The notes below the pieces were generated by a model. It ran no database searches. It was not told where the DNA came from and saw nothing but the letters and a program-made list of their open reading frames with translations. From a virus: a stretch of 53,561 nucleotides of DNA. This document shows positions 1 through 53,561 of this stretch, in pieces; within the stretch, counting starts at the first letter, position 1, and every line of letters begins with the position of its first letter. Where the stretch lies: the IMG/VR virus record IMGVR_UViG_3300008120_000183, positions 1-53,561 of that record. One strand, 5' to 3'. A program made the position numbers and the translations under genes.

Positions 1-2
1 AT

Positions 3-800
3 ATTACTATAGAAACTGTTTTAAATTTATCTTCTTATTTAATAGATTGGAATAAAAGTCAATTGCCTAAGGAGTTTTTTATTAAAAAATATGATCAAAT
101 ATCTAATTTATTAAGTGATTATACTCATATTAAAAGAATATATGAAGAAGATAAGTTGTATGGGCACTTAAACCTACAAAAAGAATGCCCATCTTCAGAG
201 ATAGATGCCTATGTGGCTATCTGCCCAGACATGTATTTTCATGAACATCTTCTTAGTCAAATGATAGAAGGGGCTAAACAAATTCCTAATGAATATTTTG
301 TTATTACCCCACAAACATCTAAATTATGGGACCCAAGCTGGGATATTTTAGTTAACCCTCTTTATCAGCATATCCCATATGAAAAATGGTATGAGGTAGA
401 TACATTTGATATCATTTTTAATGACACTTATAATGCTCTACCACCAAATTTAAAACCTATTGATAGAAGTAAATATGCTGGGTGGTTTGATCTTTATAAC
501 AAAAACTTTTATGAAAATCTTGTCCCTGTTTGGGAAGAGTGGGAGGGATATGGGTCTTGGGATTGGTATTCTTTAGTAGTTAGTCAAGAGTTTAAAAACC
601 GAAAAGGAGATTTCCAGCAATATGTTTTAGAAGGTAAAACTATATTTGAATATCCCATAGGAAATCTATTCAGTAAAGGATTTAGTAACTATTATAAAGA
701 CTTTATTACCCTCAATTCTATTCCTGATCAAAAAGAAAATTTTAAAAGTAAGGTAGAAGAGTATACCAAAACTCGATTAAATCAATTATTTCCTAGATGA
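3..800 (+). CDS. glycosyltransferase-like protein, 5' truncated by the window edge
   Basis: The frame is open from base 3, so the gene begins upstream of the window; the TTG at 63 is only an internal codon. The visible part is about 265 residues ending at the TGA at 798-800. It is rich in aromatic residues, with a CPDMYF segment followed by a WDILVN segment, a pattern seen in GT-A type glycosyltransferases. No clear DxD motif is visible; it may lie in the missing N-terminal part. The end overlaps the next glycosyltransferase by 4 nt, so the two are probably co-translated. The assignment rests mainly on context, and a different sugar-modifying enzyme is possible. Confidence 0.5.
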   Translation: MTIETVLNLSSYLIDWNKSQLPKEFFIKKYDQISNLLSDYTHIKRIYEEDKLYGHLNLQKECPSSEIDAYVAICPDMYFHEHLLSQMIEGAKQIPNEYFVITPQTSKLWDPSWDILVNPLYQHIPYEKWYEVDTFDIIFNDTYNALPPNLKPIDRSKYAGWFDLYNKNFYENLVPVWEEWEGYGSWDWYSLVVSQEFKNRKGDFQQYVLEGKTIFEYPIGNLFSKGFSNYYKDFITLNSIPDQKENFKSKVEEYTKTRLNQLFPR

Positions 801-1645
801 ACCAAATAATAATAGCGTCCCCCCCATATAACCCTTCTATAGGAGGGGTAGTAGTTTTACATAAATTATGTCATATTCTTAATGAATTAGGCTATAATTC
901 TAGCCTTATTCCTACCCAAAAATTAGCAGGGGGGTTGTATCAAATTGCTTTAAACCCTGAATACAATACTAAATTAACAACCGAAATTATCCCTGACGAA
1001 GATATTATAATATACCCTGAGATACAGGAGGGGAATCCTTGGGGGATTAATAAAGTAGTTAGATGGATTTTAAATAGTTATCATATTCCTACCGATCAAA
1101 ATTATATGGCAAGTTGGGGAGAAAAAGACTATTGGTTATATTATGATGACATATGGTATGATGGGTTTAGGGAAAAAAATATGCTTTATGTAAGAGAAAC
1201 AAAAATAGAAAAGTTTAAAAATTATAATATAGAAAGGGATATAGAAGCTTGTTTTACTCTTAGAAAAAAACACCATCTAAAAGACTCTCTTATTTTTGTT
1301 CACCCCGAAGATGCTATAGAAATCCCCTACTCTATACCTGATGAAGAACTAATACAGCTTTTTAATAAAAGCAAAAGGTTTTATTGTTACGACACAGAAA
1401 GTTATTTAAGTGAACTAGCTTCGTTATGTGGGTGTGAAAGTATAGTAGTTCCTCATGAAACTGCTAAATTTAATGAAACCCCAAGGTGGGGAGTAGCATA
1501 TGGAGTAGAAAACATTCAATTTGCATTAGATACTCGTGAAAAAATGATAGAAGAAATGATTCAATCAGAACAAAATAACTTTTCTAATGCTAAAATTGCT
1601 TTGGATAAAGTATTTAAACATTTTAATTTGATATATAATGGCTAA
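797..1645 (+). CDS. GT-B fold glycosyltransferase-like protein
   Basis: 282 residues. The N terminus has a Rossmann-like strand followed by an SGG-type loop (PPYNPSIGGVVVLHKL), typical of the first domain of GT4-type transferases. The C-terminal half contains FYCYDTESYLSELASLCG followed by ESIVVP, which resembles the nucleotide-sugar binding region of GT-B enzymes. It is shorter than most GT4 proteins (350 or more residues). It overlaps its upstream neighbour by 4 nt and the DegT-like gene by 8 nt, so it sits in one operon for sugar synthesis and transfer. Acceptor and donor cannot be read from the sequence. Confidence 0.6.
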   Translation: MNQIIIASPPYNPSIGGVVVLHKLCHILNELGYNSSLIPTQKLAGGLYQIALNPEYNTKLTTEIIPDEDIIIYPEIQEGNPWGINKVVRWILNSYHIPTDQNYMASWGEKDYWLYYDDIWYDGFREKNMLYVRETKIEKFKNYNIERDIEACFTLRKKHHLKDSLIFVHPEDAIEIPYSIPDEELIQLFNKSKRFYCYDTESYLSELASLCGCESIVVPHETAKFNETPRWGVAYGVENIQFALDTREKMIEEMIQSEQNNFSNAKIALDKVFKHFNLIYNG

Positions 1646-2291
1646 TGGAGTATACCGAATAACCGAAGAATTCGAAAAACAACTTTCAGACTACACGGGG
1701 GCACCCTATGTTGTAACTTTAGATAACATGTCAAATGCTTTATTTTTAGCTTTGTATTATGAAAATTATATTAAGAATAGTACTAAAGAAGAAATAAGTA
1801 TTCCTTGTAGAACATATCCTTCTGTACCTTGTGAAATCATTCATGCCGGGTTAAAAGTTAAATTCGAACCAGTTGAAGGTAGGACAATCAAAGGAATGTA
1901 CCAACTAAAGGGAAGTAATGTCTGGGACTCCGCTCTAAGTTTTACAGCAGATATGTATAAAAAAGGGCAACATATTTGTATTTCATTTACGGGCCCATAT
2001 AAACATTTTAAGTTAAGCAAGGGGGGTGCAATTTTAACTGATGATCTTGAAGCTTATTTATGGTTTAAAAGAGCCCGTTATAGTGGGAGAAGAGAATGTT
2101 CATATCATGATGATAATCTTGATATGTTAGGTTGGAATTTTTATATGATGCCTGAACTTGCGGCGCGTGGCTCTCTTCTTATGAATCAGTTTTATAATAT
2201 AGATGGGACCAAAAAACATAATGAAGATTTAGAACTTCCTTATCCTGACTTATCTAGGTTTAAAATATATACTAAAGCTAATATGGAATGA
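1638..2291 (+). CDS. DegT/DnrJ/EryC1/StrS-family sugar aminotransferase-like protein (short)
   Basis: 217 residues against about 370 for full-length family members. It keeps the family's PLP-lysine region: SFTGPYKHFKLSKGGAI, where K122 is the same distance from the GG pair as the Schiff-base lysine in DegT proteins. The N-terminal part (EFEKQLSDYTGAPYVVTLDNMSNAL) matches the family's opening helix and substrate loop. These enzymes transaminate keto-sugar nucleotides. The short C terminus could mean a compact viral version or a regulatory relative without full activity. It overlaps both neighbours and directly precedes a PglD/NeuD-type acyltransferase, the usual partner for N-acylated amino sugars. 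Confidence 0.75.
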   Translation: MANGVYRITEEFEKQLSDYTGAPYVVTLDNMSNALFLALYYENYIKNSTKEEISIPCRTYPSVPCEIIHAGLKVKFEPVEGRTIKGMYQLKGSNVWDSALSFTADMYKKGQHICISFTGPYKHFKLSKGGAILTDDLEAYLWFKRARYSGRRECSYHDDNLDMLGWNFYMMPELAARGSLLMNQFYNIDGTKKHNEDLELPYPDLSRFKIYTKANME

Positions 2292-2866
2292 AATTAGCAT
2301 TATATGGTTATGGGGGTCATGCTCGAGAAGTAGCAGCCCAAATAGGTCAAGACATCACATTCTTTGTAGATGATCAATATTCAAATTCTATAGCTAAACC
2401 TTTGTCTGAATTTGATCCTAAAAAATATAAAATGATGGTGGCTATAGGTGATAGTAAATCTAGATTTGACATAGTTCAAAAACTTCCTAAAGAGACAATT
2501 TATTTTACTTTTATCCATCCTACAGCTTTAGTTTTAGATAAAAATATAAAAATAGGAGAGGGTAGTTTTATTGGAGCTTATAGTATTTTAACTACTAATA
2601 TTAAAATAGGCAAACACTCTATCTTAAACCGTGGAAACCATATAGGGCATGATTGTAATATAGGAGACTACTTTAGTGCTATGCCTGGAGCTATAGTCTC
2701 AGGTAATGTAACAATTCGTGATTGTGTTTATATGGGAACCAATTCATCTATTAGAGAAAAATTATCAATTCCTAGTTTGACCACTATAGGTCTTAGTTCA
2801 AGCGTAACCAAAAACATAGAGGAGCCAGGCAAATATGTTGGGTGTCCTGTTAAAAAAATTAATTAA
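2288..2866 (+). CDS. PglD/NeuD-family sugar O/N-acyltransferase
   Basis: 192 residues with the two-part family layout: an N-terminal Rossmann-like domain (LALYGYGGHAREVAAQI) and a C-terminal left-handed beta-helix of hexapeptide repeats (IKIGEG, IKIGKH, CNIGDY). The candidate catalytic histidine region is GNHIGHDCNIGD (H118, H121). The C-terminal end GKYVGCPVKKI is typical of the family. Such enzymes acetylate amino sugars such as bacillosamine or sialic acid precursors. It overlaps the aminotransferase by 4 nt, so together they could make an N-acylated amino sugar that the surrounding glycosyltransferases attach. The target (virion, host surface or DNA) is unknown. Confidence 0.85.
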   Translation: MKLALYGYGGHAREVAAQIGQDITFFVDDQYSNSIAKPLSEFDPKKYKMMVAIGDSKSRFDIVQKLPKETIYFTFIHPTALVLDKNIKIGEGSFIGAYSILTTNIKIGKHSILNRGNHIGHDCNIGDYFSAMPGAIVSGNVTIRDCVYMGTNSSIREKLSIPSLTTIGLSSSVTKNIEEPGKYVGCPVKKIN

Positions 2867-3543
2867 TGAAGATTCATATTTTTTATAGACATTATAATAT
2901 AGAAGGTTCGGATTATAAAAATCGTCCTCAATGGTTCAATTTTGAAAAATGCTTTATAAATCTCCTTAATACTATAGAAGGAAAAAATGTTAACCTTTAT
3001 TTAGTATTGGATTGAAACGTTGAAAGTAATTTTATAAAAAAATATAAAGATAAATACATATTACATAGTGTAGATGCTAAAAGTGATCAAATTTCATTTT
3101 GGAAAACCTGGGAAATTGCTAAACAAACTAGGATAAGTGATAAAGATTTAATATATTTCTTAGAGAATGACTACTTACACGTGGATGGGTGGGTTGATAA
3201 AGTAGTAGATTTATTCTCTACATATAATAATTTAAATTATGTAAGTTTATACGATCACAATGACAAATATTTTTTATCAATGTATGAAGATTTAGTATCA
3301 AAAATATTTACATCTGAAACTCACCATTGGAGAACTACGCCGAGTACTTGTGGGAGTTTTATTATTTCTAAAAATATCTTTGAAGAAGACTTTATAGATC
3401 ATACTACAATAAAAGGAGATCATAATAAGTTTTTACATTTAAACCAAACTAAAAATCGATTTGTTCTTACACCCATACCTGGCTTATCAACGCATTGTAT
3501 GGAAGGATTAATGTCACCCACAATAAATTGGTCTAAAATATGA
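2866..3543 (+). pseudogene. glycosyltransferase-like gene interrupted by an in-frame TGA
   Basis: The ATG at 2866 shares a base with the previous stop. Translation reads MKIHIFYRHYNIEGSDYK and continues well until TGA at 3013-3015, after VLD. The same frame then stays open to 3543 and encodes a plausible continuation with FLENDYLH, a DxD-like motif. Without the TGA the product would be 225 residues. A single G-to-T change (GGA to TGA, giving VLDGN) would explain the stop. TGA is an ordinary stop for many genes here, so general recoding is unlikely. It may be a recent nonsense mutation, a sequencing error or a local readthrough site. It overlaps the next gene by 4 nt, as intact operon members do. 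Confidence 0.6.
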
Positions 3544-4316
3544 TTTCTGTAATTATCCCTACCTACAAAGAGCCCGAAGCTCTGGATTTGTGCCTAGAAT
3601 CTGCTATTAAAGGACAAACTGAACAAAACCAGATAATTGTTGTAGTAGATGGCTTTTATGAGCTAAATCGTCATGTACTTGAAAAATACAAAGATGATAT
3701 TGAAGTTCTTAACTTGGAAACCAACCAAGGCTTGTGTAGAGCTACCAACCTAGGAGTTTATAACGCCAGGTCAAATAAAATTTTAATTGTTAATGATGAC
3801 AATGTCTTCCCAGATCAATGGGATGTGGCTTTAGTGGCTAACTATTCTCCTAGCTCGGTGTTATCCCCTAATCAAATTGAGCCTACCCCCAGTATGTTTA
3901 AGCAATTCCATATTAAGGATTTAGGAAGGGATCCTAAAACATTTGATTTAGAAGGATTTTGCCAATATGAAGAAAGCATCATTGAAGAAAATAGAGTAGA
4001 ACCTACAGGAAATACCCTACCCATTTTTATGAATAAGTGGGATTTTATGAAAGTTGGTGGGTGGGATGAATCATACCCCGGAGCTTGGGTAGCGGATTGG
4101 GATTTCTTTCTTAAGTGTGAAATTGCAGGTCTTCAAATGCTAAGAACTTATGAATGTCATTTCTATCATTTTGTTTCAGTAGGAACAGAATCTACACCTG
4201 AGGAAAAACTCTCTAAACAACAAAAAGAATCGGCTTGCCACGAATATTTTAAATACAAATGGGGGGAGTGGGCTAAGCATAACCCCGAAAATAACTCAAA
4301 AATGCTAGACTTCTAA
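3540..4316 (+). CDS. family 2 (GT-A) glycosyltransferase
   Basis: 258 residues. The N terminus MISVIIPTYKEPEALDLCLES is the classical GT2 start, followed by an IVVVDGF strand and the metal-binding motif NDDNVF. The later GGWDESYPGAWVADWDFFLK matches the GT2 acceptor/catalytic region (GGxDE...DxD). The enzyme should transfer a sugar from a nucleotide donor using a divalent metal. It is the last gene of the sugar cassette and is followed by a gap holding a promoter-like ATATTTAT motif. No membrane segments are visible, so it is probably soluble. Confidence 0.85.
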   Translation: MISVIIPTYKEPEALDLCLESAIKGQTEQNQIIVVVDGFYELNRHVLEKYKDDIEVLNLETNQGLCRATNLGVYNARSNKILIVNDDNVFPDQWDVALVANYSPSSVLSPNQIEPTPSMFKQFHIKDLGRDPKTFDLEGFCQYEESIIEENRVEPTGNTLPIFMNKWDFMKVGGWDESYPGAWVADWDFFLKCEIAGLQMLRTYECHFYHFVSVGTESTPEEKLSKQQKESACHEYFKYKWGEWAKHNPENNSKMLDF

Positions 4317-4327
4317 ATATTTATAAG
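4316..4327 (+). promoter_or_regulatory. candidate phage promoter, ATATTTAT class
   Basis: ATATTTAT at 4317-4324 lies in the gap between the sugar cassette and the next gene group. The same 8-mer occupies most of the larger gene junctions in the structural half of the window. It resembles the Bacteroidota -7 box TAnnTTTG. Here the start codon is 41 nt beyond the motif. Confidence 0.4.
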
Positions 4328-4364
4328 TGATAGCCGAACTACTAACCTCTAGCCTTTTTAAATT

Positions 4365-4715
4365 ATGAAAAAGAAAAAAGAAAGAGATATACTCTCTATT
4401 GAGATAATATACGATGAGCCGGCCGAATTAGATGAGTTAGTAGAAAGTGAGGAATTTAATAAACTCCTAATTGACGAAGCTATTGATACTATAGAGCACT
4501 CATTAGATAAAAATCGCAAATCAGGGAGGGTATGCTACATCCCTAATATAGAATGTTCTGTAGTATTGGAAGAACGCAACTTCCATAGAGTAATAGATAA
4601 TGCTATTAAATTTTATGAAATTCAAGAAGATTATAAGAAATGCGTCGAATTAGTTAAATTAAAAGAAAAAGTTGATGGATCACTTGTCAAAAGAGGAGAT
4701 AAAAGAAGCACTTGA
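4365..4715 (+). CDS. small acidic protein of a recurring phage family (YExxExYxxC motif)
   Basis: 116 residues of unknown function, charged throughout, with no membrane segment. The C-terminal part NAIKFYEIQEDYKKCVEL resembles segments of two other proteins in this window (genes at 6571 and 22805): a pair of helices with (F/Y)ExxExYxxC. The same layout is loosely like the UVR helical hairpin of UvrB, UvrC and McsA, but that link is only a visual guess. It is the first gene after a candidate promoter and overlaps the next gene by 41 nt. Confidence 0.7.
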   Translation: MKKKKERDILSIEIIYDEPAELDELVESEEFNKLLIDEAIDTIEHSLDKNRKSGRVCYIPNIECSVVLEERNFHRVIDNAIKFYEIQEDYKKCVELVKLKEKVDGSLVKRGDKRST

Positions 4716-5088
4716 ACGTATTCTGGGCTCAAATATTACAATGCGCCCTGATTCAAGTACTGATGAGGATAGGTTGAAAAAAGACTTTATTAAACTTATG
4801 AATTTGTATGAAGAAGTTTGGGCGAGGCAGAGTAAGTTAGGAAATGAATATCAAATAGATTTTGCTACTTATGACGACAAATTTTTTAATTTAGTAGAAG
4901 GATTTATTAGCTTTTGTTTTGATGAAACTGCCGCTAAAGCTATTACTTTTTATGTCTATGCCCGAAAAATAAATAAAGACGTTGTAGCCCCCTTTATAGA
5001 TCCTAATGAAAAAGAACACATCTTTAATGATGTAGATGATCTTTGGGATTTTTTAATATATTGGGCTGAAGAAATGATGAGACCATAA
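4675..5088 (+). CDS. hypothetical protein
   Basis: 137 residues from the ATG at 4675; a TTG one codon upstream is less likely. It starts MDHLSKEEIKEALERIL, then is acidic and rich in aromatic residues (DDLWDFLIYWAEEM near the end). No enzyme motif, signal peptide or membrane helix is visible. The start lies inside the upstream gene, which suggests translational coupling. Function unknown. Confidence 0.7.
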   Translation: MDHLSKEEIKEALERILGSNITMRPDSSTDEDRLKKDFIKLMNLYEEVWARQSKLGNEYQIDFATYDDKFFNLVEGFISFCFDETAAKAITFYVYARKINKDVVAPFIDPNEKEHIFNDVDDLWDFLIYWAEEMMRP

Positions 5089-5090
5089 TC

Positions 5091-5720
5091 ATGCCTCAAG
5101 CGAAGCCATTAAGTAAACAACAGATTCTCGCGGCTATAAACAAGACTAAATCAAACCGTGCCGCAGCTCGTTATTTGGGAGTATCTTATATTCATTATAA
5201 AAAGTGGGCTAAAAATTATGAAGCTACTGAAGAAGGGTATAAAACACTCTTTGATCAACACTTAAATCAGTCTGGTAAGGGAATTCCTAAGTTTTTAAGC
5301 AACGGAACTAAAACACCATCAGTATTAGATATAGTTGAAGGGAGGGTTGATGCTTCTCATTTTGATGCTGCTAAAATTAAAGATAAACTAATATCGGATG
5401 GGTATCTTGAAGAATCTTGCAGTAGCTGCGGTTTTAAAGAACGAAGGGTATTAGATTATAGAGTTCCTTTGCTAATGCACTTTAAAGATGGCCTAAAAAA
5501 GAATTATAAATTAGATAACGTACAGCTTCTTTGTTATAATTGTTACTTTTTACAAGTCGGAAACATATTTAGTGACAGACAAATCCAGGGAATGGAAGAA
5601 TATAAAACTATAAATGAAAGTAGGGTTGATTGGGAAGTTGATGACTATCATTTACAGCGTCTAAAAGAACTTGGGTTGGGTGAAGATGAAGATGAATTAG
5701 ATTTAATTTCAAGATTATGA
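5091..5720 (+). CDS. HTH plus degenerate HNH-type zinc domain, putative DNA-binding protein
   Basis: 209 residues. The first 40 contain a homeodomain/Fis-like helix-turn-helix (SNRAAARYLGVSYIHYKKWA). Near residues 110-155 there are two CxxC pairs, CSSC and CYNC, enclosing MHFKDGLKKNYKLDNVQLL, the spacing of an HNH endonuclease. However, the final catalytic histidine (LCxNCH in active enzymes) is replaced by tyrosine (LCYNCY), so cleavage activity is doubtful. It may be a sequence-specific DNA-binding protein or regulator derived from a homing-type nuclease. It lies between a hypothetical gene and a GH16 hydrolase with a 4-nt overlap. Confidence 0.7.
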   Translation: MPQAKPLSKQQILAAINKTKSNRAAARYLGVSYIHYKKWAKNYEATEEGYKTLFDQHLNQSGKGIPKFLSNGTKTPSVLDIVEGRVDASHFDAAKIKDKLISDGYLEESCSSCGFKERRVLDYRVPLLMHFKDGLKKNYKLDNVQLLCYNCYFLQVGNIFSDRQIQGMEEYKTINESRVDWEVDDYHLQRLKELGLGEDEDELDLISRL

Positions 5721-6427
5721 ATCAAATAGAATGGTCTAAGTATAAGTGGATAACCCAAGAAAGATGGGGACAAATTCATAAAGATAAGTCCTGGTGTTGG
5801 TATGATTCTAGTTGTGTAAAATTAGACAACTGGGGGTATCTCCACTTAGAGACTCATAAAAACTCTAAAACATTTGACTTAGATGGGAAAATTGTTACTT
5901 CTAATTATGGAGTAGGATTAATCTCAAGTGTAGAAGATTTTGGTTATGGGTTTTTTGAAATTGAAGCCAAACTCCCTACAGGTAAAAAATTGTGGCCTGC
6001 TTTTTGGATGTGGTCAGGTCCTTGGCCTCCTGAAATTGATATTTTAGAAGGTTATACTGATAATAGACAAGGGTATTTTAAACCACAATTTACAACTAGT
6101 GGAGTTAGTATTTGGAATGTTCCAACTAATATTTGGACTCATAAAGTAGGAGATAAAGTGTATAATTTGGGAGCTAAAACCGCTCCTTCTACCACTAAAA
6201 ACCCTGCTTCTAATTTTATCAAATATAGTTGTCTTTGGACTAAAGATATTATTGAAATTAAACATGATGGGGTAGTAGTTAGAAAAATAACAGACTCTCA
6301 AACCTTAAAATATTTTGCAGATAAAAAAATGAACGTAGTTATAAATAACCACCTTCAATCAAATCCGCCTAACAAAGAAAACTATAGTGACTTTGTAGTA
6401 AAATATTTTAAATATGAAAAAGCCTAA
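5717..6427 (+). CDS. GH16-family glycoside hydrolase (beta-glucanase/agarase type)
   Basis: 236 residues. The GH16 signature is plain: EIDILE at residues 106-111, with E106 as nucleophile, D108 as the helper acid and E111 as acid/base. Flanking features fit the beta-jelly-roll fold: GYGFFEIEAKLPTGKKLWPAFWMW before the motif and a C-terminal strand (YSDFVVKYFKYEKA). GH16 enzymes cut beta-1,3/1,4-glucans, galactans or carrageenans. There is no signal peptide, so it would reach its substrate on the virion or after lysis. Marine and freshwater Bacteroidota are major polysaccharide users, so a depolymerase role against capsule or storage glucan is likely but inferred. Confidence 0.9.
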   Translation: MNQIEWSKYKWITQERWGQIHKDKSWCWYDSSCVKLDNWGYLHLETHKNSKTFDLDGKIVTSNYGVGLISSVEDFGYGFFEIEAKLPTGKKLWPAFWMWSGPWPPEIDILEGYTDNRQGYFKPQFTTSGVSIWNVPTNIWTHKVGDKVYNLGAKTAPSTTKNPASNFIKYSCLWTKDIIEIKHDGVVVRKITDSQTLKYFADKKMNVVINNHLQSNPPNKENYSDFVVKYFKYEKA

Positions 6428-6569
6428 GCATCAAAAATTATTAGACGATTATGATGGGCAAAAGCGTAAACATCTTGAAAAACTTGCTACCAAAAGCTTG
6501 GAAAATGATGAAAAATTACGTAAATTTAAATCAAAAAACATAAACGATAAATTTTTAGATCTTTTTTAA
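6414..6569 (+). CDS. small basic hypothetical protein
   Basis: 51 residues starting at an ATG inside the last codons of the GH16 gene and ending at 6569. The product is lysine-rich (MKKPKHQKLLDDYDGQKRK) and ends KFLDLF. Overlap at the start and near contact with the next gene fit a genuine small gene in this compact region. Possibly nucleic-acid binding, based on charge only. Confidence 0.6.
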   Translation: MKKPKHQKLLDDYDGQKRKHLEKLATKSLENDEKLRKFKSKNINDKFLDLF

Positions 6570-6570
6570 A

Positions 6571-6879
6571 GTGGTTTATGTCAGGCACATAAAAGTACAC
6601 GATTACAGTGAGTTTCTCAAAATGGCAGAAACTAATCGTTACACTATTTCTCAAACTATTGTTGAGGCTATCTTAAGTAATTTAGAAACTAAGAAAAAAG
6701 AAGTACCTGTATTTGAGGTAGAAGTAGATAACGAAGGGGTTTCTTATACCCTATCTATTAAAAAAGAAGAATTTATTGATGCTTTAAAGAAAAATCTTAT
6801 TCATTATGAAAATGAAGAAGCATATGAAGGTTGTCAAAAAATAGTTGAGGCCATAAATTATTTAGAATCTAAAAAATGA
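6571..6879 (+). CDS. small protein of the recurring YExxExYxxC family
   Basis: 102 residues from a GTG at 6571, one base after the previous stop; an internal ATG at 6622 is an alternative. The C-terminal region NLIHYENEEAYEGCQKIVEAI shares the (F/Y)ExxExYxxC helical pattern with the genes at 4365 and 22805. The middle (FEVEVDNEGVSYTLSIKKEEF) looks beta-rich. No catalytic motif. Function unknown; probably a phage-specific paralogue. Confidence 0.7.
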   Translation: MVYVRHIKVHDYSEFLKMAETNRYTISQTIVEAILSNLETKKKEVPVFEVEVDNEGVSYTLSIKKEEFIDALKKNLIHYENEEAYEGCQKIVEAINYLESKK

Positions 6880-7010
6880 AAAAAATAAGTGCGTTTGAAG
6901 AAAAAAAAGAAATAAAGGTCAGTAGACCTGGTGTTCACGCTAAAACAAAAAGTAGTAAAAACAAAAATTCAAAAAACTATAAAAAACTTTACAGAGGTCA
7001 AGGAAAATGA
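6876..7010 (+). CDS. small basic protein
   Basis: 44 residues, overlapping the stops and starts of both neighbours by 4 nt. It contains RPGVHAKTKSSKNK followed by NYKKLYRGQGK, a strongly basic and apparently constrained sequence, so it may bind nucleic acid. The tight overlaps are the main evidence that it is translated. Confidence 0.65.
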   Translation: MKKISAFEEKKEIKVSRPGVHAKTKSSKNKNSKNYKKLYRGQGK

Positions 7011-7180
7011 GCAAGAACAGTAACCAACAACGTCATCAAGCTCTTAAAGAGTGGGATAAGTTTATGGAAAACGAGTATCCCTCTTATAAGGAGCGCAAGA
7101 AAAAGTCCAAAACAAAACCCGTTCAATTTGCAACTCCTGAAGATGAGGATTTGATGGATTTTTATGATGGAGGATTTTGA
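7007..7180 (+). CDS. small hypothetical protein
   Basis: 57 residues, starting with a 4-nt ATGA overlap. It begins MSKNSNQQRHQALKEWDKFM, has a basic middle (KERKKKSKTK) and an acidic tail (EDEDLMDFYDGGF). The overlap with the following gene is 17 nt. No recognisable domain. Confidence 0.6.
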   Translation: MSKNSNQQRHQALKEWDKFMENEYPSYKERKKKSKTKPVQFATPEDEDLMDFYDGGF

Positions 7181-7442
7181 GCCAATGACTATGAGTGAAG
7201 CTATGGAAACCATGTCCGAAAAAGACTTGGCTTCCATAGCTGCTTATAGTTTCCCCACTTTCCAAACTATGTGTGCTTTATGGGCGCTTGAACTTCAAAT
7301 GAAAAAAGAGGGAAAGTCTTTTAGTACTCTTCCCGTCATGGTAAAATCTGGGAAATCCAAAAAAGGGTTATTATCTTTGTGGCAAAGATTTAAGGCATGG
7401 CTATTTTTAAGGTTTGGAAAGACGGAGAGTTTGAAGAAGTGA
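7164..7442 (+). CDS. hypothetical protein
   Basis: 92 residues from the ATG at 7164 (7167 is also possible). Methionine-rich N terminus (MTMSEAMETMSEKDLASIAAY), a helical middle, and a basic/hydrophobic C terminus (LWQRFKAWLFLRFGK) that might be a short amphipathic membrane contact. It overlaps the next gene by 46 nt in another frame, unusual even here, so the last residues are less certain. Confidence 0.55.
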   Translation: MMEDFEPMTMSEAMETMSEKDLASIAAYSFPTFQTMCALWALELQMKKEGKSFSTLPVMVKSGKSKKGLLSLWQRFKAWLFLRFGKTESLKK

Positions 7443-7822
7443 TTCAGGATTCAACTCAATTTACTTACATCCCTGATGGGAAAACTAAATCAGTCTCAAT
7501 ACAGAGAATGGTTTATTATCATAATCACCACTTCCCTCCTTCACTTGTTATTTCCTCTTCAGGTAAGAAGTACATTGTACCTACTTGGACTGAAGTTCAT
7601 CCTGCTACTCAGTTGAGTGATGTTATGTGGGAAAAACCTGAAGTTAAAAAGGAAGTAAAAGAAACTAAAGAGTTTCGTTCTAAAAGTGATCCTACTATTG
7701 TTTACAAAACAATCAAAACTACTCTTGTTACAGGAGAACAGAAATTCTGGTGTAACTGCCAGGGAAGGTGGAGAGCTAAGGATGGAGAGTGTAAGCATAT
7801 TAAAGAAATGAAATCTAACTAA
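7397..7822 (+). CDS. SWIM-type zinc-finger protein
   Basis: 141 residues. The C terminus FWCNCQGRWRAKDGECKHI has the CxCx(n)CxH arrangement of a SWIM zinc finger, which typically mediates DNA or protein binding. The N-terminal 75 residues look beta-rich, followed by a charged linker (KPEVKKEVKETKEF). There is no attached helicase or transposase domain, so this is a stand-alone finger protein. It is the last gene before the exported-protein cassette. Confidence 0.75.
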   Translation: MAIFKVWKDGEFEEVIQDSTQFTYIPDGKTKSVSIQRMVYYHNHHFPPSLVISSSGKKYIVPTWTEVHPATQLSDVMWEKPEVKKEVKETKEFRSKSDPTIVYKTIKTTLVTGEQKFWCNCQGRWRAKDGECKHIKEMKSN

Positions 7823-7842
7823 TAAAACTTAAACAGATTTTT

Positions 7843-7858
7843 GCCCATATTTATGGGC
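7843..7858 (+). promoter_or_regulatory. palindrome enclosing an ATATTTAT promoter-like motif
   Basis: GCCCATA and TATGGGC form a 7-bp inverted repeat with 2 bp between them at 7843-7858. ATATTTAT (7847-7854) is embedded in it and begins 12 nt before the ATG at 7859. With a loop of only 2 nt it is a poor RNA hairpin and looks more like a protein-binding operator overlapping a promoter. Confidence 0.4.
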
Positions 7859-8575
7859 ATGAAAACGTTTTATTTATTAGTAATCTGTTTAGTTATAATT
7901 TCTTGCACCAAACAATCAGTTGGCAACGAAGTTATTATTGATGATAAATTAAGCCTTATCCAGGAATACGAACCAAGTATAACTGAAGAAATATATATTA
8001 GAACTAAAGGTAATAAGTTAGGTTCCACTAAGGGGCCTAACTTTTTCTTTGTGCTACCTGATACTGTTTATACTTCTGCTGATCTATTAGACTTTTTAGC
8101 TGTCTATGGTACTGTAGTACCTGAAATTAGCCCAAATTTTGTTAATTACTATCAAGATATAGGTTCAGGACATACCGGGGCTAAATTTTGGAATTTAACT
8201 ACTCCTGAAGACGAAAATAGAATTTATGAATGGTATATAGCTAACAATTTAGTTTATACTGGGTATAATCTTCCTTTGGTTGAAATATCTTCCCAACTTG
8301 AGTGTGAAGGACTAATGGAAGTAACCCTTAAAGTTATAGACCCAGTTACTGAAGCTGAATATGAGAAGGAGCAATGGTCTTATATAGAATATCTCTTTGT
8401 GCCTGATTCATTAGCTTGTGAATGCCAAGATTGCCCCAACTATTGGGATGTTACTCCTTTACCCCCAACCCCAATTCCTTATCAATATCAAACTAAACAT
8501 GCTAAGTGGGATTTAAATCAGGATAATGTTATAAACATTAGTGATTTACTTATACTATTAGCTTATTACGATTAA
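7859..8575 (+). CDS. exported lipoprotein with C-terminal dockerin-like calcium-binding repeat
   Basis: 238 residues. MKTFYLLVICLVIISC is a lipoprotein signal peptide with the lipobox cysteine at position 16. I chose the ATG at 7859 because it puts the signal peptide at the very N terminus and leaves the promoter-like motif upstream; ATG 7853 and TTG 7841 are alternatives. The C terminus WDLNQDNVINISDLLILLAYY has the DxNxD...DLLxLL pattern of one dockerin type I half-repeat. The middle is unrecognised. It is the first of three exported-protein genes in a row; no cohesin-like partner is visible in the window. Confidence 0.75.
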   Translation: MKTFYLLVICLVIISCTKQSVGNEVIIDDKLSLIQEYEPSITEEIYIRTKGNKLGSTKGPNFFFVLPDTVYTSADLLDFLAVYGTVVPEISPNFVNYYQDIGSGHTGAKFWNLTTPEDENRIYEWYIANNLVYTGYNLPLVEISSQLECEGLMEVTLKVIDPVTEAEYEKEQWSYIEYLFVPDSLACECQDCPNYWDVTPLPPTPIPYQYQTKHAKWDLNQDNVINISDLLILLAYYD

Positions 8576-8586
8576 CCCTCTACAAA

Positions 8587-9720
8587 ATGAAAAAAGTATT
8601 ACTGTTCTTATTATTAGGTTTATTTCCAATTTTTTTATCAGCTCAAGAAGAATGTGGTACCACTACTTCAAGAGCTGAGTATAACAAAGCTAGTAGGCAA
8701 GTCAGAAGCCTTACTATGGCTAAAACATCTACCCCAATCCAACTAAAAGAAATACCTATAGTTTTTCATATATTTTATTCGGATTCAATACCTAACTCAT
8801 ATGTTCCTCAAGAAAAAGTAGTTGAAGCTTTCTATGATATAAATAGAAATTTTATAGGAACTAAATTTAGATTTCGTTTAGTTGATATTAAATATAAAAA
8901 TTTAGCTGAATTTTCTTGGCATAACGATTTTTTAAATGGTAGTACTAATTTACCTAATAAAAATCATGGAAGAATGCATGATCTAGCTAATAGTACTTAC
9001 CTAGATCCTAACTATAATTTAAATGTTTATATTTGTCCTAAGTTTAGTGACCCCAATCTTAGAGGACTTTCTTTCACCACTCCCTATGCTCCTGTCATAG
9101 GGCAAGGGCTAAAACCAGCAGATGGTGTTTGGATTAGAACAGATGTTTTTGGACTTAATCTTCCTTACTTGGCTAGACACGGTACCTCAAATAAAGTTGT
9201 AGTTCACGAAATAGGACATTACTTAGGACTATTCCATACTTTTCAAGGTAGTACTGGGTGTGAGCCTGATGCCTTACCTTTAGATTGTGCTACTACAGGG
9301 GATTTAGTATGTGACACCCCTCCTATAAGATCTTCAGTTATGGCTAATCATTGTAATCCTAGATGCCCTAATGATTGGACACCTGGTAAACCTTGGGAGA
9401 ATTACACATACGATAACTTTATGGATTATTTAGCGGATAATTGTAGGCATAGTTTCACCCCAGGTCAAATTGAAAGAATGCACCAACATATCACCCAACA
9501 GAGATCTAATGTTTATCAAATTATATCTCCCCAACAGCAAGTTGACTTAGATAAAAATTATAGCATAGGCTCTTCAGATATGCTGTTACTTTTATCTTGT
9601 ATAAATCAACCTATTGAATCTAAAGATTGCTATTTATGTGATTTTGATTTCAATAAAGTAGTAGGTGTATCCGATCTTCAAACATTACTTTCTTATATGG
9701 GAACTTCTTATTCAAAGTAA
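8587..9720 (+). CDS. secreted M43 (pappalysin/cytophagalysin-type) metalloprotease with dockerin-like tail
   Basis: 377 residues. A Sec signal peptide (MKKVLLFLLLGLFPIFLSAQ) is followed by a short pro-region. The zinc site HEIGHYLGLFH at 207-217 fits HExxHxxGxxH (ligands H207, H211, H217; E208 catalytic), and the Met-turn is at M279 (FMDYL). The sequence between them contains the disulfide-prone stretch and CDTPP segment typical of family M43. Two dockerin-like repeats close the protein (DLDKNYSIGSSDMLLLLS and DFDFNKVVGVSDLQTLLS). It probably cleaves surface or extracellular proteins of the infected host or its neighbours. No T9SS-type end is visible, unlike the next gene. Confidence 0.9.
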   Translation: MKKVLLFLLLGLFPIFLSAQEECGTTTSRAEYNKASRQVRSLTMAKTSTPIQLKEIPIVFHIFYSDSIPNSYVPQEKVVEAFYDINRNFIGTKFRFRLVDIKYKNLAEFSWHNDFLNGSTNLPNKNHGRMHDLANSTYLDPNYNLNVYICPKFSDPNLRGLSFTTPYAPVIGQGLKPADGVWIRTDVFGLNLPYLARHGTSNKVVVHEIGHYLGLFHTFQGSTGCEPDALPLDCATTGDLVCDTPPIRSSVMANHCNPRCPNDWTPGKPWENYTYDNFMDYLADNCRHSFTPGQIERMHQHITQQRSNVYQIISPQQQVDLDKNYSIGSSDMLLLLSCINQPIESKDCYLCDFDFNKVVGVSDLQTLLSYMGTSYSK

Positions 9721-9723
9721 TTT

Positions 9724-9731
9724 ATATTTAT
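9724..9731 (+). promoter_or_regulatory. candidate phage promoter, ATATTTAT class
   Basis: ATATTTAT in the 35-nt gap between the two M43 protease genes, 32 nt upstream of the second start codon. Same motif as at other operon boundaries. Confidence 0.35.
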
Positions 9732-9755
9732 GAGTAGTTCACAACTTCAATTATT

Positions 9756-11105
9756 ATGAAAAAATTAGCTTTATTATTAGGTTTTTTCTCCCTAATATCT
9801 TTATCAGTTGCTCAAGAACCTATGAGCTGTGCTATGCTGGGTGATACAAAAAATGTATTGCCTATGGGGTTTCTAAAAAATAAAAGTAATCGCAGTAATA
9901 CTCCTAAAGTAATACCTGTAGTAGTTCACATAGTTTATACTGATGCTATAGAAAATACTTATGTTCCTGTTGAGGCGATCCAACCCGCTATAGACCAACT
10001 AAATGTTGATTTTGAAGGAACAAATATATCATTTGAATTAGTAGGATATGACTATACTGATTTATCTGTTTACAGTTGGCATGATGCTTATGTAAATGGA
10101 AGTATTTGTTTTCCAAGTTATCAAACTCAAGCTACTATGCTAGCTAATGATTTAGCTTGGGACATAGGTGAATATTGTAATGTTTATGTTATACCTAAAA
10201 TGTGTTCTACAATATTAGGGTATGCTTATGTTGGTTATGGTCCTGATAATGCAGATGATGGGGTTTGGGTACTAACAAGAACATTTGGTGTAGGAGAGTG
10301 GCCTCATTTAAGCCCTAGCCATAATGAAAATGAAGTACTTACTCATGAAGCAGGTCATTATTGTGGTTTATTCCACACATTTAATAATAACCCAGGCTCA
10401 TGTGGAGGACAAAACCCAGACATCCCTTGTGAGTATGAAGGAGATTATGTTTGCGATACTCCTCCTACTAAACCTAGTGCTGGTTGTCCTGGCACTACAG
10501 GATATTATTGTCCTATATCCAATTATGATGGAGGGGTACCTTTTAATGCTCGCAATCATATGGACTATGGGGGTCAATTTTGTAGAGATGAGTTTACTCC
10601 CGGCCAAATAGATAGAATGCATGCTATGCTTGAATATCAAAGATACGAACTATATAATGATGAAACTACTATTCCATTTTGCCCTGGTGATTTTAATGGG
10701 GATGGGAATATAGGTACAAATGATTTGTTAGTAATATTATCTAACTATGGTTGTATAGGATGTGGTCCTTCACAAGGTGATGTTTCTTTAGATTATGTAG
10801 TAGGTGTAACTGATTTAAATTGGATATTAGCTAATTGGGGAGAAATTTGTGGAGATGGTATAGGAATGTTAGAAGGAGATAATGTTACTCTACCACAGTC
10901 ACCTTCAAAACCAAAACAAACAATACCTTATAAAGTATTAGCTGCTTTATTAGCTCAAGAACCAAGACCTATTTTAGAAATAAGTTATTATGATATTATA
11001 GGTAGAAAGATAAACTTAAGTGAATTAGTAGAAAAACACGGAATTTATTTAGTAGAAATAATTCTTGAAGATGGTAACAGAATAGTTATAAAAACTATTT
11101 TATAA
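9756..11105 (+). CDS. secreted M43 metalloprotease with dockerin-like repeats and a T9SS-type C-terminal sorting domain
   Basis: 449 residues. Signal peptide MKKLALLLGFFSLISLSVAQ; zinc motif HEAGHYCGLFH at 197-207; Met-turn at M269 (HMDYG). Dockerin-like repeats follow from about residue 312 (GDFNGDGNIGTNDLLVIL and a second, degenerate DVSLDYVVGVTDLNWILA). The last 50 residues (ISYYDIIGRKINLSEL, then HGIYLVEIILEDGNRIVIKTIL split over two strands) match the type A sorting domain of Bacteroidota type IX secretion substrates. The enzyme should therefore cross the outer membrane through the host T9SS and be released or anchored at the surface. It is a paralogue of the upstream protease and is followed by a strong terminator. 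Confidence 0.9.
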   Translation: MKKLALLLGFFSLISLSVAQEPMSCAMLGDTKNVLPMGFLKNKSNRSNTPKVIPVVVHIVYTDAIENTYVPVEAIQPAIDQLNVDFEGTNISFELVGYDYTDLSVYSWHDAYVNGSICFPSYQTQATMLANDLAWDIGEYCNVYVIPKMCSTILGYAYVGYGPDNADDGVWVLTRTFGVGEWPHLSPSHNENEVLTHEAGHYCGLFHTFNNNPGSCGGQNPDIPCEYEGDYVCDTPPTKPSAGCPGTTGYYCPISNYDGGVPFNARNHMDYGGQFCRDEFTPGQIDRMHAMLEYQRYELYNDETTIPFCPGDFNGDGNIGTNDLLVILSNYGCIGCGPSQGDVSLDYVVGVTDLNWILANWGEICGDGIGMLEGDNVTLPQSPSKPKQTIPYKVLAALLAQEPRPILEISYYDIIGRKINLSELVEKHGIYLVEIILEDGNRIVIKTIL

Positions 11106-11110
11106 AGATC

Positions 11111-11174
11111 GTCATATTAGCGTCATGTAAAAGGGTGGCTTTTGCCACCTTTTTTCGTATCTTTACGGGGTAAG
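11111..11174 (+). promoter_or_regulatory. tandem-GTCAT phage promoter
   Basis: GTCAT at 11111 and again at 11122 (11 bp apart), with the second box exactly 36 bp upstream of TATCTTTA at 11158. The core TTCGTATCTTTACGGGG is almost identical to the promoters at 15750 and 16057, including the early transcribed GGTAAG. It drives the small membrane protein gene at 11185. The region between boxes and core contains a terminator hairpin. Confidence 0.75.
11131..11156 (+). terminator. rho-independent terminator after the protease cassette
   Basis: GGTGGC, TTTT loop, GCCACC, then six T residues. It closes the exported-protein cassette and sits physically inside the next promoter, between the GTCAT boxes and the TATCTTT box. 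Confidence 0.8.
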
Positions 11175-11184
11175 ATTGAGAAAT

Positions 11185-11385
11185 ATGAAAACGGAACCCA
11201 CCGAAATTACAGTGTTTAACATGAATCTTGAAGTTATTTTGTTTGTGGTATTTTTGGTCCTTAAATTGACCAAAACCATTGATTGGTCTTGGTGGTGGGT
11301 TACTTCACCACTGTGGATCCCGGTTTTAGTTTGGGTGTTGATTTTGGCTTTGGGAGTTGCAATTGTTTCATTTCTTAACCGATAA
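11185..11385 (+). CDS. small two-helix membrane protein (phage 'transmembrane Fragile-X-F' type)
   Basis: 66 residues from the ATG at 11185; a TTG at 11176 lies within the promoter leader and is less likely. Two hydrophobic segments flank TIDWSWWWVTSPLWIPVLVW. The LKLTxxIDWSWWWVxSPLWIP pattern is common among small phage membrane proteins often labelled Fragile-X-F. The role of that family is unknown; a function at the host inner membrane is likely. It is the first gene behind a tandem-GTCAT promoter. Confidence 0.75.
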   Translation: MKTEPTEITVFNMNLEVILFVVFLVLKLTKTIDWSWWWVTSPLWIPVLVWVLILALGVAIVSFLNR

Positions 11386-11404
11386 TTAAAAGATTCTAAA
11401 AAAG

Positions 11405-11731
11405 ATGAAAGTTACTAAAGTGGATTTCCAAGAAGGAAAAACAAGGGTATTGGATATGGTTAATGGCATGTATAGTGATATAACTCATGATCATATCCTC
11501 CATCTCAAAAATATGGACATTAAAACTGAAATGGAAGATATTGGTTTTATATCTGGTCTCATATCAAGAACCGTGTCAGAGCACAAACAACTTGTCACTG
11601 ATGTTAATAATTGTGAATGTTTTTATGATATCTTAAATTTAATTAGTAAATACTCAATATTTGGGGGTTGTGAAGAAATGGTTGTTGGAGCATTTTTAGG
11701 TATTAGTATAGACATTTATGAGATCTCATAA
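11405..11731 (+). CDS. hypothetical protein
   Basis: 108 residues, soluble, mixed helix and strand. Begins MKVTKVDFQEGKTRVLDMV and has two cysteines close together (NNCECF). No motif I recognise. It lies 19 nt after the membrane protein gene and is probably on the same transcript. Confidence 0.65.
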   Translation: MKVTKVDFQEGKTRVLDMVNGMYSDITHDHILHLKNMDIKTEMEDIGFISGLISRTVSEHKQLVTDVNNCECFYDILNLISKYSIFGGCEEMVVGAFLGISIDIYEIS

Positions 11732-11767
11732 AAAAGATTCATATATTTAAGTTATAAGTTAAAAAAG

Positions 11768-12100
11768 ATGAAATTCAACGCTACTAAATGGGGATTTGTT
11801 GAAGCCATGAACTACAATGAACGTGGTTATGATGGATGCCATGAATGGCTTGAAACCGAATCAGGCTTAAGTAAACTTGACATTAGTATTCTTAAGGAAT
11901 TTGTTGACTCTAAAGTAGATGAACTCAATGCCCGATTCTCAGGAATAGTAAGGTGTGGTAGTGATGACACTTGGAGCGATGTTCGTTATCAAATAGTAGC
12001 TAATGGTGAAGAATTTTATAACACCATTACAGCAGAAAAAATGCAATCCATGATTGATAATATGGATTATAAGGAAAGTTTTGCTTATAGCTTTTTGTAA
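11768..12100 (+). CDS. hypothetical protein
   Basis: 110 residues, starting MKFNATKWGFVEAMNYNERG. Acidic, with a central helix (LDISILKEFVDSKVDEL). A TATATTTA box at 11742-11749 precedes it by about 20 nt and could supply a separate transcript, but it has no GTCAT boxes. Function unknown. Confidence 0.65.
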   Translation: MKFNATKWGFVEAMNYNERGYDGCHEWLETESGLSKLDISILKEFVDSKVDELNARFSGIVRCGSDDTWSDVRYQIVANGEEFYNTITAEKMQSMIDNMDYKESFAYSFL

Positions 12101-12119
12101 AGCTGTAAAGTAGATCACT

Positions 12120-12128
12120 GTATTTATA
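12120..12128 (+). promoter_or_regulatory. candidate promoter, TATTTAT class
   Basis: GTATTTATA in the 50-nt gap between two small genes; a one-base variant of the ATATTTAT motif, 31 nt upstream of the next ATG. Weaker than the other members. Confidence 0.3.
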
Positions 12129-12150
12129 ACCCGAACATAGTACTCCACAA

Positions 12151-12402
12151 ATGACATTCTCAGCAACCCCTACATTAATTAATGAGTTTGCATCTAAACT
12201 TATTGAAACAGAATGCTCATTTGCGGAACTCCTACTTACTTCAATTCTTATTAAAAAATATCTTAGTTCCTCTATAGAAGAGCACGTTGCTGCTAATTTT
12301 GATGATGAACACCATCTTCATCTTATAGTGAAGGAATATGGTATTAACAACTACCAAGCAGCCAGAAATGACTTGCTAGAATTTATGGTTATGTTTAATT
12401 GA
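12151..12402 (+). CDS. hypothetical protein
   Basis: 83 residues, mainly helical (LINEFASKLIETECSFAELLLTS split around the middle), with a histidine/acidic patch DDEHHLHL. Not recognised. Short spacing to the next gene (12 nt) suggests co-transcription. Confidence 0.6.
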   Translation: MTFSATPTLINEFASKLIETECSFAELLLTSILIKKYLSSSIEEHVAANFDDEHHLHLIVKEYGINNYQAARNDLLEFMVMFN

Positions 12403-12414
12403 TTTAGTTTCAAA

Positions 12415-12642
12415 ATGAAAATCGTATTTGAAGGGCAATCCCACATCTCAACTGATCAAGAAGGAGAACCTTATTTTTACCATGGAGAAATTACATGGTA
12501 CCTAAATGAATTTGTAGTTTTTAAAAACCCCAAAGATAATTTTGGATACCAAGCAGGTACTCATATCTCAAACACAGGGGCTATCCTCATTAATATCGAT
12601 GCTGCTGAAGAAATGGTTGATTATGCCATTGTAACTATTTGA
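12415..12642 (+). CDS. hypothetical protein
   Basis: 75 residues, beta-rich (MKIVFEGQSHISTDQEG, then YFYHGEITWYLNEFVVF). No catalytic pattern or export signal. Function unknown. Confidence 0.6.
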   Translation: MKIVFEGQSHISTDQEGEPYFYHGEITWYLNEFVVFKNPKDNFGYQAGTHISNTGAILINIDAAEEMVDYAIVTI

Positions 12643-12714
12643 TAAAAAATTCTTTTTTAGCTAATTTCCCAACCTCCTCTTTTTATATTATATTTAAATA
12701 AAAATCACAATAAA

Positions 12715-12960
12715 ATGGTTAATACAGAAACTCAACGTATCCATGATGAAATTACGGCTAGTTTGAGAAGGATTGAACTTATGATTGACAAACTAAATCA
12801 ACCCCTTCTTAAAGAACTTGAACAACAACTTCAAGATCATAGGTCTCGGAGACAACAGATTGTAGACCAAATGAGTGAGTTGGAAGAGTTGTATGATGAA
12901 CAAAATCGTATTATTGAATATCTTCTTGAGAAAAAAGAAATCCTTAAATCGAACTTTTAA
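12715..12960 (+). CDS. coiled-coil protein
   Basis: 81 residues, almost entirely a heptad-repeat helix (LRRIELMIDKLNQPLLKELE, then QQIVDQMSELEELYDEQNRI). Probably an oligomerising accessory protein. The preceding 70-nt gap holds a TATATTTA-like box (about 12690). Confidence 0.65.
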   Translation: MVNTETQRIHDEITASLRRIELMIDKLNQPLLKELEQQLQDHRSRRQQIVDQMSELEELYDEQNRIIEYLLEKKEILKSNF

Positions 12961-12972
12961 AAAATAATTATA

Positions 12973-13269
12973 ATGCTTTATTCAAAATCTGAGTTGTCTC
13001 GTATTTTGGCTGCCATGAACGAGGAAGTAGGTGCTACCGAGTTGTTGGAGCAAATTGTTAAGTATCTTGACCAAGATATATTGGAAGATATGGTAAAATT
13101 TATTGATGAAGAAGTATTTACTGAAAGTAGCTTCTTTGATGTAACCCAACCAGAAGAAGGAGAAATCCCATTCTTTATGGATGATGAAGAAAATTATTAT
13201 GATGATGATGAAGATTATTTTCACCCCACTTGGTATGAAGGGGGTGAACGAAATGGGGAGGATTATTGA
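12973..13269 (+). CDS. highly acidic hypothetical protein
   Basis: 98 residues. The first half is helical (MLYSKSELSRILAAMNEEVG); the second half is a strongly acidic, tyrosine-rich tail (MDDEENYYDDDEDYFHP). Such tails can mimic DNA or bind basic proteins, but nothing specific can be said. It ends 4 nt before the next start. Confidence 0.6.
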   Translation: MLYSKSELSRILAAMNEEVGATELLEQIVKYLDQDILEDMVKFIDEEVFTESSFFDVTQPEEGEIPFFMDDEENYYDDDEDYFHPTWYEGGERNGEDY

Positions 13270-13273
13270 TTAA

Positions 13274-13624
13274 ATGATCAACCCCAGTAATCTACTATAT
13301 GGTGTTGCTCTATTTTTAATAGGCCAAATAGCAGTTTGGTATCAAACAAACGGGCAGTTCCTGAGCCAATGGGTAAAGGAACACCCGTTTGTTATTTCCC
13401 TTTTGGGTGTTCCTATTAGCTACATTTATATTTATGGGTCGTACCATTTGGTTAAAGCATTTGAGGGGGAGATATGGCCACAACGTTTAATTGGTTTTGC
13501 TATTGGAATGTTAGTGTTTTCGGTTTTAACTGTTATACATTTTAATCAAGGCATTACATTTAAAACAGCATTGACGTTGGCGCTTGCAATTGCAATCGTT
13601 GTTATCCAAACTATATGGAAATAA
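13274..13624 (+). CDS. multi-spanning membrane protein
   Basis: 116 residues with about four hydrophobic segments (LLYGVALFLIGQIAVW; FVISLLGVPISYIYIYG; LIGFAIGMLVFSVLTVI; ALTLALAIAIVVIQTI). The size and topology resemble small phage membrane proteins of unknown function. A holin-like role cannot be excluded, but no lysis enzyme lies next to it. Confidence 0.65.
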   Translation: MINPSNLLYGVALFLIGQIAVWYQTNGQFLSQWVKEHPFVISLLGVPISYIYIYGSYHLVKAFEGEIWPQRLIGFAIGMLVFSVLTVIHFNQGITFKTALTLALAIAIVVIQTIWK

Positions 13625-13648
13625 TAAACCGCTAAAACTAAATTATTG

Positions 13649-13819
13649 ATGCTTATAGATCCAAGATGGGAATTATTTATATTAGCTGAGGAAGCTATGG
13701 AAGTGTTAGTTGAAGCTCCTAATGGAGAAAAAGGTATGCTTTCACGTGAAAAACTAGTAGATTACGTACGAATTGAGAATAAATTAATCCCTAAAAGTAA
13801 AGTAGATTGGATTCTTTAG
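13649..13819 (+). CDS. small hypothetical protein
   Basis: 56 residues (MLIDPRWELFILAEEAMEVL ... SKVDWIL). Balanced codon use and close packing with its neighbour support it. Its final base positions overlap the distal GTCAT box of the next promoter. No known domain. Confidence 0.55.
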   Translation: MLIDPRWELFILAEEAMEVLVEAPNGEKGMLSREKLVDYVRIENKLIPKSKVDWIL

Positions 13820-13884
13820 TCATAATTTTATCGTTCTAAAATTTGGATTTTTAAAAATTTATTTGTATATTTAGGTTATAAATC
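13819..13884 (+). promoter_or_regulatory. tandem-GTCAT-type phage promoter (proximal box degenerate)
   Basis: GTCAT at 13819 is 47 bp (36 plus 11) upstream of TATATTTA at 13866, the distance expected of the distal box; the proximal box position (13830) is degenerate. AATTTGGATTT at 13840-13850 is shared with the promoter at 20003. Drives the gene at 13897. Confidence 0.55.
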
Positions 13885-13896
13885 AAAAAATAAAAA

Positions 13897-14289
13897 ATGT
13901 CTACTAGAGCTTCAATTAAGTTTATAGATAAAGATGATAACTTTCTAGCTAATGTTTATCATCATTATGATGGGTACCCTCAATATTTAGGGGCTAAATT
14001 ACTTGAACTTACCTCCTCAAAAATGGTTAATGGTTTACCTAGTACTATGGTAGTAGGGGAGTTGTTTAATGGTATGGAATGTTTGGTGGCCAGTGTTATA
14101 TCTCGACTAAAAACCCAACCAGGGAACGTGTACATTTATCCTGAATCATCTTTTGGTCAGTCGGGTGAAGATTATCTTTATATGGTAGTTGAAGATCATA
14201 TTGGAACTCGGGTTAATATAATGGTAAGTAAAGATAATGGGGAGAATTGGGAGGATGTAGAAAAAGTTCTTAAATTGGAACAATATTAA
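13897..14289 (+). CDS. conserved phage protein of the STRASIKF type
   Basis: 130 residues starting MSTRASIKFIDKDDNFLANVYHHYDGYPQYLG when read across two segments. The opening STRASIKF and YHHYDGYP motif belong to a widespread family of phage proteins with no assigned function. No signal peptide or membrane helix. It sits directly behind its own promoter, suggesting early or middle expression. Confidence 0.75.
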   Translation: MSTRASIKFIDKDDNFLANVYHHYDGYPQYLGAKLLELTSSKMVNGLPSTMVVGELFNGMECLVASVISRLKTQPGNVYIYPESSFGQSGEDYLYMVVEDHIGTRVNIMVSKDNGENWEDVEKVLKLEQY

Positions 14290-14297
14290 TATCAAAA

Positions 14298-14522
14298 ATG
14301 AAAGCCCCATTAGAAAGTCATGAAGAATGGTTAGTTTTACTAGCTGAGTTTCATCCTAGTGATGCTGTTTCTACTTCTGCTATGAACCTTCTTCAACACC
14401 TTTATGATCCCACTTATGTGTGGTGTGAAGAGCTTGATTATGCTGTAGTGAAAAATAAAGAATGCAATTGCATTAATGAAGATAAACCATTAACTAAACA
14501 AAACGATGATTACGGATTCTGA
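14298..14522 (+). CDS. hypothetical protein
   Basis: 74 residues starting MKAPLESHEEWLVLLAEF. Contains an NKECNCINED cysteine pair near the end. It follows the conserved protein by 8 nt and overlaps the next gene by 17 nt. Function unknown. Confidence 0.6.
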   Translation: MKAPLESHEEWLVLLAEFHPSDAVSTSAMNLLQHLYDPTYVWCEELDYAVVKNKECNCINEDKPLTKQNDDYGF

Positions 14523-14721
14523 ATGGGGTGAGCGTTATTATGAGCTTCGTAGAATAATTCTCACAAGTGGAGAAGAACTAATTGGGAGGGCAAGAGAAGA
14601 ATTTAATGACCTAGGTGGCAAAGAAAAAGGATGGGACTGGATGGTGTTTTATAGTGGGTGGATCCAGAGCAGATTGAATATGGTTGAAAAGGTTATTAAA
14701 TTGGATAAAGAAATAAAATAA
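14506..14721 (+). CDS. hypothetical protein
   Basis: 71 residues, helical, tryptophan-rich in the middle (GWDWMVFYSGWIQ). Overlaps the upstream gene. No recognisable family. Confidence 0.6.
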   Translation: MITDSEWGERYYELRRIILTSGEELIGRAREEFNDLGGKEKGWDWMVFYSGWIQSRLNMVEKVIKLDKEIK

Positions 14722-14737
14722 TTAATAAAAAATAGTT

Positions 14738-14977
14738 ATGAAAAAAACATTGTGGATTGCCGGTTTGGCTTCCGTCTTGACCCTTATGGGTTGTGAAAAA
14801 GAGTGTACAAGTACATGTGGAACGATTGCGAATGATGGGATTGATGGGGATTGTTATTGGCTTGAAATCCGAAATTCGTGCTCGGGAAACAAAAAGGTAT
14901 TTTGTGTTGATGAAGACATTTGGTGGGATAGCTATGTTGGAGACCAATTCTGCATTACTAATACTACCCCTTGGTAA
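14738..14977 (+). CDS. small cysteine-rich lipoprotein
   Basis: 79 residues. MKKTLWIAGLASVLTLMGC is a lipoprotein signal with the lipobox cysteine at 19. The mature part has six further cysteines (CTSTC, DCYW, NSC, VFC, FC), suggesting a disulfide-bonded domain. It is followed by another exported protein gene. A surface-exclusion or envelope-modifying role is possible but not shown. Confidence 0.7.
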   Translation: MKKTLWIAGLASVLTLMGCEKECTSTCGTIANDGIDGDCYWLEIRNSCSGNKKVFCVDEDIWWDSYVGDQFCITNTTPW

Positions 14978-15000
14978 TTAACTAAATCTACTTTCTTAAT

Positions 15001-15453
15001 ATGAAAAAAACATTTTTTGCTTTGGTAATGCTGCTATCGTTTGTAGCATCAAATGCCCAAGACCTTTATCGGGTTAACGTTAAAACTAAAGATGGCATGA
15101 AGCGAGAAGTGGTTGTAGAGGTAATTGTGAACCAAACGGGAGCAGATTTTACCGTTGAACAAGCAGCCCGCAACAGAAACGAACAACTGAAGACGGAAGG
15201 TAAGGGATTTGAGACGTGGCAGCAGTCGTTTGATAGTGCGATCCAGGTGGCGTGTTTGTTTACTAAAATTTTTGTTGTGAAGAATCAAGCAACGTGGATC
15301 CCGTCTGAGGTGTTTCTATATTGGGATCCCGAATTGAAAAAATATGTGGGGGCGGTAAGTGGTTATGCTCAAAATTCATATGGTGTGGCTGGTGATATTA
15401 GGGATTTTGTGGAGATGGATTTGAGTGGAGATATTACTCGTCGGTTTGAATGA
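15001..15453 (+). CDS. secreted/periplasmic protein
   Basis: 150 residues with a clear signal peptide (MKKTFFALVMLLSFVASNAQ). The mature part is soluble and alternates strands and helices (VEQAARNRNEQLKTEGKGF). No catalytic motif seen. Base composition is more GC-rich than in the structural genes. It pairs with the lipoprotein gene 23 nt upstream, probably in one transcript. Confidence 0.7.
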   Translation: MKKTFFALVMLLSFVASNAQDLYRVNVKTKDGMKREVVVEVIVNQTGADFTVEQAARNRNEQLKTEGKGFETWQQSFDSAIQVACLFTKIFVVKNQATWIPSEVFLYWDPELKKYVGAVSGYAQNSYGVAGDIRDFVEMDLSGDITRRFE

Positions 15454-15702
15454 TTTGGGTGATTTAAATGATTTGAGGGTAATTGGGTGATAATGGGATG
15501 TGAATGTGTGAACAACTAAAATAAAGGGTGTAATAAAGGTTAATTAAGGGTTAACTTGGTTTTGTATGGTGTATGGTATGTGAAAAACGGGTGTTAGATG
15601 GGGTGGGTGAGAGGACATGGATCAAAGAAATTCCCCCCTCTCCCCCACCCTCTCCCGTTCGACGGATATATCCTCGCGAAGAACCGCATGAAAACGCATG
15701 GG
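15454..15702. other. non-coding stretch with G/C-tract hairpin
   Basis: About 250 nt (350 nt to the next start) without a convincing gene. It contains short TGATTT repeats (15454-15475) and a G-rich segment at about 15598-15614 that can pair imperfectly with a C-rich segment at 15633-15656. The C-rich segment has four tracts of three or more C separated by 1-3 nt, so the - strand fits a G-quadruplex pattern. Confidence 0.5.
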
Positions 15703-15767
15703 TTCATAATTTCGTCATGCAAAAATGTGGTTTACTGAAATTTCGTTCGTATATTTACGGGGTAAGG
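15703..15767 (+). promoter_or_regulatory. tandem-GTCAT phage promoter
   Basis: GTCAT at 15714 lies exactly 36 bp upstream of TATATTTA at 15750; a near-match TTCAT at 15703 is the likely distal box. The core TTCGTATATTTACGGGG matches the promoters at 11158 and 16057. Drives the gene at 15803. Confidence 0.75.
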
Positions 15768-15802
15768 TTAAGGAAGTAGAAACAAAACAAAACAAAGACA
15801 AG

Positions 15803-16003
15803 ATGGCCAGGAAAATTGAGTATAGGGTTGTTAAAGAGGCAACCAGCCCTCCGTACTATTCGCTTGAGTACTTATGCTTTGATGATAAGGGGGAATTTAT
15901 TGTGAAGGGCGAACCCCTTCTCTTAGGAAGGAGTCTTAAGGAATTACGAGATACATTAGTAAAGATGATAGAAGCAATAGACGTGGAAGACATAGAGAAT
16001 TAA
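15803..16003 (+). CDS. small hypothetical protein
   Basis: 66 residues from the ATG at 15803, chosen because it is the first in-frame ATG after the promoter. Starts MARKIEYRVVKEATSPPYYS; beta-hairpin-like followed by a helix (SLKELRDTLVKMIEAI). It has its own promoter and is followed by another of the same class, so it forms a single-gene unit. Function unknown. Confidence 0.65.
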   Translation: MARKIEYRVVKEATSPPYYSLEYLCFDDKGEFIVKGEPLLLGRSLKELRDTLVKMIEAIDVEDIEN

Positions 16004-16009
16004 AAATCG

Positions 16010-16074
16010 GTCATAATTCAGTCATCCGAAAGGGTGGAAAGACCGAACCTCGTTCGTATCTTTACGGGGTAAGG
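16010..16074 (+). promoter_or_regulatory. tandem-GTCAT phage promoter for the RecA-like gene
   Basis: GTCAT at 16010 and 16021 (11 bp apart), then TATCTTTA at 16057, exactly 36 bp after the second box. Core TTCGTATCTTTACGGGG followed by a leader very similar to that at 11166-11183. Confidence 0.8.
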
Positions 16075-16116
16075 TTGAGAAAGAAACAAAAACAAAATCC
16101 CAAAAACCCAATCAAA

Positions 16117-16851
16117 ATGTTGCAAGTTAAGATCACCAAAATGAGCGATTTGAAGTTCGAGAAGAATTTGTTCGAACCGCTCCGTACCGGAAAGAAGATT
16201 GATGAATTTTTTAGTGGTGATCGTGGAATCATGCCTGGAACTAACACCGTCATTACTGGTGATCCTGGTATTGGTAAGACTACCGTTTTGCTTGACATCA
16301 TTGGTGATTTGAACCAATCCGGTAAGCGTGTTTTGTTTGTGAGTGGTGAGATGAACCAAATTGATATGGTTGGTTACGTTAAGCGTTTCCCCAAATTTGG
16401 TGATTTGCCGATTTTGTTTATGGGTGATTACGCTGATGAAGATCCGATTGAAGTGTTGCGTTCAGCGTTCAATGAAGGTTATGATTGTATTTTGATTGAC
16501 AGTATTGCTGAGATTGCAGTCGCGATTCAAGATTATTACGGTGGTACTTACAAGGGTGCAACAACCAAATTGTTGACCATTCTTGAAGAACAAAATATGG
16601 GTGAAAATATGAAGGGAATTAATACGGCAACATTGTTGATCCAGCAAGTTACCAAGAGTGGAACGTTTGCAGGTTCAAACCGTATTAAGCACATGACGAC
16701 TGCAATGGGTCACTTGAAGTTTACGAGTGAGGGTGAGCGTTACCTTGAGTTTAGTAAGAACCGTCGTGGCGGAAACATGAACCGGTTTTTCTTCAATTTG
16801 AATAACAAGAATTCTGTGAATTGGTTGTATGAAGCTCCTGCAAATTCATGA
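16117..16851 (+). CDS. RecA/RadA/KaiC-superfamily ATPase
   Basis: 244 residues from the ATG at 16117; a TTG at 16075 would lie within the promoter leader. Walker A is GDPGIGKT at 48-55, Walker B CILIDS at about 124-129, and FVSGEMN corresponds to the RadA/DnaB-type SGEM segment. The size and a late RIKHMTTAMGHLKF region fit a recombinase or a single-domain RecA-like helicase core; there is no RadA zinc finger or Lon domain. Likely role in phage DNA recombination or replication. It has its own promoter, a higher GC content than the structural genes, and a GC-rich non-coding island immediately downstream. Confidence 0.8.
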   Translation: MLQVKITKMSDLKFEKNLFEPLRTGKKIDEFFSGDRGIMPGTNTVITGDPGIGKTTVLLDIIGDLNQSGKRVLFVSGEMNQIDMVGYVKRFPKFGDLPILFMGDYADEDPIEVLRSAFNEGYDCILIDSIAEIAVAIQDYYGGTYKGATTKLLTILEEQNMGENMKGINTATLLIQQVTKSGTFAGSNRIKHMTTAMGHLKFTSEGERYLEFSKNRRGGNMNRFFFNLNNKNSVNWLYEAPANS

Positions 16852-16854
16852 AAA

Positions 16855-17157
16855 TGATTTGCTTTCAAAATAAAGATTTTTGATTGGATGATGGGATGGG
16901 GGTGGGGGTTGGGGAACCTCCCCCCCGTTACATACCTGATATATGCCGCCGTACGCCGTACGTACCACCATAGGGCCCCACACGCGTTGATGTCCATATA
17001 CGCGCGTATGACGTATATAGTAGGTTAGATGGGGAGTGAGAGCGCAAATACCTATACCCCATCGACAAATATATACAAATATCCCATCTTATTTTATTAT
17101 CATTTTGTATGTATCATTGACAGTTGTAATTAATGAACCTTACAATGAATAAAAATT
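16855..17157. other. GC-rich non-coding island with G-quadruplex motif and palindromes
   Basis: About 300 nt without a gene. Four G tracts at 16893-16914 (3, 5, 5 and 4 G with 1-2 nt loops) fit a G-quadruplex, and GGTT/AACC plus a C7 run allow a competing hairpin to about 16926. Downstream are GTACGTAC (16958), GGGCCC (16973), ACGCGT (16982) and the perfect 12-bp palindrome ATACGCGCGTAT (16998-17009). This is strikingly unlike the AT-rich surroundings. Candidate origin, recombination or regulatory region; no direct proof. Confidence 0.5.
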
Positions 17158-17244
17158 ATGGACCCCGAAGAAGAAACTCAAGACAAATGGGAGGACAACA
17201 ATTGGCATCCTCATGAAACTTTTAGATATTTATCACAAAATTAA
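17158..17244 (+). CDS. very small acidic protein
   Basis: 28 residues (MDPEEETQDKWEDNNWHPHE ... LSQN) with an ATG after an A/T-rich leader, as other genes here have. Too short to judge with certainty; an ATATTTAT motif lies inside its last codons. Confidence 0.35.
   Translation: MDPEEETQDKWEDNNWHPHETFRYLSQN
17226..17233 (+). promoter_or_regulatory. candidate phage promoter, ATATTTAT class
   Basis: ATATTTAT 33 nt upstream of the gene at 17259, whose product carries a head-targeting-like N terminus. Same motif as upstream of the other packaged and structural genes. Confidence 0.35.
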
Positions 17245-17258
17245 AAAACAAAAATAAA

Positions 17259-17675
17259 ATGGAAGAACTAAAAAGATTCAGACAATTTCTCGCAGAGAAA
17301 AAAATAACAGAAGCTAATGACTCACAACTTCAGGCTTTAATGAATATAGTATCAGGGGATTGGGCTTCAGATGTTCTCCAAGATGGAACCTTTGGCACCG
17401 TAAGCCCCTTTGGTAATGGAGAACAAGGAACTCCACTTATGAATGTAACTAAGGAAATCAAAAGCAATTTCGAGTTCTATAAAGAAGACCCAGATACCGA
17501 TGACTTTGACTTGGTTAAAGATGATATGAAAGCAGTAAAAGAAATAGCTCGAGCTGTTAAAAAAATGGGAGGTAGAGTAGCATATGGTGGTGATGGGCTC
17601 CAATATGTTTACACCGTAAATGGTGAAGGTGAGTTACTTGCACAAGCAATAGAAACCGATGAAGAGCCAGAATAA
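17259..17675 (+). CDS. putative packaged (internal head) protein with capsid-targeting-like leader
   Basis: 138 residues. The N terminus MEELKRFRQFLAEKKITEAN resembles the T4 capsid-targeting sequence (MKTYQEFIAEA type), with cleavage-like sites LAE|K and ITE|A (after residues 13 and 18). The rest is acidic and soluble (DLVKDDMKAVKEIARAVKKM). A near-identical leader (MKELNTFRQFLAE) starts the gene at 51704. It and the next gene lie far from the main packaged-protein cluster. Role inside the virion is inferred from the leader only. Confidence 0.65.
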   Translation: MEELKRFRQFLAEKKITEANDSQLQALMNIVSGDWASDVLQDGTFGTVSPFGNGEQGTPLMNVTKEIKSNFEFYKEDPDTDDFDLVKDDMKAVKEIARAVKKMGGRVAYGGDGLQYVYTVNGEGELLAQAIETDEEPE

Positions 17676-17686
17676 TTTAATACAAA

Positions 17687-17983
17687 ATGAAAGAACTAAA
17701 CTCATTCAGAGAATATCTCAGTAAAAACGAAAATTATGCCATAAAAAATTATGTCATAAATTTAGGTGGAGATTTTGCGCTTAACCCAGCCGAAGTCGAA
17801 GAATTTCTTAAAAACGAGGGATATGACGATGAAATGATAGATGATATGTTTGATGACCATAACTTTCAAGAAGATTTAGCAGGTATTGTTAATGCATTTG
17901 TTGAAGGTGGAGAATTAGACCAAAACGAAATAGAAGATTTACTCGCCCAAGCAGCCAACTTCTATGAAGGTAACTACGACTAA
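17687..17983 (+). CDS. putative packaged protein, leader-related to its neighbour
   Basis: 98 residues starting MKELNSFREYLSKNENYAIK, the same leader type as the upstream gene but without a clean LxE site. The remainder is acidic and helical (PAEVEEFLKNEGYDDEMIDD). 11 nt separate the two genes. Function unknown. Confidence 0.6.
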   Translation: MKELNSFREYLSKNENYAIKNYVINLGGDFALNPAEVEEFLKNEGYDDEMIDDMFDDHNFQEDLAGIVNAFVEGGELDQNEIEDLLAQAANFYEGNYD

Positions 17984-17986
17984 AGA

Positions 17987-18085
17987 ATGAAGCTCGAGCA
18001 AATATATAAGGATATAAAAGAGGCTGCTAAACCTATCCAGATATCGGAGATAGGGGAAGGCAGCCTCATGCTCGGGAATGGATAG
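17987..18085 (+). CDS. possible short leader-like peptide
   Basis: 32 residues beginning MKLEQIYKDIKEA, again similar to the head-targeting leaders of this phage (compare MKLKQFIQEA at 50544). It could be the remnant of a longer packaged protein or a real micro-protein. The same DNA forms a nested RNA hairpin, so the coding call is uncertain. Confidence 0.35.
   Translation: MKLEQIYKDIKEAAKPIQISEIGEGSLMLGNG
17996..18073 (+). ncRNA. nested three-helix RNA structure
   Basis: Three helices nest inside one another: GAGCA (17996) with TGCTC (18069), GAGGCTGC (18020) with GCAGCCTC (18060), and CCTATC (18032) with GATAGG (18049) around an 11-nt loop. The perfect 8-bp GC-rich central helix is unusual in this AT-rich genome. 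There is no T tract after it, so it is not a simple terminator. It may be a structured regulatory or processed RNA, and it overlaps a 32-codon frame. Confidence 0.45.
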
Positions 18086-18127
18086 TTGGAAATGCTATAA
18101 TCTATTATTTTATAAATTAAAAAAATT

Positions 18128-18403
18128 ATGCGAATTTTTGCCCCTATACTTGTTGTATTGTGTACTATAGGTTGTAATAGCACATCTCACTTGCAATGCG
18201 ATGAGGCCTATGCCCACGATTATAACTGCGATTTACCACAACGTAATATATACATCCCGTCCTCAAATCCTTATTTCTATTATTATCCTCATATGGAAAC
18301 TGTGTACTACGTCCCCATTTATGTTCCGGTTTCCCCACCAAACGAACAAAAGCCTGTAAGAAAAGGGCCCCGACCTAGTATTACTGGTAGAAATACACAA
18401 TAA
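18128..18403 (+). CDS. small lipoprotein, tyrosine/proline-rich
   Basis: 91 residues. MRIFAPILVVLCTIGC is a lipoprotein signal. The mature part is rich in Tyr and Pro (SSNPYFYYYPHMETVYYVPI) and ends in a basic segment (KPVRKGPRPSITGRN). Such sequences are usually unstructured surface peptides. It is followed by a terminator. Function unknown. Confidence 0.65.
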   Translation: MRIFAPILVVLCTIGCNSTSHLQCDEAYAHDYNCDLPQRNIYIPSSNPYFYYYPHMETVYYVPIYVPVSPPNEQKPVRKGPRPSITGRNTQ

Positions 18404-18442
18404 TTAAAGTATATAAGTATATTTGAAGGGGGTAGTGGGTTT

Positions 18443-18473
18443 AAGGCACTTCAACTTGGAGTGCCATTTTTTT
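18443..18473 (+). terminator. rho-independent terminator
   Basis: GGCACTTC pairs with GGAGTGCC around a 5-nt loop (18445-18465), followed by A and seven T. It ends the lipoprotein transcript. TTCGTACCTTTAG directly after it (18475-18487) resembles the core of the tandem-GTCAT promoters, although no GTCAT boxes are present. Confidence 0.75.
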
Positions 18474-18503
18474 GTTCGTACCTTTAGTTTCAAATTTAAA
18501 TTA

Positions 18504-18983
18504 ATGAATATATTTTACATTAATACGGATCCTATAATTGCTGCTAGGGAATTAGCAGATGATCACATTCGTAAAATGCAAATTGAATGTGCTCAAATGT
18601 GTTGTGTTGCTCATTGGGAAAATGGTTCAAGTGCTCCTTATCGAAAATCTCACACCAATCACCCTTCTACTAAATGGACAAGAGAATCAATACAACATTA
18701 TAGATGGGTTGTAAAACATGGACTTGAAATTTGTAGTGAGTTTACTAAGCGTTATGGTAAGCACCATAAAACTCAAGATGTTTTAGAGTGGCTTAGAGAT
18801 AACGAACCTAATATTCCTGATACGGGTTTTGTAGATCCTCCTCAATGTATGCCTGAAGAGTTTAAAGAGGATAATACTTTAAAAGCTTATAAAAAGTTTT
18901 ATGTGTTAGATAAAGTAGGCGTTAAAAGGTTAGATTGGAAAAAATTAAATAATCGACCTTCGTGGGTGAATATTTATGGGTAA
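18504..18983 (+). CDS. conserved phage protein of unknown function
   Basis: 159 residues from the ATG at 18504, which places the promoter-like TACCTTT box upstream. The N terminus MNIFYINTDPIIAARELADD followed by HIRKMQIECAQM shows the DPxxAAxxLxDxHxxKMxxExAQ pattern I associate with a phage-wide protein family whose role is not established. A cysteine/histidine-rich stretch (CCVAH) follows. Soluble. It could be a nucleic-acid enzyme, but I see no decisive motif. Confidence 0.65.
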   Translation: MNIFYINTDPIIAARELADDHIRKMQIECAQMCCVAHWENGSSAPYRKSHTNHPSTKWTRESIQHYRWVVKHGLEICSEFTKRYGKHHKTQDVLEWLRDNEPNIPDTGFVDPPQCMPEEFKEDNTLKAYKKFYVLDKVGVKRLDWKKLNNRPSWVNIYG

Positions 18984-18987
18984 AACC

Positions 18988-19116
18988 ATGGCACGCAAGA
19001 AAAAGAAAATTCAATTTAGACCTAAGTTTGATAGAAAACAACACCAAGTTTATCAAAACAATTTAGCCATTATTAACGGACTAACTAAATGCCTACATAC
19101 ACCAGAGCTCAACTAA
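18988..19116 (+). CDS. small basic protein
   Basis: 42 residues from ATG 18988 (MARKKKKIQFRPKFDRKQHQ); an ATG at 18976 in the same frame would overlap the previous gene. Very basic N terminus, possibly nucleic-acid binding. The end overlaps the next gene by 28 nt in another frame. Confidence 0.45.
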   Translation: MARKKKKIQFRPKFDRKQHQVYQNNLAIINGLTKCLHTPELN

Positions 19117-19451
19117 GAAATGGGGTTACAGCTTCTGCTAATTTAACTGCAGGAACCTATAATTTTTCTCTTGTAAATAACATTGAGAATACCTATTTTT
19201 CTATTGAAGGGGTAAATAGTTTTATTTTCCAATCCGCTTCATTGGCCTCCCTTTCTAACTGCACTGTAGTATCGGGATCGAGAAATGCTGCTTTTTCTGT
19301 TAAAGGTAATTCAACAGCAACTTTTAATTTTGTTGTTACAAAAACTATACCTAAAGAACAAATCAAATTTAGAGCTACAAATCCTCTAATATACAGCATA
19401 GGAGATATTACATCTTCAGGATCTATTAAAGGAATCCAGGCGTCATATTAA
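19089..19451 (+). CDS. small beta-rich protein, possibly virion-associated
   Basis: 120 residues with a repetitive Ser/Thr/Asn-rich strand pattern (TAGTYNFSLVNNIENTYFSI) and no charged core, as seen in phage decoration or fibre tip proteins. It starts MPTYTRAQLRNGVTASANL. It lies outside the tail module, so this is tentative. Its last codons contain the distal GTCAT box of the next promoter. Confidence 0.55.
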   Translation: MPTYTRAQLRNGVTASANLTAGTYNFSLVNNIENTYFSIEGVNSFIFQSASLASLSNCTVVSGSRNAAFSVKGNSTATFNFVVTKTIPKEQIKFRATNPLIYSIGDITSSGSIKGIQASY

Positions 19452-19500
19452 AGTCATCTTAAGATTTGGAAATTTGAAATCTTTTTTGTATCTTTAGGAT
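19442..19500 (+). promoter_or_regulatory. tandem-GTCAT phage promoter with near-zero leader
   Basis: GTCAT at 19442 and 19453 (11 bp apart), TATCTTTA at 19489 exactly 36 bp after the second box. The start codon at 19501 is only 12 nt from the start of the box, so the transcript would be leaderless or nearly so. Confidence 0.75.
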
Positions 19501-19830
19501 ATGAAAAAAGTTAAGACATATCTGTTTTTGGCGGGGTTGGGTTTGATCTCATCCAATACAAATGCCCAGTATGTTTATATCATTCACCCAGATGATACTG
19601 TCACTAAACCCACACACATTATTGATTTGGTGTATGAAATGGGAGAGGCGGATTGGGTTGTTGCTCCTACTGTAGATCGGCAAGAAGCGGAGCGTCAAGA
19701 AGGGATGTGGTTTTTTGTTCAAGATCCTTCAAAGGCTGATTTCCTTATAAGGATTGAGCGAGGGCCAATGAAAGATAAAACTTTAGTATATTTGACTGAA
19801 AATGAGTTGCGTGTTCGTGTAAATTACTAA
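19501..19830 (+). CDS. secreted/periplasmic small protein
   Basis: 109 residues with signal peptide MKKVKTYLFLAGLGLISSNTNAQ (cleavage probably after AQ; two segments). Mature part is short and acidic (DLVYEMGEADWVVAPTVDRQ). One of five small exported proteins in this region. Function unknown. Confidence 0.7.
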   Translation: MKKVKTYLFLAGLGLISSNTNAQYVYIIHPDDTVTKPTHIIDLVYEMGEADWVVAPTVDRQEAERQEGMWFFVQDPSKADFLIRIERGPMKDKTLVYLTENELRVRVNY

Positions 19831-19845
19831 TAAAAATTATATATT

Positions 19846-19995
19846 ATGACAAACCCTACAAAAAACTACATCATTAAAACAATTAATGATTTTTTGGAAA
19901 AAGAACCAACTTTGGAAAAGGAAAAAGGTACTTCTTATACATTGGGATATGCCATTGGAGTATTAAAGGATGTAAAAAATCTTTTAGAAGATTAA
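19846..19995 (+). CDS. small hypothetical protein
   Basis: 49 residues (MTNPTKNYIIKTINDFLEKE ... LKDVKNLLED), helical and charged. 15 nt after the secreted protein gene, probably co-transcribed. No known family. Confidence 0.5.
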   Translation: MTNPTKNYIIKTINDFLEKEPTLEKEKGTSYTLGYAIGVLKDVKNLLED

Positions 19996-20002
19996 TAATT
20001 TC

Positions 20003-20055
20003 GTCATACAAAAATTTGGATTTGCGAAAATCCGTTCGTATATTTCGGCATAAAG
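20003..20055 (+). promoter_or_regulatory. GTCAT-type phage promoter for the DUF932 gene
   Basis: GTCAT at 20003 is exactly 36 bp upstream of TATATTTC at 20039; the distal box is degenerate. ATTTGGATTT lies between, as at 13840. Core TTCGTATATTTCGG. Confidence 0.7.
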
Positions 20056-20085
20056 ATTGAAAGCATAACACAAAATCAATTGATT

Positions 20086-20922
20086 ATGGAAAGTTTGATG
20101 TTCACCGCCCAAGAAGAAAGTCAATTTTTGACTATGGAGCAAGTAAAAAAAGCATGTTCTGCTGCTTTTACTACAAAACCTAGTGGTAATGTTTCCGAAT
20201 ATTACACTCACATCCCTACACACCAAGTTATTGAAGATATGGGTAAATTGGGTTGGGGTGTGATTGATGCTAAACAAATTAAATCTCGGAAACAGAGTGG
20301 AGAAGGGACTCAAAAACACATGATTGTGTTCCGGCATCCTGATCTTATGGTTGAAGGAAAAGATGGGGATAATGTTTGGCCCCAAATCATTATGACTAAT
20401 TCTCATGATGGAAAAAATTCATTTACCTTCCAAGCAGGAATGTATCGTTTGGTGTGTTCCAATGGTTTGGTAATTGCTGATCAAGAATTTGGCTCGATGA
20501 AAATTCGCCATATGGGTTATGATTTTGAAACCCTCCGTAATACTATTGGTTCTATGGTTGAACGATTGCCTTTGACGGTTGAAAGCATGAACAAGTTTAA
20601 ATCTACAGAATTGTCACAAGAACAAAAGTATGATTTGGCTCGTAAAGCTCTTGAAACTCGATTCCAAGTTCAAGAGAACCAAAAAGTTGACTTGATTTAC
20701 AAAGTTGACTTGGACAAATTCCTTACCCCAGTACGGAAAGAAGATTCGGGTAATGATTTGTGGAGTGTATTTAATCTTATTCAAGAGCGAATCATTGAAG
20801 GAGATTTTGAGTATGTTAATGGGGTTAAAATGCGTAAAGCTCGTAAAATTAAGAATTTTAACCAAGATTTGGATGTAAATAAAAAGCTTTTTGAAGTAGC
20901 AAAAGAGTTTGTTGCTGCATAA
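20086..20922 (+). CDS. DUF932-like phage/plasmid protein
   Basis: 278 residues from the ATG at 20086; a TTG two codons upstream is less likely. The segment AGMYRLVCSNGLVIADQEF matches the FRxVCSNGLV signature of DUF932 proteins, which are common on phages and plasmids and have no firm function; a role in DNA metabolism or anti-restriction has been suggested by context. Soluble, with lysine-rich C terminus (RKARKIKNFNQDLDVNKKLF). It has its own promoter and is followed by a G/C hairpin. Confidence 0.75.
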   Translation: MESLMFTAQEESQFLTMEQVKKACSAAFTTKPSGNVSEYYTHIPTHQVIEDMGKLGWGVIDAKQIKSRKQSGEGTQKHMIVFRHPDLMVEGKDGDNVWPQIIMTNSHDGKNSFTFQAGMYRLVCSNGLVIADQEFGSMKIRHMGYDFETLRNTIGSMVERLPLTVESMNKFKSTELSQEQKYDLARKALETRFQVQENQKVDLIYKVDLDKFLTPVRKEDSGNDLWSVFNLIQERIIEGDFEYVNGVKMRKARKIKNFNQDLDVNKKLFEVAKEFVAA

Positions 20923-20944
20923 AGCAGTTGCCATGTTGTTTAAA

Positions 20945-20966
20945 GGGGGGGAAGGAGAACCCCCCC
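20945..20966 (+). other. G7/C7 hairpin
   Basis: Seven G (20945-20951) and seven C (20960-20966) can pair around an 8-nt loop just after the DUF932 gene. There is no T tract, so it may be an RNA 3'-end stabiliser or processing site rather than a canonical terminator. Confidence 0.5.
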
Positions 20967-20988
20967 AATAACAAAAAAATTAACATAA

Positions 20989-21168
20989 ATGAATCCTGTG
21001 TACGAAATTAACCAAATGAATTCAGTTGAAGCAATTCTTGAGCAAGCTGATATTTATGGCTTAAGGGCCGAAGTAATGGCATGTGCAATTGCTTTGGTTC
21101 GCCAAAACCCCCTCTTACCCACGGGGTCGGCTTATATGATGGCCGCCTTAGAATGGGACGTTCTTTGA
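20989..21168 (+). CDS. small hypothetical protein
   Basis: 59 residues (MNPVYEINQMNSVEAILEQA ... MMAALEWDVL), helical, neutral. It begins 23 nt after the G7/C7 hairpin. Several codons are GC-rich compared with the structural genes. No known family. Confidence 0.55.
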   Translation: MNPVYEINQMNSVEAILEQADIYGLRAEVMACAIALVRQNPLLPTGSAYMMAALEWDVL

Positions 21169-21193
21169 TAGAAACCTTTAAATCATTTGTTAT

Positions 21194-21379
21194 ATGGAGT
21201 TTATTTCTTATCTTCAAATTGCAGTTTTTACTGCTATGGCTGTTATGATGTTTAACATGTATTTGCGTATCCGAGATTTGGAATCCGCGATTGATGAGGT
21301 AGATGATGTCATTGATGAAATGGATGCTGACCTCGAAAAAGATTTTGCCCGAATTGAAAATAAGATTACTACTCGGTAA
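21194..21379 (+). CDS. membrane-anchored coiled-coil protein
   Basis: 61 residues: one N-terminal membrane helix (FISYLQIAVFTAMAVMMF) followed by an acidic coiled coil (LESAIDEVDDVIDEMDADLE). Similar in design to small phage membrane proteins such as spanin-like or lysis-control proteins, but no specific match. It ends 10 nt before a tRNA gene. Confidence 0.6.
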   Translation: MEFISYLQIAVFTAMAVMMFNMYLRIRDLESAIDEVDDVIDEMDADLEKDFARIENKITTR

Positions 21380-21389
21380 GAGTAGTATT

Positions 21390-21474
21390 GGTGAGATGGC
21401 AGAGTGGTCTATCGCGTCGGTCTTGAAAACCGAAGTACTGCAAGGTACCGGGGGTTCGAATCCCTCTCTCACCG
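21390..21474 (+). tRNA. tRNA-Ser (anticodon UGA)
   Basis: Acceptor GGTGAGA pairs with TCTCACC (21467-21473); discriminator G. The anticodon stem TCGGT/ACCGA encloses CTTGAAA with anticodon TGA, reading UCA. A long variable arm (class II) and a GGTTCGAATCC T-arm are present. No encoded CCA. Confidence 0.92.
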
Positions 21475-21518
21475 CGAGTTTTTATAAATTTTAACAAGTA
21501 AATAATTAATTAAACACA

Positions 21519-21686
21519 ATGAAAAACTTTTTTGTACTTGCAGCCGTTGTTGGCTTGGTAGCGTGTAACAACACAGAAACTGAAACCGAAAACCAGGTTC
21601 AGGGTCAAGACACTATTGTAGTAGCTGTTGATTCTACTGCAGTTGTTGTTGATACTACTGTTGTTGAGACTGAGGTAGCCCAGTAA
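21519..21686 (+). CDS. small lipoprotein between tRNA genes
   Basis: 55 residues. MKNFFVLAAVVGLVAC is a lipoprotein signal, followed by an acidic/Val-Thr-rich tail (NNTETETENQVQGQDTIVVA). It is placed between two tRNA-Ser genes. A weak hairpin AGCCC/GGGCT followed by A residues lies just after it (about 21694-21708). Unknown function; similar in design to the other small lipoproteins here. Confidence 0.65.
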   Translation: MKNFFVLAAVVGLVACNNTETETENQVQGQDTIVVAVDSTAVVVDTTVVETEVAQ

Positions 21687-21712
21687 CAACCCCAGCCCTT
21701 AGGGGCTAAAAC

Positions 21713-21797
21713 GGAAGATTGCCAGAGTGGTTAATGGAGCGGTTTGCTAAACCGTCATCAAGAAATTGATGCGTTGGTTCGAATCCAACATCTTCCG
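21713..21797 (+). tRNA. tRNA-Ser (anticodon GCU)
   Basis: Acceptor GGAAGAT pairs with ATCTTCC (21790-21796); discriminator G. The anticodon stem GCGGT/ACCGT encloses TTGCTAA with anticodon GCT, reading AGC/AGU. A long variable arm (TCATCAAGAAATTGATG) is intact. Confidence 0.92.
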
Positions 21798-21821
21798 CCC
21801 GAACGAAGCAAATACCAGGAT

Positions 21822-21895
21822 GCGGGTGTGGCGGAATTGGCATACGCACTTGACTTAGGATCAAGTTATTGGGGGTTCGAGTCCCTCCACCCGTA
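21822..21895 (+). tRNA. tRNA-Leu (anticodon UAG) with short variable arm
   Basis: Acceptor GCGGGTG pairs with CACCCGT (21888-21894, first pair G-U); discriminator A. Anticodon stem CTTGA/TCAAG with loop CTTAGGA, anticodon TAG. The D-arm (GTGGCGGAATTGG) is typical of tRNA-Leu. The variable region is only TTATT (21866-21870) instead of the usual long arm, which makes this 74-nt molecule unusual. Confidence 0.85.
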
Positions 21896-21903
21896 CAAAC
21901 TTC

Positions 21904-21950
21904 GTCATGCGAAAAACGTGATTTTACTCAAAAATTTTATTATATTTATG
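21904..21950 (+). promoter_or_regulatory. GTCAT-type phage promoter
   Basis: GTCAT at 21904 is 37 bp upstream of TATATTTA at 21941, one base more than in the other family members. It follows the tRNA genes and drives the genes from 21968. Confidence 0.55.
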
Positions 21951-21967
21951 ACGTAAAAATTGCAGCC

Positions 21968-22099
21968 ATGACCCAATTAATTTCAACTATTTTTGTTTCT
22001 TACTTCAATTTGTTTAAAGGAGATACTTTAGAAGAAAAACAAATCAATTGGTTTTTTAATCTTGCATTTTACACTAATTTATACTCTATTATTTTCTAA
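21968..22099 (+). CDS. small hydrophobic/aromatic protein
   Basis: 43 residues (MTQLISTIFVSYFNLFKGDT ... YTNLYSIIF), Phe/Ile/Leu-rich but without a long continuous membrane helix. Chosen because the ATG follows the promoter and the stop shares a base with the next gene. Could be a membrane-active peptide. Confidence 0.45.
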   Translation: MTQLISTIFVSYFNLFKGDTLEEKQINWFFNLAFYTNLYSIIF

Positions 22100-22548
22100 T
22101 GATGTTTCAAACTGTTAATGGTAAAAAAGTTAGTATCATTAACCACACAGAAAAAATAATTCAAACTAATCCTTTTATCGAAATTCATATAGGAACGGAT
22201 TCCCATAGGTGCTATGAAGGAGTAATTTATGTAACTGCTATTGCTTATCGTTATCCTGCAAGAGGGGTACATTATATTTATAATAAAGTTAGAAAACCTC
22301 CTATTAAAGATAATTGGAGTCGTTTATGGCTGGAAACTGAACTATCTTTAGAAACTGCTGAAGTTCTTTCTTCTAAATTTCCTGGGATTAAGTTTGAAAT
22401 TGATATGGACTATAACGATGATGAATATTATGAAAGTCATCGTTTGGTTTCTTCTGCAAGGGGGTGGGCTTCATCTTATGGATATAAAGTTAATATAAAA
22501 CCTCACAAACAAATTGCGACAAAGGCCGCAGATTATCATTGCAAATGA
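22099..22548 (+). CDS. RNase H-like protein of the DUF458/YkuK type
   Basis: 149 residues. IEIHIGTDSHRCYEGVIYVTAI resembles the first RNase H-fold strands (two segments), and acidic residues recur at EIDMDYND and the end KAADYHCK. The arrangement fits DUF458 (YkuK-like), a predicted ribonuclease H-like fold of unknown substrate. Soluble. It overlaps the upstream peptide by one base. Confidence 0.65.
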   Translation: MMFQTVNGKKVSIINHTEKIIQTNPFIEIHIGTDSHRCYEGVIYVTAIAYRYPARGVHYIYNKVRKPPIKDNWSRLWLETELSLETAEVLSSKFPGIKFEIDMDYNDDEYYESHRLVSSARGWASSYGYKVNIKPHKQIATKAADYHCK

Positions 22549-22593
22549 ATTATTGGACGTATAATACAACATATGGGGATTTAGAACCCAACT

Positions 22594-22601
22594 ATATTTA
22601 T
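22594..22601 (+). promoter_or_regulatory. candidate leaderless promoter, ATATTTAT class
   Basis: ATATTTAT starts exactly 12 nt before the ATG at 22606, the same spacing as at 7859, 25245 and 50544. Confidence 0.5.
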
Positions 22602-22605
22602 AAAC

Positions 22606-22818
22606 ATGGAACCGAGATTAATAAAGGCTTTAAAAAAACAGGCACAAGCAGACAGAGAGGAAGCATTACTTACGTTGGAAACCCTCATCCACTACCCAGC
22701 TGGGATTGGTGAGCACACCTCAGGTCATTTTTTAGAAGAAGCTAAAAAAGCTCTTATTAAATTGGGGGAAGCTGAGGGCCAACTTGAAACTATAAAAAGA
22801 CACTTTGGATATCAATAA
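22606..22818 (+). CDS. conserved T4-like phage small protein
   Basis: 70 residues, helical. TLETLIHYPAGIGEHTSGHF followed by LEEAKKALIKLGEAEGQLET resembles a family of small proteins in T4-like phages of marine hosts (NPxGIGEH motif) with no assigned role. It overlaps the next gene by 14 nt. Confidence 0.65.
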   Translation: MEPRLIKALKKQAQADREEALLTLETLIHYPAGIGEHTSGHFLEEAKKALIKLGEAEGQLETIKRHFGYQ

Positions 22819-23227
22819 AATATTTGGGACATTTAATTCTAAAGATGAAGATAAGGCTTCTTTCCCTAGTCCTCATTTTATAGATGATAATCACCCTAGG
22901 TATTTTATTAGATTGTTTGTTAAGCTTTTAACTAACTACCCGACTTACATGAAACAAACCCTAGGAGTCCTTAGACACTCAGGAACTACTATGGATTTAG
23001 ATGAATTAAAAACTGCTGCTGATATTTTACTTTACAATAAGGCGTATGAATGTATTGTACAAGTAGATGTTCAAGACAAATACCATATTAAAGTCTTATT
23101 TGAAGAAGCAGATGATGATCTAAAAGTATCATTAAATAAAATATTAAATTTTTTTGAAAAGGGAGAAGAATATGAAAAATGCGCAAACATTAAAAAATAC
23201 CTTGATTTTTTAAATTTTTCTTCTTAA
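22805..23227 (+). CDS. small protein of the recurring YExxExYxxC family
   Basis: 140 residues from a TTG at 22805; no suitable in-frame ATG lies near. The C terminus KILNFFEKGEEYEKCANIKK matches the (F/Y)ExxExYxxC helical pattern of the genes at 4365 and 6571. The middle is acidic (VLFEEADDDLKVSLNK). Function unknown; the conserved C-terminal hairpin suggests a common binding partner. Confidence 0.65.
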   Translation: MDINKIFGTFNSKDEDKASFPSPHFIDDNHPRYFIRLFVKLLTNYPTYMKQTLGVLRHSGTTMDLDELKTAADILLYNKAYECIVQVDVQDKYHIKVLFEEADDDLKVSLNKILNFFEKGEEYEKCANIKKYLDFLNFSS

Positions 23228-23251
23228 TTTCCGTTATAAAATAATAAAAAA

Positions 23252-23446
23252 ATGCATTACAGAGAACACATTGTCAGAAAACTTGAAAATCTTGAAGCTA
23301 AACTTAAGCACATTGAATTTCATAACAGTAGAGGAAACACAACTGAAGTAACTTTAACCAAAACTCAGTGTGAAGAATTAGTAGAAGATATTAAAGCTAC
23401 TATTGAAAGGGAGCCTTTTACTTCGAATGAAGTTAACAAATACTAA
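23252..23446 (+). CDS. small coiled-coil protein
   Basis: 64 residues, almost all helix (VRKLENLEAKLKHIEFHNSR, CEELVEDIKATIERE). Similar short helical proteins occur in T4-like phages. Function unknown. Confidence 0.6.
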   Translation: MHYREHIVRKLENLEAKLKHIEFHNSRGNTTEVTLTKTQCEELVEDIKATIEREPFTSNEVNKY

Positions 23447-23462
23447 TTTTAATTAAAAAGTT

Positions 23463-24236
23463 ATGGAATTTACCGCTGAGCAAATTCGAAAGAATTGGGA
23501 AATTTTTCTCAATAACATTGGAGTTTTTATTACTGGAGAGCGTAAGCAAAAATTACTCGATTTTTATAAAGAATATGAAGATCGTATTATTATGATGCCC
23601 GCAGCCCATAAAAAAGAATATCATAATGCTTTTCCAGGGGGTTATGTAGACCATGTTAATCGTGTAGTAGATTGTGCTATTAAATTAGCTAATGTTTGGC
23701 AGCAGATGGGAGTAGATATGTCTACATTCACTATGGAAGAATTGATATTCTCAGCTATTAATCATGACTTAGGTAAAATAGGAGATGAAGAACATGAAGC
23801 TTATATCCCCCAGACTGATCAATGGAGGAAAGAAAAGTTAGGAGAAACTTATCAACATAGTGATAAGTTAGCTTTTGCTTCTATCCCTGATCGTGGTCTA
23901 TATCTCCTCCAGGCCCATGATGTTAAATATACCTTTAATGAAATGTTAGGTATTCAGACTCATGATGGTTTGTATGATGAAGCTAATAAAAAATATTTGA
24001 TTAATTTTTCTCCTTCTACTAAACCTAGAACCGCTCTCCCTTATATTCTCCATCAGGCTGACTTAATGGCGGCTAGAATTGAATTTGAAAAAGAGTGGTT
24101 GCCTAAGTTTAACAATCCCGTGCCCCCCCAGAAGGAAAATTTTACATTGAATAAAGAATCTAAAAAATCTACAAAAGATAAGGCTCTTTCTAATATAAAA
24201 AGTGAAAGCCTTAAAAATATATTTGATAAACTATGA
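23463..24236 (+). CDS. HD-domain phosphohydrolase
   Basis: 257 residues. The HD metal motif is visible: H64 (GGYVDHVNRV), H101-D102 (NHDLGKIG), and later His/Asp residues (HSDKLAFAS, HQADLMAAR). HD proteins hydrolyse phosphate esters of nucleotides, including dNTPs, ppGpp or cyclic nucleotides; a role in nucleotide metabolism or in countering nucleotide-signalled host defence is possible but cannot be chosen from sequence. The C-terminal tail is lysine-rich. It overlaps the next gene by 4 nt and is directly upstream of the late sigma factor. Confidence 0.85.
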   Translation: MEFTAEQIRKNWEIFLNNIGVFITGERKQKLLDFYKEYEDRIIMMPAAHKKEYHNAFPGGYVDHVNRVVDCAIKLANVWQQMGVDMSTFTMEELIFSAINHDLGKIGDEEHEAYIPQTDQWRKEKLGETYQHSDKLAFASIPDRGLYLLQAHDVKYTFNEMLGIQTHDGLYDEANKKYLINFSPSTKPRTALPYILHQADLMAARIEFEKEWLPKFNNPVPPQKENFTLNKESKKSTKDKALSNIKSESLKNIFDKL

Positions 24237-24514
24237 TAAGTACAATAATTATTTCAATTTTATCGATTTTGGTTGTGATCTTAGGATTCACAACCATTAA
24301 TCTTTTACGTAAAAACGAAAAACAAGAAGATATTCTTGCTAATTACTTGGTTTATCTTGATAAACTTTCAAAAACTATAGAATTTGCAGAGGAAAAATAT
24401 AAACAAATTGACTCTAAAGAAATTTTTAAAAGCGACGACGAAATTGGATTTATGTACCAACAACTAAAAGATCTCCAGCAAATTCTATCCAATTTTAAAA
24501 TAAGTAAATTATGA
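24233..24514 (+). CDS. membrane-anchored helical protein
   Basis: 93 residues: one N-terminal membrane helix (TIIISILSILVVILGFTTIN) followed by a charged helical domain. Overlaps both neighbours by 4 nt. Function unknown. Confidence 0.6.
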   Translation: MISTIIISILSILVVILGFTTINLLRKNEKQEDILANYLVYLDKLSKTIEFAEEKYKQIDSKEIFKSDDEIGFMYQQLKDLQQILSNFKISKL

Positions 24515-25227
24515 CTGGGGTAGAAACTAAAAAGAAAAAAGGGGATAAACAATACTTTACTCAAGCTACAGAAGATGCTATTGTAAAATACAATAACTCA
24601 ACTGATTTTGAAGAGCGTAGCAGAATTTATAGAGATGAAATTCACTATGGTTTTTTTAAATTAACAGAAAATATTATTCATACCTTTAAATTTTATTATA
24701 CTGAGGTAGATGAGATAGAACATTTACAACATGAAGTAATGACGTTTTTGTTAGATAAAATTCATCTGTTTAATCCTGAAAGGGGGGCAAAAGCATTTTC
24801 ATATTTTGGGACGATTGCTAAAAGATATTTAATTATACAAAATACAAAAAACTATAAAAAAAGAATAGACAAAGCTCCGGTTGAAGAACTCCATACAGAC
24901 ATAAATTATTCATATAGTTTAGATGATAACCCTGAGGAAAAAGATGAATTCTCAGGTTTTATGGATGAATATGTTAAATACTGTACTAATAATATTTACA
25001 AATTATTTCCTAAGGAAAAAGACGCCCAAGTTGCTGATGCTATTTTAGAATTATTTAGAAAAAGAGAGGTCTTAAATATTTTTAATAAAAAAGCTCTTTA
25101 TCTTTTAATTAGAGAAATGATAGATGTTAAAACTCCTCACATTACTAGAGTAGCAGATCAATTAGGAGATATATTTAAAAAACATTATATGTTCTATACC
25201 GAGCATGGGTATACAAATTTTAGGTAA
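24511..25227 (+). CDS. 55: T4 gp55-like late-transcription sigma factor
   Basis: 238 residues. The core resembles sigma region 2: VDEIEHLQHEVMTFLLDKIH then FNPERGAKAFSYFGTIAKRY, the pattern of gp55-type late sigma factors that bind host RNA polymerase core and read late promoters. The N terminus is basic (KKKKGDKQYF). In T4, gp55 recognises TATAAATA; here the repeated ATATTTAT motif upstream of the structural genes is a reasonable candidate for its target. It is placed immediately before the tail module. Confidence 0.8.
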   Translation: MTGVETKKKKGDKQYFTQATEDAIVKYNNSTDFEERSRIYRDEIHYGFFKLTENIIHTFKFYYTEVDEIEHLQHEVMTFLLDKIHLFNPERGAKAFSYFGTIAKRYLIIQNTKNYKKRIDKAPVEELHTDINYSYSLDDNPEEKDEFSGFMDEYVKYCTNNIYKLFPKEKDAQVADAILELFRKREVLNIFNKKALYLLIREMIDVKTPHITRVADQLGDIFKKHYMFYTEHGYTNFR

Positions 25228-25232
25228 ATTTT

Positions 25233-25240
25233 ATATTTAT
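25233..25240 (+). promoter_or_regulatory. candidate leaderless late promoter, ATATTTAT class
   Basis: ATATTTAT begins 12 nt before the ATG at 25245 and opens the baseplate operon directly after the late sigma factor gene. Confidence 0.5.
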
Positions 25241-25244
25241 GGCC

Positions 25245-25583
25245 ATGGGGCAATTAGACAAAAAAGTATTTGGCAAGAAAAAATTCTCAGACCTATTAGA
25301 AGAAATTTATACTAATCAAAAAAGAAAAGAAGAACAAATTTCTACTTTAATTTCTGAGCTTAAGCCTCTTATCCAAGATATAGGGGATGCTACACTGGTT
25401 GTTCCTCTCCTCAAAGAGTATCTCGAAATTTCAGTTAAAAATGACGAGCAACTTATTAAAATGGCTACTATTATACAACGTTCTCTTCAAAGTGAGGCTA
25501 CAGATAGTGAAGGTTTTGGAATGACCGAAGAAGAAAAACAACAATTGTTAAATGAGGTAAAAAAGTTTGGAGATAATAAATAA
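25245..25583 (+). CDS. helical protein, first gene of the baseplate operon
   Basis: 112 residues from ATG 25245; an ATG at 25239 overlaps the promoter-like motif and is less likely. Helical and charged (KKKFSDLLEEIYTNQKRKEE). It shares a base with the start of the gp5-like gene. Probably a baseplate or tail assembly component, inferred from position. Confidence 0.6.
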   Translation: MGQLDKKVFGKKKFSDLLEEIYTNQKRKEEQISTLISELKPLIQDIGDATLVVPLLKEYLEISVKNDEQLIKMATIIQRSLQSEATDSEGFGMTEEEKQQLLNEVKKFGDNK

Positions 25584-26773
25584 TGGCTAAACAATACCAA
25601 GGAATTTCAGCCCTTACGGTAGGGAGCACTCCTCAGATTGCTCCCTCAGTTGTTTCTTCTAAAGAAATTCCTTCGGTTAGAGTAAAAGATATAATATTAG
25701 ATGATACCCACCCAAAATTTGAAGAATATGGGGGGTGGAATGGGGTAGGGACCATCTTTTATGATGATGTTTTATTTCCTTTTGCTTCAGAAACAGCTAA
25801 TGTTGCTGTTCCTTTTTATTCTAACCATAAATTTTACCCCTTAATTAATGAGATAGTCCCTCTTCTTTTTCTTACCAGTTGGGATGCTCAATCTAATACT
25901 AATATTAACCAGGCATATTATTTGCCTTCTATTAATATTTGGAACAGTCAACACCATAACGCTCTTCCTGATCCTACGTTACAGCCTTCTAATCAATCTC
26001 AAAGAGATTATCAAAACTCAATTGATGGGTCTGAAAGGGATGTAAGAAGGGTATATGATAATTCTACCGATATAAATTTAGGTGTTGGGTTTAATGAACA
26101 AATTAATACTCATCCCTTAAGAGTATTTGCTGGGGATAATGTTTTAGAGGGGAGGTGGGGTAATACTATACGATTAGGAAGTACTATTCAAAATAGTATT
26201 AATTATCCTATTACTATTATTAGAAATGGACAAACCCCTAATGCTAGTGAAGAGGGATGGGTTCCTATAGTAGAAGATATAAATAATGATAAATCATTAA
26301 TTTATCTTACAGACAACCAAAAAATTGATATTAATGTAGCTAGCCAAAATTACGCAAGTTATACATCTGCTCCTGTTGCTCCTAGAGAATATACACAAAA
26401 CCAAATTATACTTAATTCTGGGAGGCTATTATTTAATTCTAAAGCTAGTGATATCTTATTAAGTTCTAATCAATCTATAAATTTAAATGCTGTTAATTCT
26501 GTAAATATAGATACCAAAAACGTAGTTGTAAATAGCAATTTTTATTTAGGTGGGCCTAATGTAACTGAGCCTTTATTGAGAGGACAAGTTACAATAGACC
26601 AATTAAATGCTTTAATAGATACTTTAATAACATTTTTTAATGCTTATGGAGGAGAAGCTCCTAATGCTAAAATTGCTTCTACCCCATTAGCTAAAGCTAG
26701 TGTTATTCCATCACTTAATAGAGTAAAAGCTAATTTAGAATTAACTAAATCTAAAATAGGATTTATAAAATAA
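25583..26773 (+). CDS. gp5-like baseplate hub/spike protein
   Basis: 396 residues. The N-terminal third could form the OB-fold domain. The C-terminal part has the repetitive, alternating hydrophobic pattern of a trimeric beta-helix needle: ILLSSNQSINLNAVNSVNID and NVVVNSNFYLGG. No lysozyme domain is inserted, unlike T4 gp5. The position next to gp25 and gp6 relatives supports a puncturing-device role. It touches the next gene's start. Confidence 0.7.
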   Translation: MAKQYQGISALTVGSTPQIAPSVVSSKEIPSVRVKDIILDDTHPKFEEYGGWNGVGTIFYDDVLFPFASETANVAVPFYSNHKFYPLINEIVPLLFLTSWDAQSNTNINQAYYLPSINIWNSQHHNALPDPTLQPSNQSQRDYQNSIDGSERDVRRVYDNSTDINLGVGFNEQINTHPLRVFAGDNVLEGRWGNTIRLGSTIQNSINYPITIIRNGQTPNASEEGWVPIVEDINNDKSLIYLTDNQKIDINVASQNYASYTSAPVAPREYTQNQIILNSGRLLFNSKASDILLSSNQSINLNAVNSVNIDTKNVVVNSNFYLGGPNVTEPLLRGQVTIDQLNALIDTLITFFNAYGGEAPNAKIASTPLAKASVIPSLNRVKANLELTKSKIGFIK

Positions 26774-27660
26774 TGGCAGAAGTTTGTGGTAATATTACCC
26801 CCCAAGAAGAAAATGATTTAATATCAAAACTTCTTCCAACTTTAGACGGTATAGTTAAGTTGGTAGCTCTTTTATACTCAAAAATTGAAGAAGTCAAAAT
26901 TAAGTATCTTGCTACTCTTGATGAACTCTACTCCCAAATTTCAGATGCTTGCATACCTCCGGGTTCTTTAGATAATCTTATTTTGGTTAGGAATAATGTG
27001 GTAGTAGGACTTAATAACTTGTTTAGTAAGATAAACAGAGTATCAAACGCTATATCCGGGGTTGATGTTTTTTTAAGAGTTATATTAAGACTTATAACAA
27101 TATTTGGTGGAGTTATAACAGTTGCTACTTTAATTAGATTAGTTCCTACCCTAATTCCGATCCCCGAACCTATATCTCGTCGTTTAGCAGCTACTACAGA
27201 CTTAACACAAGATATTATTAAAAAAATCCAATTCTCCCCAAAAGGAGAACAACGTTTAGTCCCTCTAATAGGAGCAGTAGGATCATCAGTTATTGCAGTA
27301 GGATTACTTGTTAATACTTTAAAAAATTTTATTTGTAAGTTGAATGGTCTAGATTCTAGAATAAAAGAATGTGGGGGAGACCCCAATCTTCTTGTCCCAG
27401 TTTCACCCGAAATAATAGAATTTGTAGAAGAAGCGGAGCAAAGTGATCAACAAAGTGTAATCGAAACTACTTATAAAGGGTTTATATTTGAAATAGAAGA
27501 AGTATCTTTTTCACCTACTGTAAAAAGAAAAAGAGCTTTAGCTAAAAATCAAAGTGGAATTACTTTACTCCAAACTGAGTTGTCTTTTACTACTACCCCT
27601 GATATTTTAATTCAGGAACTAAAATTTGTAATAGATAGGGATAATTTAAGAGCAAACTAA
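26773..27660 (+). CDS. baseplate-region structural protein with hydrophobic segments
   Basis: 295 residues. Two hydrophobic helical stretches (LRLITIFGGVITVATLIRLV; LIGAVGSSVIAVGLLVNTL) lie in the middle, between acidic helical parts, and a beta-rich C-terminal domain follows. Such internal hydrophobic segments occur in tail tube-interior or membrane-contacting proteins. Its location between gp5-like and gp25-like genes points to the baseplate hub or ejection. Not recognised by name. Confidence 0.6.
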   Translation: MAEVCGNITPQEENDLISKLLPTLDGIVKLVALLYSKIEEVKIKYLATLDELYSQISDACIPPGSLDNLILVRNNVVVGLNNLFSKINRVSNAISGVDVFLRVILRLITIFGGVITVATLIRLVPTLIPIPEPISRRLAATTDLTQDIIKKIQFSPKGEQRLVPLIGAVGSSVIAVGLLVNTLKNFICKLNGLDSRIKECGGDPNLLVPVSPEIIEFVEEAEQSDQQSVIETTYKGFIFEIEEVSFSPTVKRKRALAKNQSGITLLQTELSFTTTPDILIQELKFVIDRDNLRAN

Positions 27661-27664
27661 TTAG

Positions 27665-27672
27665 ATATTTAT
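27665..27672 (+). promoter_or_regulatory. candidate leaderless late promoter, ATATTTAT class
   Basis: ATATTTAT 11 nt before ATG 27676 (14 nt before ATG 27679). Confidence 0.45.
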
Positions 27673-27675
27673 CAG

Positions 27676-28005
27676 ATGATGAAACAAAATGCGTTAAAAT
27701 TGTTAATTAAACAGGCAGTTAAGGAAGCAATTCAAGAAGAATTAAAAGATATTTTACTTGAAGCGGTGCGTTCTCCTAAACAAACAATTGTAGAACATGT
27801 TCAACCTTCTTCTCAGGCAGTAGGTTCTCCTATGAATACTCAAGATAGAAGAGCAGTCTTCCAAAACATTCTAGGAGATATGCAGAACCAATTCACCACC
27901 CAGCATCTTCCTCAAACTTTTAACCCACAAGGGGCATTACCTGGTGGAGATTTACCCCCCGGAGAAGTTGACATATCCCAAATTATGGGTTTAATGAGTA
28001 AATAA
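27676..28005 (+). CDS. structural protein with leader-like N-terminal helix
   Basis: 109 residues. The first 30 are an amphipathic helix (ALKLLIKQAVKEAIQEELKD), similar to the head-targeting leaders of this phage but longer. The rest is Pro/Gln-rich and probably flexible (PQTFNPQGALPGGDLPPG). It shares a base with the gp25-like gene. Role unknown; perhaps a scaffold or tail-tube accessory. Confidence 0.55.
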   Translation: MMKQNALKLLIKQAVKEAIQEELKDILLEAVRSPKQTIVEHVQPSSQAVGSPMNTQDRRAVFQNILGDMQNQFTTQHLPQTFNPQGALPGGDLPPGEVDISQIMGLMSK

Positions 28006-28427
28006 TGGCAATAAAACAGGCTAATATATTCCCTATAGATCTTCAGCCACGAAATGCGGTAGGGATTGCCTTTCCTTTTTCAAGTTTTGCCGTATCAGGA
28101 TCTACACCTTTTAAGTTAAATTATACTACTCGAGATCAAATTAAATCTAATTTAATAGTTTATTTTTCAACTAATAAAGGAGAACGTCCTTTAAATCCTA
28201 GTTATGGGGGAGGATTAAAAAATGTACTATTTGAACAACTTTCAAGTAATACTCTAGAAGTAGTAGATAAAATCATAAGAGACGAATTAGCAGCTCAATT
28301 TCCTGAAGTTCAATTAAAAAAACTTGAAATACTTGAATCTCCGGATGAGAATGCTATGACAGTAGTTATGTCATATACTGTATTAAATGGTGAACCTGAT
28401 ACTTTAGCTATAAATTTTAACGTATAA
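28005..28427 (+). CDS. 25: gp25-like baseplate wedge protein
   Basis: 140 residues, similar in length to T4 gp25 (132). The GPW/gp25 signature is visible: ERPLNPSYGGGLKNVLFEQL followed by a helix and strand (IIRDELAAQFPEVQLKKLEI). It is a component of the baseplate wedge that contacts the sheath. The preceding and following genes overlap it by one base. Confidence 0.88.
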   Translation: MAIKQANIFPIDLQPRNAVGIAFPFSSFAVSGSTPFKLNYTTRDQIKSNLIVYFSTNKGERPLNPSYGGGLKNVLFEQLSSNTLEVVDKIIRDELAAQFPEVQLKKLEILESPDENAMTVVMSYTVLNGEPDTLAINFNV

Positions 28428-30304
28428 TGGCAGATACTAAAATAAATAGGGATATAAAATATATTAATAGGGATTTCGACTCATTAAGAAATGCTCTTAT
28501 TCAATATTCTAGAACATATTTCCCCACAACCTATAATGATTTTAGCCCCAACTCTCCAGGATCTTTATTCATGGAGATGGCAGCTTATGTAGGAGATGTA
28601 TTATCTTTTTACTTAGATAATCAAGTCCAAGAAACCTTTCTTCAATATGCTAGACAAGAACCTAATTTATATGAATTAGCATATATGATGGGGTATGTTC
28701 CTAAAGCAACAGGGGTTGCAATAGTAGATATTGACTTTTACCAACAGATCCCTGCTAAATTAGAAGGGGGGGTTTATGTTCCCGATTATAATTATGCTCT
28801 ACTTATTGCTGAGAATACAGTAGTCAATTCTACTCTGGGTAATTCTACCCAGTTTTTAATTCAAGACTCTTTAGACTTTTCTTTCTCTTCTTCCTTAGAC
28901 CCCACAGAAGTATCTGTTTATTCTACATCAGGAGGAGACGCTCAATATTTCTTACTTAAGAAAACAAGAAAAGCTATCTCAGCTACTATAAAAACAACAA
29001 CATTTACTTTTGGTGGAGTAACAAAATATCCTACAGTCGCTATAAATGACTTAAATCTTGTAGGAATATTAGATATTACAGATAGTGATGGTAATGTTTG
29101 GACAGAAGTTCCTTATTTAGCTCAGGAAACAGTTTTTGAACCTGTCAAAAATGTAAATCCTTTTGGACCTGATCCAAATACCCAAGCCGATTCTGATGAG
29201 GCCCCCTATTTGTTAAGATTAAAAAAAGTACCTAAAAGATTTGTAACTCGATTTAAATCTAAAACTCAATTAGATATCCAATTTGGGGCCGGGACTAATC
29301 AAAATAATATAGATGAAGTAATAGTGCCTAATCCTGATAATGTGGGTATAGGTCTTCCTTCTACTATTAGCAGATTAACAACGGCTTTTAATCCTTCTAA
29401 CTTTTTATACACAGATACTTACGGAATTGCTCCCTCAGATACTACCTTAACTGTGAGGTATTTAGTAGGAGGAGGAGTAGGGGCTAATGTTGAGGCTAAT
29501 ATTATTAATAATGTAGTATCTTCTACCGTAAGATTCCAAAATGATTCTTTAACAGGAGCCACAGCCCAAAACATATTTGATTCTTTATTAGTAAATAACT
29601 CTACAGCCGCTTCAGGTGGTGAAGATGGTGATAGTATTGAAGAAATAAGAAATAATACTTTAGGTAATTTTGGGGCTCAATTGAGAACAGTAACTCCTGA
29701 GGATTATTTAGTTAGGGTATTAAGTTTACCTCCCCAATTTGGAACAATAGCTAAAGCTTATATCGAGGCCGGAAAACTACAAAATCTTCTACCAGGAGAA
29801 TCTCCTACTGTGTTAGATTTATATGTTTTAAGTTATGATGCCAATAAAAAATTAGCTCTTTCATCACCTACTTTAAAACAAAACTTAGCTACTTATTTAT
29901 CTCAATATAGAACAGTTAATGACTCTATTAAAATTAGAGATGCATTTGTTATAAACATTGGAGTAGATTTTGATCTAATAATATTCCCAGATTATAACAG
30001 TAATGATGTTATTACTAGATGTATCCAAGCCCTTCAGTCTTATTTTAATATAGATAATCAACAAATTAATCAACCTATTCTTTTAAGAGAACTTTATATT
30101 TTATTAGATAGAATTGAAGGAGTACAAACTGTGAGTAATGTTACTATCAGTAATAAGGTAGGAGTAGCTAATGGTTATTCTCAATATGCTTATGATATAA
30201 ATGGGGCTACGTTAAATAATGTTATTTATCCCTCACTAGATCCTTCTATTTTTGAAGTTAAATATCCCAATACCGACATAAGAGGTAGAGCAGTAACACT
30301 ATAA
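28427..30304 (+). CDS. 6: gp6-like baseplate wedge protein (J-like)
   Basis: 625 residues, close to T4 gp6 (660). The N terminus has the conserved GSLFMEMAAYVGDVLSFYLD segment of gp6/J-type wedge proteins. Later parts alternate beta domains, ending with the gp6-like NIDNQQINQPILLRELYILL (a C-terminal helical domain). It forms the wedge core connecting the hub and the tail fibres. One-base overlap with gp25-like gene. Confidence 0.88.
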   Translation: MADTKINRDIKYINRDFDSLRNALIQYSRTYFPTTYNDFSPNSPGSLFMEMAAYVGDVLSFYLDNQVQETFLQYARQEPNLYELAYMMGYVPKATGVAIVDIDFYQQIPAKLEGGVYVPDYNYALLIAENTVVNSTLGNSTQFLIQDSLDFSFSSSLDPTEVSVYSTSGGDAQYFLLKKTRKAISATIKTTTFTFGGVTKYPTVAINDLNLVGILDITDSDGNVWTEVPYLAQETVFEPVKNVNPFGPDPNTQADSDEAPYLLRLKKVPKRFVTRFKSKTQLDIQFGAGTNQNNIDEVIVPNPDNVGIGLPSTISRLTTAFNPSNFLYTDTYGIAPSDTTLTVRYLVGGGVGANVEANIINNVVSSTVRFQNDSLTGATAQNIFDSLLVNNSTAASGGEDGDSIEEIRNNTLGNFGAQLRTVTPEDYLVRVLSLPPQFGTIAKAYIEAGKLQNLLPGESPTVLDLYVLSYDANKKLALSSPTLKQNLATYLSQYRTVNDSIKIRDAFVINIGVDFDLIIFPDYNSNDVITRCIQALQSYFNIDNQQINQPILLRELYILLDRIEGVQTVSNVTISNKVGVANGYSQYAYDINGATLNNVIYPSLDPSIFEVKYPNTDIRGRAVTL

Positions 30305-30308
30305 AACC

Positions 30309-31436
30309 ATGGCAGTATATAAAATATTTCCCACTAAAGACGCTACAATATATTCTAGGTATCCCGCCAAAAATACAGGGTTAGATTCTATTATAGAAGC
30401 TATAGCTGACTTTTCAACTGGTACTGCTCAGGTAAGTAGATATTTAATACAATTTTCTCAAGAAGAGATTGACTCTATCATAGATGACAAAATTAGTGGA
30501 TCCGGGTTTCAGGTTAATTTAAAAAATTATATTGCAAATATAACAAATTTAAATACTGATACTACATTAGAAATATATCCCGTATCTGGTTCTTGGAATA
30601 TGGGTACTGGGAGATTTAATGATGATCCTGAAACAGATAATGGGGTTAGTTGGAAATATAAAACCTACTCAGGGTCAGGTGCTTGGTCTACTTCAGGATT
30701 TGCTAATTATGTAACTGCTTCATATAGCAACACACCTGGAGGAGGTACCTGGTATACTGGGTCTGCTTTAGGATTAAACGTAGTTCAATCAAAGGTTTAT
30801 AATTATAATAGTTCTAAAGATTTAGATGTTAATGTTACTAATACTATAAAAACTTGGTATAGTGCTTCTAATAATTTAGGAGGATTTACCAATGATGGGT
30901 TCATTATAAAACAAAGCTCAGCTGATGAATTTGTTGCTAGTCTTTATAAACAAGCTCACCTCCAATTTTATTCTATAGATACTAATACTATATATCCTCC
31001 TGAGCTTCAGTTTAAGTGGAATGATTTTTCTTATGTTACTTCTTCTGCAATTTCTACAATAAACACCACTCAAATGGTTGTTGCTCTAGATAATAACCCA
31101 GGGGTATTTAGAAGAGAGGAAATTCATAAATTTAGAATAGATGTTAGGCCTGAGTTTCCAACAAGAGTATTTTCTACTTCATCTTTGTATACTCCTTCTT
31201 ATTATCTTCCCCAAACATCATACTATGCTATAAAAGATTTAGATACTAATGAATTTATATTTAATTTCGATGACACTTATACTAAAATAAGTGCAGATAC
31301 TGTAGGGAGTTATTTCACTATATATATGAATGGGTTAGAACCTGAAAGGTATTATCAAATACTACTAAAAGTGGTATTAAATGGGGAAACTATTATATTA
31401 GGAGACAATTATTATTTCAAAATAATTAATGGATGA
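30309..31436 (+). CDS. baseplate/tail protein with DNRLRE-like N-terminal domain
   Basis: 375 residues. The start KIFPTKDATIYSRYPAKNTG followed by RYLIQFS resembles the DNRLRE-type beta-sandwich domain of adhesive proteins. The rest is Ser/Tyr/Thr-rich and beta-strand-like, as in tail fibre or baseplate surface proteins. It follows gp6 by 4 nt. Probably attaches to the wedge periphery. Confidence 0.65.
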   Translation: MAVYKIFPTKDATIYSRYPAKNTGLDSIIEAIADFSTGTAQVSRYLIQFSQEEIDSIIDDKISGSGFQVNLKNYIANITNLNTDTTLEIYPVSGSWNMGTGRFNDDPETDNGVSWKYKTYSGSGAWSTSGFANYVTASYSNTPGGGTWYTGSALGLNVVQSKVYNYNSSKDLDVNVTNTIKTWYSASNNLGGFTNDGFIIKQSSADEFVASLYKQAHLQFYSIDTNTIYPPELQFKWNDFSYVTSSAISTINTTQMVVALDNNPGVFRREEIHKFRIDVRPEFPTRVFSTSSLYTPSYYLPQTSYYAIKDLDTNEFIFNFDDTYTKISADTVGSYFTIYMNGLEPERYYQILLKVVLNGETIILGDNYYFKIING

Positions 31437-31802
31437 ACCAAAGAATTGATCTTAACAGAAAAGTTTATGATAAAGATAAGTATCAAAAAACAATTGATAC
31501 CTCTTTTACTGAGCTCCTACCTCCTCCTCCTCCTGAGGCTGAGGTTGTGACTTTGACAGTTGATCAATTTTTTCAATTATATAATCAGTTATTTTTTAGT
31601 ATACCTAACAGGAATTAACTCTCATAATACTCTTATTCAACAAAGTAGTGAGTATGTGGGAGATGAACAAACTAATGAAGAACTAGAAGCATTAGTCCAG
31701 GAAGTAAATTACTTAAGGGCAGAATTATTAGAAGCTCAACAAGAATTGATAAGAATACAAACGGAACAAGCACAACTCTCTTTAGACAGCATAAATGGCT
31801 AA
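31433..31802 (+). pseudogene. small tail protein gene with a single-base frame disruption
   Basis: Starts at ATG 31433 (MNQRIDLNRKVYDKDKYQKT) with a proline-rich LLPPPPPEAEVV segment. The frame ends at 31618, but the next frame continues sensibly as TGINSHNTLIQQSSEYVGDE ... to 31802, ending in a coiled coil (LRAELLEAQQELIRIQTEQA). Removing one base near 31606-31611 restores an open frame of 122 residues (SIPTGINSHN). So the gene has one extra base, by mutation, sequencing error or frameshifting. Function: tail assembly, inferred from position. Confidence 0.65.
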
Positions 31803-34800
31803 CGTAACTGTAAATAAAATCACCACAAACTACTCAGAAGATTATACAGAGCAGGATTTAAAATTAATTCCTGCTATATAATGAAAATAATATTCTTGAG
31901 TATATTAATTATGACTATAGAGACTATACAGTTACTTTAGATTATAATACCAGAAATGGTTCTGTTTCTACAGTAAACGTAGATGTTGAAAAAGATGTAC
32001 TAAAAGCAGGATATGATCAAGGGAATTATTCTATAACTTATAACTTTTTTAGGAATCAGTTATCTTCTTCATTTGATAATCCTTTTTATATTAAACAAAT
32101 CTCTTCAGATAGAACCGAATTAAGGTTAGCTAATAATAATATTAGCAATGAAGAGTTAGAAAGATTAGTAAATGAGTTTAAAACAGAGTTAAATAATTCT
32201 GCTTATTTTGAAGATTTTCAGTTAAATTTTGGTAATAATAATATTTTTATTGCCAACAATATACTCCTTGACACTAGCGTTTCATCGCAATATACAATTT
32301 TAATTAAACTATATGAACCGTTAGAGGGCCAATTCAATGTTAAAGATACATTATGGATAACAATCCAAACTGCTGAGGAGGTTTCCTACCAGGTTGGTTT
32401 TGCTCCTAAAATAGTTCAAACAAAACCTCCTTATCAACTTAAAGGACCTAATTTTGAAATAGCATCTAAAGATATAATTAATAATTCTACTATATATCAA
32501 AATTTAGATTCTTTAACTAATACAATTTTAACTTCATCTTATAATGAATTACAAAATTTATTAGCTCAAAAAGGAATTACAATTAATATAGATTATAGTG
32601 ATTTTAATAATTTTGTATATTTTAGTTCTGCTGAAGAGCGGGTAAGGAATTTTTATTATAAAGTAAGTTTAATTGAAGATTATCAAACAGAAATTGATAT
32701 TTTAGATGGTTTAAATGCTTCTCAAGTATCTTCTAGTTTGGTAATGTTAGAACTTAAAATAAGAGACATTATTCAAAATTTTGATGGGTATGAAACTTAT
32801 CAATACTTCTCCTCAGGCTCTTCAGACATTTATCCTAAATCTAACTCAACTCCCCCCTATAATTTAACATCAACAGGAAGTGCAGGGGTCCTCTCTTGGT
32901 TAGAAACTCAACTCACTTCAGGGTCTAATTATGATTTAGAAAATCCTGATAGGTTAGTAAATACTTTACCTTCGTTTGTAAGGGATGATAGTGATAATGT
33001 TCAATTTTTCCTTTTTATGGATATGGTTGGGCAACATTTTGATAATATTTGGACTTATACAAAAGATTTATCAAATAGATTTGATGCTGATAATAGATTA
33101 AATTATGGTATATCTAAAGATATAGTATCTGATGCTATTAGGAGTATGGGGGTTAACTTGTACCAAAACAACTTCTCGTCAGATGATTTATACTCAGCTT
33201 TACTGGGGGTAAATGGTTCTGGTAGCTTATTGCCTCCTACTGGTTCAGAGGTTATAACTACTTATATTACAGCTTCATCTGATATTACTAAATTAGATGA
33301 TGTAAATAAAGAAATTTATAAAAGAATTTACCACAATTTACCATATCTACTTAAGAAAAAAGGTACAGTTGAAGGTCTTAGAACCTTAATTAATATCTAT
33401 GGCATTCCTGATACTATATTAAGGATATCTGAGTTTGGGGGGAAGGATAAGGATAATTCTAATGATTGGGATTATTTCCAAAATAAATTTAGTTATGCTT
33501 TTAACAGACCCCCTTCATTTTTACCCACAGTTTCTCTAACTACTTCATGGTCTTTAAACCCATCATGGGGGTCAGATAATAATGTCCCAGAGGCAATCTT
33601 TTTAAGACTAAAAACCAGCGGTAGCATCCCCTCTTCAGATACTTATAATAATCTTTTTATAGCAGGTAATGTTTATCTCACTCTAGATTATACCGGATCA
33701 GGATTTACCAGTTCATCTTACTCAGGATCTATTCCTTCTGCTTCTAATGAATATTCTACTATTACTTTATGGAACTCTACTACTAAAATTACAAGTATAG
33801 ATATACCTTATTATGATAATAATTGGTGGGGGGTTAATATAAATAAAAATGGAAACAATTTTACTTTAAAAGCAGCCAATAAAATATATAATGGGAGTGA
33901 TGGATTTAAAATTGGGTTTGTTACTTCTTCTATAGGTGTTAGTGCCGGTGGTAGTACCCAATGGAATAATGCTACTAGTTGTTTTATACCTAAGTCTAAT
34001 TCTACTATAACTTTAGGGGGAAATACTTATGGTTTTAATGACGGGTATTACCAAGAGTTAAGATTTTATAATGTTACTCAAAGTGAAGAAGTCTTTCATG
34101 ACTATGTTATGAATCCTTATTCTATCGAAGGAACAACATATTCTTCCTCAGCAGAAAATTTAGTATTTAGAGCTCCTTTAGGTTCTGATTTGATTACTAC
34201 TTTAGGGACTAGAACATCAACCCACCCTAAAATATCAGGGTCATATATTACTCAATCATTTAGTAATGATAGTTTATATCAAATTACTAATAATTCAACT
34301 TTTTCTAATTTTACTCCTCAAACAGAATTTATATATTATGACCAACCTGCGGTTGGGATAAAAAATCGTATATCGGAAAAGATAAGAATAGAAGATACTA
34401 TTATACCCTCAGGAGATACTCTTACTCCTTATAGAAGTCTTCAACAAAGATATCCTCAAAGTGAAAGTTATACTCGAGATGTAAATTACATTGAAATAGC
34501 ATTTTCTCCACAAAATGAAATTAATGACGACATTAATTCTAGTTTTGGATACTTTAATATAGGGGAATATATCGGAGACCCCCGCCAAATATCGGAATCT
34601 GTCAATTCATATCCTGATTTGGATAAATTACGGGATACTTACTTTGACAAATATTATAAAAATTATAATTGGGTAGACTATATAAGACTTATCAAATATT
34701 TTGATAACTCTTTATTTAAAATGATTAAAGACTTTACTCCTGCAAAGTCTAGTCTTTCAACAGGAGTAGTAATTAAACAACACTTACTTGAAAGAAATAA

Positions 34801-35242
34801 ACAAAGACCTGCTCAAGTTGAAGTTTCCAAACATGATTATAGTGGATCTATAGAATCAGGCTTTATAAGTGGAAGTAGTGGTGGGGTTTATAATGATTTA
34901 AAACTAGTTTCACCTCAAGTAACTCAAAGTTGGGCATATTCTGTTAATACCCAATACGGACCTCAAATTATAACCCAATCTACAGAAGATGAATTTTATA
35001 ATGGAGAATTAAGTGGAAGTAATTTTATTGCTACCGATGGAGAATTAAATGATGAAAACCCTTCAAAATATCCTTCTACCCTAGAAATAAATTATGATAT
35101 TATATTTTATACCGGAAGTGTAACTACCCTTAATGTATTTACAGATCCAGGATCTGCTCCTAAACAAGGAGAAATATATTTATGGTATGATACAGGAAGT
35201 TATATTAGTCCAACCCCTCCCCTTCCTCCTGGGGGGAAATAA
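31795..35242 (+). pseudogene. large tail protein (P2 gpI-like region plus LamG-like domain) with an early frame disruption
   Basis: ATG 31795 (MANVTVNKITTNYSEDYTEQ) overlaps the previous gene by 8 nt, but the frame stops at 31881. The next frame carries on from about 31880 as NENNILEYINYDYRDYTVTL and stays open to 35242. Skipping one base near 31876-31880 gives about 1,148 residues. The middle contains NVQFFLFMDMVGQHFDNIWT and IYKRIYHNLPYLLKKKGT, the tail-protein I (gpI) pattern, and a later Concanavalin-like domain (YYQELRFYN). It probably anchors the tail fibre to the baseplate. Confidence 0.7.
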
Positions 35243-35254
35243 AAATTATAATTA

Positions 35255-36274
35255 ATGGCATCAGCACCCCCAAATCCTAATTATGGTCAAACTTTCACAA
35301 AAGGGATAAAATACCTAAAAATTAATAGACTAGATAAGGATGGAGAAGATTTTGGTCAAAGGTTGTCTTTAGCAGATAATTTAAGAATTAATTATCCTGA
35401 TATAGGAGTAATCCAATATGATATTTTAACTACTCAACAACAGGGGGATTTTTATTTGTGTGGGGTTATTCCTAGTGAAACCACTTCTTCTTTAAACAAT
35501 ATAAAAAATTATACAGTTAGTTTAGTTAAAAGCCCAGCTTCAGTAACACTAAATAAATTTGAAGCCGTAACTTGGGTAGATGGGCAAGGTGGTGGATTTA
35601 ATGTAAGTAGTGGAAATAGTGGTAATTATTATAATACTACAACTGATGTTTATTCGTTTAATCTTTCAAATGTTCCTACTTATGTTACTTCTAGCTTAAC
35701 AGTTACTTCTGTTACAGGAACTCCACTTTACCTTTCAGTTCTAATACCAACTCAAAATTTATCATCCTGGTATGAAAATCCATTTTCTACTCCTGGGGTT
35801 CAAGTATTAAACCAAATTATAATCGCATCAGGAAATGGAACTTATGAAACCATTAGTTCTATAAATGATATACCGGGGGGTGAATATTACTTTGGGGGGG
35901 TTTTAATTTCTTTTTTAGATGCTTCTGTAACTATAACAGCCGCTTCTGAAAAGATTTCTCAGACCCAGTCTTCTTTTGACTCTCCAGAAATATTAGTTCT
36001 TATAAATCCTGAGGCTGTTAATTTTGACTATTCTGATTATAATGCTATATTAGGAAATGCAACTTCTCCCCAATTTTCAGCTACATATCAAAATATAAGT
36101 TATGATAATGGAACATTAGCTCCTACTAATTTAGATTATATAATAAGTGGTACTGCTGAAAGAGCCTTAATCCAAGATTCAAACTATTCACAAAATTCTT
36201 GGATTAATAGTAGGTATAACGGAACTCGTGTATCTTCTTTAGATTTTAACTCTTATACTAAACTAACAAAATAA
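35255..36274 (+). CDS. tail/baseplate structural protein
   Basis: 339 residues, beta-rich with Ser/Thr/Asn/Tyr bias throughout. Starts MASAPPNPNYGQTFTKGIKY. No catalytic motif or transmembrane segment. By position, a component of the fibre or baseplate surface. Confidence 0.6.
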   Translation: MASAPPNPNYGQTFTKGIKYLKINRLDKDGEDFGQRLSLADNLRINYPDIGVIQYDILTTQQQGDFYLCGVIPSETTSSLNNIKNYTVSLVKSPASVTLNKFEAVTWVDGQGGGFNVSSGNSGNYYNTTTDVYSFNLSNVPTYVTSSLTVTSVTGTPLYLSVLIPTQNLSSWYENPFSTPGVQVLNQIIIASGNGTYETISSINDIPGGEYYFGGVLISFLDASVTITAASEKISQTQSSFDSPEILVLINPEAVNFDYSDYNAILGNATSPQFSATYQNISYDNGTLAPTNLDYIISGTAERALIQDSNYSQNSWINSRYNGTRVSSLDFNSYTKLTK

Positions 36275-36285
36275 TTTTTTAATTT

Positions 36286-37713
36286 ATGGGTGTTAATCCT
36301 CTAAATACTCTCCCAGCTACTTATAGAATTCCTTCAGAATTTGTTAATGAACCTATAAAGGGAGCATTAGGAGGATTACCTGTAGCCGAACAAACTCAAA
36401 ATTATTTTGTAGTATTTAAACAAGTAGGAGGAACGGGGCCTGAGATTATAGGGGAAACTGCTTATTTTATTACTTATTTAGTTGACTCTCAAGGCAATGT
36501 TAGTAAACCTGCAGAAGACGGAGATGCTTTAAATAATTTAGTACAAAATTTTCCTGTGGGTAGAAATTGTATAGTAAGACAAGATGCTGCTTCTTCTTTA
36601 AATGGTATATTAGCAGGAAAACAAAAAATAAATGCTATAGGAAGACAACTTCCTATATTATACACCCAAACTGGATTTTCTACTGGGAGTTGGTCTAGTG
36701 CTATTTCGTTTAGCTTAGCAGATGGGGGGGTCAATAATATAAACCCAGACAGTGAACTATTAGATTATAGAGGGAATATGACCAAACAAAGTGCTGTGGT
36801 TGGTATTACAGCAGGTAATATAACAGGATATAGTAGTATAACATTTTCCCCAGATGCTTCTGCTGCGGTTTTTAATACCACTAATGGAACCTATATTATA
36901 ACTCCGGATGCTGAGTTAACATCTTTAACTTTTAAAATTAGTTTTAAAGTAACTAACACATTTGGATTTACCAACGTTTTAGGACAAGATTTTAAATTAG
37001 CTTTAAAAGTAGACAATGATAATACAGGATATTCTGAGTTGGCTACTAAAACGTTTTTTGTCCCATCAGAAGAAAGTATAATTGATTCATTTGAATTTAA
37101 AGTTGGTGGATTTACACTAACTAATGATGGTATTGATCCTAAGTTTATAATTAGTTCTCTAACAACTAGTTCGGCTTTAAAATTAGAATGGATAAATTTC
37201 CAAGTTTATGGCCAAAATCCACCCCCTCAAATCCCATCTTCCCCTGCTAGTTCATACTGGAGTACTGGAACGGCATCCCCCTCAGGGCAGTGGTTAACTG
37301 CTTCTTCTTTTATATCAATGAATTATGGTAATACCCAAATTTCATCTTATATAACTGAAGATGCTGAGAGCGGGTTTAATTTATCTCCAATTGTAACTCC
37401 ATTTACACCTCAAGTAGGAGATAGAATTAGATTTGAATATAATAAAGCTAAAGATTATTATATATATGAAGTTATCCCCCCTTCAGAGGATACCCAAAAT
37501 AAATTAAAAATTAGAATTAATGATTTTGTACCTACAGGCACAATATTAAATAATTTTATTCTTCATAGAACCGATTTAAAAGACCCAGCATATATTATAC
37601 TAGATGTAGACAAAGATGATTCTGTAGAAAATACCCAAGATTTTAACGGTATAATCCTTCCAGAATATCCATCAGAAGAATTATTAAAAAATCCTCAGGA
37701 TCTAATCTTTTAA
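36286..37713 (+). CDS. tail structural protein with C terminus inside an inverted repeat
   Basis: 475 residues, beta-rich. The last 11 codons (LLKNPQDLIF plus the stop) lie inside the left arm of a 114-bp inverted repeat; they are the reverse complement of the start of the gene at 38503. The C terminus may therefore not be original. Starts MGVNPLNTLPATYRIPSEFV. Probably a fibre-connecting protein. Confidence 0.6.
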   Translation: MGVNPLNTLPATYRIPSEFVNEPIKGALGGLPVAEQTQNYFVVFKQVGGTGPEIIGETAYFITYLVDSQGNVSKPAEDGDALNNLVQNFPVGRNCIVRQDAASSLNGILAGKQKINAIGRQLPILYTQTGFSTGSWSSAISFSLADGGVNNINPDSELLDYRGNMTKQSAVVGITAGNITGYSSITFSPDASAAVFNTTNGTYIITPDAELTSLTFKISFKVTNTFGFTNVLGQDFKLALKVDNDNTGYSELATKTFFVPSEESIIDSFEFKVGGFTLTNDGIDPKFIISSLTTSSALKLEWINFQVYGQNPPPQIPSSPASSYWSTGTASPSGQWLTASSFISMNYGNTQISSYITEDAESGFNLSPIVTPFTPQVGDRIRFEYNKAKDYYIYEVIPPSEDTQNKLKIRINDFVPTGTILNNFILHRTDLKDPAYIILDVDKDDSVENTQDFNGIILPEYPSEELLKNPQDLIF

Positions 37714-37794
37714 ATGACATATTTTATATTATGATGTTTTAGTAATTGTTACCGGGATTGTTATTCTAGCCCCACTATCTCTACCTACAATTTG
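37681..37794 (+). repeat. left arm of a perfect 114-bp inverted repeat
   Basis: Exactly the reverse complement of 38429-38542; the match ends sharply on both sides (37680 and 37795 mismatch). It covers the end of the gene at 36286 and the intergenic region before the gene at 37838. Confidence 0.93.
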
Positions 37795-37804
37795 AAGGTT
37801 ATTT

Positions 37805-37826
37805 ATATTTATAGCCACATATTTAT
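37805..37826 (+). promoter_or_regulatory. two ATATTTAT motifs, candidate late promoters
   Basis: ATATTTAT at 37805-37812 and 37819-37826, 14 bp apart, 33 and 19 nt upstream of the ATG at 37838. Both lie inside the unique segment between the inverted repeat arms, so inversion would flip them with the gene. Confidence 0.45.
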
Positions 37827-37837
37827 ACAAAAATAAA

Positions 37838-38494
37838 ATGGGATTTCTAAACAATTCAGTAGTAACAGTAGATGCTATACTAACCAATAAGGGTAGAGAA
37901 CTCTTAGCTAGAGGAGATGGTTCCTTTAAAATAACCCAGTTTGCTCTATCTGATGATGAGATTGATTATACTTTGTATAATCCTACTCACCCTTCAGGAA
38001 GTTCTTATTATGGACAAGCATTAGAAAACATGCCCCTTTTAGAAGCATTTCCCGAAACTACTCAAAACTTAAGATATAAATTAGTTACTTTACCTAGAGG
38101 AACAGCTAAAATGCCAGTCCTTGATATTGGCCAATTAGCAGTAGTATTAAAACAAGGAGCTTCGATTGCTATTACACCTCAAACTCTTAATTATCTTGGT
38201 AATAATCAAGTTTATGAAAGTAGTGGTTACACAGCTACTATAGCAGACGTAAGAGTATTAAACACATTTAATGGGGTTGGTGTAAATACAGAACAAGCTA
38301 ATCAATTAAATCAAACTCAAACTTTGGGTACTAATGTTTCTAAAACTGTGGTAGGTACTACTATTAATTTAACTGCTACTACAGTTAATACTTTATTTGG
38401 AACTAATTCCCAATTAAATACTACTCTCCAAATTGTAGGTAGAGATAGTGGGGCTAGAATAACAATCCCGGTAACAATTACTAAAACATCATAA
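37838..38494 (+). CDS. conserved tail protein in a potentially invertible segment
   Basis: 218 residues. Starts MGFLNNSVVTVDAILTNKGR with ELLARGDGSFKITQFALSDD, a conserved N-terminal pattern of T4-like tail proteins in Bacteroidota and related phages (name not certain). The C-terminal half is beta-rich and Thr-rich. Its last 66 nt lie in the right arm of the inverted repeat, and the complementary copy lies upstream, so inversion would leave the coding sequence intact but on the - strand. Confidence 0.7.
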   Translation: MGFLNNSVVTVDAILTNKGRELLARGDGSFKITQFALSDDEIDYTLYNPTHPSGSSYYGQALENMPLLEAFPETTQNLRYKLVTLPRGTAKMPVLDIGQLAVVLKQGASIAITPQTLNYLGNNQVYESSGYTATIADVRVLNTFNGVGVNTEQANQLNQTQTLGTNVSKTVVGTTINLTATTVNTLFGTNSQLNTTLQIVGRDSGARITIPVTITKTS

Positions 38495-38542
38495 TATAAA
38501 ATATGTCATTTAAAAGATTAGATCCTGAGGATTTTTTAATAA
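38429..38542 (-). repeat. right arm of a perfect 114-bp inverted repeat
   Basis: Reverse complement of 37681-37794 without mismatch. It covers the last 66 nt of the gene at 37838 and the first 40 nt of the gene at 38503. The frame disruption of the latter gene lies exactly at the outer edge of this arm. Confidence 0.93.
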
Positions 38543-39414
38543 ACTTCATCAGTTCAAGTTAGTTCAACCAGTGGTAATTATTATATTAACTTGTATCAAA
38601 CCGGATCTACCTTAGCAGATGCCGAAATTCAATTTAATATTGCTTTTGGAGATTCTGCAGGATCTGGCTCAGTCCTGTATGATCCCGGAATTGATGGTAG
38701 ATCTTATACTTCTACAATATTTGGCCAATTTCAAAATATTATTTTAGGAGATGAAAATAGTAGCTTTGCTTTTGGAGGGATTACTCCAGTAACACAAAGT
38801 TTTTATGCTTTAACTATTAATAGAGCTAGATATAAGGGAAGTTTACTCCCCGGAACATTAGATCTAAGAATAGAAAGTAGCAGTGTATTTGATTTAAGAC
38901 TAACTGATAATAGTAATGATAGTACTACAGTTTCTTTTAATGAAGCTGGGAGGGTTTATCAGATAGTCTCGGGATCAGGAGGAAGAGCTATCGGAGCTGC
39001 TTCTACCCCAGCTGGTGCCGTAGCTAACGGAATGACCGCTTCCGGATCTTATGGTTTATTTCTTCCTGATATAGGGGTAATTTTATTAAATGCTTCGGCA
39101 CTAGATTTAACAGGATCTAATGGTGGTGTAAGATTACAAACTCAATACCAATCTAATACCGATAATAGTAATCCTGATAAATTATATTCTAAGCTAGAAA
39201 TTCTGAGTTTAATTATTCTGAAAACCCTTCATTTATCTCAGGGTCAACTGGGGAAGTATTATATAATTCATTTATTAATGCTCCTCAAACTTTTGTAACA
39301 ACTGTTGGTTTATATAATGATTCTAACGAATTATTAGCAGTTGCTAAATTAAGTAAACCCCTTAAAAAAGATTTTACTAAAGAAGCTCTTGTTAGGGTTA
39401 AATTAGACTTCTAA
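38503..39414 (+). pseudogene. tail fibre-type protein gene with two single-base frame disruptions
   Basis: ATG 38503 gives MSFKRLDPEDFLI, then the frame must change at 38541-38543 (one extra A) to continue TSSVQVSSTSGNYYINLYQT. That frame runs to about 39197, where a missing A in CTAGAAATT would restore LENSEFNYSENPSF and the end FVTTVGLYNDSNELLAVAKL ... VRVKLDF. Corrected length is about 303 residues, beta-rich. Its C terminus is a paralogue of that of the next gene. Likely a fibre or receptor-contact protein. Confidence 0.6.
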
Positions 39415-39417
39415 TGA

Positions 39418-40204
39418 ATGAGTTACTTAAAAACACTCACCAGTAATGATGTAATTGTAACACCGTTTACAGTTAATAAGACTTTTTCTGGATTAGAATA
39501 TAGCTCAGCTTTTTTTGGTTTAAATACAACTTATCCCCTAGCTGGGGGGAGTGAAGGTACCGCTAGTGCCGCTTTAGTATTTAGTTCTATCAAACAATTA
39601 TACTATAGTAATTACATCTCAGGTAGTAACGGTTTAATTTCTAATGCTTCTACAGCATCATTTAATACTGATGGTACTGTAACCGGCCCTGCTTATACAA
39701 CAAACTACATAAATTCTTTACCTAATACTACAGGATCTTTAAGATATTATGTACCAAACGCCTATATAGGAGTTGTATCTATTCCATCTAAATATTATGG
39801 TAATTATATCCAACCTAATTCATTAAAAATAAATATAAGAGGATGGAATTTTAATATTTACTGGAGTTGGAGACGGAACTGGACCACTCTTTGCGGTTAA
39901 TTCTATTGAATTTCAGTCTTCAATAACATTATATGAGACTCAATATAAATGTACTATTAGAGCTAATGAATATAATTACTCATTAAATCCTAGTTTACTT
40001 ACTACTTATGGTTCAGGTTCAATTTTAGCCTCAGGAAGTGCTACCTATAAAGATTTTGTAACAGGATCGGATTTTTCACCTTTTGTTACAACTGTAGGAT
40101 TATATAATGATAATCAAGAATTATTAGCAGTTGCTAAATTAGCCCAACCCTTACTTACCTCTCAAACTACAGATACAACAATTTTAATAAACTTAGATAG
40201 ATGA
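39418..40204 (+). pseudogene. tail fibre-type protein gene with one frame disruption
   Basis: Starts MSYLKTLTSNDVIVTPFTVN. The original frame stops at 39900, but removing one T from TTTT near 39849-39852 gives GWNLIFTGVGDGTGPLFAVN and an open frame to 40204, ending FVTTVGLYNDNQELLAVAKL ... ILINLDR. About 261 residues. The C terminus is about 80% identical at DNA level to the upstream gene's, so the two are duplicates. The stop overlaps the next start (ATGA). Confidence 0.6.
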
Positions 40205-40650
40205 ATTGGTTATTAGATGGAAAAGAAATTACAGACATATCTCAATTTCCCCCAAATGTTTTCGGTTTTGTATATGAAATAATTACACCCGATGGTAAAA
40301 AATATATAGGTAAAAAAGTACTATATCATAACCAAAAACGTAAACTTACTAGAGCAGAATTAGCGGAGCAAACTGGGAGAGGAAGAAAATCATTACATAA
40401 AATAATCCAAAAAGAAAGTGATTGGAAATCATATATTGGATCAAATAATAATTTAAAAAAATTAATTGTTGAGGGTAAAGTTACGAAAGAATCTTTAAAA
40501 AGGCACGTTCTTGAGTTAGCTTTTGATAAAAAACATTTAACCTACTTAGAAACCAAATATCTTTTTTCTTTAGGGGTATTAGAAAATCCTGGTAGTTATT
40601 ATAACGATAATATATTAGGAAAGTTTTTTACCAAAGACTTTGAATTTTAA
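40201..40650 (+). CDS. GIY-YIG-type endonuclease (SegE-like)
   Basis: 149 residues. The GIY-YIG-like core is GFVYEIITPDGKKYIGKK, with the second signature WKSYIGSN downstream and the basic region KRKLTRAELAEQTGRGRK between them. Similar small T4-like proteins are annotated as Seg-type homing endonucleases or nicking enzymes. The usual later arginine and glutamate are not certain, so activity is not proven. Overlaps the previous stop by 4 nt and is followed by the primase. Confidence 0.7.
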   Translation: MNWLLDGKEITDISQFPPNVFGFVYEIITPDGKKYIGKKVLYHNQKRKLTRAELAEQTGRGRKSLHKIIQKESDWKSYIGSNNNLKKLIVEGKVTKESLKRHVLELAFDKKHLTYLETKYLFSLGVLENPGSYYNDNILGKFFTKDFEF

Positions 40651-40674
40651 TCCTTTTTTATTATCATCCCCAGT

Positions 40675-41598
40675 ATGGTAAATCATCTGCTAGTAACTCT
40701 AGTTGATTCAGTTTTGGGGAAAGGTAAACAAACCTCACGGGGTAATTATGCTTATCATTGTCCTTTTTGTAAGCACCACAAACCTAAACTTGAAATTAAT
40801 TTTACAGAAAATAAAAAGGGACATAACCCTTGGCATTGTTGGGTTTGCAACACCAGAGGTAAAACCATCCCTAATTTATTTAAAAAAGTAGAGGCATACG
40901 ATAAGATTGAGGAAGCAAAACAACTAATTCCTCAAGGATCATTTGTTAATGAAAATATCCCAGAACAAACTTTAAGTTTACCTAAAGAATTTACCCCACT
41001 TATATTTAATTCTAATAATATAATGGCTCGCCATGCTTTGGCTTATCTAAAACGCAGAGGAGTTACAACAGAAGATATTATTAAATATAATATGGGATAT
41101 TGTGAAAATGGAGAGTATAAAAACATGATTATTATACCTTCATATAATTTTCAAGGGGAATTAAATTACTTTACAGCTCGTAGTTTTGAATCTAACCCCT
41201 ATAAAAAATATAAAAACCCATCAGTATCTCGTGATATTGTACCATTTGAAATGTTTATAAATTGGGATAGCCCGTTAGTATTGTGCGAAGGACCATTTGA
41301 TGCCATAGCCATTAAACGCAATGCGATCCCGCTTTTAGGAAAAAATATTCAAACCAATCTAATGAAAAAAATTATCTCATCTAAAGTAGAAAAACTTTAT
41401 ATTGCTTTAGATAGAGACGCTATAAAATCGGCTCTTAATTTCTGTGAAATTTTTATGAATGAGGGAAAAGAAGTTCATTTAATAGAAATGGATGATAAAG
41501 ACCCTAGTGAATTAGGATTTATAGGCTTTACAGAATTAATCCAAAAATCTACCCCTTTAACACTATCGGGGCTTTTAACTAAAAAATTTAATTTATGA
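40675..41598 (+). CDS. DnaG-type DNA primase (T4 gp61-like)
   Basis: 307 residues. N-terminal CHC2-type zinc finger: C29PFC32 and C55WVC58 around a KHHKPKLEINF segment. Toprim motif LVLCEGPFDAIAIKRN with E205, and the second acidic site IALDRDAIKSA (D246, D248). Length is close to T4 gp61 (342) and much shorter than cellular DnaG. It makes RNA primers for lagging-strand synthesis with a phage DnaB-like helicase not found in this window. Overlaps the next nuclease gene by 4 nt. Confidence 0.88.
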   Translation: MVNHLLVTLVDSVLGKGKQTSRGNYAYHCPFCKHHKPKLEINFTENKKGHNPWHCWVCNTRGKTIPNLFKKVEAYDKIEEAKQLIPQGSFVNENIPEQTLSLPKEFTPLIFNSNNIMARHALAYLKRRGVTTEDIIKYNMGYCENGEYKNMIIIPSYNFQGELNYFTARSFESNPYKKYKNPSVSRDIVPFEMFINWDSPLVLCEGPFDAIAIKRNAIPLLGKNIQTNLMKKIISSKVEKLYIALDRDAIKSALNFCEIFMNEGKEVHLIEMDDKDPSELGFIGFTELIQKSTPLTLSGLLTKKFNL

Positions 41599-42362
41599 GT
41601 ATTATTAAAAATTCGTATGGTCGCATATTAGAAATTTCAAATGACCACCAACAAATCACTCTTCCCGACTCTAGATATTACAGAAGAAATGGACAATATT
41701 ACCCTTCTATCACATATGTTTTAAGTTATTACCCCAAAGGCAAACATTTCGAAAATTGGCTCAAACAAGTAGGATTTTCAGCAGATCACATCGTTAAAAA
41801 AGCCAGTGAAGAAGGTACTAAGGTTCACGAAATGATTGAAAATTACCTTAATGGTAAAGAGTTAAATTTTTTAGACAAAAATAATAATCCTACTTGTGAC
41901 CCCGAAATTTGGCAAATGTTTATGAGGTTTGTTAGTTGGTGGGAAGAATATAACCCTACTTTGATCGAAACAGAGGTTCATCTTTTTTCGGACAAATATA
42001 AAATAGCAGGTACTTGTGATTTGGTTTGTGAAATAAATGGAGAATTGTGGATTATAGATTTTAAAACTTCTAATCACCTCCAAACTACTTATGATTTACA
42101 AACTGCAGTTTATGCCCAATGCTTTGAAGAATGTTTTGGTAAAAAAGTAAATCGTGCTGGTGTGTTGTGGTTAAAATCTTCAAAAAGAGGTTCTGCCAAA
42201 GATAAAATGCAAGGGAAAGGATGGGAAGTATATGAATCCCCTCGTTCAATAGAAGAAAACTTAGATTTGTTTATAACGGTTAAAAAATTATTTGACCTAG
42301 AAAACCCTAACCACAAACCAGCATTTACTGAATTCCGCACCACAGCTAAGCGAAATTTGTAA
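41595..42362 (+). CDS. PD-(D/E)XK nuclease (RecB/Cas4-like)
   Basis: 255 residues. GTKVHEMIENYL in the N-terminal half, GTCDLVCEI with D142, and IIDFKTSNHLQTTYDLQTAV with D155-F-K157 form the PD-(D/E)XK core; the QTAVYAQCFEECF helix after it corresponds to the RecB QhxxY-type motif. Likely a 5'-3' exonuclease used in phage recombination or host DNA degradation. It is paired with the primase and is the last gene before the packaged-protein cluster. Confidence 0.85.
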   Translation: MSIIKNSYGRILEISNDHQQITLPDSRYYRRNGQYYPSITYVLSYYPKGKHFENWLKQVGFSADHIVKKASEEGTKVHEMIENYLNGKELNFLDKNNNPTCDPEIWQMFMRFVSWWEEYNPTLIETEVHLFSDKYKIAGTCDLVCEINGELWIIDFKTSNHLQTTYDLQTAVYAQCFEECFGKKVNRAGVLWLKSSKRGSAKDKMQGKGWEVYESPRSIEENLDLFITVKKLFDLENPNHKPAFTEFRTTAKRNL

Positions 42363-42369
42363 TATTTAT
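42362..42369 (+). promoter_or_regulatory. candidate late promoter, ATATTTAT class
   Basis: ATATTTAT overlaps the last base of the nuclease stop and lies 24 nt upstream of the GTG start at 42386. It opens the packaged-protein cluster. Confidence 0.4.
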
Positions 42370-42385
42370 AACAAATATTTTTGCT

Positions 42386-43186
42386 GTGAAACTATATGAT
42401 ATACTAAAAGAATTAGCAACCAAACCTAAGGCTTTAATATTAGCTGGGGCTCCGGGTGCAGGTAAATCGTCTATAATAGGTGATATTTTAAATAATTTTA
42501 ATCTTAAAGTATTAAATATAGATGATTTTTACGTTCCTGATTTAATTAAAAGAGGAGTATCTCTTGATATGAAAAATTCTACTCCTGAGGAACGAAGTGA
42601 GCAAGCCAAAGCAATGCAGTATGCTCAAAAACAATATGATGCTAGTCTTAATAGTGCTATTGAAAATAAAGAAAATATAGTAATTGATGGAACCGGAGCT
42701 TCATCAAGAGCCACATTTAATTTAAATGATAAACTTAAAGAAGCAGGATATGATACTATGATGTTATATGTTTATACTTCTTTAGAACAATCACTTGAAC
42801 GTAATGAAAAAAGGTTCGAAAAAAGCCAAGGCAAAGACAGAAGTCTTCCACCAGCAATTGTTTTTAGGACTTGGAATTCTGTCACTGATAATTTTAGTAC
42901 ATATTTTGATAAGTTTGGTAATAATTTTGTAGCGGTTGTAAACGATCCTACTCCCTTTACTAAAAAAAATGTCGAGGATGTTATAACAAAATATTTGACT
43001 CCTTATACTCCTAAAGATACTAAACCCAAAACTCCTGAAGAGCAGGCTAAATCTGATTTAAATAAGGAAAAATTAAATCAACAGGTAGCTAACTTTATGA
43101 AACAAGATCAAGTGCAAAAAGTAATAGATAATTCTGTTACTAAAGGTGAAGCTCAATCGAAAATTAAAGCATTTTTATCTCTATGA
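42386..43186 (+). CDS. zeta-toxin/polynucleotide-kinase-like P-loop protein, possibly packaged
   Basis: 266 residues from a GTG. Walker A GAPGAGKS at 21-28; IDDFYVPDLIKRG after it; later VIDGTGASSRATFN. This order matches zeta-toxin and related P-loop kinases that phosphorylate small molecules. The N terminus MKLYDILKELATKP resembles the head-targeting leaders of the surrounding genes. The C-terminal 60 residues are charged and likely flexible. It might be injected into the cell at infection; host-inhibitory or nucleotide-metabolic role not resolved. The end overlaps the next gene by 4 nt. Confidence 0.75.
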   Translation: MKLYDILKELATKPKALILAGAPGAGKSSIIGDILNNFNLKVLNIDDFYVPDLIKRGVSLDMKNSTPEERSEQAKAMQYAQKQYDASLNSAIENKENIVIDGTGASSRATFNLNDKLKEAGYDTMMLYVYTSLEQSLERNEKRFEKSQGKDRSLPPAIVFRTWNSVTDNFSTYFDKFGNNFVAVVNDPTPFTKKNVEDVITKYLTPYTPKDTKPKTPEEQAKSDLNKEKLNQQVANFMKQDQVQKVIDNSVTKGEAQSKIKAFLSL

Positions 43187-45633
43187 ATAGTCTATCTATT
43201 GAATTACTAAAAGGAATTTTAGAAGAAGCAGAATTACCACGCAAAGAAGTAGTAGGAATGTTTGGGGGAGGATTTAAACCCCCTACAATAGGCCACTTAG
43301 AAGTAGTAAAACTAGCCCTAGACCAAAACCCAGAAATGGATAGAATGGTTGTTTTAGTAGGTAGTGGAGAAAGAGATTCTATTACTCAAAAAGAAGCATT
43401 AACTATTTGGAGAATATATCAAAAATATCTTCCTAAAAAAGTAGAAATTCAACCTTCCCCTGAAGGTAAGCCTCCTATTGGGGCTATTTATACTTACGCT
43501 AAAGATAATCCTGAAAAAGATGTATATTGGTTTTTAGGGGCAAGAGAGGGAAATGAAGAAGATGCTCAAGATATATTAAAACGTACTAAGGCTCTTCGTA
43601 AAGGAGAATACCCCAATGTTACAGTCAAAACTATATCAACCCCTGATTCGGTTAGCGGAACCAAAACCAGAAAAGCTCTTTTAGCTCGAGATAAAGAAAC
43701 ATTTATACAAGCGTTGCCTGATATTCCTGAAGTAGATGAAATTTGGGATATGCTTTCAAGCTCTATGGGTATTAATGAAGAAAAAAATCCTGTACAACAA
43801 GGAGATCAAATTTTAGCTAAAAAAGGAGCCTGTGTTTATAGAAATGGTAAAAAAATTAATTTAAAACGTAGAAGGTTATTTAATGTTTTAGGTAAAGTTG
43901 AAAATCGTCTTACATTAGAAGATAATTACCAAAGACAATATTGGGTGTTTGATTATAATACTAATGATACTAAATGGGATCGATACTCTTCTCCTGAGTT
44001 AGAAGAAGAAATTTCTCCTGAGCAAGTTGACCAAGTAGATGCTTTTGCAGACAGACAATTAAAACCTATTGATGTTGATTTAAAAAAACAACACTTCTTT
44101 GACCGCTTAAACGACCCTAGAAATGAAAAAGAAATAACCTATTCTGAATTGGTTTCTTTTTTCAAAAAATTAGGTAAAAACAAAAAAGAATTTACTGAAT
44201 TTTTACGCAAGTATGCTGAAGTAGTAGCTAAAGATGATAAAACGAATATTAATATTCCTTTTGTTCAAGCAGCTAATAAAGCAATTGCTAAAACTATAAT
44301 GCGTAAAAAAAATTTCCAAACTCCTAATAAAGTTATTCCTCTTCAAGAGTATAGATACGATCAAGAAGTTTTAATTCAATCCCGTTATATAATAAATCAA
44401 CTTAAAGCTAATTTTAAAAAGAAGTATACTGAAGAGATTGAAGGGAATCTTGATAATATTAATTATGATTTAACATTTGAATTTATCCCTTCAAATACTT
44501 CAAAATTAGGCTCTCTTCCCTATGTAATAAATGCTGCAGCCGATGAGGACACAGTAGAAATCATTCTTACTTATAACCCTAAATCCTTCCCAGAAAAATA
44601 TAACGACTTAATAGCAGAATTAAAGGATACTTTACGCCATGAATTGGAACATGTTGCCCAGCAAAATTTAGACAAGGGAGTAAACATAGAAAAAGATCAA
44701 GATAAACTACCTTTTTATAAGTACCTTACATTAGGATCTGAAATACCTGCTTTTATATCGGGAATATATAAGAGAGCAAAAACTAAAAAAATTCCGTTAC
44801 AACAAGCTATTGATGATTTCTTTGATGATTATTCTGCTGAATTAAGTGATGAAGAAGAACAATTTGTTAGAAAAGAATGGGATAGATGGATTAGAATAAA
44901 TTTACCTAAAGTAAAACTAAAGGAAGCTGACCCTAAAACAGGCACAGGTAAAAAACCTAAAGGATCAGGCCGCAGACTTTATACAGACGAAAATCCTAAA
45001 GATACAGTAGGAATTAAATTTAAAACTAAAGAAGATATAGTAACTACTTTAAATAAAGATTCTTTTAAATCTAAACCTCACGCACGTCAATCTCAAGTAA
45101 TTAATTTAATCCACCAAAGGGTTAGGGCAGCCTATCAAAATGCTAAAGATCCTGAGACCAAAGCTAGGTTAAAGCGAGGTTTAGAGTATATTGAAAAACG
45201 TAAAGAAGCCTCTAAAAAAAAGACCCAAAGATTAAAACAATTAAAAGAAGCCATCGAACCCGAATCTCTTCAATCTAATCTATTATCATTAACTCAATAT
45301 ATGGGAAGTAATGGTTTAAATTTGAAACCATACCCTAAAGTTAAATTTATTAATAGTGATGTTGAGAATGCTAAAGATTTATTAGGCAAAACGGCTTATT
45401 ATGATCCTAATGCTCGATTAATCGTTTTATATACTTTAAATAGACATCCTAAAGATATTCTTCGTTCATATGCTCATGAACTAGTTCACCATCATCAAAA
45501 TCTTAATAGAACTCTTCAACCCTTCCAAACTCAAAATACTAATGAAGATGGAGATTTAGAACAAATTGAGCGTGAAGCTTATGAAAATGGTAACATTTTA
45601 TTTAGAAATTGGGAAGACACTAAAAAATACTAA
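43183..45633 (+). CDS. NMNAT-like nucleotidyltransferase/double-zincin polyprotein, possibly packaged
   Basis: 816 residues. Leader MNSLSIELLKGILEEAELP with LEE|A after residue 15. Domain 1: nucleotidyltransferase with GGGFKPPTIGH (28-38) and SGTKTRKAL (159-167), as in NMN adenylyltransferases. Middle domain: HELEH at 486-490, a zincin-type metalloprotease motif. C-terminal domain: HELVHHH at 765-771, a second zincin-like site. LKE|A occurs at 579-582 and again at 687-690, around a basic linker (GTGKKPKGSGRRLY). These could be cut by a gp21-like prohead protease during maturation, releasing several enzymes inside the head. NAD synthesis and proteolysis in the host on ejection are plausible. 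Confidence 0.75.
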   Translation: MNSLSIELLKGILEEAELPRKEVVGMFGGGFKPPTIGHLEVVKLALDQNPEMDRMVVLVGSGERDSITQKEALTIWRIYQKYLPKKVEIQPSPEGKPPIGAIYTYAKDNPEKDVYWFLGAREGNEEDAQDILKRTKALRKGEYPNVTVKTISTPDSVSGTKTRKALLARDKETFIQALPDIPEVDEIWDMLSSSMGINEEKNPVQQGDQILAKKGACVYRNGKKINLKRRRLFNVLGKVENRLTLEDNYQRQYWVFDYNTNDTKWDRYSSPELEEEISPEQVDQVDAFADRQLKPIDVDLKKQHFFDRLNDPRNEKEITYSELVSFFKKLGKNKKEFTEFLRKYAEVVAKDDKTNINIPFVQAANKAIAKTIMRKKNFQTPNKVIPLQEYRYDQEVLIQSRYIINQLKANFKKKYTEEIEGNLDNINYDLTFEFIPSNTSKLGSLPYVINAAADEDTVEIILTYNPKSFPEKYNDLIAELKDTLRHELEHVAQQNLDKGVNIEKDQDKLPFYKYLTLGSEIPAFISGIYKRAKTKKIPLQQAIDDFFDDYSAELSDEEEQFVRKEWDRWIRINLPKVKLKEADPKTGTGKKPKGSGRRLYTDENPKDTVGIKFKTKEDIVTTLNKDSFKSKPHARQSQVINLIHQRVRAAYQNAKDPETKARLKRGLEYIEKRKEASKKKTQRLKQLKEAIEPESLQSNLLSLTQYMGSNGLNLKPYPKVKFINSDVENAKDLLGKTAYYDPNARLIVLYTLNRHPKDILRSYAHELVHHHQNLNRTLQPFQTQNTNEDGDLEQIEREAYENGNILFRNWEDTKKY

Positions 45634-45638
45634 TAAAC

Positions 45639-45800
45639 ATGACAACTAAAGAATTTATAGACACAGTAAACGATGAGTTTGATATTGAAACTCTTGAATT
45701 AATGCAATCTATCATAGATAAAAGATTAACTCTGCTTAAAACTATGAAAGATGTTGTTACTAAAAAAAGAGTACAAGGGTTTAAAACATATGACCAATGA
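45639..45800 (+). CDS. small helical protein with leader-like start
   Basis: 53 residues (MTTKEFIDTVNDEFDIETLE ... KRVQGFKTYDQ). The MTTKEFIDTV start resembles the other leader-type N termini. Overlaps the next gene by 4 nt. Function unknown. Confidence 0.6.
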   Translation: MTTKEFIDTVNDEFDIETLELMQSIIDKRLTLLKTMKDVVTKKRVQGFKTYDQ

Positions 45801-46375
45801 ATAAAGATAATGTTTTAAAAAAAGAATTCTCTAAAAAAGATGTACAAAGAGCACGTAACCTTATTACAGGTAATAAGGGAGCTCGTACTACTGAGGGAAT
45901 TGGTTACACTAAAACTTATGACTATCATAAAGAGGGAGACGTGTGGGAAGAAGATGGTAGAACTTGGACTATTAAAAATGGTCTTAAACAAAACATAACA
46001 AAATTAGATTCATTCAAAAAAGTAGGTAAATTACCCCTATTTTGTCCTTCTTGTAATAAGTTGATGAAAAAAAATCTTGATAAAAAGGTATTTCCTGCTT
46101 ATCAAAAATGTTTTGATTGTGTGGTAGATTATGAAGCCAAACTTCAAGCCGAAGGCCAATCTCAAGAATATTATTCTGATATGCACAACCAACATATAGA
46201 TAAGGTTCAAAAAGAATATGAGGCTTTTATGAAAGAAAAAATAAAAGAATCAAGTAATTCATATATTACTGAACGTGGAGATAAAGAAAATTGGAATGGG
46301 GGGTTTGATAAAAATTATATTGAAAATGAACTTCAAAAAGGGCTTGAATTTCTTGAAAATTTAAAGATTAAATAA
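45797..46375 (+). CDS. zinc-ribbon protein of T4-like phages
   Basis: 192 residues. CPSC at about residues 80-83 and CFDC (about 100-105) make a zinc ribbon. N-terminal part has an ordered region (TGNKGARTTEGIGYTKTYDY). Charged helix at the C terminus with IKE|S and ITE|R cleavage-like sites. Similar proteins occur in marine T4-like phages with unknown role; probably virion-associated by neighbourhood. Confidence 0.6.
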   Translation: MNKDNVLKKEFSKKDVQRARNLITGNKGARTTEGIGYTKTYDYHKEGDVWEEDGRTWTIKNGLKQNITKLDSFKKVGKLPLFCPSCNKLMKKNLDKKVFPAYQKCFDCVVDYEAKLQAEGQSQEYYSDMHNQHIDKVQKEYEAFMKEKIKESSNSYITERGDKENWNGGFDKNYIENELQKGLEFLENLKIK

Positions 46376-46376
46376 A

Positions 46377-46389
46377 GTCATATATTTAT
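46377..46389 (+). promoter_or_regulatory. candidate late promoter, ATATTTAT class
   Basis: GTCAT directly followed by ATATTTAT (46382-46389), 15 nt upstream of the ATG at 46397. The GTCAT here is adjacent, not 36 bp away, so it is probably unrelated to the tandem-GTCAT promoters. Confidence 0.4.
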
Positions 46390-46396
46390 TAGTAAC

Positions 46397-47050
46397 ATGG
46401 CTCAACCCGATAAAATAGATATCCTTACTTTTGATGTTCCTCTTTTTATTCGTCTTTTAGAATATGCTAAAGAGGATGCAAAAACTGATATGGATTTACA
46501 TAATTTAGCAGATAATGCTATTTCTCTTAGTAAAGAAAAAGAAATTTTAACTATGGATGATTATAATTCATTAGTTGATTCTTCGTCTGTTAAAGAAGCC
46601 ATAAAAAATGTTTTAGAAGCACAAAAAAAACGTGACCGCTGCCTTAGAATAGCAGACCGTAAATTTGATAAACCTTCAGCCTATAAATCAGGTGCTGTAG
46701 TTAGATGTCGTAAAGGTGATATTTGGAAAGGCATCAAAGAGGGGAAAGATAGCCCACAACCCGGTAAGGCCACCCCTTACGGGTCAGGATTTACTAAAGT
46801 TAAAGAAGAATTAATTCTTGAAAAAGCAAAAGAAACACTCCGCACCTGGTTCAAACGCAAAGGAGCACCGGGCAAAACCGGAGGTTGGGTTGATTGCAAT
46901 TCACCTATTAAAAAAGATGGAGAAATAACTGGATACAAATCTTGTGGGAGACAAAAAGGCGAAAAACGCTCTAAATACCCTTCATGTCGCCCAACTGCTT
47001 CCCAATGTAATAATCCAGGCAAGGGTAAAACTTGGGGTAAAACAAAATAA
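46397..47050 (+). CDS. phage structural protein with DUF5872-like C terminus
   Basis: 217 residues. The central segment DRCLRIADRKFDKPSAYKSG with VVRCRKG, and the C-terminal WFKRKGAPGKTGGWVDCNSP, GEITGYKSCGRQKGEKRSKY resemble a small basic cysteine-rich domain (DUF5872 type) common in large phages. IKE|G lies between the domains, again a possible prohead cleavage site. Likely a DNA-binding virion protein. No enzyme motif. Confidence 0.65.
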   Translation: MAQPDKIDILTFDVPLFIRLLEYAKEDAKTDMDLHNLADNAISLSKEKEILTMDDYNSLVDSSSVKEAIKNVLEAQKKRDRCLRIADRKFDKPSAYKSGAVVRCRKGDIWKGIKEGKDSPQPGKATPYGSGFTKVKEELILEKAKETLRTWFKRKGAPGKTGGWVDCNSPIKKDGEITGYKSCGRQKGEKRSKYPSCRPTASQCNNPGKGKTWGKTK

Positions 47051-47063
47051 AATTCAAAATAAA

Positions 47064-47495
47064 ATGAAAAGATCTGAGTTTAAAGAATATTTAAAAACTG
47101 AAATTCGTAAAATGAACGAAGCAACTATCGAGACAGATAATACTAAAACGGCAGCTGAAATTGCTAAGGAAATTCCTGATGCTACTATTAAAGTTACAGG
47201 AGAAGGTAAAATTAAAGTATCTGAATTTAAAAAATATCTTCGCAATGAAATTTTAGCCGAAATTAATGAAGCTGAAGAGGATAATGTTGATGTTAATATT
47301 GACAACATTGAATCTACCCCAATTGAACCAGCCGCAACAGACGAAACCAGCGAATTAGATGGTATCAGTGACTCTTTAGTTGATTTAGCCAGACAAGCTA
47401 AAGGAATGGGTCAATTGGAATTAGCCAACCAAATTCTTAACTCTGCTAAATACGCTGCTAAAACTCAATTTAAGGGAGTAGAAAAAGGAGCCTAA
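47064..47495 (+). CDS. putative packaged protein with duplicated leader motif
   Basis: 143 residues from ATG 47064, the first ATG after the previous stop. The leader MKRSEFKEYLKTEIRKMNEA is repeated in the same protein as VSEFKKYLRNEILAEINEA (about residues 53-71). INE|A follows the second copy. The rest is acidic and helical (LDGISDSLVDLARQAKGMGQ). A duplicated targeting signal is unusual. Overlaps the next start by one base. Confidence 0.65.
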   Translation: MKRSEFKEYLKTEIRKMNEATIETDNTKTAAEIAKEIPDATIKVTGEGKIKVSEFKKYLRNEILAEINEAEEDNVDVNIDNIESTPIEPAATDETSELDGISDSLVDLARQAKGMGQLELANQILNSAKYAAKTQFKGVEKGA

Positions 47496-48340
47496 TGGAA
47501 GAGAGAAAAAAAACTAAATTAGAAAAGATGTCTAAAAAAGAAAAAACATCTTTAGCTTATGCATTAGCTACTAATTTAGCTAAGTATGGTAAACCCCAAA
47601 CACCTAAAAATGAACGTCAATTAACTAAGGGTGAAATGAAAAAAAGAGAAAAACATATGGGTAAGTTTAAAAAAGCTTTTAGCTTAGAAGAAATTGAGCA
47701 AATAAAAGAGGAATTAAAAAATCCTAAAAGAGCTGACTTAAATAAAGATGGTGAATTATCTTCATATGAAAAAAAAAGAGGAGGAGCCATTGAAAAAGCC
47801 ATGCAAAAAGAAGATCTTTCACAATATAAAGTAGGAGATAAAGTAGAATTTAAAGGAAAGAATTATGAGATTACTCGTATAATTGATGATAGAATTTATA
47901 TTAAAAACTTAAAATATGGTGGAAGACCTGATAGTTGGGTTAAAGCAATTGATTTAAAAAAATCAGTAAAAGAAGACCTAGATTTAGGCCACGAAGACAA
48001 CGAACCCCAAATGCTTAAAGCTGATCTTTATAGAATAGCTAAATATGCTGTTGAATTATATAAAATGGTAGACCAATTTGATATTGAGGGCCAGGAAGTA
48101 GATTTTCCACAATGGTGGCAGGAAAAAATTATTCTTTCAAAAGAAGCAATGGTCAAAGCTAAACACTATCTTGATAGTGAATTACAAGTAGATAAGATTG
48201 ATTCAATGTTAGAGGATGATAAAAGTGGTGAAGAACATAAAGTTCTTTCTACCGCAGAACTAAATAAATTAGCAGCACTTCCTCCTACTGATCCTTCATT
48301 TAAAAAAGATCGTAGACACCAAAGATTAGTGAAAAAATAA
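47495..48340 (+). CDS. virion structural protein with EF-hand-like motif
   Basis: 281 residues. The N-terminal half is lysine-rich. RADLNKDGELSSYEKKRGGA carries an EF-hand-like calcium loop (DLNKDGELSSYE). The second half contains LGHEDNEPQMLKADLYRIAK and VDFPQWWQEKIILSKEAMVK, a motif shared by structural proteins of marine T4-like phages. Probably packed in the head or part of the tail-neck complex. The previous stop and next start overlap by one base. Confidence 0.7.
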   Translation: MEERKKTKLEKMSKKEKTSLAYALATNLAKYGKPQTPKNERQLTKGEMKKREKHMGKFKKAFSLEEIEQIKEELKNPKRADLNKDGELSSYEKKRGGAIEKAMQKEDLSQYKVGDKVEFKGKNYEITRIIDDRIYIKNLKYGGRPDSWVKAIDLKKSVKEDLDLGHEDNEPQMLKADLYRIAKYAVELYKMVDQFDIEGQEVDFPQWWQEKIILSKEAMVKAKHYLDSELQVDKIDSMLEDDKSGEEHKVLSTAELNKLAALPPTDPSFKKDRRHQRLVKK

Positions 48341-48834
48341 TGCAAAAATCAGAATTCATAGCAAAAATCAAAACTTTAGCAAAACAGGTATATGCTAACA
48401 AGACTAATCAACCTGAAATTGCTCAAAGTAAATTTCCTGTAATTGATAAGTTTCCTCCTTTAAAAGGAGTAATGGAAGATTTATTTGATTTTCAATATGA
48501 ACCCTTTGTTGAAGATATGGAATGGGTAGCACCCCGTCCTACTACATTTCGAGTTAAACTTGTAAATGGGGCTGATTTTTATCTTATATATCAAGGCATG
48601 GATGAGGGTAAAGGAATATTTATAGCTCAAGTAGCTGGTAAAAAATATTTTTTAGAATCTCTTCCCGAAGAACAACAAGCATCTGAAGCAATAGCTCGTT
48701 TGTTAAGATATAACTATGCAACCCCACCCAAAACAGAAACCCCAGATATTGAACCAGATTTAGGAGGAGAAGAAACACCCCCTCCTACTCCTGAAGAAGA
48801 AAGTGGAGTTCCTGCTTCTGTAGAAGAATTATAA
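48340..48834 (+). CDS. putative packaged/structural protein
   Basis: 164 residues. Starts MQKSEFIAKIKTLAKQVY, leader-like but without a clear LxE site. The middle (GVMEDLFDFQYEPFVEDMEW) is beta/aromatic-rich and the C terminus is Pro/Glu-rich and flexible (TPPPTPEEESGVPASVEE). Function unknown. Confidence 0.6.
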   Translation: MQKSEFIAKIKTLAKQVYANKTNQPEIAQSKFPVIDKFPPLKGVMEDLFDFQYEPFVEDMEWVAPRPTTFRVKLVNGADFYLIYQGMDEGKGIFIAQVAGKKYFLESLPEEQQASEAIARLLRYNYATPPKTETPDIEPDLGGEETPPPTPEEESGVPASVEEL

Positions 48835-48835
48835 A

Positions 48836-49276
48836 ATGGATAACTTTGATTTAAAAAAATATTTACGAGAAGGAAAGTTATATGAGGCAGTTATGGCTTG
48901 TCCTATAGCTACTCAAGATTTAGAAGTAAATACTCGTAACAGAGATGCTGCTATTAAAGCAGATTATATAAAATATGGTCCCTTAAATATAGATGAACCT
49001 GGTGATTACTGGGAAGAATTAGCTAACTATTGGGATACAACCTTAGAAGCAGCCCAAAATTCGGTTTGTGGAAATTGTGTAGCTTTTGATATATCTCCTA
49101 GAATGGATAAATGTATGCCTGGGCCCGTTTCTGATGATAGCGGAAGATTAGGGTACTGTTGGATGCACAATTTTAAATGCCATTCTGCACGAAGCTGTAG
49201 AATATGGGCTAAAGGGGGCCCAATTACAAAAGATAGTATATCTTATGATTGGCAAAAACGTCAAGAAAGTAAATAA
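48836..49276 (+). CDS. cysteine-rich structural protein of T4-like phages
   Basis: 146 residues. Leader MDNFDLKKYLREGKLYEAVM has LRE|G and LYE|A sites. The mature part has a cysteine cluster: CGNC, KCM, GYCWMHNFKCHSARSCR. Similar cysteine-rich modules are found in marine T4-like virion proteins. Could bind a metal or iron-sulfur cluster; not resolved. Confidence 0.65.
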   Translation: MDNFDLKKYLREGKLYEAVMACPIATQDLEVNTRNRDAAIKADYIKYGPLNIDEPGDYWEELANYWDTTLEAAQNSVCGNCVAFDISPRMDKCMPGPVSDDSGRLGYCWMHNFKCHSARSCRIWAKGGPITKDSISYDWQKRQESK

Positions 49277-50529
49277 TGGATATAATAGAAAAGTTTTTAA
49301 GACAGATTTCATATAAGTTTCCTAAAGGATATCCTGACATTACTAATGAACAGGATATGCTTATGTTAGAAGGAATACTAAAAAAGGTGGGAATTGAGTT
49401 ACAAGAAGCGCCTCAAATATCTTATGACCAATTAAAACCTGAAGCCCAAAAAGTTGCAGATGATGTTCTTCAATTATTAGGACTTAACAAGGACCAAATC
49501 AAAGGAACATCAGGCACTCAATTTATTATATACACAGATATTCCTAGAGAAATTTTAGTTCAAAAGGTAGAAGATTCTGGAAAGTTTGGTAGCAGAAGAG
49601 GAGATAGGGCGGATGCTAGAGGTAATTTTAAAGTAGGAAATGTAACTTTTTTATTTAAACCTTTAAAAACTAGCGGAGAATATTATAATTTAAAGCCTCA
49701 AAATATGGGAATTACTTTAGATAAGTATGTTCCTATTTCTCAAATTCAACAAGAACTTATAAAGGGAATACAAGCTAATAAACGTATAGATGATCTTCAA
49801 AAGAAATTTTTAACAGCTTTAGTAACTAAAGAAGATAATCTTTCACCTGAAGAAAAACAAACTATTTTTAAGGACGATAGATTTTATGGAGAATTTCTTA
49901 AAAATTTTGGTGAAATAATAGGTGCTATTGAATTTGGATTATCTAAAAATGCTAATGCTATATTTTTTCCGGGTAAAGGAAATTATCCTTTAATAGATTA
50001 TCTACTCAAGACGGATAGTGGCACAATTCAAGTAAGTGCTAAAACCCCTAAAGGACAAGGCAATACAGTAAAACTCCCAGACTTAATCCGTCTTATACAA
50101 GATACAGGAAATAAACCTGATCCTGACTTGTTAAAAATAAATGATATTATTAATAATAATACACTAAAAGTAGGTACTACTGAACTTATTAGGGCATATG
50201 GGGATTCAAATCTTAAATCAAAATTAGAAGATTTTATTACTAAATACCCGGATTACGCCGAAAGAAGATTAACTTCGGAGGAAACCGTAGAAAGATTAGA
50301 ATTAGAAAGAGAAATAGTAAAACAACTAAATTCTCAGTTTAGCCCTATGTTTACTAAAGCTTTTAATGATTATGTAGATGTTGTATATATAAAATATTTC
50401 CCTAACAAATCTACTTTAGAGCCTGAGTTTAAAGTTATTGATGAAGAAAATTTTAAAGTAAAACTTAGAACCAAAAATAGCCCGGGCCATGATAGTGATA
50501 AAATTGGGTTTGATGTATCTAAGGCTTAA
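49276..50529 (+). CDS. putative packaged protein with PD-(D/E)XK-like segment
   Basis: 417 residues. N-terminal LQE|A site (IELQEAPQI). The middle contains NFGEIIGAIEFGLS, then YPLIDYLLKTDSGTIQVSAK. The order Glu, Asp, then xSAK suggests a PD-(D/E)XK nuclease fold, but the D and (D/E)xK spacing needs checking. Charged C terminus. A nuclease delivered with the genome could cut host DNA; this is inference. Confidence 0.55.
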   Translation: MDIIEKFLRQISYKFPKGYPDITNEQDMLMLEGILKKVGIELQEAPQISYDQLKPEAQKVADDVLQLLGLNKDQIKGTSGTQFIIYTDIPREILVQKVEDSGKFGSRRGDRADARGNFKVGNVTFLFKPLKTSGEYYNLKPQNMGITLDKYVPISQIQQELIKGIQANKRIDDLQKKFLTALVTKEDNLSPEEKQTIFKDDRFYGEFLKNFGEIIGAIEFGLSKNANAIFFPGKGNYPLIDYLLKTDSGTIQVSAKTPKGQGNTVKLPDLIRLIQDTGNKPDPDLLKINDIINNNTLKVGTTELIRAYGDSNLKSKLEDFITKYPDYAERRLTSEETVERLELEREIVKQLNSQFSPMFTKAFNDYVDVVYIKYFPNKSTLEPEFKVIDEENFKVKLRTKNSPGHDSDKIGFDVSKA

Positions 50530-50531
50530 TA

Positions 50532-50539
50532 ATATTTAT
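50532..50539 (+). promoter_or_regulatory. candidate leaderless late promoter, ATATTTAT class
   Basis: ATATTTAT begins 12 nt upstream of the ATG at 50544, the shared spacing of this class. Confidence 0.5.
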
Positions 50540-50543
50540 TAAT

Positions 50544-51218
50544 ATGAAATTAAAACAATTTATCCAAGAAGCAATTCAAAGATACCAATTGTCTAAAAAA
50601 CCATGTTCTTGTGGGTGTGGTACTTGTGATGATACGGTAAATAAACTCGCACTACGCGAAAATAAAGTGCCTATAAGCGAAGACCTTCGTTACCACATCG
50701 AAAATGGCATTTCATTACAAGAAAATGTGTTTAGAATTGGATCTAAAAAATATTTACAACTTTTTGCTGAAGCTCGCTTACTTAATGAATGGGGGGTTCT
50801 TACCTTAGATGAAAATAGTCAATTTTTGATTGAAACAACAGACATAGGTAAATTTGGGATTTATGAAGGTAAAAAAGTACCACTTGATTTACCTATGGTT
50901 GATGAAGAAATTGATGAAGCTAAGAAAAAAACCCAGAAAAAAGACCCACCAGTGGGCAAACCAATGAGAGCATCTTCTGGAGGTAAAAAATTTAAAGTTT
51001 ATGTTAGAGATCCTAAAACAGGAAATATTAAAACAGTACGATTTGGGGCAAGTGGTTTAAGTGCCAAAATTAGAAACCCTAAAGCTAGAAATGCGTTTGC
51101 CAAAAGACACAGATGTGCTCAAGCCAAAGACAGAACAAAGGCTTCATATTGGAGCTGTAACCTTCCCAGATACGCCCCCGCTTTAGGTCTAGGCCCAAAA
51201 ATGAATACTTATTGGTAA
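50544..51218 (+). CDS. packaged structural protein with basic cysteine-containing C-terminal domain
   Basis: 224 residues. The leader MKLKQFIQEAIQRY has IQE|A after residue 9, the closest match in the window to T4 MKTYQEFIAEA. A second IDE|A lies before the basic region (EEIDEAKKK). The C-terminal domain GKKFKVYVRDPKTGNIKTVR ... RHRCAQAKDRTKASYWSCNL resembles a basic virion domain seen in many large phages. An N-terminal CSCGCGTC cluster may bind metal. Likely binds DNA inside the head. Confidence 0.7.
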   Translation: MKLKQFIQEAIQRYQLSKKPCSCGCGTCDDTVNKLALRENKVPISEDLRYHIENGISLQENVFRIGSKKYLQLFAEARLLNEWGVLTLDENSQFLIETTDIGKFGIYEGKKVPLDLPMVDEEIDEAKKKTQKKDPPVGKPMRASSGGKKFKVYVRDPKTGNIKTVRFGASGLSAKIRNPKARNAFAKRHRCAQAKDRTKASYWSCNLPRYAPALGLGPKMNTYW

Positions 51219-51264
51219 TGATTAAATTCATAGACATATAATAAGAAACCAAAAGTAATCTAAA

Positions 51265-51531
51265 ATGAGACCCTACCAGGAACAACTTATTGAAACTAAT
51301 GTAGTTATACGAGAATTTTTATCAGATACTGACCCCATGTCACTAGTATGGCATGAAGATCAAGAAGACAGAATAATAGAGGTTTTAGTTGGAAACGGAT
51401 GGAGATTTCAATACGATGAAGATCTTCCTTTTGAAATGATAACTGGAGACAGGTTTGAAATTCCTAGAGGATATCTACACAGAGTTATAAAAGGAAATGG
51501 AACTTTAAAAATTAAAATTATAAAAAAATGA
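51265..51531 (+). CDS. cupin-like protein
   Basis: 88 residues. The segment FEIPRGYLHRVIKGNGTLKI is typical of a small cupin barrel (PxGxxHxxxN-type end with H); the first half (MRPYQEQLIETNVVIREFLS) resembles related proteins in T4-like marine phages. Possible sugar or metal binding. The last 4 nt overlap the next gene. Confidence 0.65.
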   Translation: MRPYQEQLIETNVVIREFLSDTDPMSLVWHEDQEDRIIEVLVGNGWRFQYDEDLPFEMITGDRFEIPRGYLHRVIKGNGTLKIKIIKK

Positions 51532-51701
51532 ATACACAAGAAATCTTTGAGCAAATTGATTATTTGTATGAAACATTTAAGATGGAACATGAAGGTAAAT
51601 CAAAAGCAGCTCATGGTCGTGCTAGAAAAGCATTAGGTGAATTAAAAAAATTAGTAACTGAGTACCGTAAAGCTTCTATTACTGAAGATAAAACTAAATA
51701 A
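51528..51701 (+). CDS. histone H1-like basic protein
   Basis: 57 residues. The segment GKSKAAHGRARKALGELKKL with TEYRKAS resembles the Bacteroidota histone H1-like (Hc1-type) DNA-binding protein, in which KxAxxxRARKAxxELKxL is typical. It may organise DNA in the head or bind host DNA after injection. Overlaps both neighbours closely. Confidence 0.6.
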   Translation: MNTQEIFEQIDYLYETFKMEHEGKSKAAHGRARKALGELKKLVTEYRKASITEDKTK

Positions 51702-51703
51702 AA

Positions 51704-51997
51704 ATGAAAGAATTAAACACATTTAGACAATTTCTCGCAGAAGGATCAGAATTAGGCCAAAAATTAGCTGCTGTTATTAGAGATGATGTGGGTCAAGGAG
51801 AAGGCGAAGAATACGATATGCTTCTTGCTGACTTTGCCACAGAAATAGAAAATGCTTCTGACAACACAGAAGCTTATAAATTACTAGTAAATTTGGCTGG
51901 TAAGATTGGAGAAATGACAGGGGAATGGAGCGCAGATACAAACTATTTAGATGCTGCATATATAGATCTTGAAGATTATGGGGTAAGCCCCGATTAA
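51704..51997 (+). CDS. putative packaged protein, leader almost identical to gene at 17259
   Basis: 97 residues. MKELNTFRQFLAEGSELGQK: LAE|G after residue 13. The mature part is acidic (DVGQGEGEEYDMLLADFATE). Its leader matches MEELKRFRQFLAE of the gene at 17259, so leaders are conserved while the bodies differ. Terminator downstream closes the packaged cluster. Confidence 0.65.
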   Translation: MKELNTFRQFLAEGSELGQKLAAVIRDDVGQGEGEEYDMLLADFATEIENASDNTEAYKLLVNLAGKIGEMTGEWSADTNYLDAAYIDLEDYGVSPD

Positions 51998-52072
51998 GAT
52001 TAATATCTTTAAAAAATAATAAAACAGGCCGATTCATAGCCGGTCGCTCGTAAGAGATAAAATATGGTAGCT

Positions 52073-52106
52073 GTGGCACCCCTAAAAAGGTGCCACTTTT
52101 TATTTT
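52073..52106 (+). terminator. rho-independent terminator
   Basis: GTGGCACC (52073-52080) and GGTGCCAC (52089-52096) around an 8-nt loop, followed by five T and an AT-rich run. It ends the packaged-protein cluster. Nothing else convincing is seen between 51998 and 52173. Confidence 0.85.
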
Positions 52107-52173
52107 AATTTGGACTTTTTAAAAAAAGTTATTATTTTTAGACAGAATAATTAATATAGTATTTTATTAAAAT

Positions 52174-53541
52174 ATGAATAAAAAAATTGTAATTGTAGGA
52201 GCTGGAGTAGCAGGTGTAAATGCCGCTACTAAATTAGTAGATAACGGTTATCCTGGTAATCTAATTACTATTATTGATATGGGTAAAGACCCACACAACC
52301 GCAAACCAGAAGAGGTAATGACTGGGTTTTTAGGTGCCGGTGGTTGGAGTGACGGTAAACTTACTTACCATACCGCTATTGGAGGGCAACTTTCTAAATA
52401 TTGTGGTGAAGAAAAAGCAATGGAATTGATGGATCAAGTTATTACTAACTTTAAACGCTTCCACCCTAAACCTGAAGAAGTACAATGTTCAAATCCTGAA
52501 GCAGAACCAGATTTCATTAAACCCTATTTTGGTCTACGTTTATTTCCTGTATGGCATGTTGGTACAGATTATCTTCATGAAATTGGCAAAAATTGGTATG
52601 ACTATTTAGTGTCTAAGGGTGTTATTTTTGGATGGGAAACTAAAATAGAAGACATTGACTTTAATAATAATATAGCCTACACCCATAATACCCATATAGA
52701 ATACGATGAGCTTATATTTGCTGTAGGTAAATCAGGTATTGACTTCGCTCAAGAATTAGCCAACCAATATAACCTTCCAGATGAACCAAAATCTGTTCAA
52801 ATTGGAGTAAGATTTGAAGCACCACAACACCACTTTCAAAAACTAATTGATATATCATATGATTTTAAACTATATAGAAAATTTGAAGATAAAGGTGTAT
52901 CACTTCGCTCATTTTGTACTAACAATAATGCGGCTTATGTGGCCCTAGAAGAAACATATGGTGATTATAGTTACAATGGCCACGCCAAAAAAGGTGAAGA
53001 TTACCGTAACAACATGACTAATTTTGGCATTTTGATGGAAATTCAAGGTATTGACGACCCATTTGAATGGTCTCGTAATTTAGTTTCTAAAGTAAATAAA
53101 ATTGATATTGTAGTGGGAGAAGGGGCAAAAGGAGGACAACGTGCTCAAGGTAGGTACCAAGCTAAATACAAAGCAGGTTATTATTATACTCCTAATCCTT
53201 CTAAATATAAATCCTTAACCTCTGAAGGAGATTGGGTACGAGGACATTATGCAACCCAAAACGACTATAATAAAATCAAAGAAGCATTCCAGGGTTATTT
53301 CCAATATATTGAAGATTTTATTGAAGACCTAAAAAAAATATTCCCTACCCTACAAGATGACTGGGGAATCTACATCCCAGAAGTAAAATATCTTTCTCCC
53401 GAACCTCTTGTAAATTATGAGGATTTATCACTTACTACATATCCTAATGTTCATTTTGTTGGGGATGCCTTAAGTGCACGAGGTATTACGGTGAGTGGTG
53501 CTCAAGGAACATATGTTGCTGAAAATATTTTGAAACAATGA
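52174..53541 (+). CDS. FAD-dependent dehydrogenase-like protein (COG2509-type)
   Basis: 455 residues. GAGVAGVNAA near the N terminus is the FAD-binding GxGxxG (9-14). The central RSFCTNNNAAYVALEE corresponds to the SFCxCPGGxV region of COG2509-type dehydrogenases but has lost the CPGG. The C-terminal PNVHFVGDALSARGITVSGA matches the FAD-binding end (GDA). The reaction is not known for the family. Unusual in a phage; may be an auxiliary metabolic gene, but it lies right behind the packaged cluster. It overlaps the start of the next gene by 4 nt. Confidence 0.75.
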   Translation: MNKKIVIVGAGVAGVNAATKLVDNGYPGNLITIIDMGKDPHNRKPEEVMTGFLGAGGWSDGKLTYHTAIGGQLSKYCGEEKAMELMDQVITNFKRFHPKPEEVQCSNPEAEPDFIKPYFGLRLFPVWHVGTDYLHEIGKNWYDYLVSKGVIFGWETKIEDIDFNNNIAYTHNTHIEYDELIFAVGKSGIDFAQELANQYNLPDEPKSVQIGVRFEAPQHHFQKLIDISYDFKLYRKFEDKGVSLRSFCTNNNAAYVALEETYGDYSYNGHAKKGEDYRNNMTNFGILMEIQGIDDPFEWSRNLVSKVNKIDIVVGEGAKGGQRAQGRYQAKYKAGYYYTPNPSKYKSLTSEGDWVRGHYATQNDYNKIKEAFQGYFQYIEDFIEDLKKIFPTLQDDWGIYIPEVKYLSPEPLVNYEDLSLTTYPNVHFVGDALSARGITVSGAQGTYVAENILKQ

Positions 53542-53561
53542 GTAATAATCAAAACGAATGG
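53538..53561 (+). CDS. start of the next gene (truncated)
   Basis: ATG at 53538 overlaps the previous stop by 4 nt (ATGA). Only MSNNQNEW is visible before the window ends. Nothing can be said on function. Confidence 0.5.

Follow-up and report, generated by a model that had tools for sequence, protein, structure and literature searches.

Candidate head cargo with T4-type leaders encoded in one gene block of a T4-related phage

A gene block at about 42386-51997 of the analyzed viral DNA (the window, 53,561 nucleotides, IMG/VR record IMGVR_UViG_3300008120_000183) probably encodes head cargo that carries leaders like the T4 capsid-targeting sequence (CTS), is cut by a gp21-type protease and is injected with the DNA. 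The source phage is T4-related and so far known from metagenomes only. The head cargo of this myovirus would comprise the block, the protein encoded at 17259 and probably that at 17687. Seven or eight of these proteins begin with an amphipathic helix that would act like the T4 CTS, its hydrophobic residues docking the protein onto the prohead scaffolding core. A protease of the gp21 type, the gene of which lies just downstream of terminase and portal in relatives, would then cut after [L/I/V]xE and free the mature body, which would remain with the DNA and pass via the tail into the host during infection. The delivered bodies would be a P-loop kinase, NMNAT-like, two zincin-like, nuclease-like and Cys-rich proteins and basic nucleic-acid-binding modules. 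As the N-terminal tag matches the head-loading tag of T4, the block proteins probably enter the head together with the DNA and reach the next host cell with it. The head targeting and processing proposed here are well supported by comparison of sequences; we infer targeting, cleavage and injection for the source phage itself, and entry into the host alongside the DNA would follow by analogy with T4.

The leader-bearing genes outside the 816-aa fusion protein are given below (the arrow marks the putative cut).

17259..17675, +, protein distant from the block; leader MEELKRFRQFLAE↓K, plus ITE↓A (residue 18)
17687..17983, +, protein distant from the block; leader MKELNSFREYLSK, LxE site absent
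42386..43186, +, Zeta-toxin/P-loop kinase-like protein, 266 aa, GTG start (Pfam Zeta_toxin, E=1.5e-16)
42386-42412, +, its leader MKLYDILKE↓L
47064..47495, +, two-leader protein (from the sequence)
47064-47120, +, its first leader copy MKRSEFKEYLKTEIRKMNE↓A, MNE↓A at E19
47214-47270, +, its second leader copy KVSEFKKYLRNEILAEINE↓A, INE↓A at E69
48836..49276, +, Cys-rich (HiPIP-like) protein; same body with another leader in the relative G001
48836-48886, +, its leader MDNFDLKKYLREGKLYE, cuts LRE↓G (E12) and LYE↓A (E17)
49276..50529, +, nuclease-like protein, PD-(D/E)XK by eye, with a 44-residue prodomain
49276-49407, +, its prodomain, ending in LQE↓A (E44); six relatives compared
50544..51218, +, zinc ribbon with basic C-terminal module (PHROG 7595, E=7.6e-10)
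50544-50570, +, its leader MKLKQFIQE↓A (E9)
50916-50918, +, its internal IDE↓A (E125)
51704..51997, +, small protein
51704-51742, +, its leader MKELNTFRQFLAE↓G, cut LAE↓G (E13)

The leader was formulated as the T4 rule (PMC9026906), with hydrophobic residues at positions 4 and 7, L or I at 8 and E at 10; these positions derive from T4 genetics, and the motif itself was formulated after the leaders had been read. Across seven related phages the motif occurred in 42 of 151 block genes and in 17 of 353 other genes (p=3e-12), counts that are not independent since many of the genes are homologous. Against these 42 matches, 1000 shuffles gave a mean of 4.3 and a maximum of 12. For the window alone the enrichment was modest (4/14 block genes vs 2/71 others, p=0.006) and is an underestimate, as the automatic gene caller overlooked the GTG-start gene at 42386; the strict pattern [LI]xE[AGS] gave 4/14 vs 7/71 (p=0.08). 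Flavobacterium phage immuto alone had matches in 6/13 block genes and 9/204 others, and three of these nine adjoin the block while one lies within the head operon. A floating EM profile learned from the leaders was tried on immuto as a held-out detector and found generic helices (2/13 block genes vs 10/204 others at score 8); because it missed the block, it was abandoned for the T4-anchored motif.

The pattern hydrophobic-x-x-hydrophobic-[L/I]-x-E was present in the proteins at 42386 (by eye, from the GTG start), 43183, 48836, 50544, 51704 and 17259. The GTG start is supported by ATG-start homologues carrying the same leader at the same position (MIKLLKILKE↓A, MIKLTQLLQE↓A and MIKLVELLKE↓I), and the leader at 51704 is near in type to T4 MKTYQEFIAE↓A. 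The pattern was sought and not found in the proteins at 45797, 47495 and 51265, and of the twelve proteins of the block roughly five lack a clear tag. Leader-like starts were also seen outside the block, at 27676 of the window and in immuto gp114, which adjoins baseplate genes. The block genes without a leader or without a cut site in a leader are:

45797..46375, +, zinc-ribbon-like protein, no leader, IKE↓S at residue 151
46397..47050, +, fusion of a DRCLRIADRK module (weak DUF5872) and a WFKRKG module, defined by stand-alone homologues
47495..48340, +, basic protein, no N-terminal leader
48340..48834, +, protein with leader-like start MQKSEFIAKIKTLAKQVY and no cut site; relatives start similarly
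51265..51531, +, cupin-like protein (weak), no leader, assigned to the block by synteny alone

The original prediction had described T4-type leaders and prohead-protease-like sites in many neighboring proteins. All leaders and sites that it listed were verified in the sequence and the leaders follow the T4 rule, with the enrichment over shuffles given above, while the sites at 45797 and 46397 do not lie in leaders. IKE↓S at 45797 was rejected as a genuine cut site, the protein having no leader and the site being unseen in immuto gp086. In the 46397 protein IKE↓G (E115) falls outside any leader; its VLE↓A (E74) and LILE sites precede the modules, the stand-alone homologues of which have N-terminal leaders ending in LxE. 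The picture of an arsenal overstated the uniformity, given the untagged members and the many bodies, the majority, that have no known activity.

Leaders have been swapped among bodies. The distant pair at 17259 and 17687 shares one leader type with 51704, and the three bodies are unrelated. In the family of 49276 residues 1-44 are 66% identical among six relatives and the remainder 20%, with L42 and E44 invariant. The HiPIP-like body follows MDNFDLKKYLREGKLYE↓A in the window and MIKLSKILNE↓A in G001, and it is leaderless in phages in which no Peptidase_S77 was detected. That these helices are docking devices for the prohead or another phage structure which stay uncut, with LxE a by-product of an E/L/K-rich helix, is unlikely: [LI]xE occurs 90 times vs 49 in shuffles of the same residues, LxE is retained among relatives while flanks and bodies diverge, and T4 does cleave such leaders (PMC9026906). 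It would account for the leaders of 48340 and 17687, which have no usable site, for the variable P1' residue, frequently other than A, G or S, and for similar helices elsewhere in the genome.

A search for a gp21-like protease had been proposed as a check, with the lack of such a gene counting against the prediction; the relatives did not bear out such a lack. The window, a 53.5-kb fragment that ends ahead of the head genes, contains neither a protease nor a head gene, and the protease was found in relatives. Peptidase_S77 (T4 gp21-type) is encoded downstream of the block in immuto (E 7e-36) and in two large relatives, G001 and G003; in G017, the closest relative with the whole block, it follows terminase and portal and is cut by the contig end. 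The relatives' protease matches PHROG 207 (head maturation protease) and has GELxHP and SSRGxGS invariant with T4 gp21, and the Glu at the T4 gp23 cut site aligned with an invariant Glu of the major capsid proteins. The gene order is baseplate and tail-fibre genes, then the block, then the head operon.

Virion proteins of two cyanophages bear on the same question. Mass spectrometry has identified virion proteins of S-CREM2, among them a prohead core protease (PMC10665884), and an NMNAT in the virion of S-SCSM1 (PMC9602691). The motif occurred in 5/26 detected non-tail proteins of S-CREM2 and in 5/165 undetected ones (p=0.005); the detected carriers include a SAM hydrolase, a kinase and a cytidylyltransferase, with the T4 tag in register. 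The S-SCSM1 virion NMNAT starts with MKSFLQFLKE↓A, also in register. The window NMNAT and the cyanophage NMNAT have only the fold-family motif in common (pairwise E=0.048). These data favor the head-loading reading of the original prediction.

We consider it distinctly improbable that the block proteins are ordinary intracellular proteins, with the helix serving oligomerization, RNA-polymerase or membrane binding and the LxE at domain joins being relics of gene fusion. The leader-like starts outside the block are consistent with such a role, and fusing two leader-bearing genes would by itself create an internal leader; the cyanophage virion proteins with such leaders, the head operon after the block and the homologous bodies that are tagless in four complete phages, where Peptidase_S77 was sought and none found, argue against it. 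A position after baseplate and tail-fibre genes could also indicate tail or baseplate components of the virion, which is highly improbable, as gp21-type cleavage operates within the prohead; none of 24 S-CREM2 tail proteins carried the motif, and a tail-protein role was discarded on this count.

Under the head-loading reading, several of the candidate cargo proteins consist of modules in series with LxE sites where these meet, and a single chain could therefore give rise to more than one protein in the prohead. The clearest is the 816-aa fusion:

43183..45633, +, 816-aa fusion protein; modules separate or reordered in relatives
43183..43227, +, its leader MNSLSIELLKGILEE, presumably cut at LEE↓A (E15; homologue comparison)
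44923..44925, +, internal LKE↓A at the GTGKKP domain start, E581 (homologue comparison)
45247..45249, +, internal LKE↓A before zincin-like 2, E689 (homologue comparison)

Its order is NMNAT/cytidylyltransferase-like, HFFDRL domain, zincin-like 1, GTGKKP domain and zincin-like 2, and it contains only three strict sites, each at a module start. The leader site precedes the NMNAT module in 7/7 homologues and is internal in immuto gp088. The GTGKKP site is retained as LKE, LEE or LTE in L088 and L091 and lost in L089, and a stand-alone G001 gene for this domain has the leader MIKLLDLLRE↓ND at the equivalent place. For zincin-like 2 a site lies near the module start in 8/9 homologues. Overall, 34 of 39 internal cargo-module starts are preceded by [LIVM]xE, where 16.2 were expected. 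An AF2 model (mean pLDDT 47.5) has a helix at residues 3-16, a low-confidence linker at 10-20 and regions of low confidence around residues 15, 583 and 689; it was too poor for a usable fold search. The NMNAT part had no useful match when its sequence was searched against the PDB, and Sinorhizobium phiM12 gp159, with one domain in common, was set aside as leaderless. That the lineage packs modular cargo polyproteins, one-leader chains of effector domains which the prohead protease splits, at the LxE of each domain join, into separate proteins for injection, is a tentative proposal to which we give slightly less than even chances; such cutting, suggested by the module comparisons, is the newest and an unproven part of the picture.

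A rule established in T4 can now be used to test from sequence which of the many unknown proteins in T4-related phages travel inside the head; such proteins would probably be the first to enter the host. The rule also offers a possible reason, which we did not find stated in the literature, for NMNAT-like enzymes, SAM hydrolase and kinases in cyanophage virions. Should the chains of cargo indeed be split where their domains join, this would make the prohead protease a cargo-maturation enzyme as well.

T4 IPI, IPII, IPIII and Alt likewise carry mutually unrelated bodies after one short N-terminal leader with hydrophobic spacing, which a gp21-type protease cuts by the (L/I)xE rule. Their genes are scattered, whereas here about a dozen candidate cargo genes form one block; the leaders here are very diverse, with the register shifted by -1 to +3, one family has the 44-residue prodomain, and multi-module chains have internal sites. 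The T4-like cyanophages S-CREM2 (SAM hydrolase, kinase, Cas9-like nuclease, cytidylyltransferase) and S-SCSM1 (NMNAT) also have unrelated enzymes behind a T4-type leader, but differ in host phylum and in most of the bodies; the available text of the two reports (PMC10665884, PMC9602691) describes detection in virions and leaves the leader unmentioned. Inner-head and ejection proteins of phiKZ and SPN3US are similarly many, packed with DNA and cut at xxE propeptide sites by a gp21-related protease, but with propeptides mostly longer than 100 residues and an S/A/G-x-E or A-x-E rule (PMC5694885). The cargo of phicrAss001 is also stored in the head for ejection, in a different virion and in a paper whose text mentions no protease (PMC10172136).

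The block proteins (window genes at about 42386-51997) are most likely head cargo: a T4-type leader would target them to the head, a gp21-type protease would process them, and they would be delivered along with the DNA. Comparison supports targeting and processing well, and we consider both quite probable; delivery, argued from knowledge of T4, is more likely than not. T4 genetics assigned targeting to residues 4 and 7 of MKTYQEFIAE/A (slash, cut position) and processing to residues 8 and 10, with cleavage after (L/I)xE (PMC9026906).

The original prediction had proposed capsid-targeting-like leaders and prohead-protease-like sites, and every leader and site it quoted was present in the window. 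The sites in the genes starting at 45797 and 46397 lay outside leaders. Three block proteins carried no leader, and the distant protein 17687 had a leader and no cut site. The leader M-K/E-E-L-x-x-F-R-Q/E-F/Y-L was common to 17259, 17687 and 51704, whose bodies are unrelated; likewise, T4 IPII and IPIII share one leader over unrelated bodies.

For scoring, the motif hydrophobic-x-x-hydrophobic-[LI]-x-E was used, with E no later than residue 17. In seven phages it was found in 42 of 151 block genes versus 17 of 353 other genes (p=3e-12), and this and the next two p-values are guides because the motif was worded after the leaders had been read and homologues do not give independent counts. When the first 20 residues were shuffled, the mean count was 4.3 (maximum 12 in 1000); internal windows gave 3.2. 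The motif occurred in 6/13 block versus 9/204 other genes in the Flavobacterium phage immuto alone (p=5e-5) and in 4/14 versus 2/71 in the window alone (p=0.006), the latter count being too low since the gene caller missed the GTG start of 42386, which was left out. As 14 of 252 called T4 ORFs matched, including IPII, IPIII and Alt (if its start is moved one codon upstream), the chance rate among ordinary genes is about 5%. T4 gp61.1 (L111:18966-19130, minus strand) starts with MKTFKEFIKEDM, which fits the CTS rule in full, and is possibly an unrecognised cargo protein. Outside the block, a leader-like helix (MKLDLLKKLIKEAVKEAV in immuto gp114) was present directly upstream of the gp25-like baseplate gene both in immuto and in the window (27676-28005); it marks a stray cargo gene unless it is a false positive.

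The window is a linear IMG/VR virus record of 53,561 bases, which makes it a probable fragment. The baseplate wedge protein it encodes was 47% identical to that of immuto (genome 160 kb) and closer still to proteins encoded on other uncultivated contigs. The window, immuto and the compared genomes G001 and G003 all have primase, exonuclease and block in this order; in the three relatives terminase, portal, protease and the major capsid protein gene follow. G017, the contig of L091, which has the whole block, keeps this order through terminase and portal to a protease start at its end. In the window, the head genes lie beyond the end. Other window genes were:

52174-53541: FAD-dependent oxidoreductase-like gene, conserved in position (after the block, before terminase) in several relatives
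63-6427: sugar-related run (by eye), with glycosyltransferase-like, aminotransferase-like, acetyltransferase-like and GH16-like glycoside hydrolase genes
7841-8575: lipoprotein-like, with a dockerin-like repeat at its end (by eye)
8587-9720 and 9756-11105: by eye, a pair of secreted metalloproteases of metzincin-like type (HExGHxxGxxH), which carry signal peptides as well as dockerin-like repeats
21390-21896: three tRNA genes (Ser-TGA, Ser-GCT, Leu-TAG)

The prohead protease Peptidase_S77 was present in immuto, G001 and G003, and the proteases of the relatives share GELxHP and SSRGxGS stretches with T4 gp21. The Glu of the T4 gp23 cut site was invariant in the relatives' capsid proteins; because P3 is V there, the cut rule of this lineage may be [LIV]xE.

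In the 816-aa fusion protein 43183, strict sites occurred only at residues 15, 581 and 689. Each marks the beginning of a module found elsewhere as a gene of its own or in a different order. Across ten module families, [LIVM]xE lay at most 20 residues upstream in 55 of 60 instances (23.3 expected), and, counting internal joins alone, in 34 of 39 (16.2 expected); no random set reached these counts, which are suggestive and short of proof since instances within a family are related. Gene fusion by itself would leave [LIVM]xE relics at joins, yet diverged homologues retain the sites. That cargo chains are cut at domain joins is a tentative reading, slightly on the doubtful side.

The Cys-rich HiPIP-like body follows the leader MDNFDLKKYLREGKLYE/A in the window, with similar leaders in G003 and L091, and a different one, MIKLSKILNE/A, in G001. 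In the 49276 family, mean identity was 66% over the first 44 residues, the last three of which form an invariant LxE, while the rest was 20% identical. Judged from sequence, leaders and bodies recombine. S77 was not found in four complete phages carrying homologues of three block bodies, by a search that detected it in the positive controls T4, Mosig, Melnitz and phiM12; all these homologues were without a leader:

HTVC033P gp40: GTGKKP body
CRP-901 gp67: basic module
Manatee Spring podovirus and DSL-LC01: HiPIP-like body

In two unrelated contigs in which S77 was not found (L093:7807-10488 and L094:1340-4078), the GTGKKP body (L093) and neighbours had another common start, M-[RK]-x-[GR]-K-[KL] (MRAGKKRDPK, MRYGKKRKLK, MRARKKAYEE, MKHGKLMPGG), which may be the counterpart of the leader tag in a different group of phages.

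Similar starts were present on virion enzymes of cyanophages. In S-CREM2, a T4-like cyanophage whose virion proteome has been published (PMC10665884), non-tail enzymes detected in virions have these starts:

SAM hydrolase: MKDFDSFLEE
kinase: MKRFDAFLTEE
cytidylyltransferase: MKNFSSFLTE/A
Cas9-like nuclease: LRFASFMAE/A close to the start

In this phage the motif occurred in 5/26 detected non-tail proteins versus 5/165 undetected ones (p=0.005) and in 0/24 tail proteins; the passages searched in the proteome paper make no mention of a leader. In the literature searched, 'capsid targeting' and 'cyanophage' were found together only in a T4 review. The S-SCSM1 NMNAT, reported as a virion protein (PMC9602691), starts with MKSFLQFLKE/A, and its homologues start as follows:

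P-SSM2: MKSFSQFLTE/T
Syn33: MKKFSAFLTE/A
S-CRM01: MKLFNQFFKE/A

The window NMNAT has the nucleotidyltransferase motif in common with the cyanophage NMNATs. The small S-SCSM1 virion protein gp279 (L124:6547-6756) has a CTS-like stretch, RTFKEFLEYIE, at its C-terminus, hinting at C-terminal tags. The starts of the S-CREM2 and S-SCSM1 enzymes and of the NMNAT homologues match the T4 IPIII leader position by position.

Follow-up and report, generated by a model that had tools for sequence, protein, structure and literature searches.

The gene and its surroundings

The window, by which we mean the whole 53,561-base stretch of DNA that was analysed, is a fragment of a phage genome (IMG/VR virus record IMGVR_UViG_3300008120_000183). 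Many of its genes match those of Flavobacterium phage immuto, with the structural part keeping largely the same gene order. Immuto is T4-like and has genes for gp20, gp21, gp23 and terminase. Open reading frame calling confirms a gene for an 816-residue protein at 43183..45633 on the plus strand, collinear with a 907-residue gene of immuto. An earlier reading made from the sequence alone had proposed that the product is a putative packaged polyprotein, perhaps cut by a prohead protease.

Several neighbouring genes, all on the plus strand, begin with a short leader ending in an LxE-type motif (the arrow marks the predicted cut). Immediately upstream, and overlapping the start of the polyprotein gene by 4 nt, a kinase gene of the Zeta_toxin/AAA_33 family (42386..43186; Pfam 1.5e-16) carries the leader MKLYDILKE↓LATK and may encode another packaged enzyme. 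Downstream, the gene at 47064..47495 has the leader MKRSEFKEYLKTEIRKMNE↓A, and the gene at 50544..51218 combines the leader MKLKQFIQE↓A with a basic C-terminal domain. Two adjoining genes (47495..48340 and 48340..48834) correspond to two parts of one 841-residue immuto gene, whose joints are rich in LxE. The right end of the window holds a FAD/NAD(P)-binding oxidoreductase-like gene (52174-53541), ahead of the expected head genes, and three tRNA genes (Ser-TGA, Ser-GCT and Leu-TAG) lie at 21390-21896.

Domain models cut from the 816-residue protein divide it into five cassettes, each encoded on the plus strand. The first (residues 22-192; 43246..43758) is a HIGH-type nucleotidyltransferase resembling NMNAT and PPAT, with both the HIGH-type motif (GGGFKPPTIGH, residues 28-38) and the S-x-T-x-x-R motif (SGTKTR, 158-163) present. 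Foldseek returned NadD and PPAT structures alike (TMt 0.62-0.71), a profile comparison with the PDB matched an archaeal NMNAT (4.5e-6), and the score against CTP_transf_like was 20.6 bits, for a cut-off of 21. The predicted fold would thus suit NadD/NMNAT and PPAT about equally well. The sequence-only reading had guessed that NAD synthesis on entry could counter NAD-depleting host defences. This guess is unsupported: the fold does not favour NadD/NMNAT over PPAT, and a NAMPT-type gene (PF04095) is absent from the window and from 19 related records, which include the complete immuto genome and are otherwise mostly fragments, as is the window. A literature search with a limited set of terms found no paper on NAD counter-defence.

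The second cassette, domain B (residues 278-382; 44014..44328), matches phrog_23027 (1.4e-12); immuto encodes it in a gene of its own, and in phiM12 it forms the C-terminal part of a 602-residue protein. We dropped phiM12 as support, because domain B is all that is common by sequence and the 602-residue protein has no obvious leader of this kind. The third cassette is a putative zincin, Z1 (390-577; 44350..44913), with HELEH at 486-490; the three HExxH residues H, E and H and a downstream Glu are invariant among 30 homologues. A small basic segment labelled D58 follows (583-672; 44929..45198), placed by the domain-model map; a DUF5872 label for it was discarded, as Pfam gave no DUF5872 match on the 816-residue protein. 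The fifth cassette is a second putative zincin, Z2 (696-812; 45268..45618), with HELVHHH at 765-771, in which H70, E71, H74 and E101 (domain numbering) are invariant among 47 homologues; in both cassettes the invariant downstream Glu would be the third ligand that follows HExxH in zincins. Fold matches of Z2 are weak (Wss1, Z 8.2; IrrE/PprI, Z 7.5-7.9), and the VIA structure alignment hardly covered Z1. Comparison by sequence with solved structures found no direct homology for either zincin, and the two zincins searched together had no Foldseek match below 0.001. All four enzyme motifs stand where the sequence-only reading had placed them; it had overlooked the conserved domain of about 105 residues that we call B, and the basic segment.

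The chain opens with a leader, MNSLSIELLKGILEE (43183..43227, +), a proposed head-targeting propeptide that ends in ILEE↓A, with the cut predicted after E15 (or E14). Exactly three [LI]xE↓A sites occur in the protein, after residues 15, 581 and 689, just as originally listed. The last two are LKE↓A (44923..44925 and 45247..45249, +). Two more joints have weaker sites that had been passed over: INE↓E after 199 (43777..43779, +) and LQE↓Y after 389 (44347..44349, +), both non-canonical, with E and Y at P1' respectively. Another possible cut, LEE↓E after 275 (44005..44007, +), is found where a linker stretch modelled with low confidence ends. The AlphaFold model of the full-length chain (mean pLDDT 82, pTM 0.45) consists of separate domains, with pLDDT below 50 at residues 197-206, 234-256, 265-273, 581-599 and 689-692. 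Sites 199, 581 and 689 fall in or at the edge of these stretches, 275 just past one, and 15 and 389 within linkers of moderate confidence. The sequence-only reading had named burial of the sites inside one domain as grounds for refutation, and this check did not refute it. Against a shuffle mean of 0.61, three [LI]xE↓A sites are mildly unusual (P = 0.023), and we rejected them, taken alone, as proof at a P of only 0.02. Three sites in one protein are weak evidence; it is the comparison with relatives that makes the case strong.

Cassettes gained, lost and reordered among relatives

Searches for relatives yielded more than 80 loci, and the domain models were mapped on all of their open reading frames. 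Among 59 non-redundant relatives, cassettes have been gained, lost and reordered, giving at least seven orders or compositions. The 816-residue protein reads NMNAT-B-Z1-D58-Z2. D58 is missing in L003 (NMNAT-B-Z1-Z2), and B follows Z1 in L031 and L033 (NMNAT-Z1-B-Z2) and in L034 (NMNAT-Z1-B-D58-Z2). The zincins are in reverse order in L045, L059 and immuto (NMNAT-Z2-Z1) and in L065 and L067 (NMNAT-Z2-B-Z1), and the chain is reduced to NMNAT-B-Z2 in L037 and L066 and to NMNAT-Z2 in L043. L001, 97% identical to the 816-residue protein over the best aligned part, has an extra nucleotidyltransferase-like segment of about 270 residues between D58 and Z2.

Other inserts in relatives, whose labels mostly come from low-scoring Pfam matches or from inspection by eye, are a 5'-nucleotidase-like segment (NT5C), DUF6934, zinc ribbons and a HYD1-type ADP-ribosyltransferase-like segment. 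The last of these stands behind a zinc ribbon in L028 (3660-7085) and L039 (3689-6610); T4 packages an ADP-ribosyltransferase, Alt. For one locus, L029 (2972-5042), we considered whether the polyprotein is naturally divided into two genes. It instead resembles a frameshift within Z1, and the interruption could be a sequencing error.

The nucleotidase, D58, B and Z1 are also found elsewhere as separate genes, or at the start of them, behind a leader that ends in LxE. D58 is its own gene in L037, with the leader MIKLVDILNKILLE↓GDPKVGTGKK, and a 325-residue gene of L070 has Z1 (profile E 5e-39) near its start behind the leader MQLTLSDILFE↓GKYD. This L070 gene (13726-14700) is itself a small chain, running from LFE↓G through Z1, PLEE↓S and a basic segment to KLKEIILEVLYE↓G and a small ILKKRL-type domain. 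In most cases the nucleotidase has its own next-door gene with an LxE leader, but L050-L054 and L064 have it fused to the chain by way of an LxE joint. On this sequence comparison, leaders and joints are equivalent.

LxE motifs at joints and leaders

Outside the five domains, the 59 non-redundant proteins contain 160 [LIF]xE↓[AGNS] sites, for 61.8 +/- 7.4 in shuffles. This is a 2.6-fold enrichment between domains with a z of about 13, a value inflated by the non-independence of relatives, a bias that the spacing controls carry equally. Inside domains the same motif is depleted (52, for 95.0 +/- 9.7 in shuffles). The controls LE, LxxE, LxxxE, LxD and LxQ are near chance between domains, and LxK is moderately raised (122 outside domains versus 79 +/- 8). 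An [LIVMF]xE motif stands within 18 residues upstream of 232 of the 250 distinct domain starts, compared with 106-151 for four other spacings. It precedes Z1 alike whether B, NMNAT, Z2 or a zinc ribbon comes before, it precedes D58 after Z1, B, the ADP-ribosyltransferase-like segment, a zinc ribbon or the gene start, and it lies ahead of the first domain in 48 of 48 distinct leaders. A few relatives have no LxE at one joint; L002, for instance, has QFEGK ahead of the basic segment.

The joints seen in the 816-residue protein have their counterparts in these chains. At the position of residue 199, relatives read (V/I)xE↓R or ↓E, and GLEE↓R stands before domain B in several of them, comparable to LEE↓E after 275. 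All 17 of the distinct relatives listed keep Leu at P3 and Glu at P1 of the B/Z1 joint, with P2 variable between them.

We considered whether the packaged protein is cut at its leader only and persists as one multidomain chain, with the joint motifs as relics of fused leader-bearing genes. Such relics would be expected, since the parts are known as separate leader-bearing genes, and the internal proteins of T4 are trimmed at their ends only. However, relics should decay, yet Leu and Glu at the B/Z1 joint are invariant beside a variable P2; moreover, domain interiors are poor in sites, and the AlphaFold model shows disorder at the joints. We therefore regard this explanation as unlikely.

The distribution of leaders within immuto bears on a second alternative. 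There, LxE leaders occur in 14 of the 22 genes of the block that holds the polyprotein gene, versus 26 of 147 early genes (P 2e-5), and an LxE excess is seen only in head genes and this block (z 3.8 and 2.7), the early and tail genes being without it. If the protein were a non-packaged multidomain enzyme of the cytosol, made late in infection, its LxE motifs would be incidental to linker composition, and the linkers of these polyproteins are indeed rich in Glu and Leu. Composition fits poorly with an enrichment specific to the LxE spacing, with an excess confined to head genes and the immuto block, and with conserved leaders, and we give this alternative little credence. Three early-region genes of immuto (MW353175; at 1803, 24569 and 25061; L088) have the same kind of leader, for example MENFDLKKFLVE↓N, and are possibly packaged proteins encoded off the block.

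The prohead protease and a model for delivery

Peptidase_S77, the prohead protease family, scored above the cut-off in 12 of the 20 records searched, immuto included. One record, G001:C1 (that of L040; 268739 bases), has two matches, at 31291 and 233494. No protease gene was found within the 53,561-base window, and this is expected because the window stops 8 kb past the polyprotein gene: in immuto about 15 kb separate the homologue from the prohead protease gene that follows it, and in the records of the closer relatives L031 and L021 contig coordinates give about 15-16 kb from gene to protease.

Other head proteins of these phages carry matching motifs. The capsid proteins of 12 phages (11 relatives and immuto) have a common N-terminal region of about 60 residues with LLE↓S/G, GLLE↓G and LE↓N, and near residue 60 the final site reads VxE↓A/S/T/Q or similar; these cut sites are assigned by position. 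Scaffold homologues of the relatives are LxE-rich, and close to the C-terminus of several gp21 homologues stands LNE↓G or a comparable site. A cutter of the motifs other than gp21, whether a host protease or the chain's own zincins, is scarcely credible: the chain does carry two zincins, but zincins usually select P1' and not Glu at P1, and the same motif recurs in the capsid N-terminal regions, in scaffold homologues and in the leaders of genes without zincins.

Taken together, these computed results (the domains and how they are shuffled, the statistics of the motif, and in relatives the protease and matching capsid motifs) make it likely, as judged from sequence comparison, that the 816-residue protein is a modular, head-targeted polyprotein of a T4-like phage related to immuto, cut by a gp21-type prohead protease into about five proteins. 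The idea of the sequence-only reading is thereby strengthened by the motif enrichment with its spacing controls, by a site ahead of each cassette in many different orders, by the equivalence of leaders and joints, and by the protease and capsid substrates of relatives. Its count of two or three products is probably too low.

From these patterns we infer that the chain is packaged and actually cleaved, that the pieces are injected, and what each of them does. In T4, leader targeting and gp21 processing are known (PMC9026906, PMC9958956), with 65 N-terminal residues removed from gp23 and internal proteins trimmed by gp21 (PMC9958956); Asp in place of the P1 Glu blocks the processing of IPIII (PMC9026906). 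In our model, the 15-residue leader would act as a T4-like capsid targeting sequence, so that the chain enters the scaffold core of the prohead. Once active, the gp21-type protease would cut after the LxE-like motifs in the leader and joints, yielding the nucleotidyltransferase, domain B, zincin Z1, a small basic protein and zincin Z2. The products would stay in the head, enter the host with the DNA and act ahead of phage gene expression. Because each cassette would start with its own cut site, cassettes could be gained, lost, reordered or split off with delivery intact. We conjecture that the benefit of linkage is that one leader loads several proteins at an equal ratio, and that confining cleavage to the prohead could hold the enzymes inactive earlier. 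Whether T4-like phages in general use such a system, in which modules with their own head-protease site stand in any order behind a single leader, is less certain, although on balance we lean towards it; such a system would let one gene deliver several enzymes together, in a set that varies between phages.

The model resembles the gp21-cut internal proteins IPI-IPIII and Alt of T4 in its short N-terminal leader ending in hydrophobic-x-Glu, in the gp21-family protease of relatives and, as proposed here, in co-injected cargo. The T4 cargo, however, consists of single proteins trimmed at their ends, whereas here several domains share a chain, every joint has a site, and the cassettes are reshuffled from phage to phage. 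In T4, processing removes N-terminal leaders, together with a C-terminal piece of Alt, or degrades the scaffold (PMC9026906, PMC9958956). In giant phages (SPN3US gp245 and phiKZ gp175 substrates), many head proteins are likewise cut after x-x-Glu by a gp21 relative, and there are injected proteins, as we propose for the products of the 816-residue protein. In SPN3US, 13 of the 14 mapped cuts remove N-terminal propeptides and the remaining one is at the protease's own C-terminus, and several proteins are not released from one chain, unlike in our proposal.

Another close parallel is immuto26A_183 of Flavobacterium phage vB_FspM_immuto_2-6A, a single chain in which a homologous nucleotidyltransferase is linked to both zincins by LxE joints, with a gp21 gene about 15 kb downstream. 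It differs in the reverse order of the zincins, an extra N-terminal nucleotidyltransferase-like region and a separate B, and it is annotated as NMNAT only. The polyproteins of eukaryotic RNA viruses also yield several products from one chain through a virus-encoded protease, but they belong to an unrelated lineage, and the proposal here is of optional cargo in variable order, cut within the capsid.

Head targeting and gp21 cutting are thus known for the trimming of single proteins. In the open-access literature, to which our search extended (subscription journals fell outside it), we found no prohead-protease polyprotein that releases several functional proteins. If the model is correct, it would reveal how phages build and vary the proteins injected at the very start of infection, and suggests a means by which a single leader could deliver several proteins at a fixed ratio. 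Cassettes bounded by LxE and preceded by a leader would then serve as a signature for finding unknown injected effectors in metagenomes.
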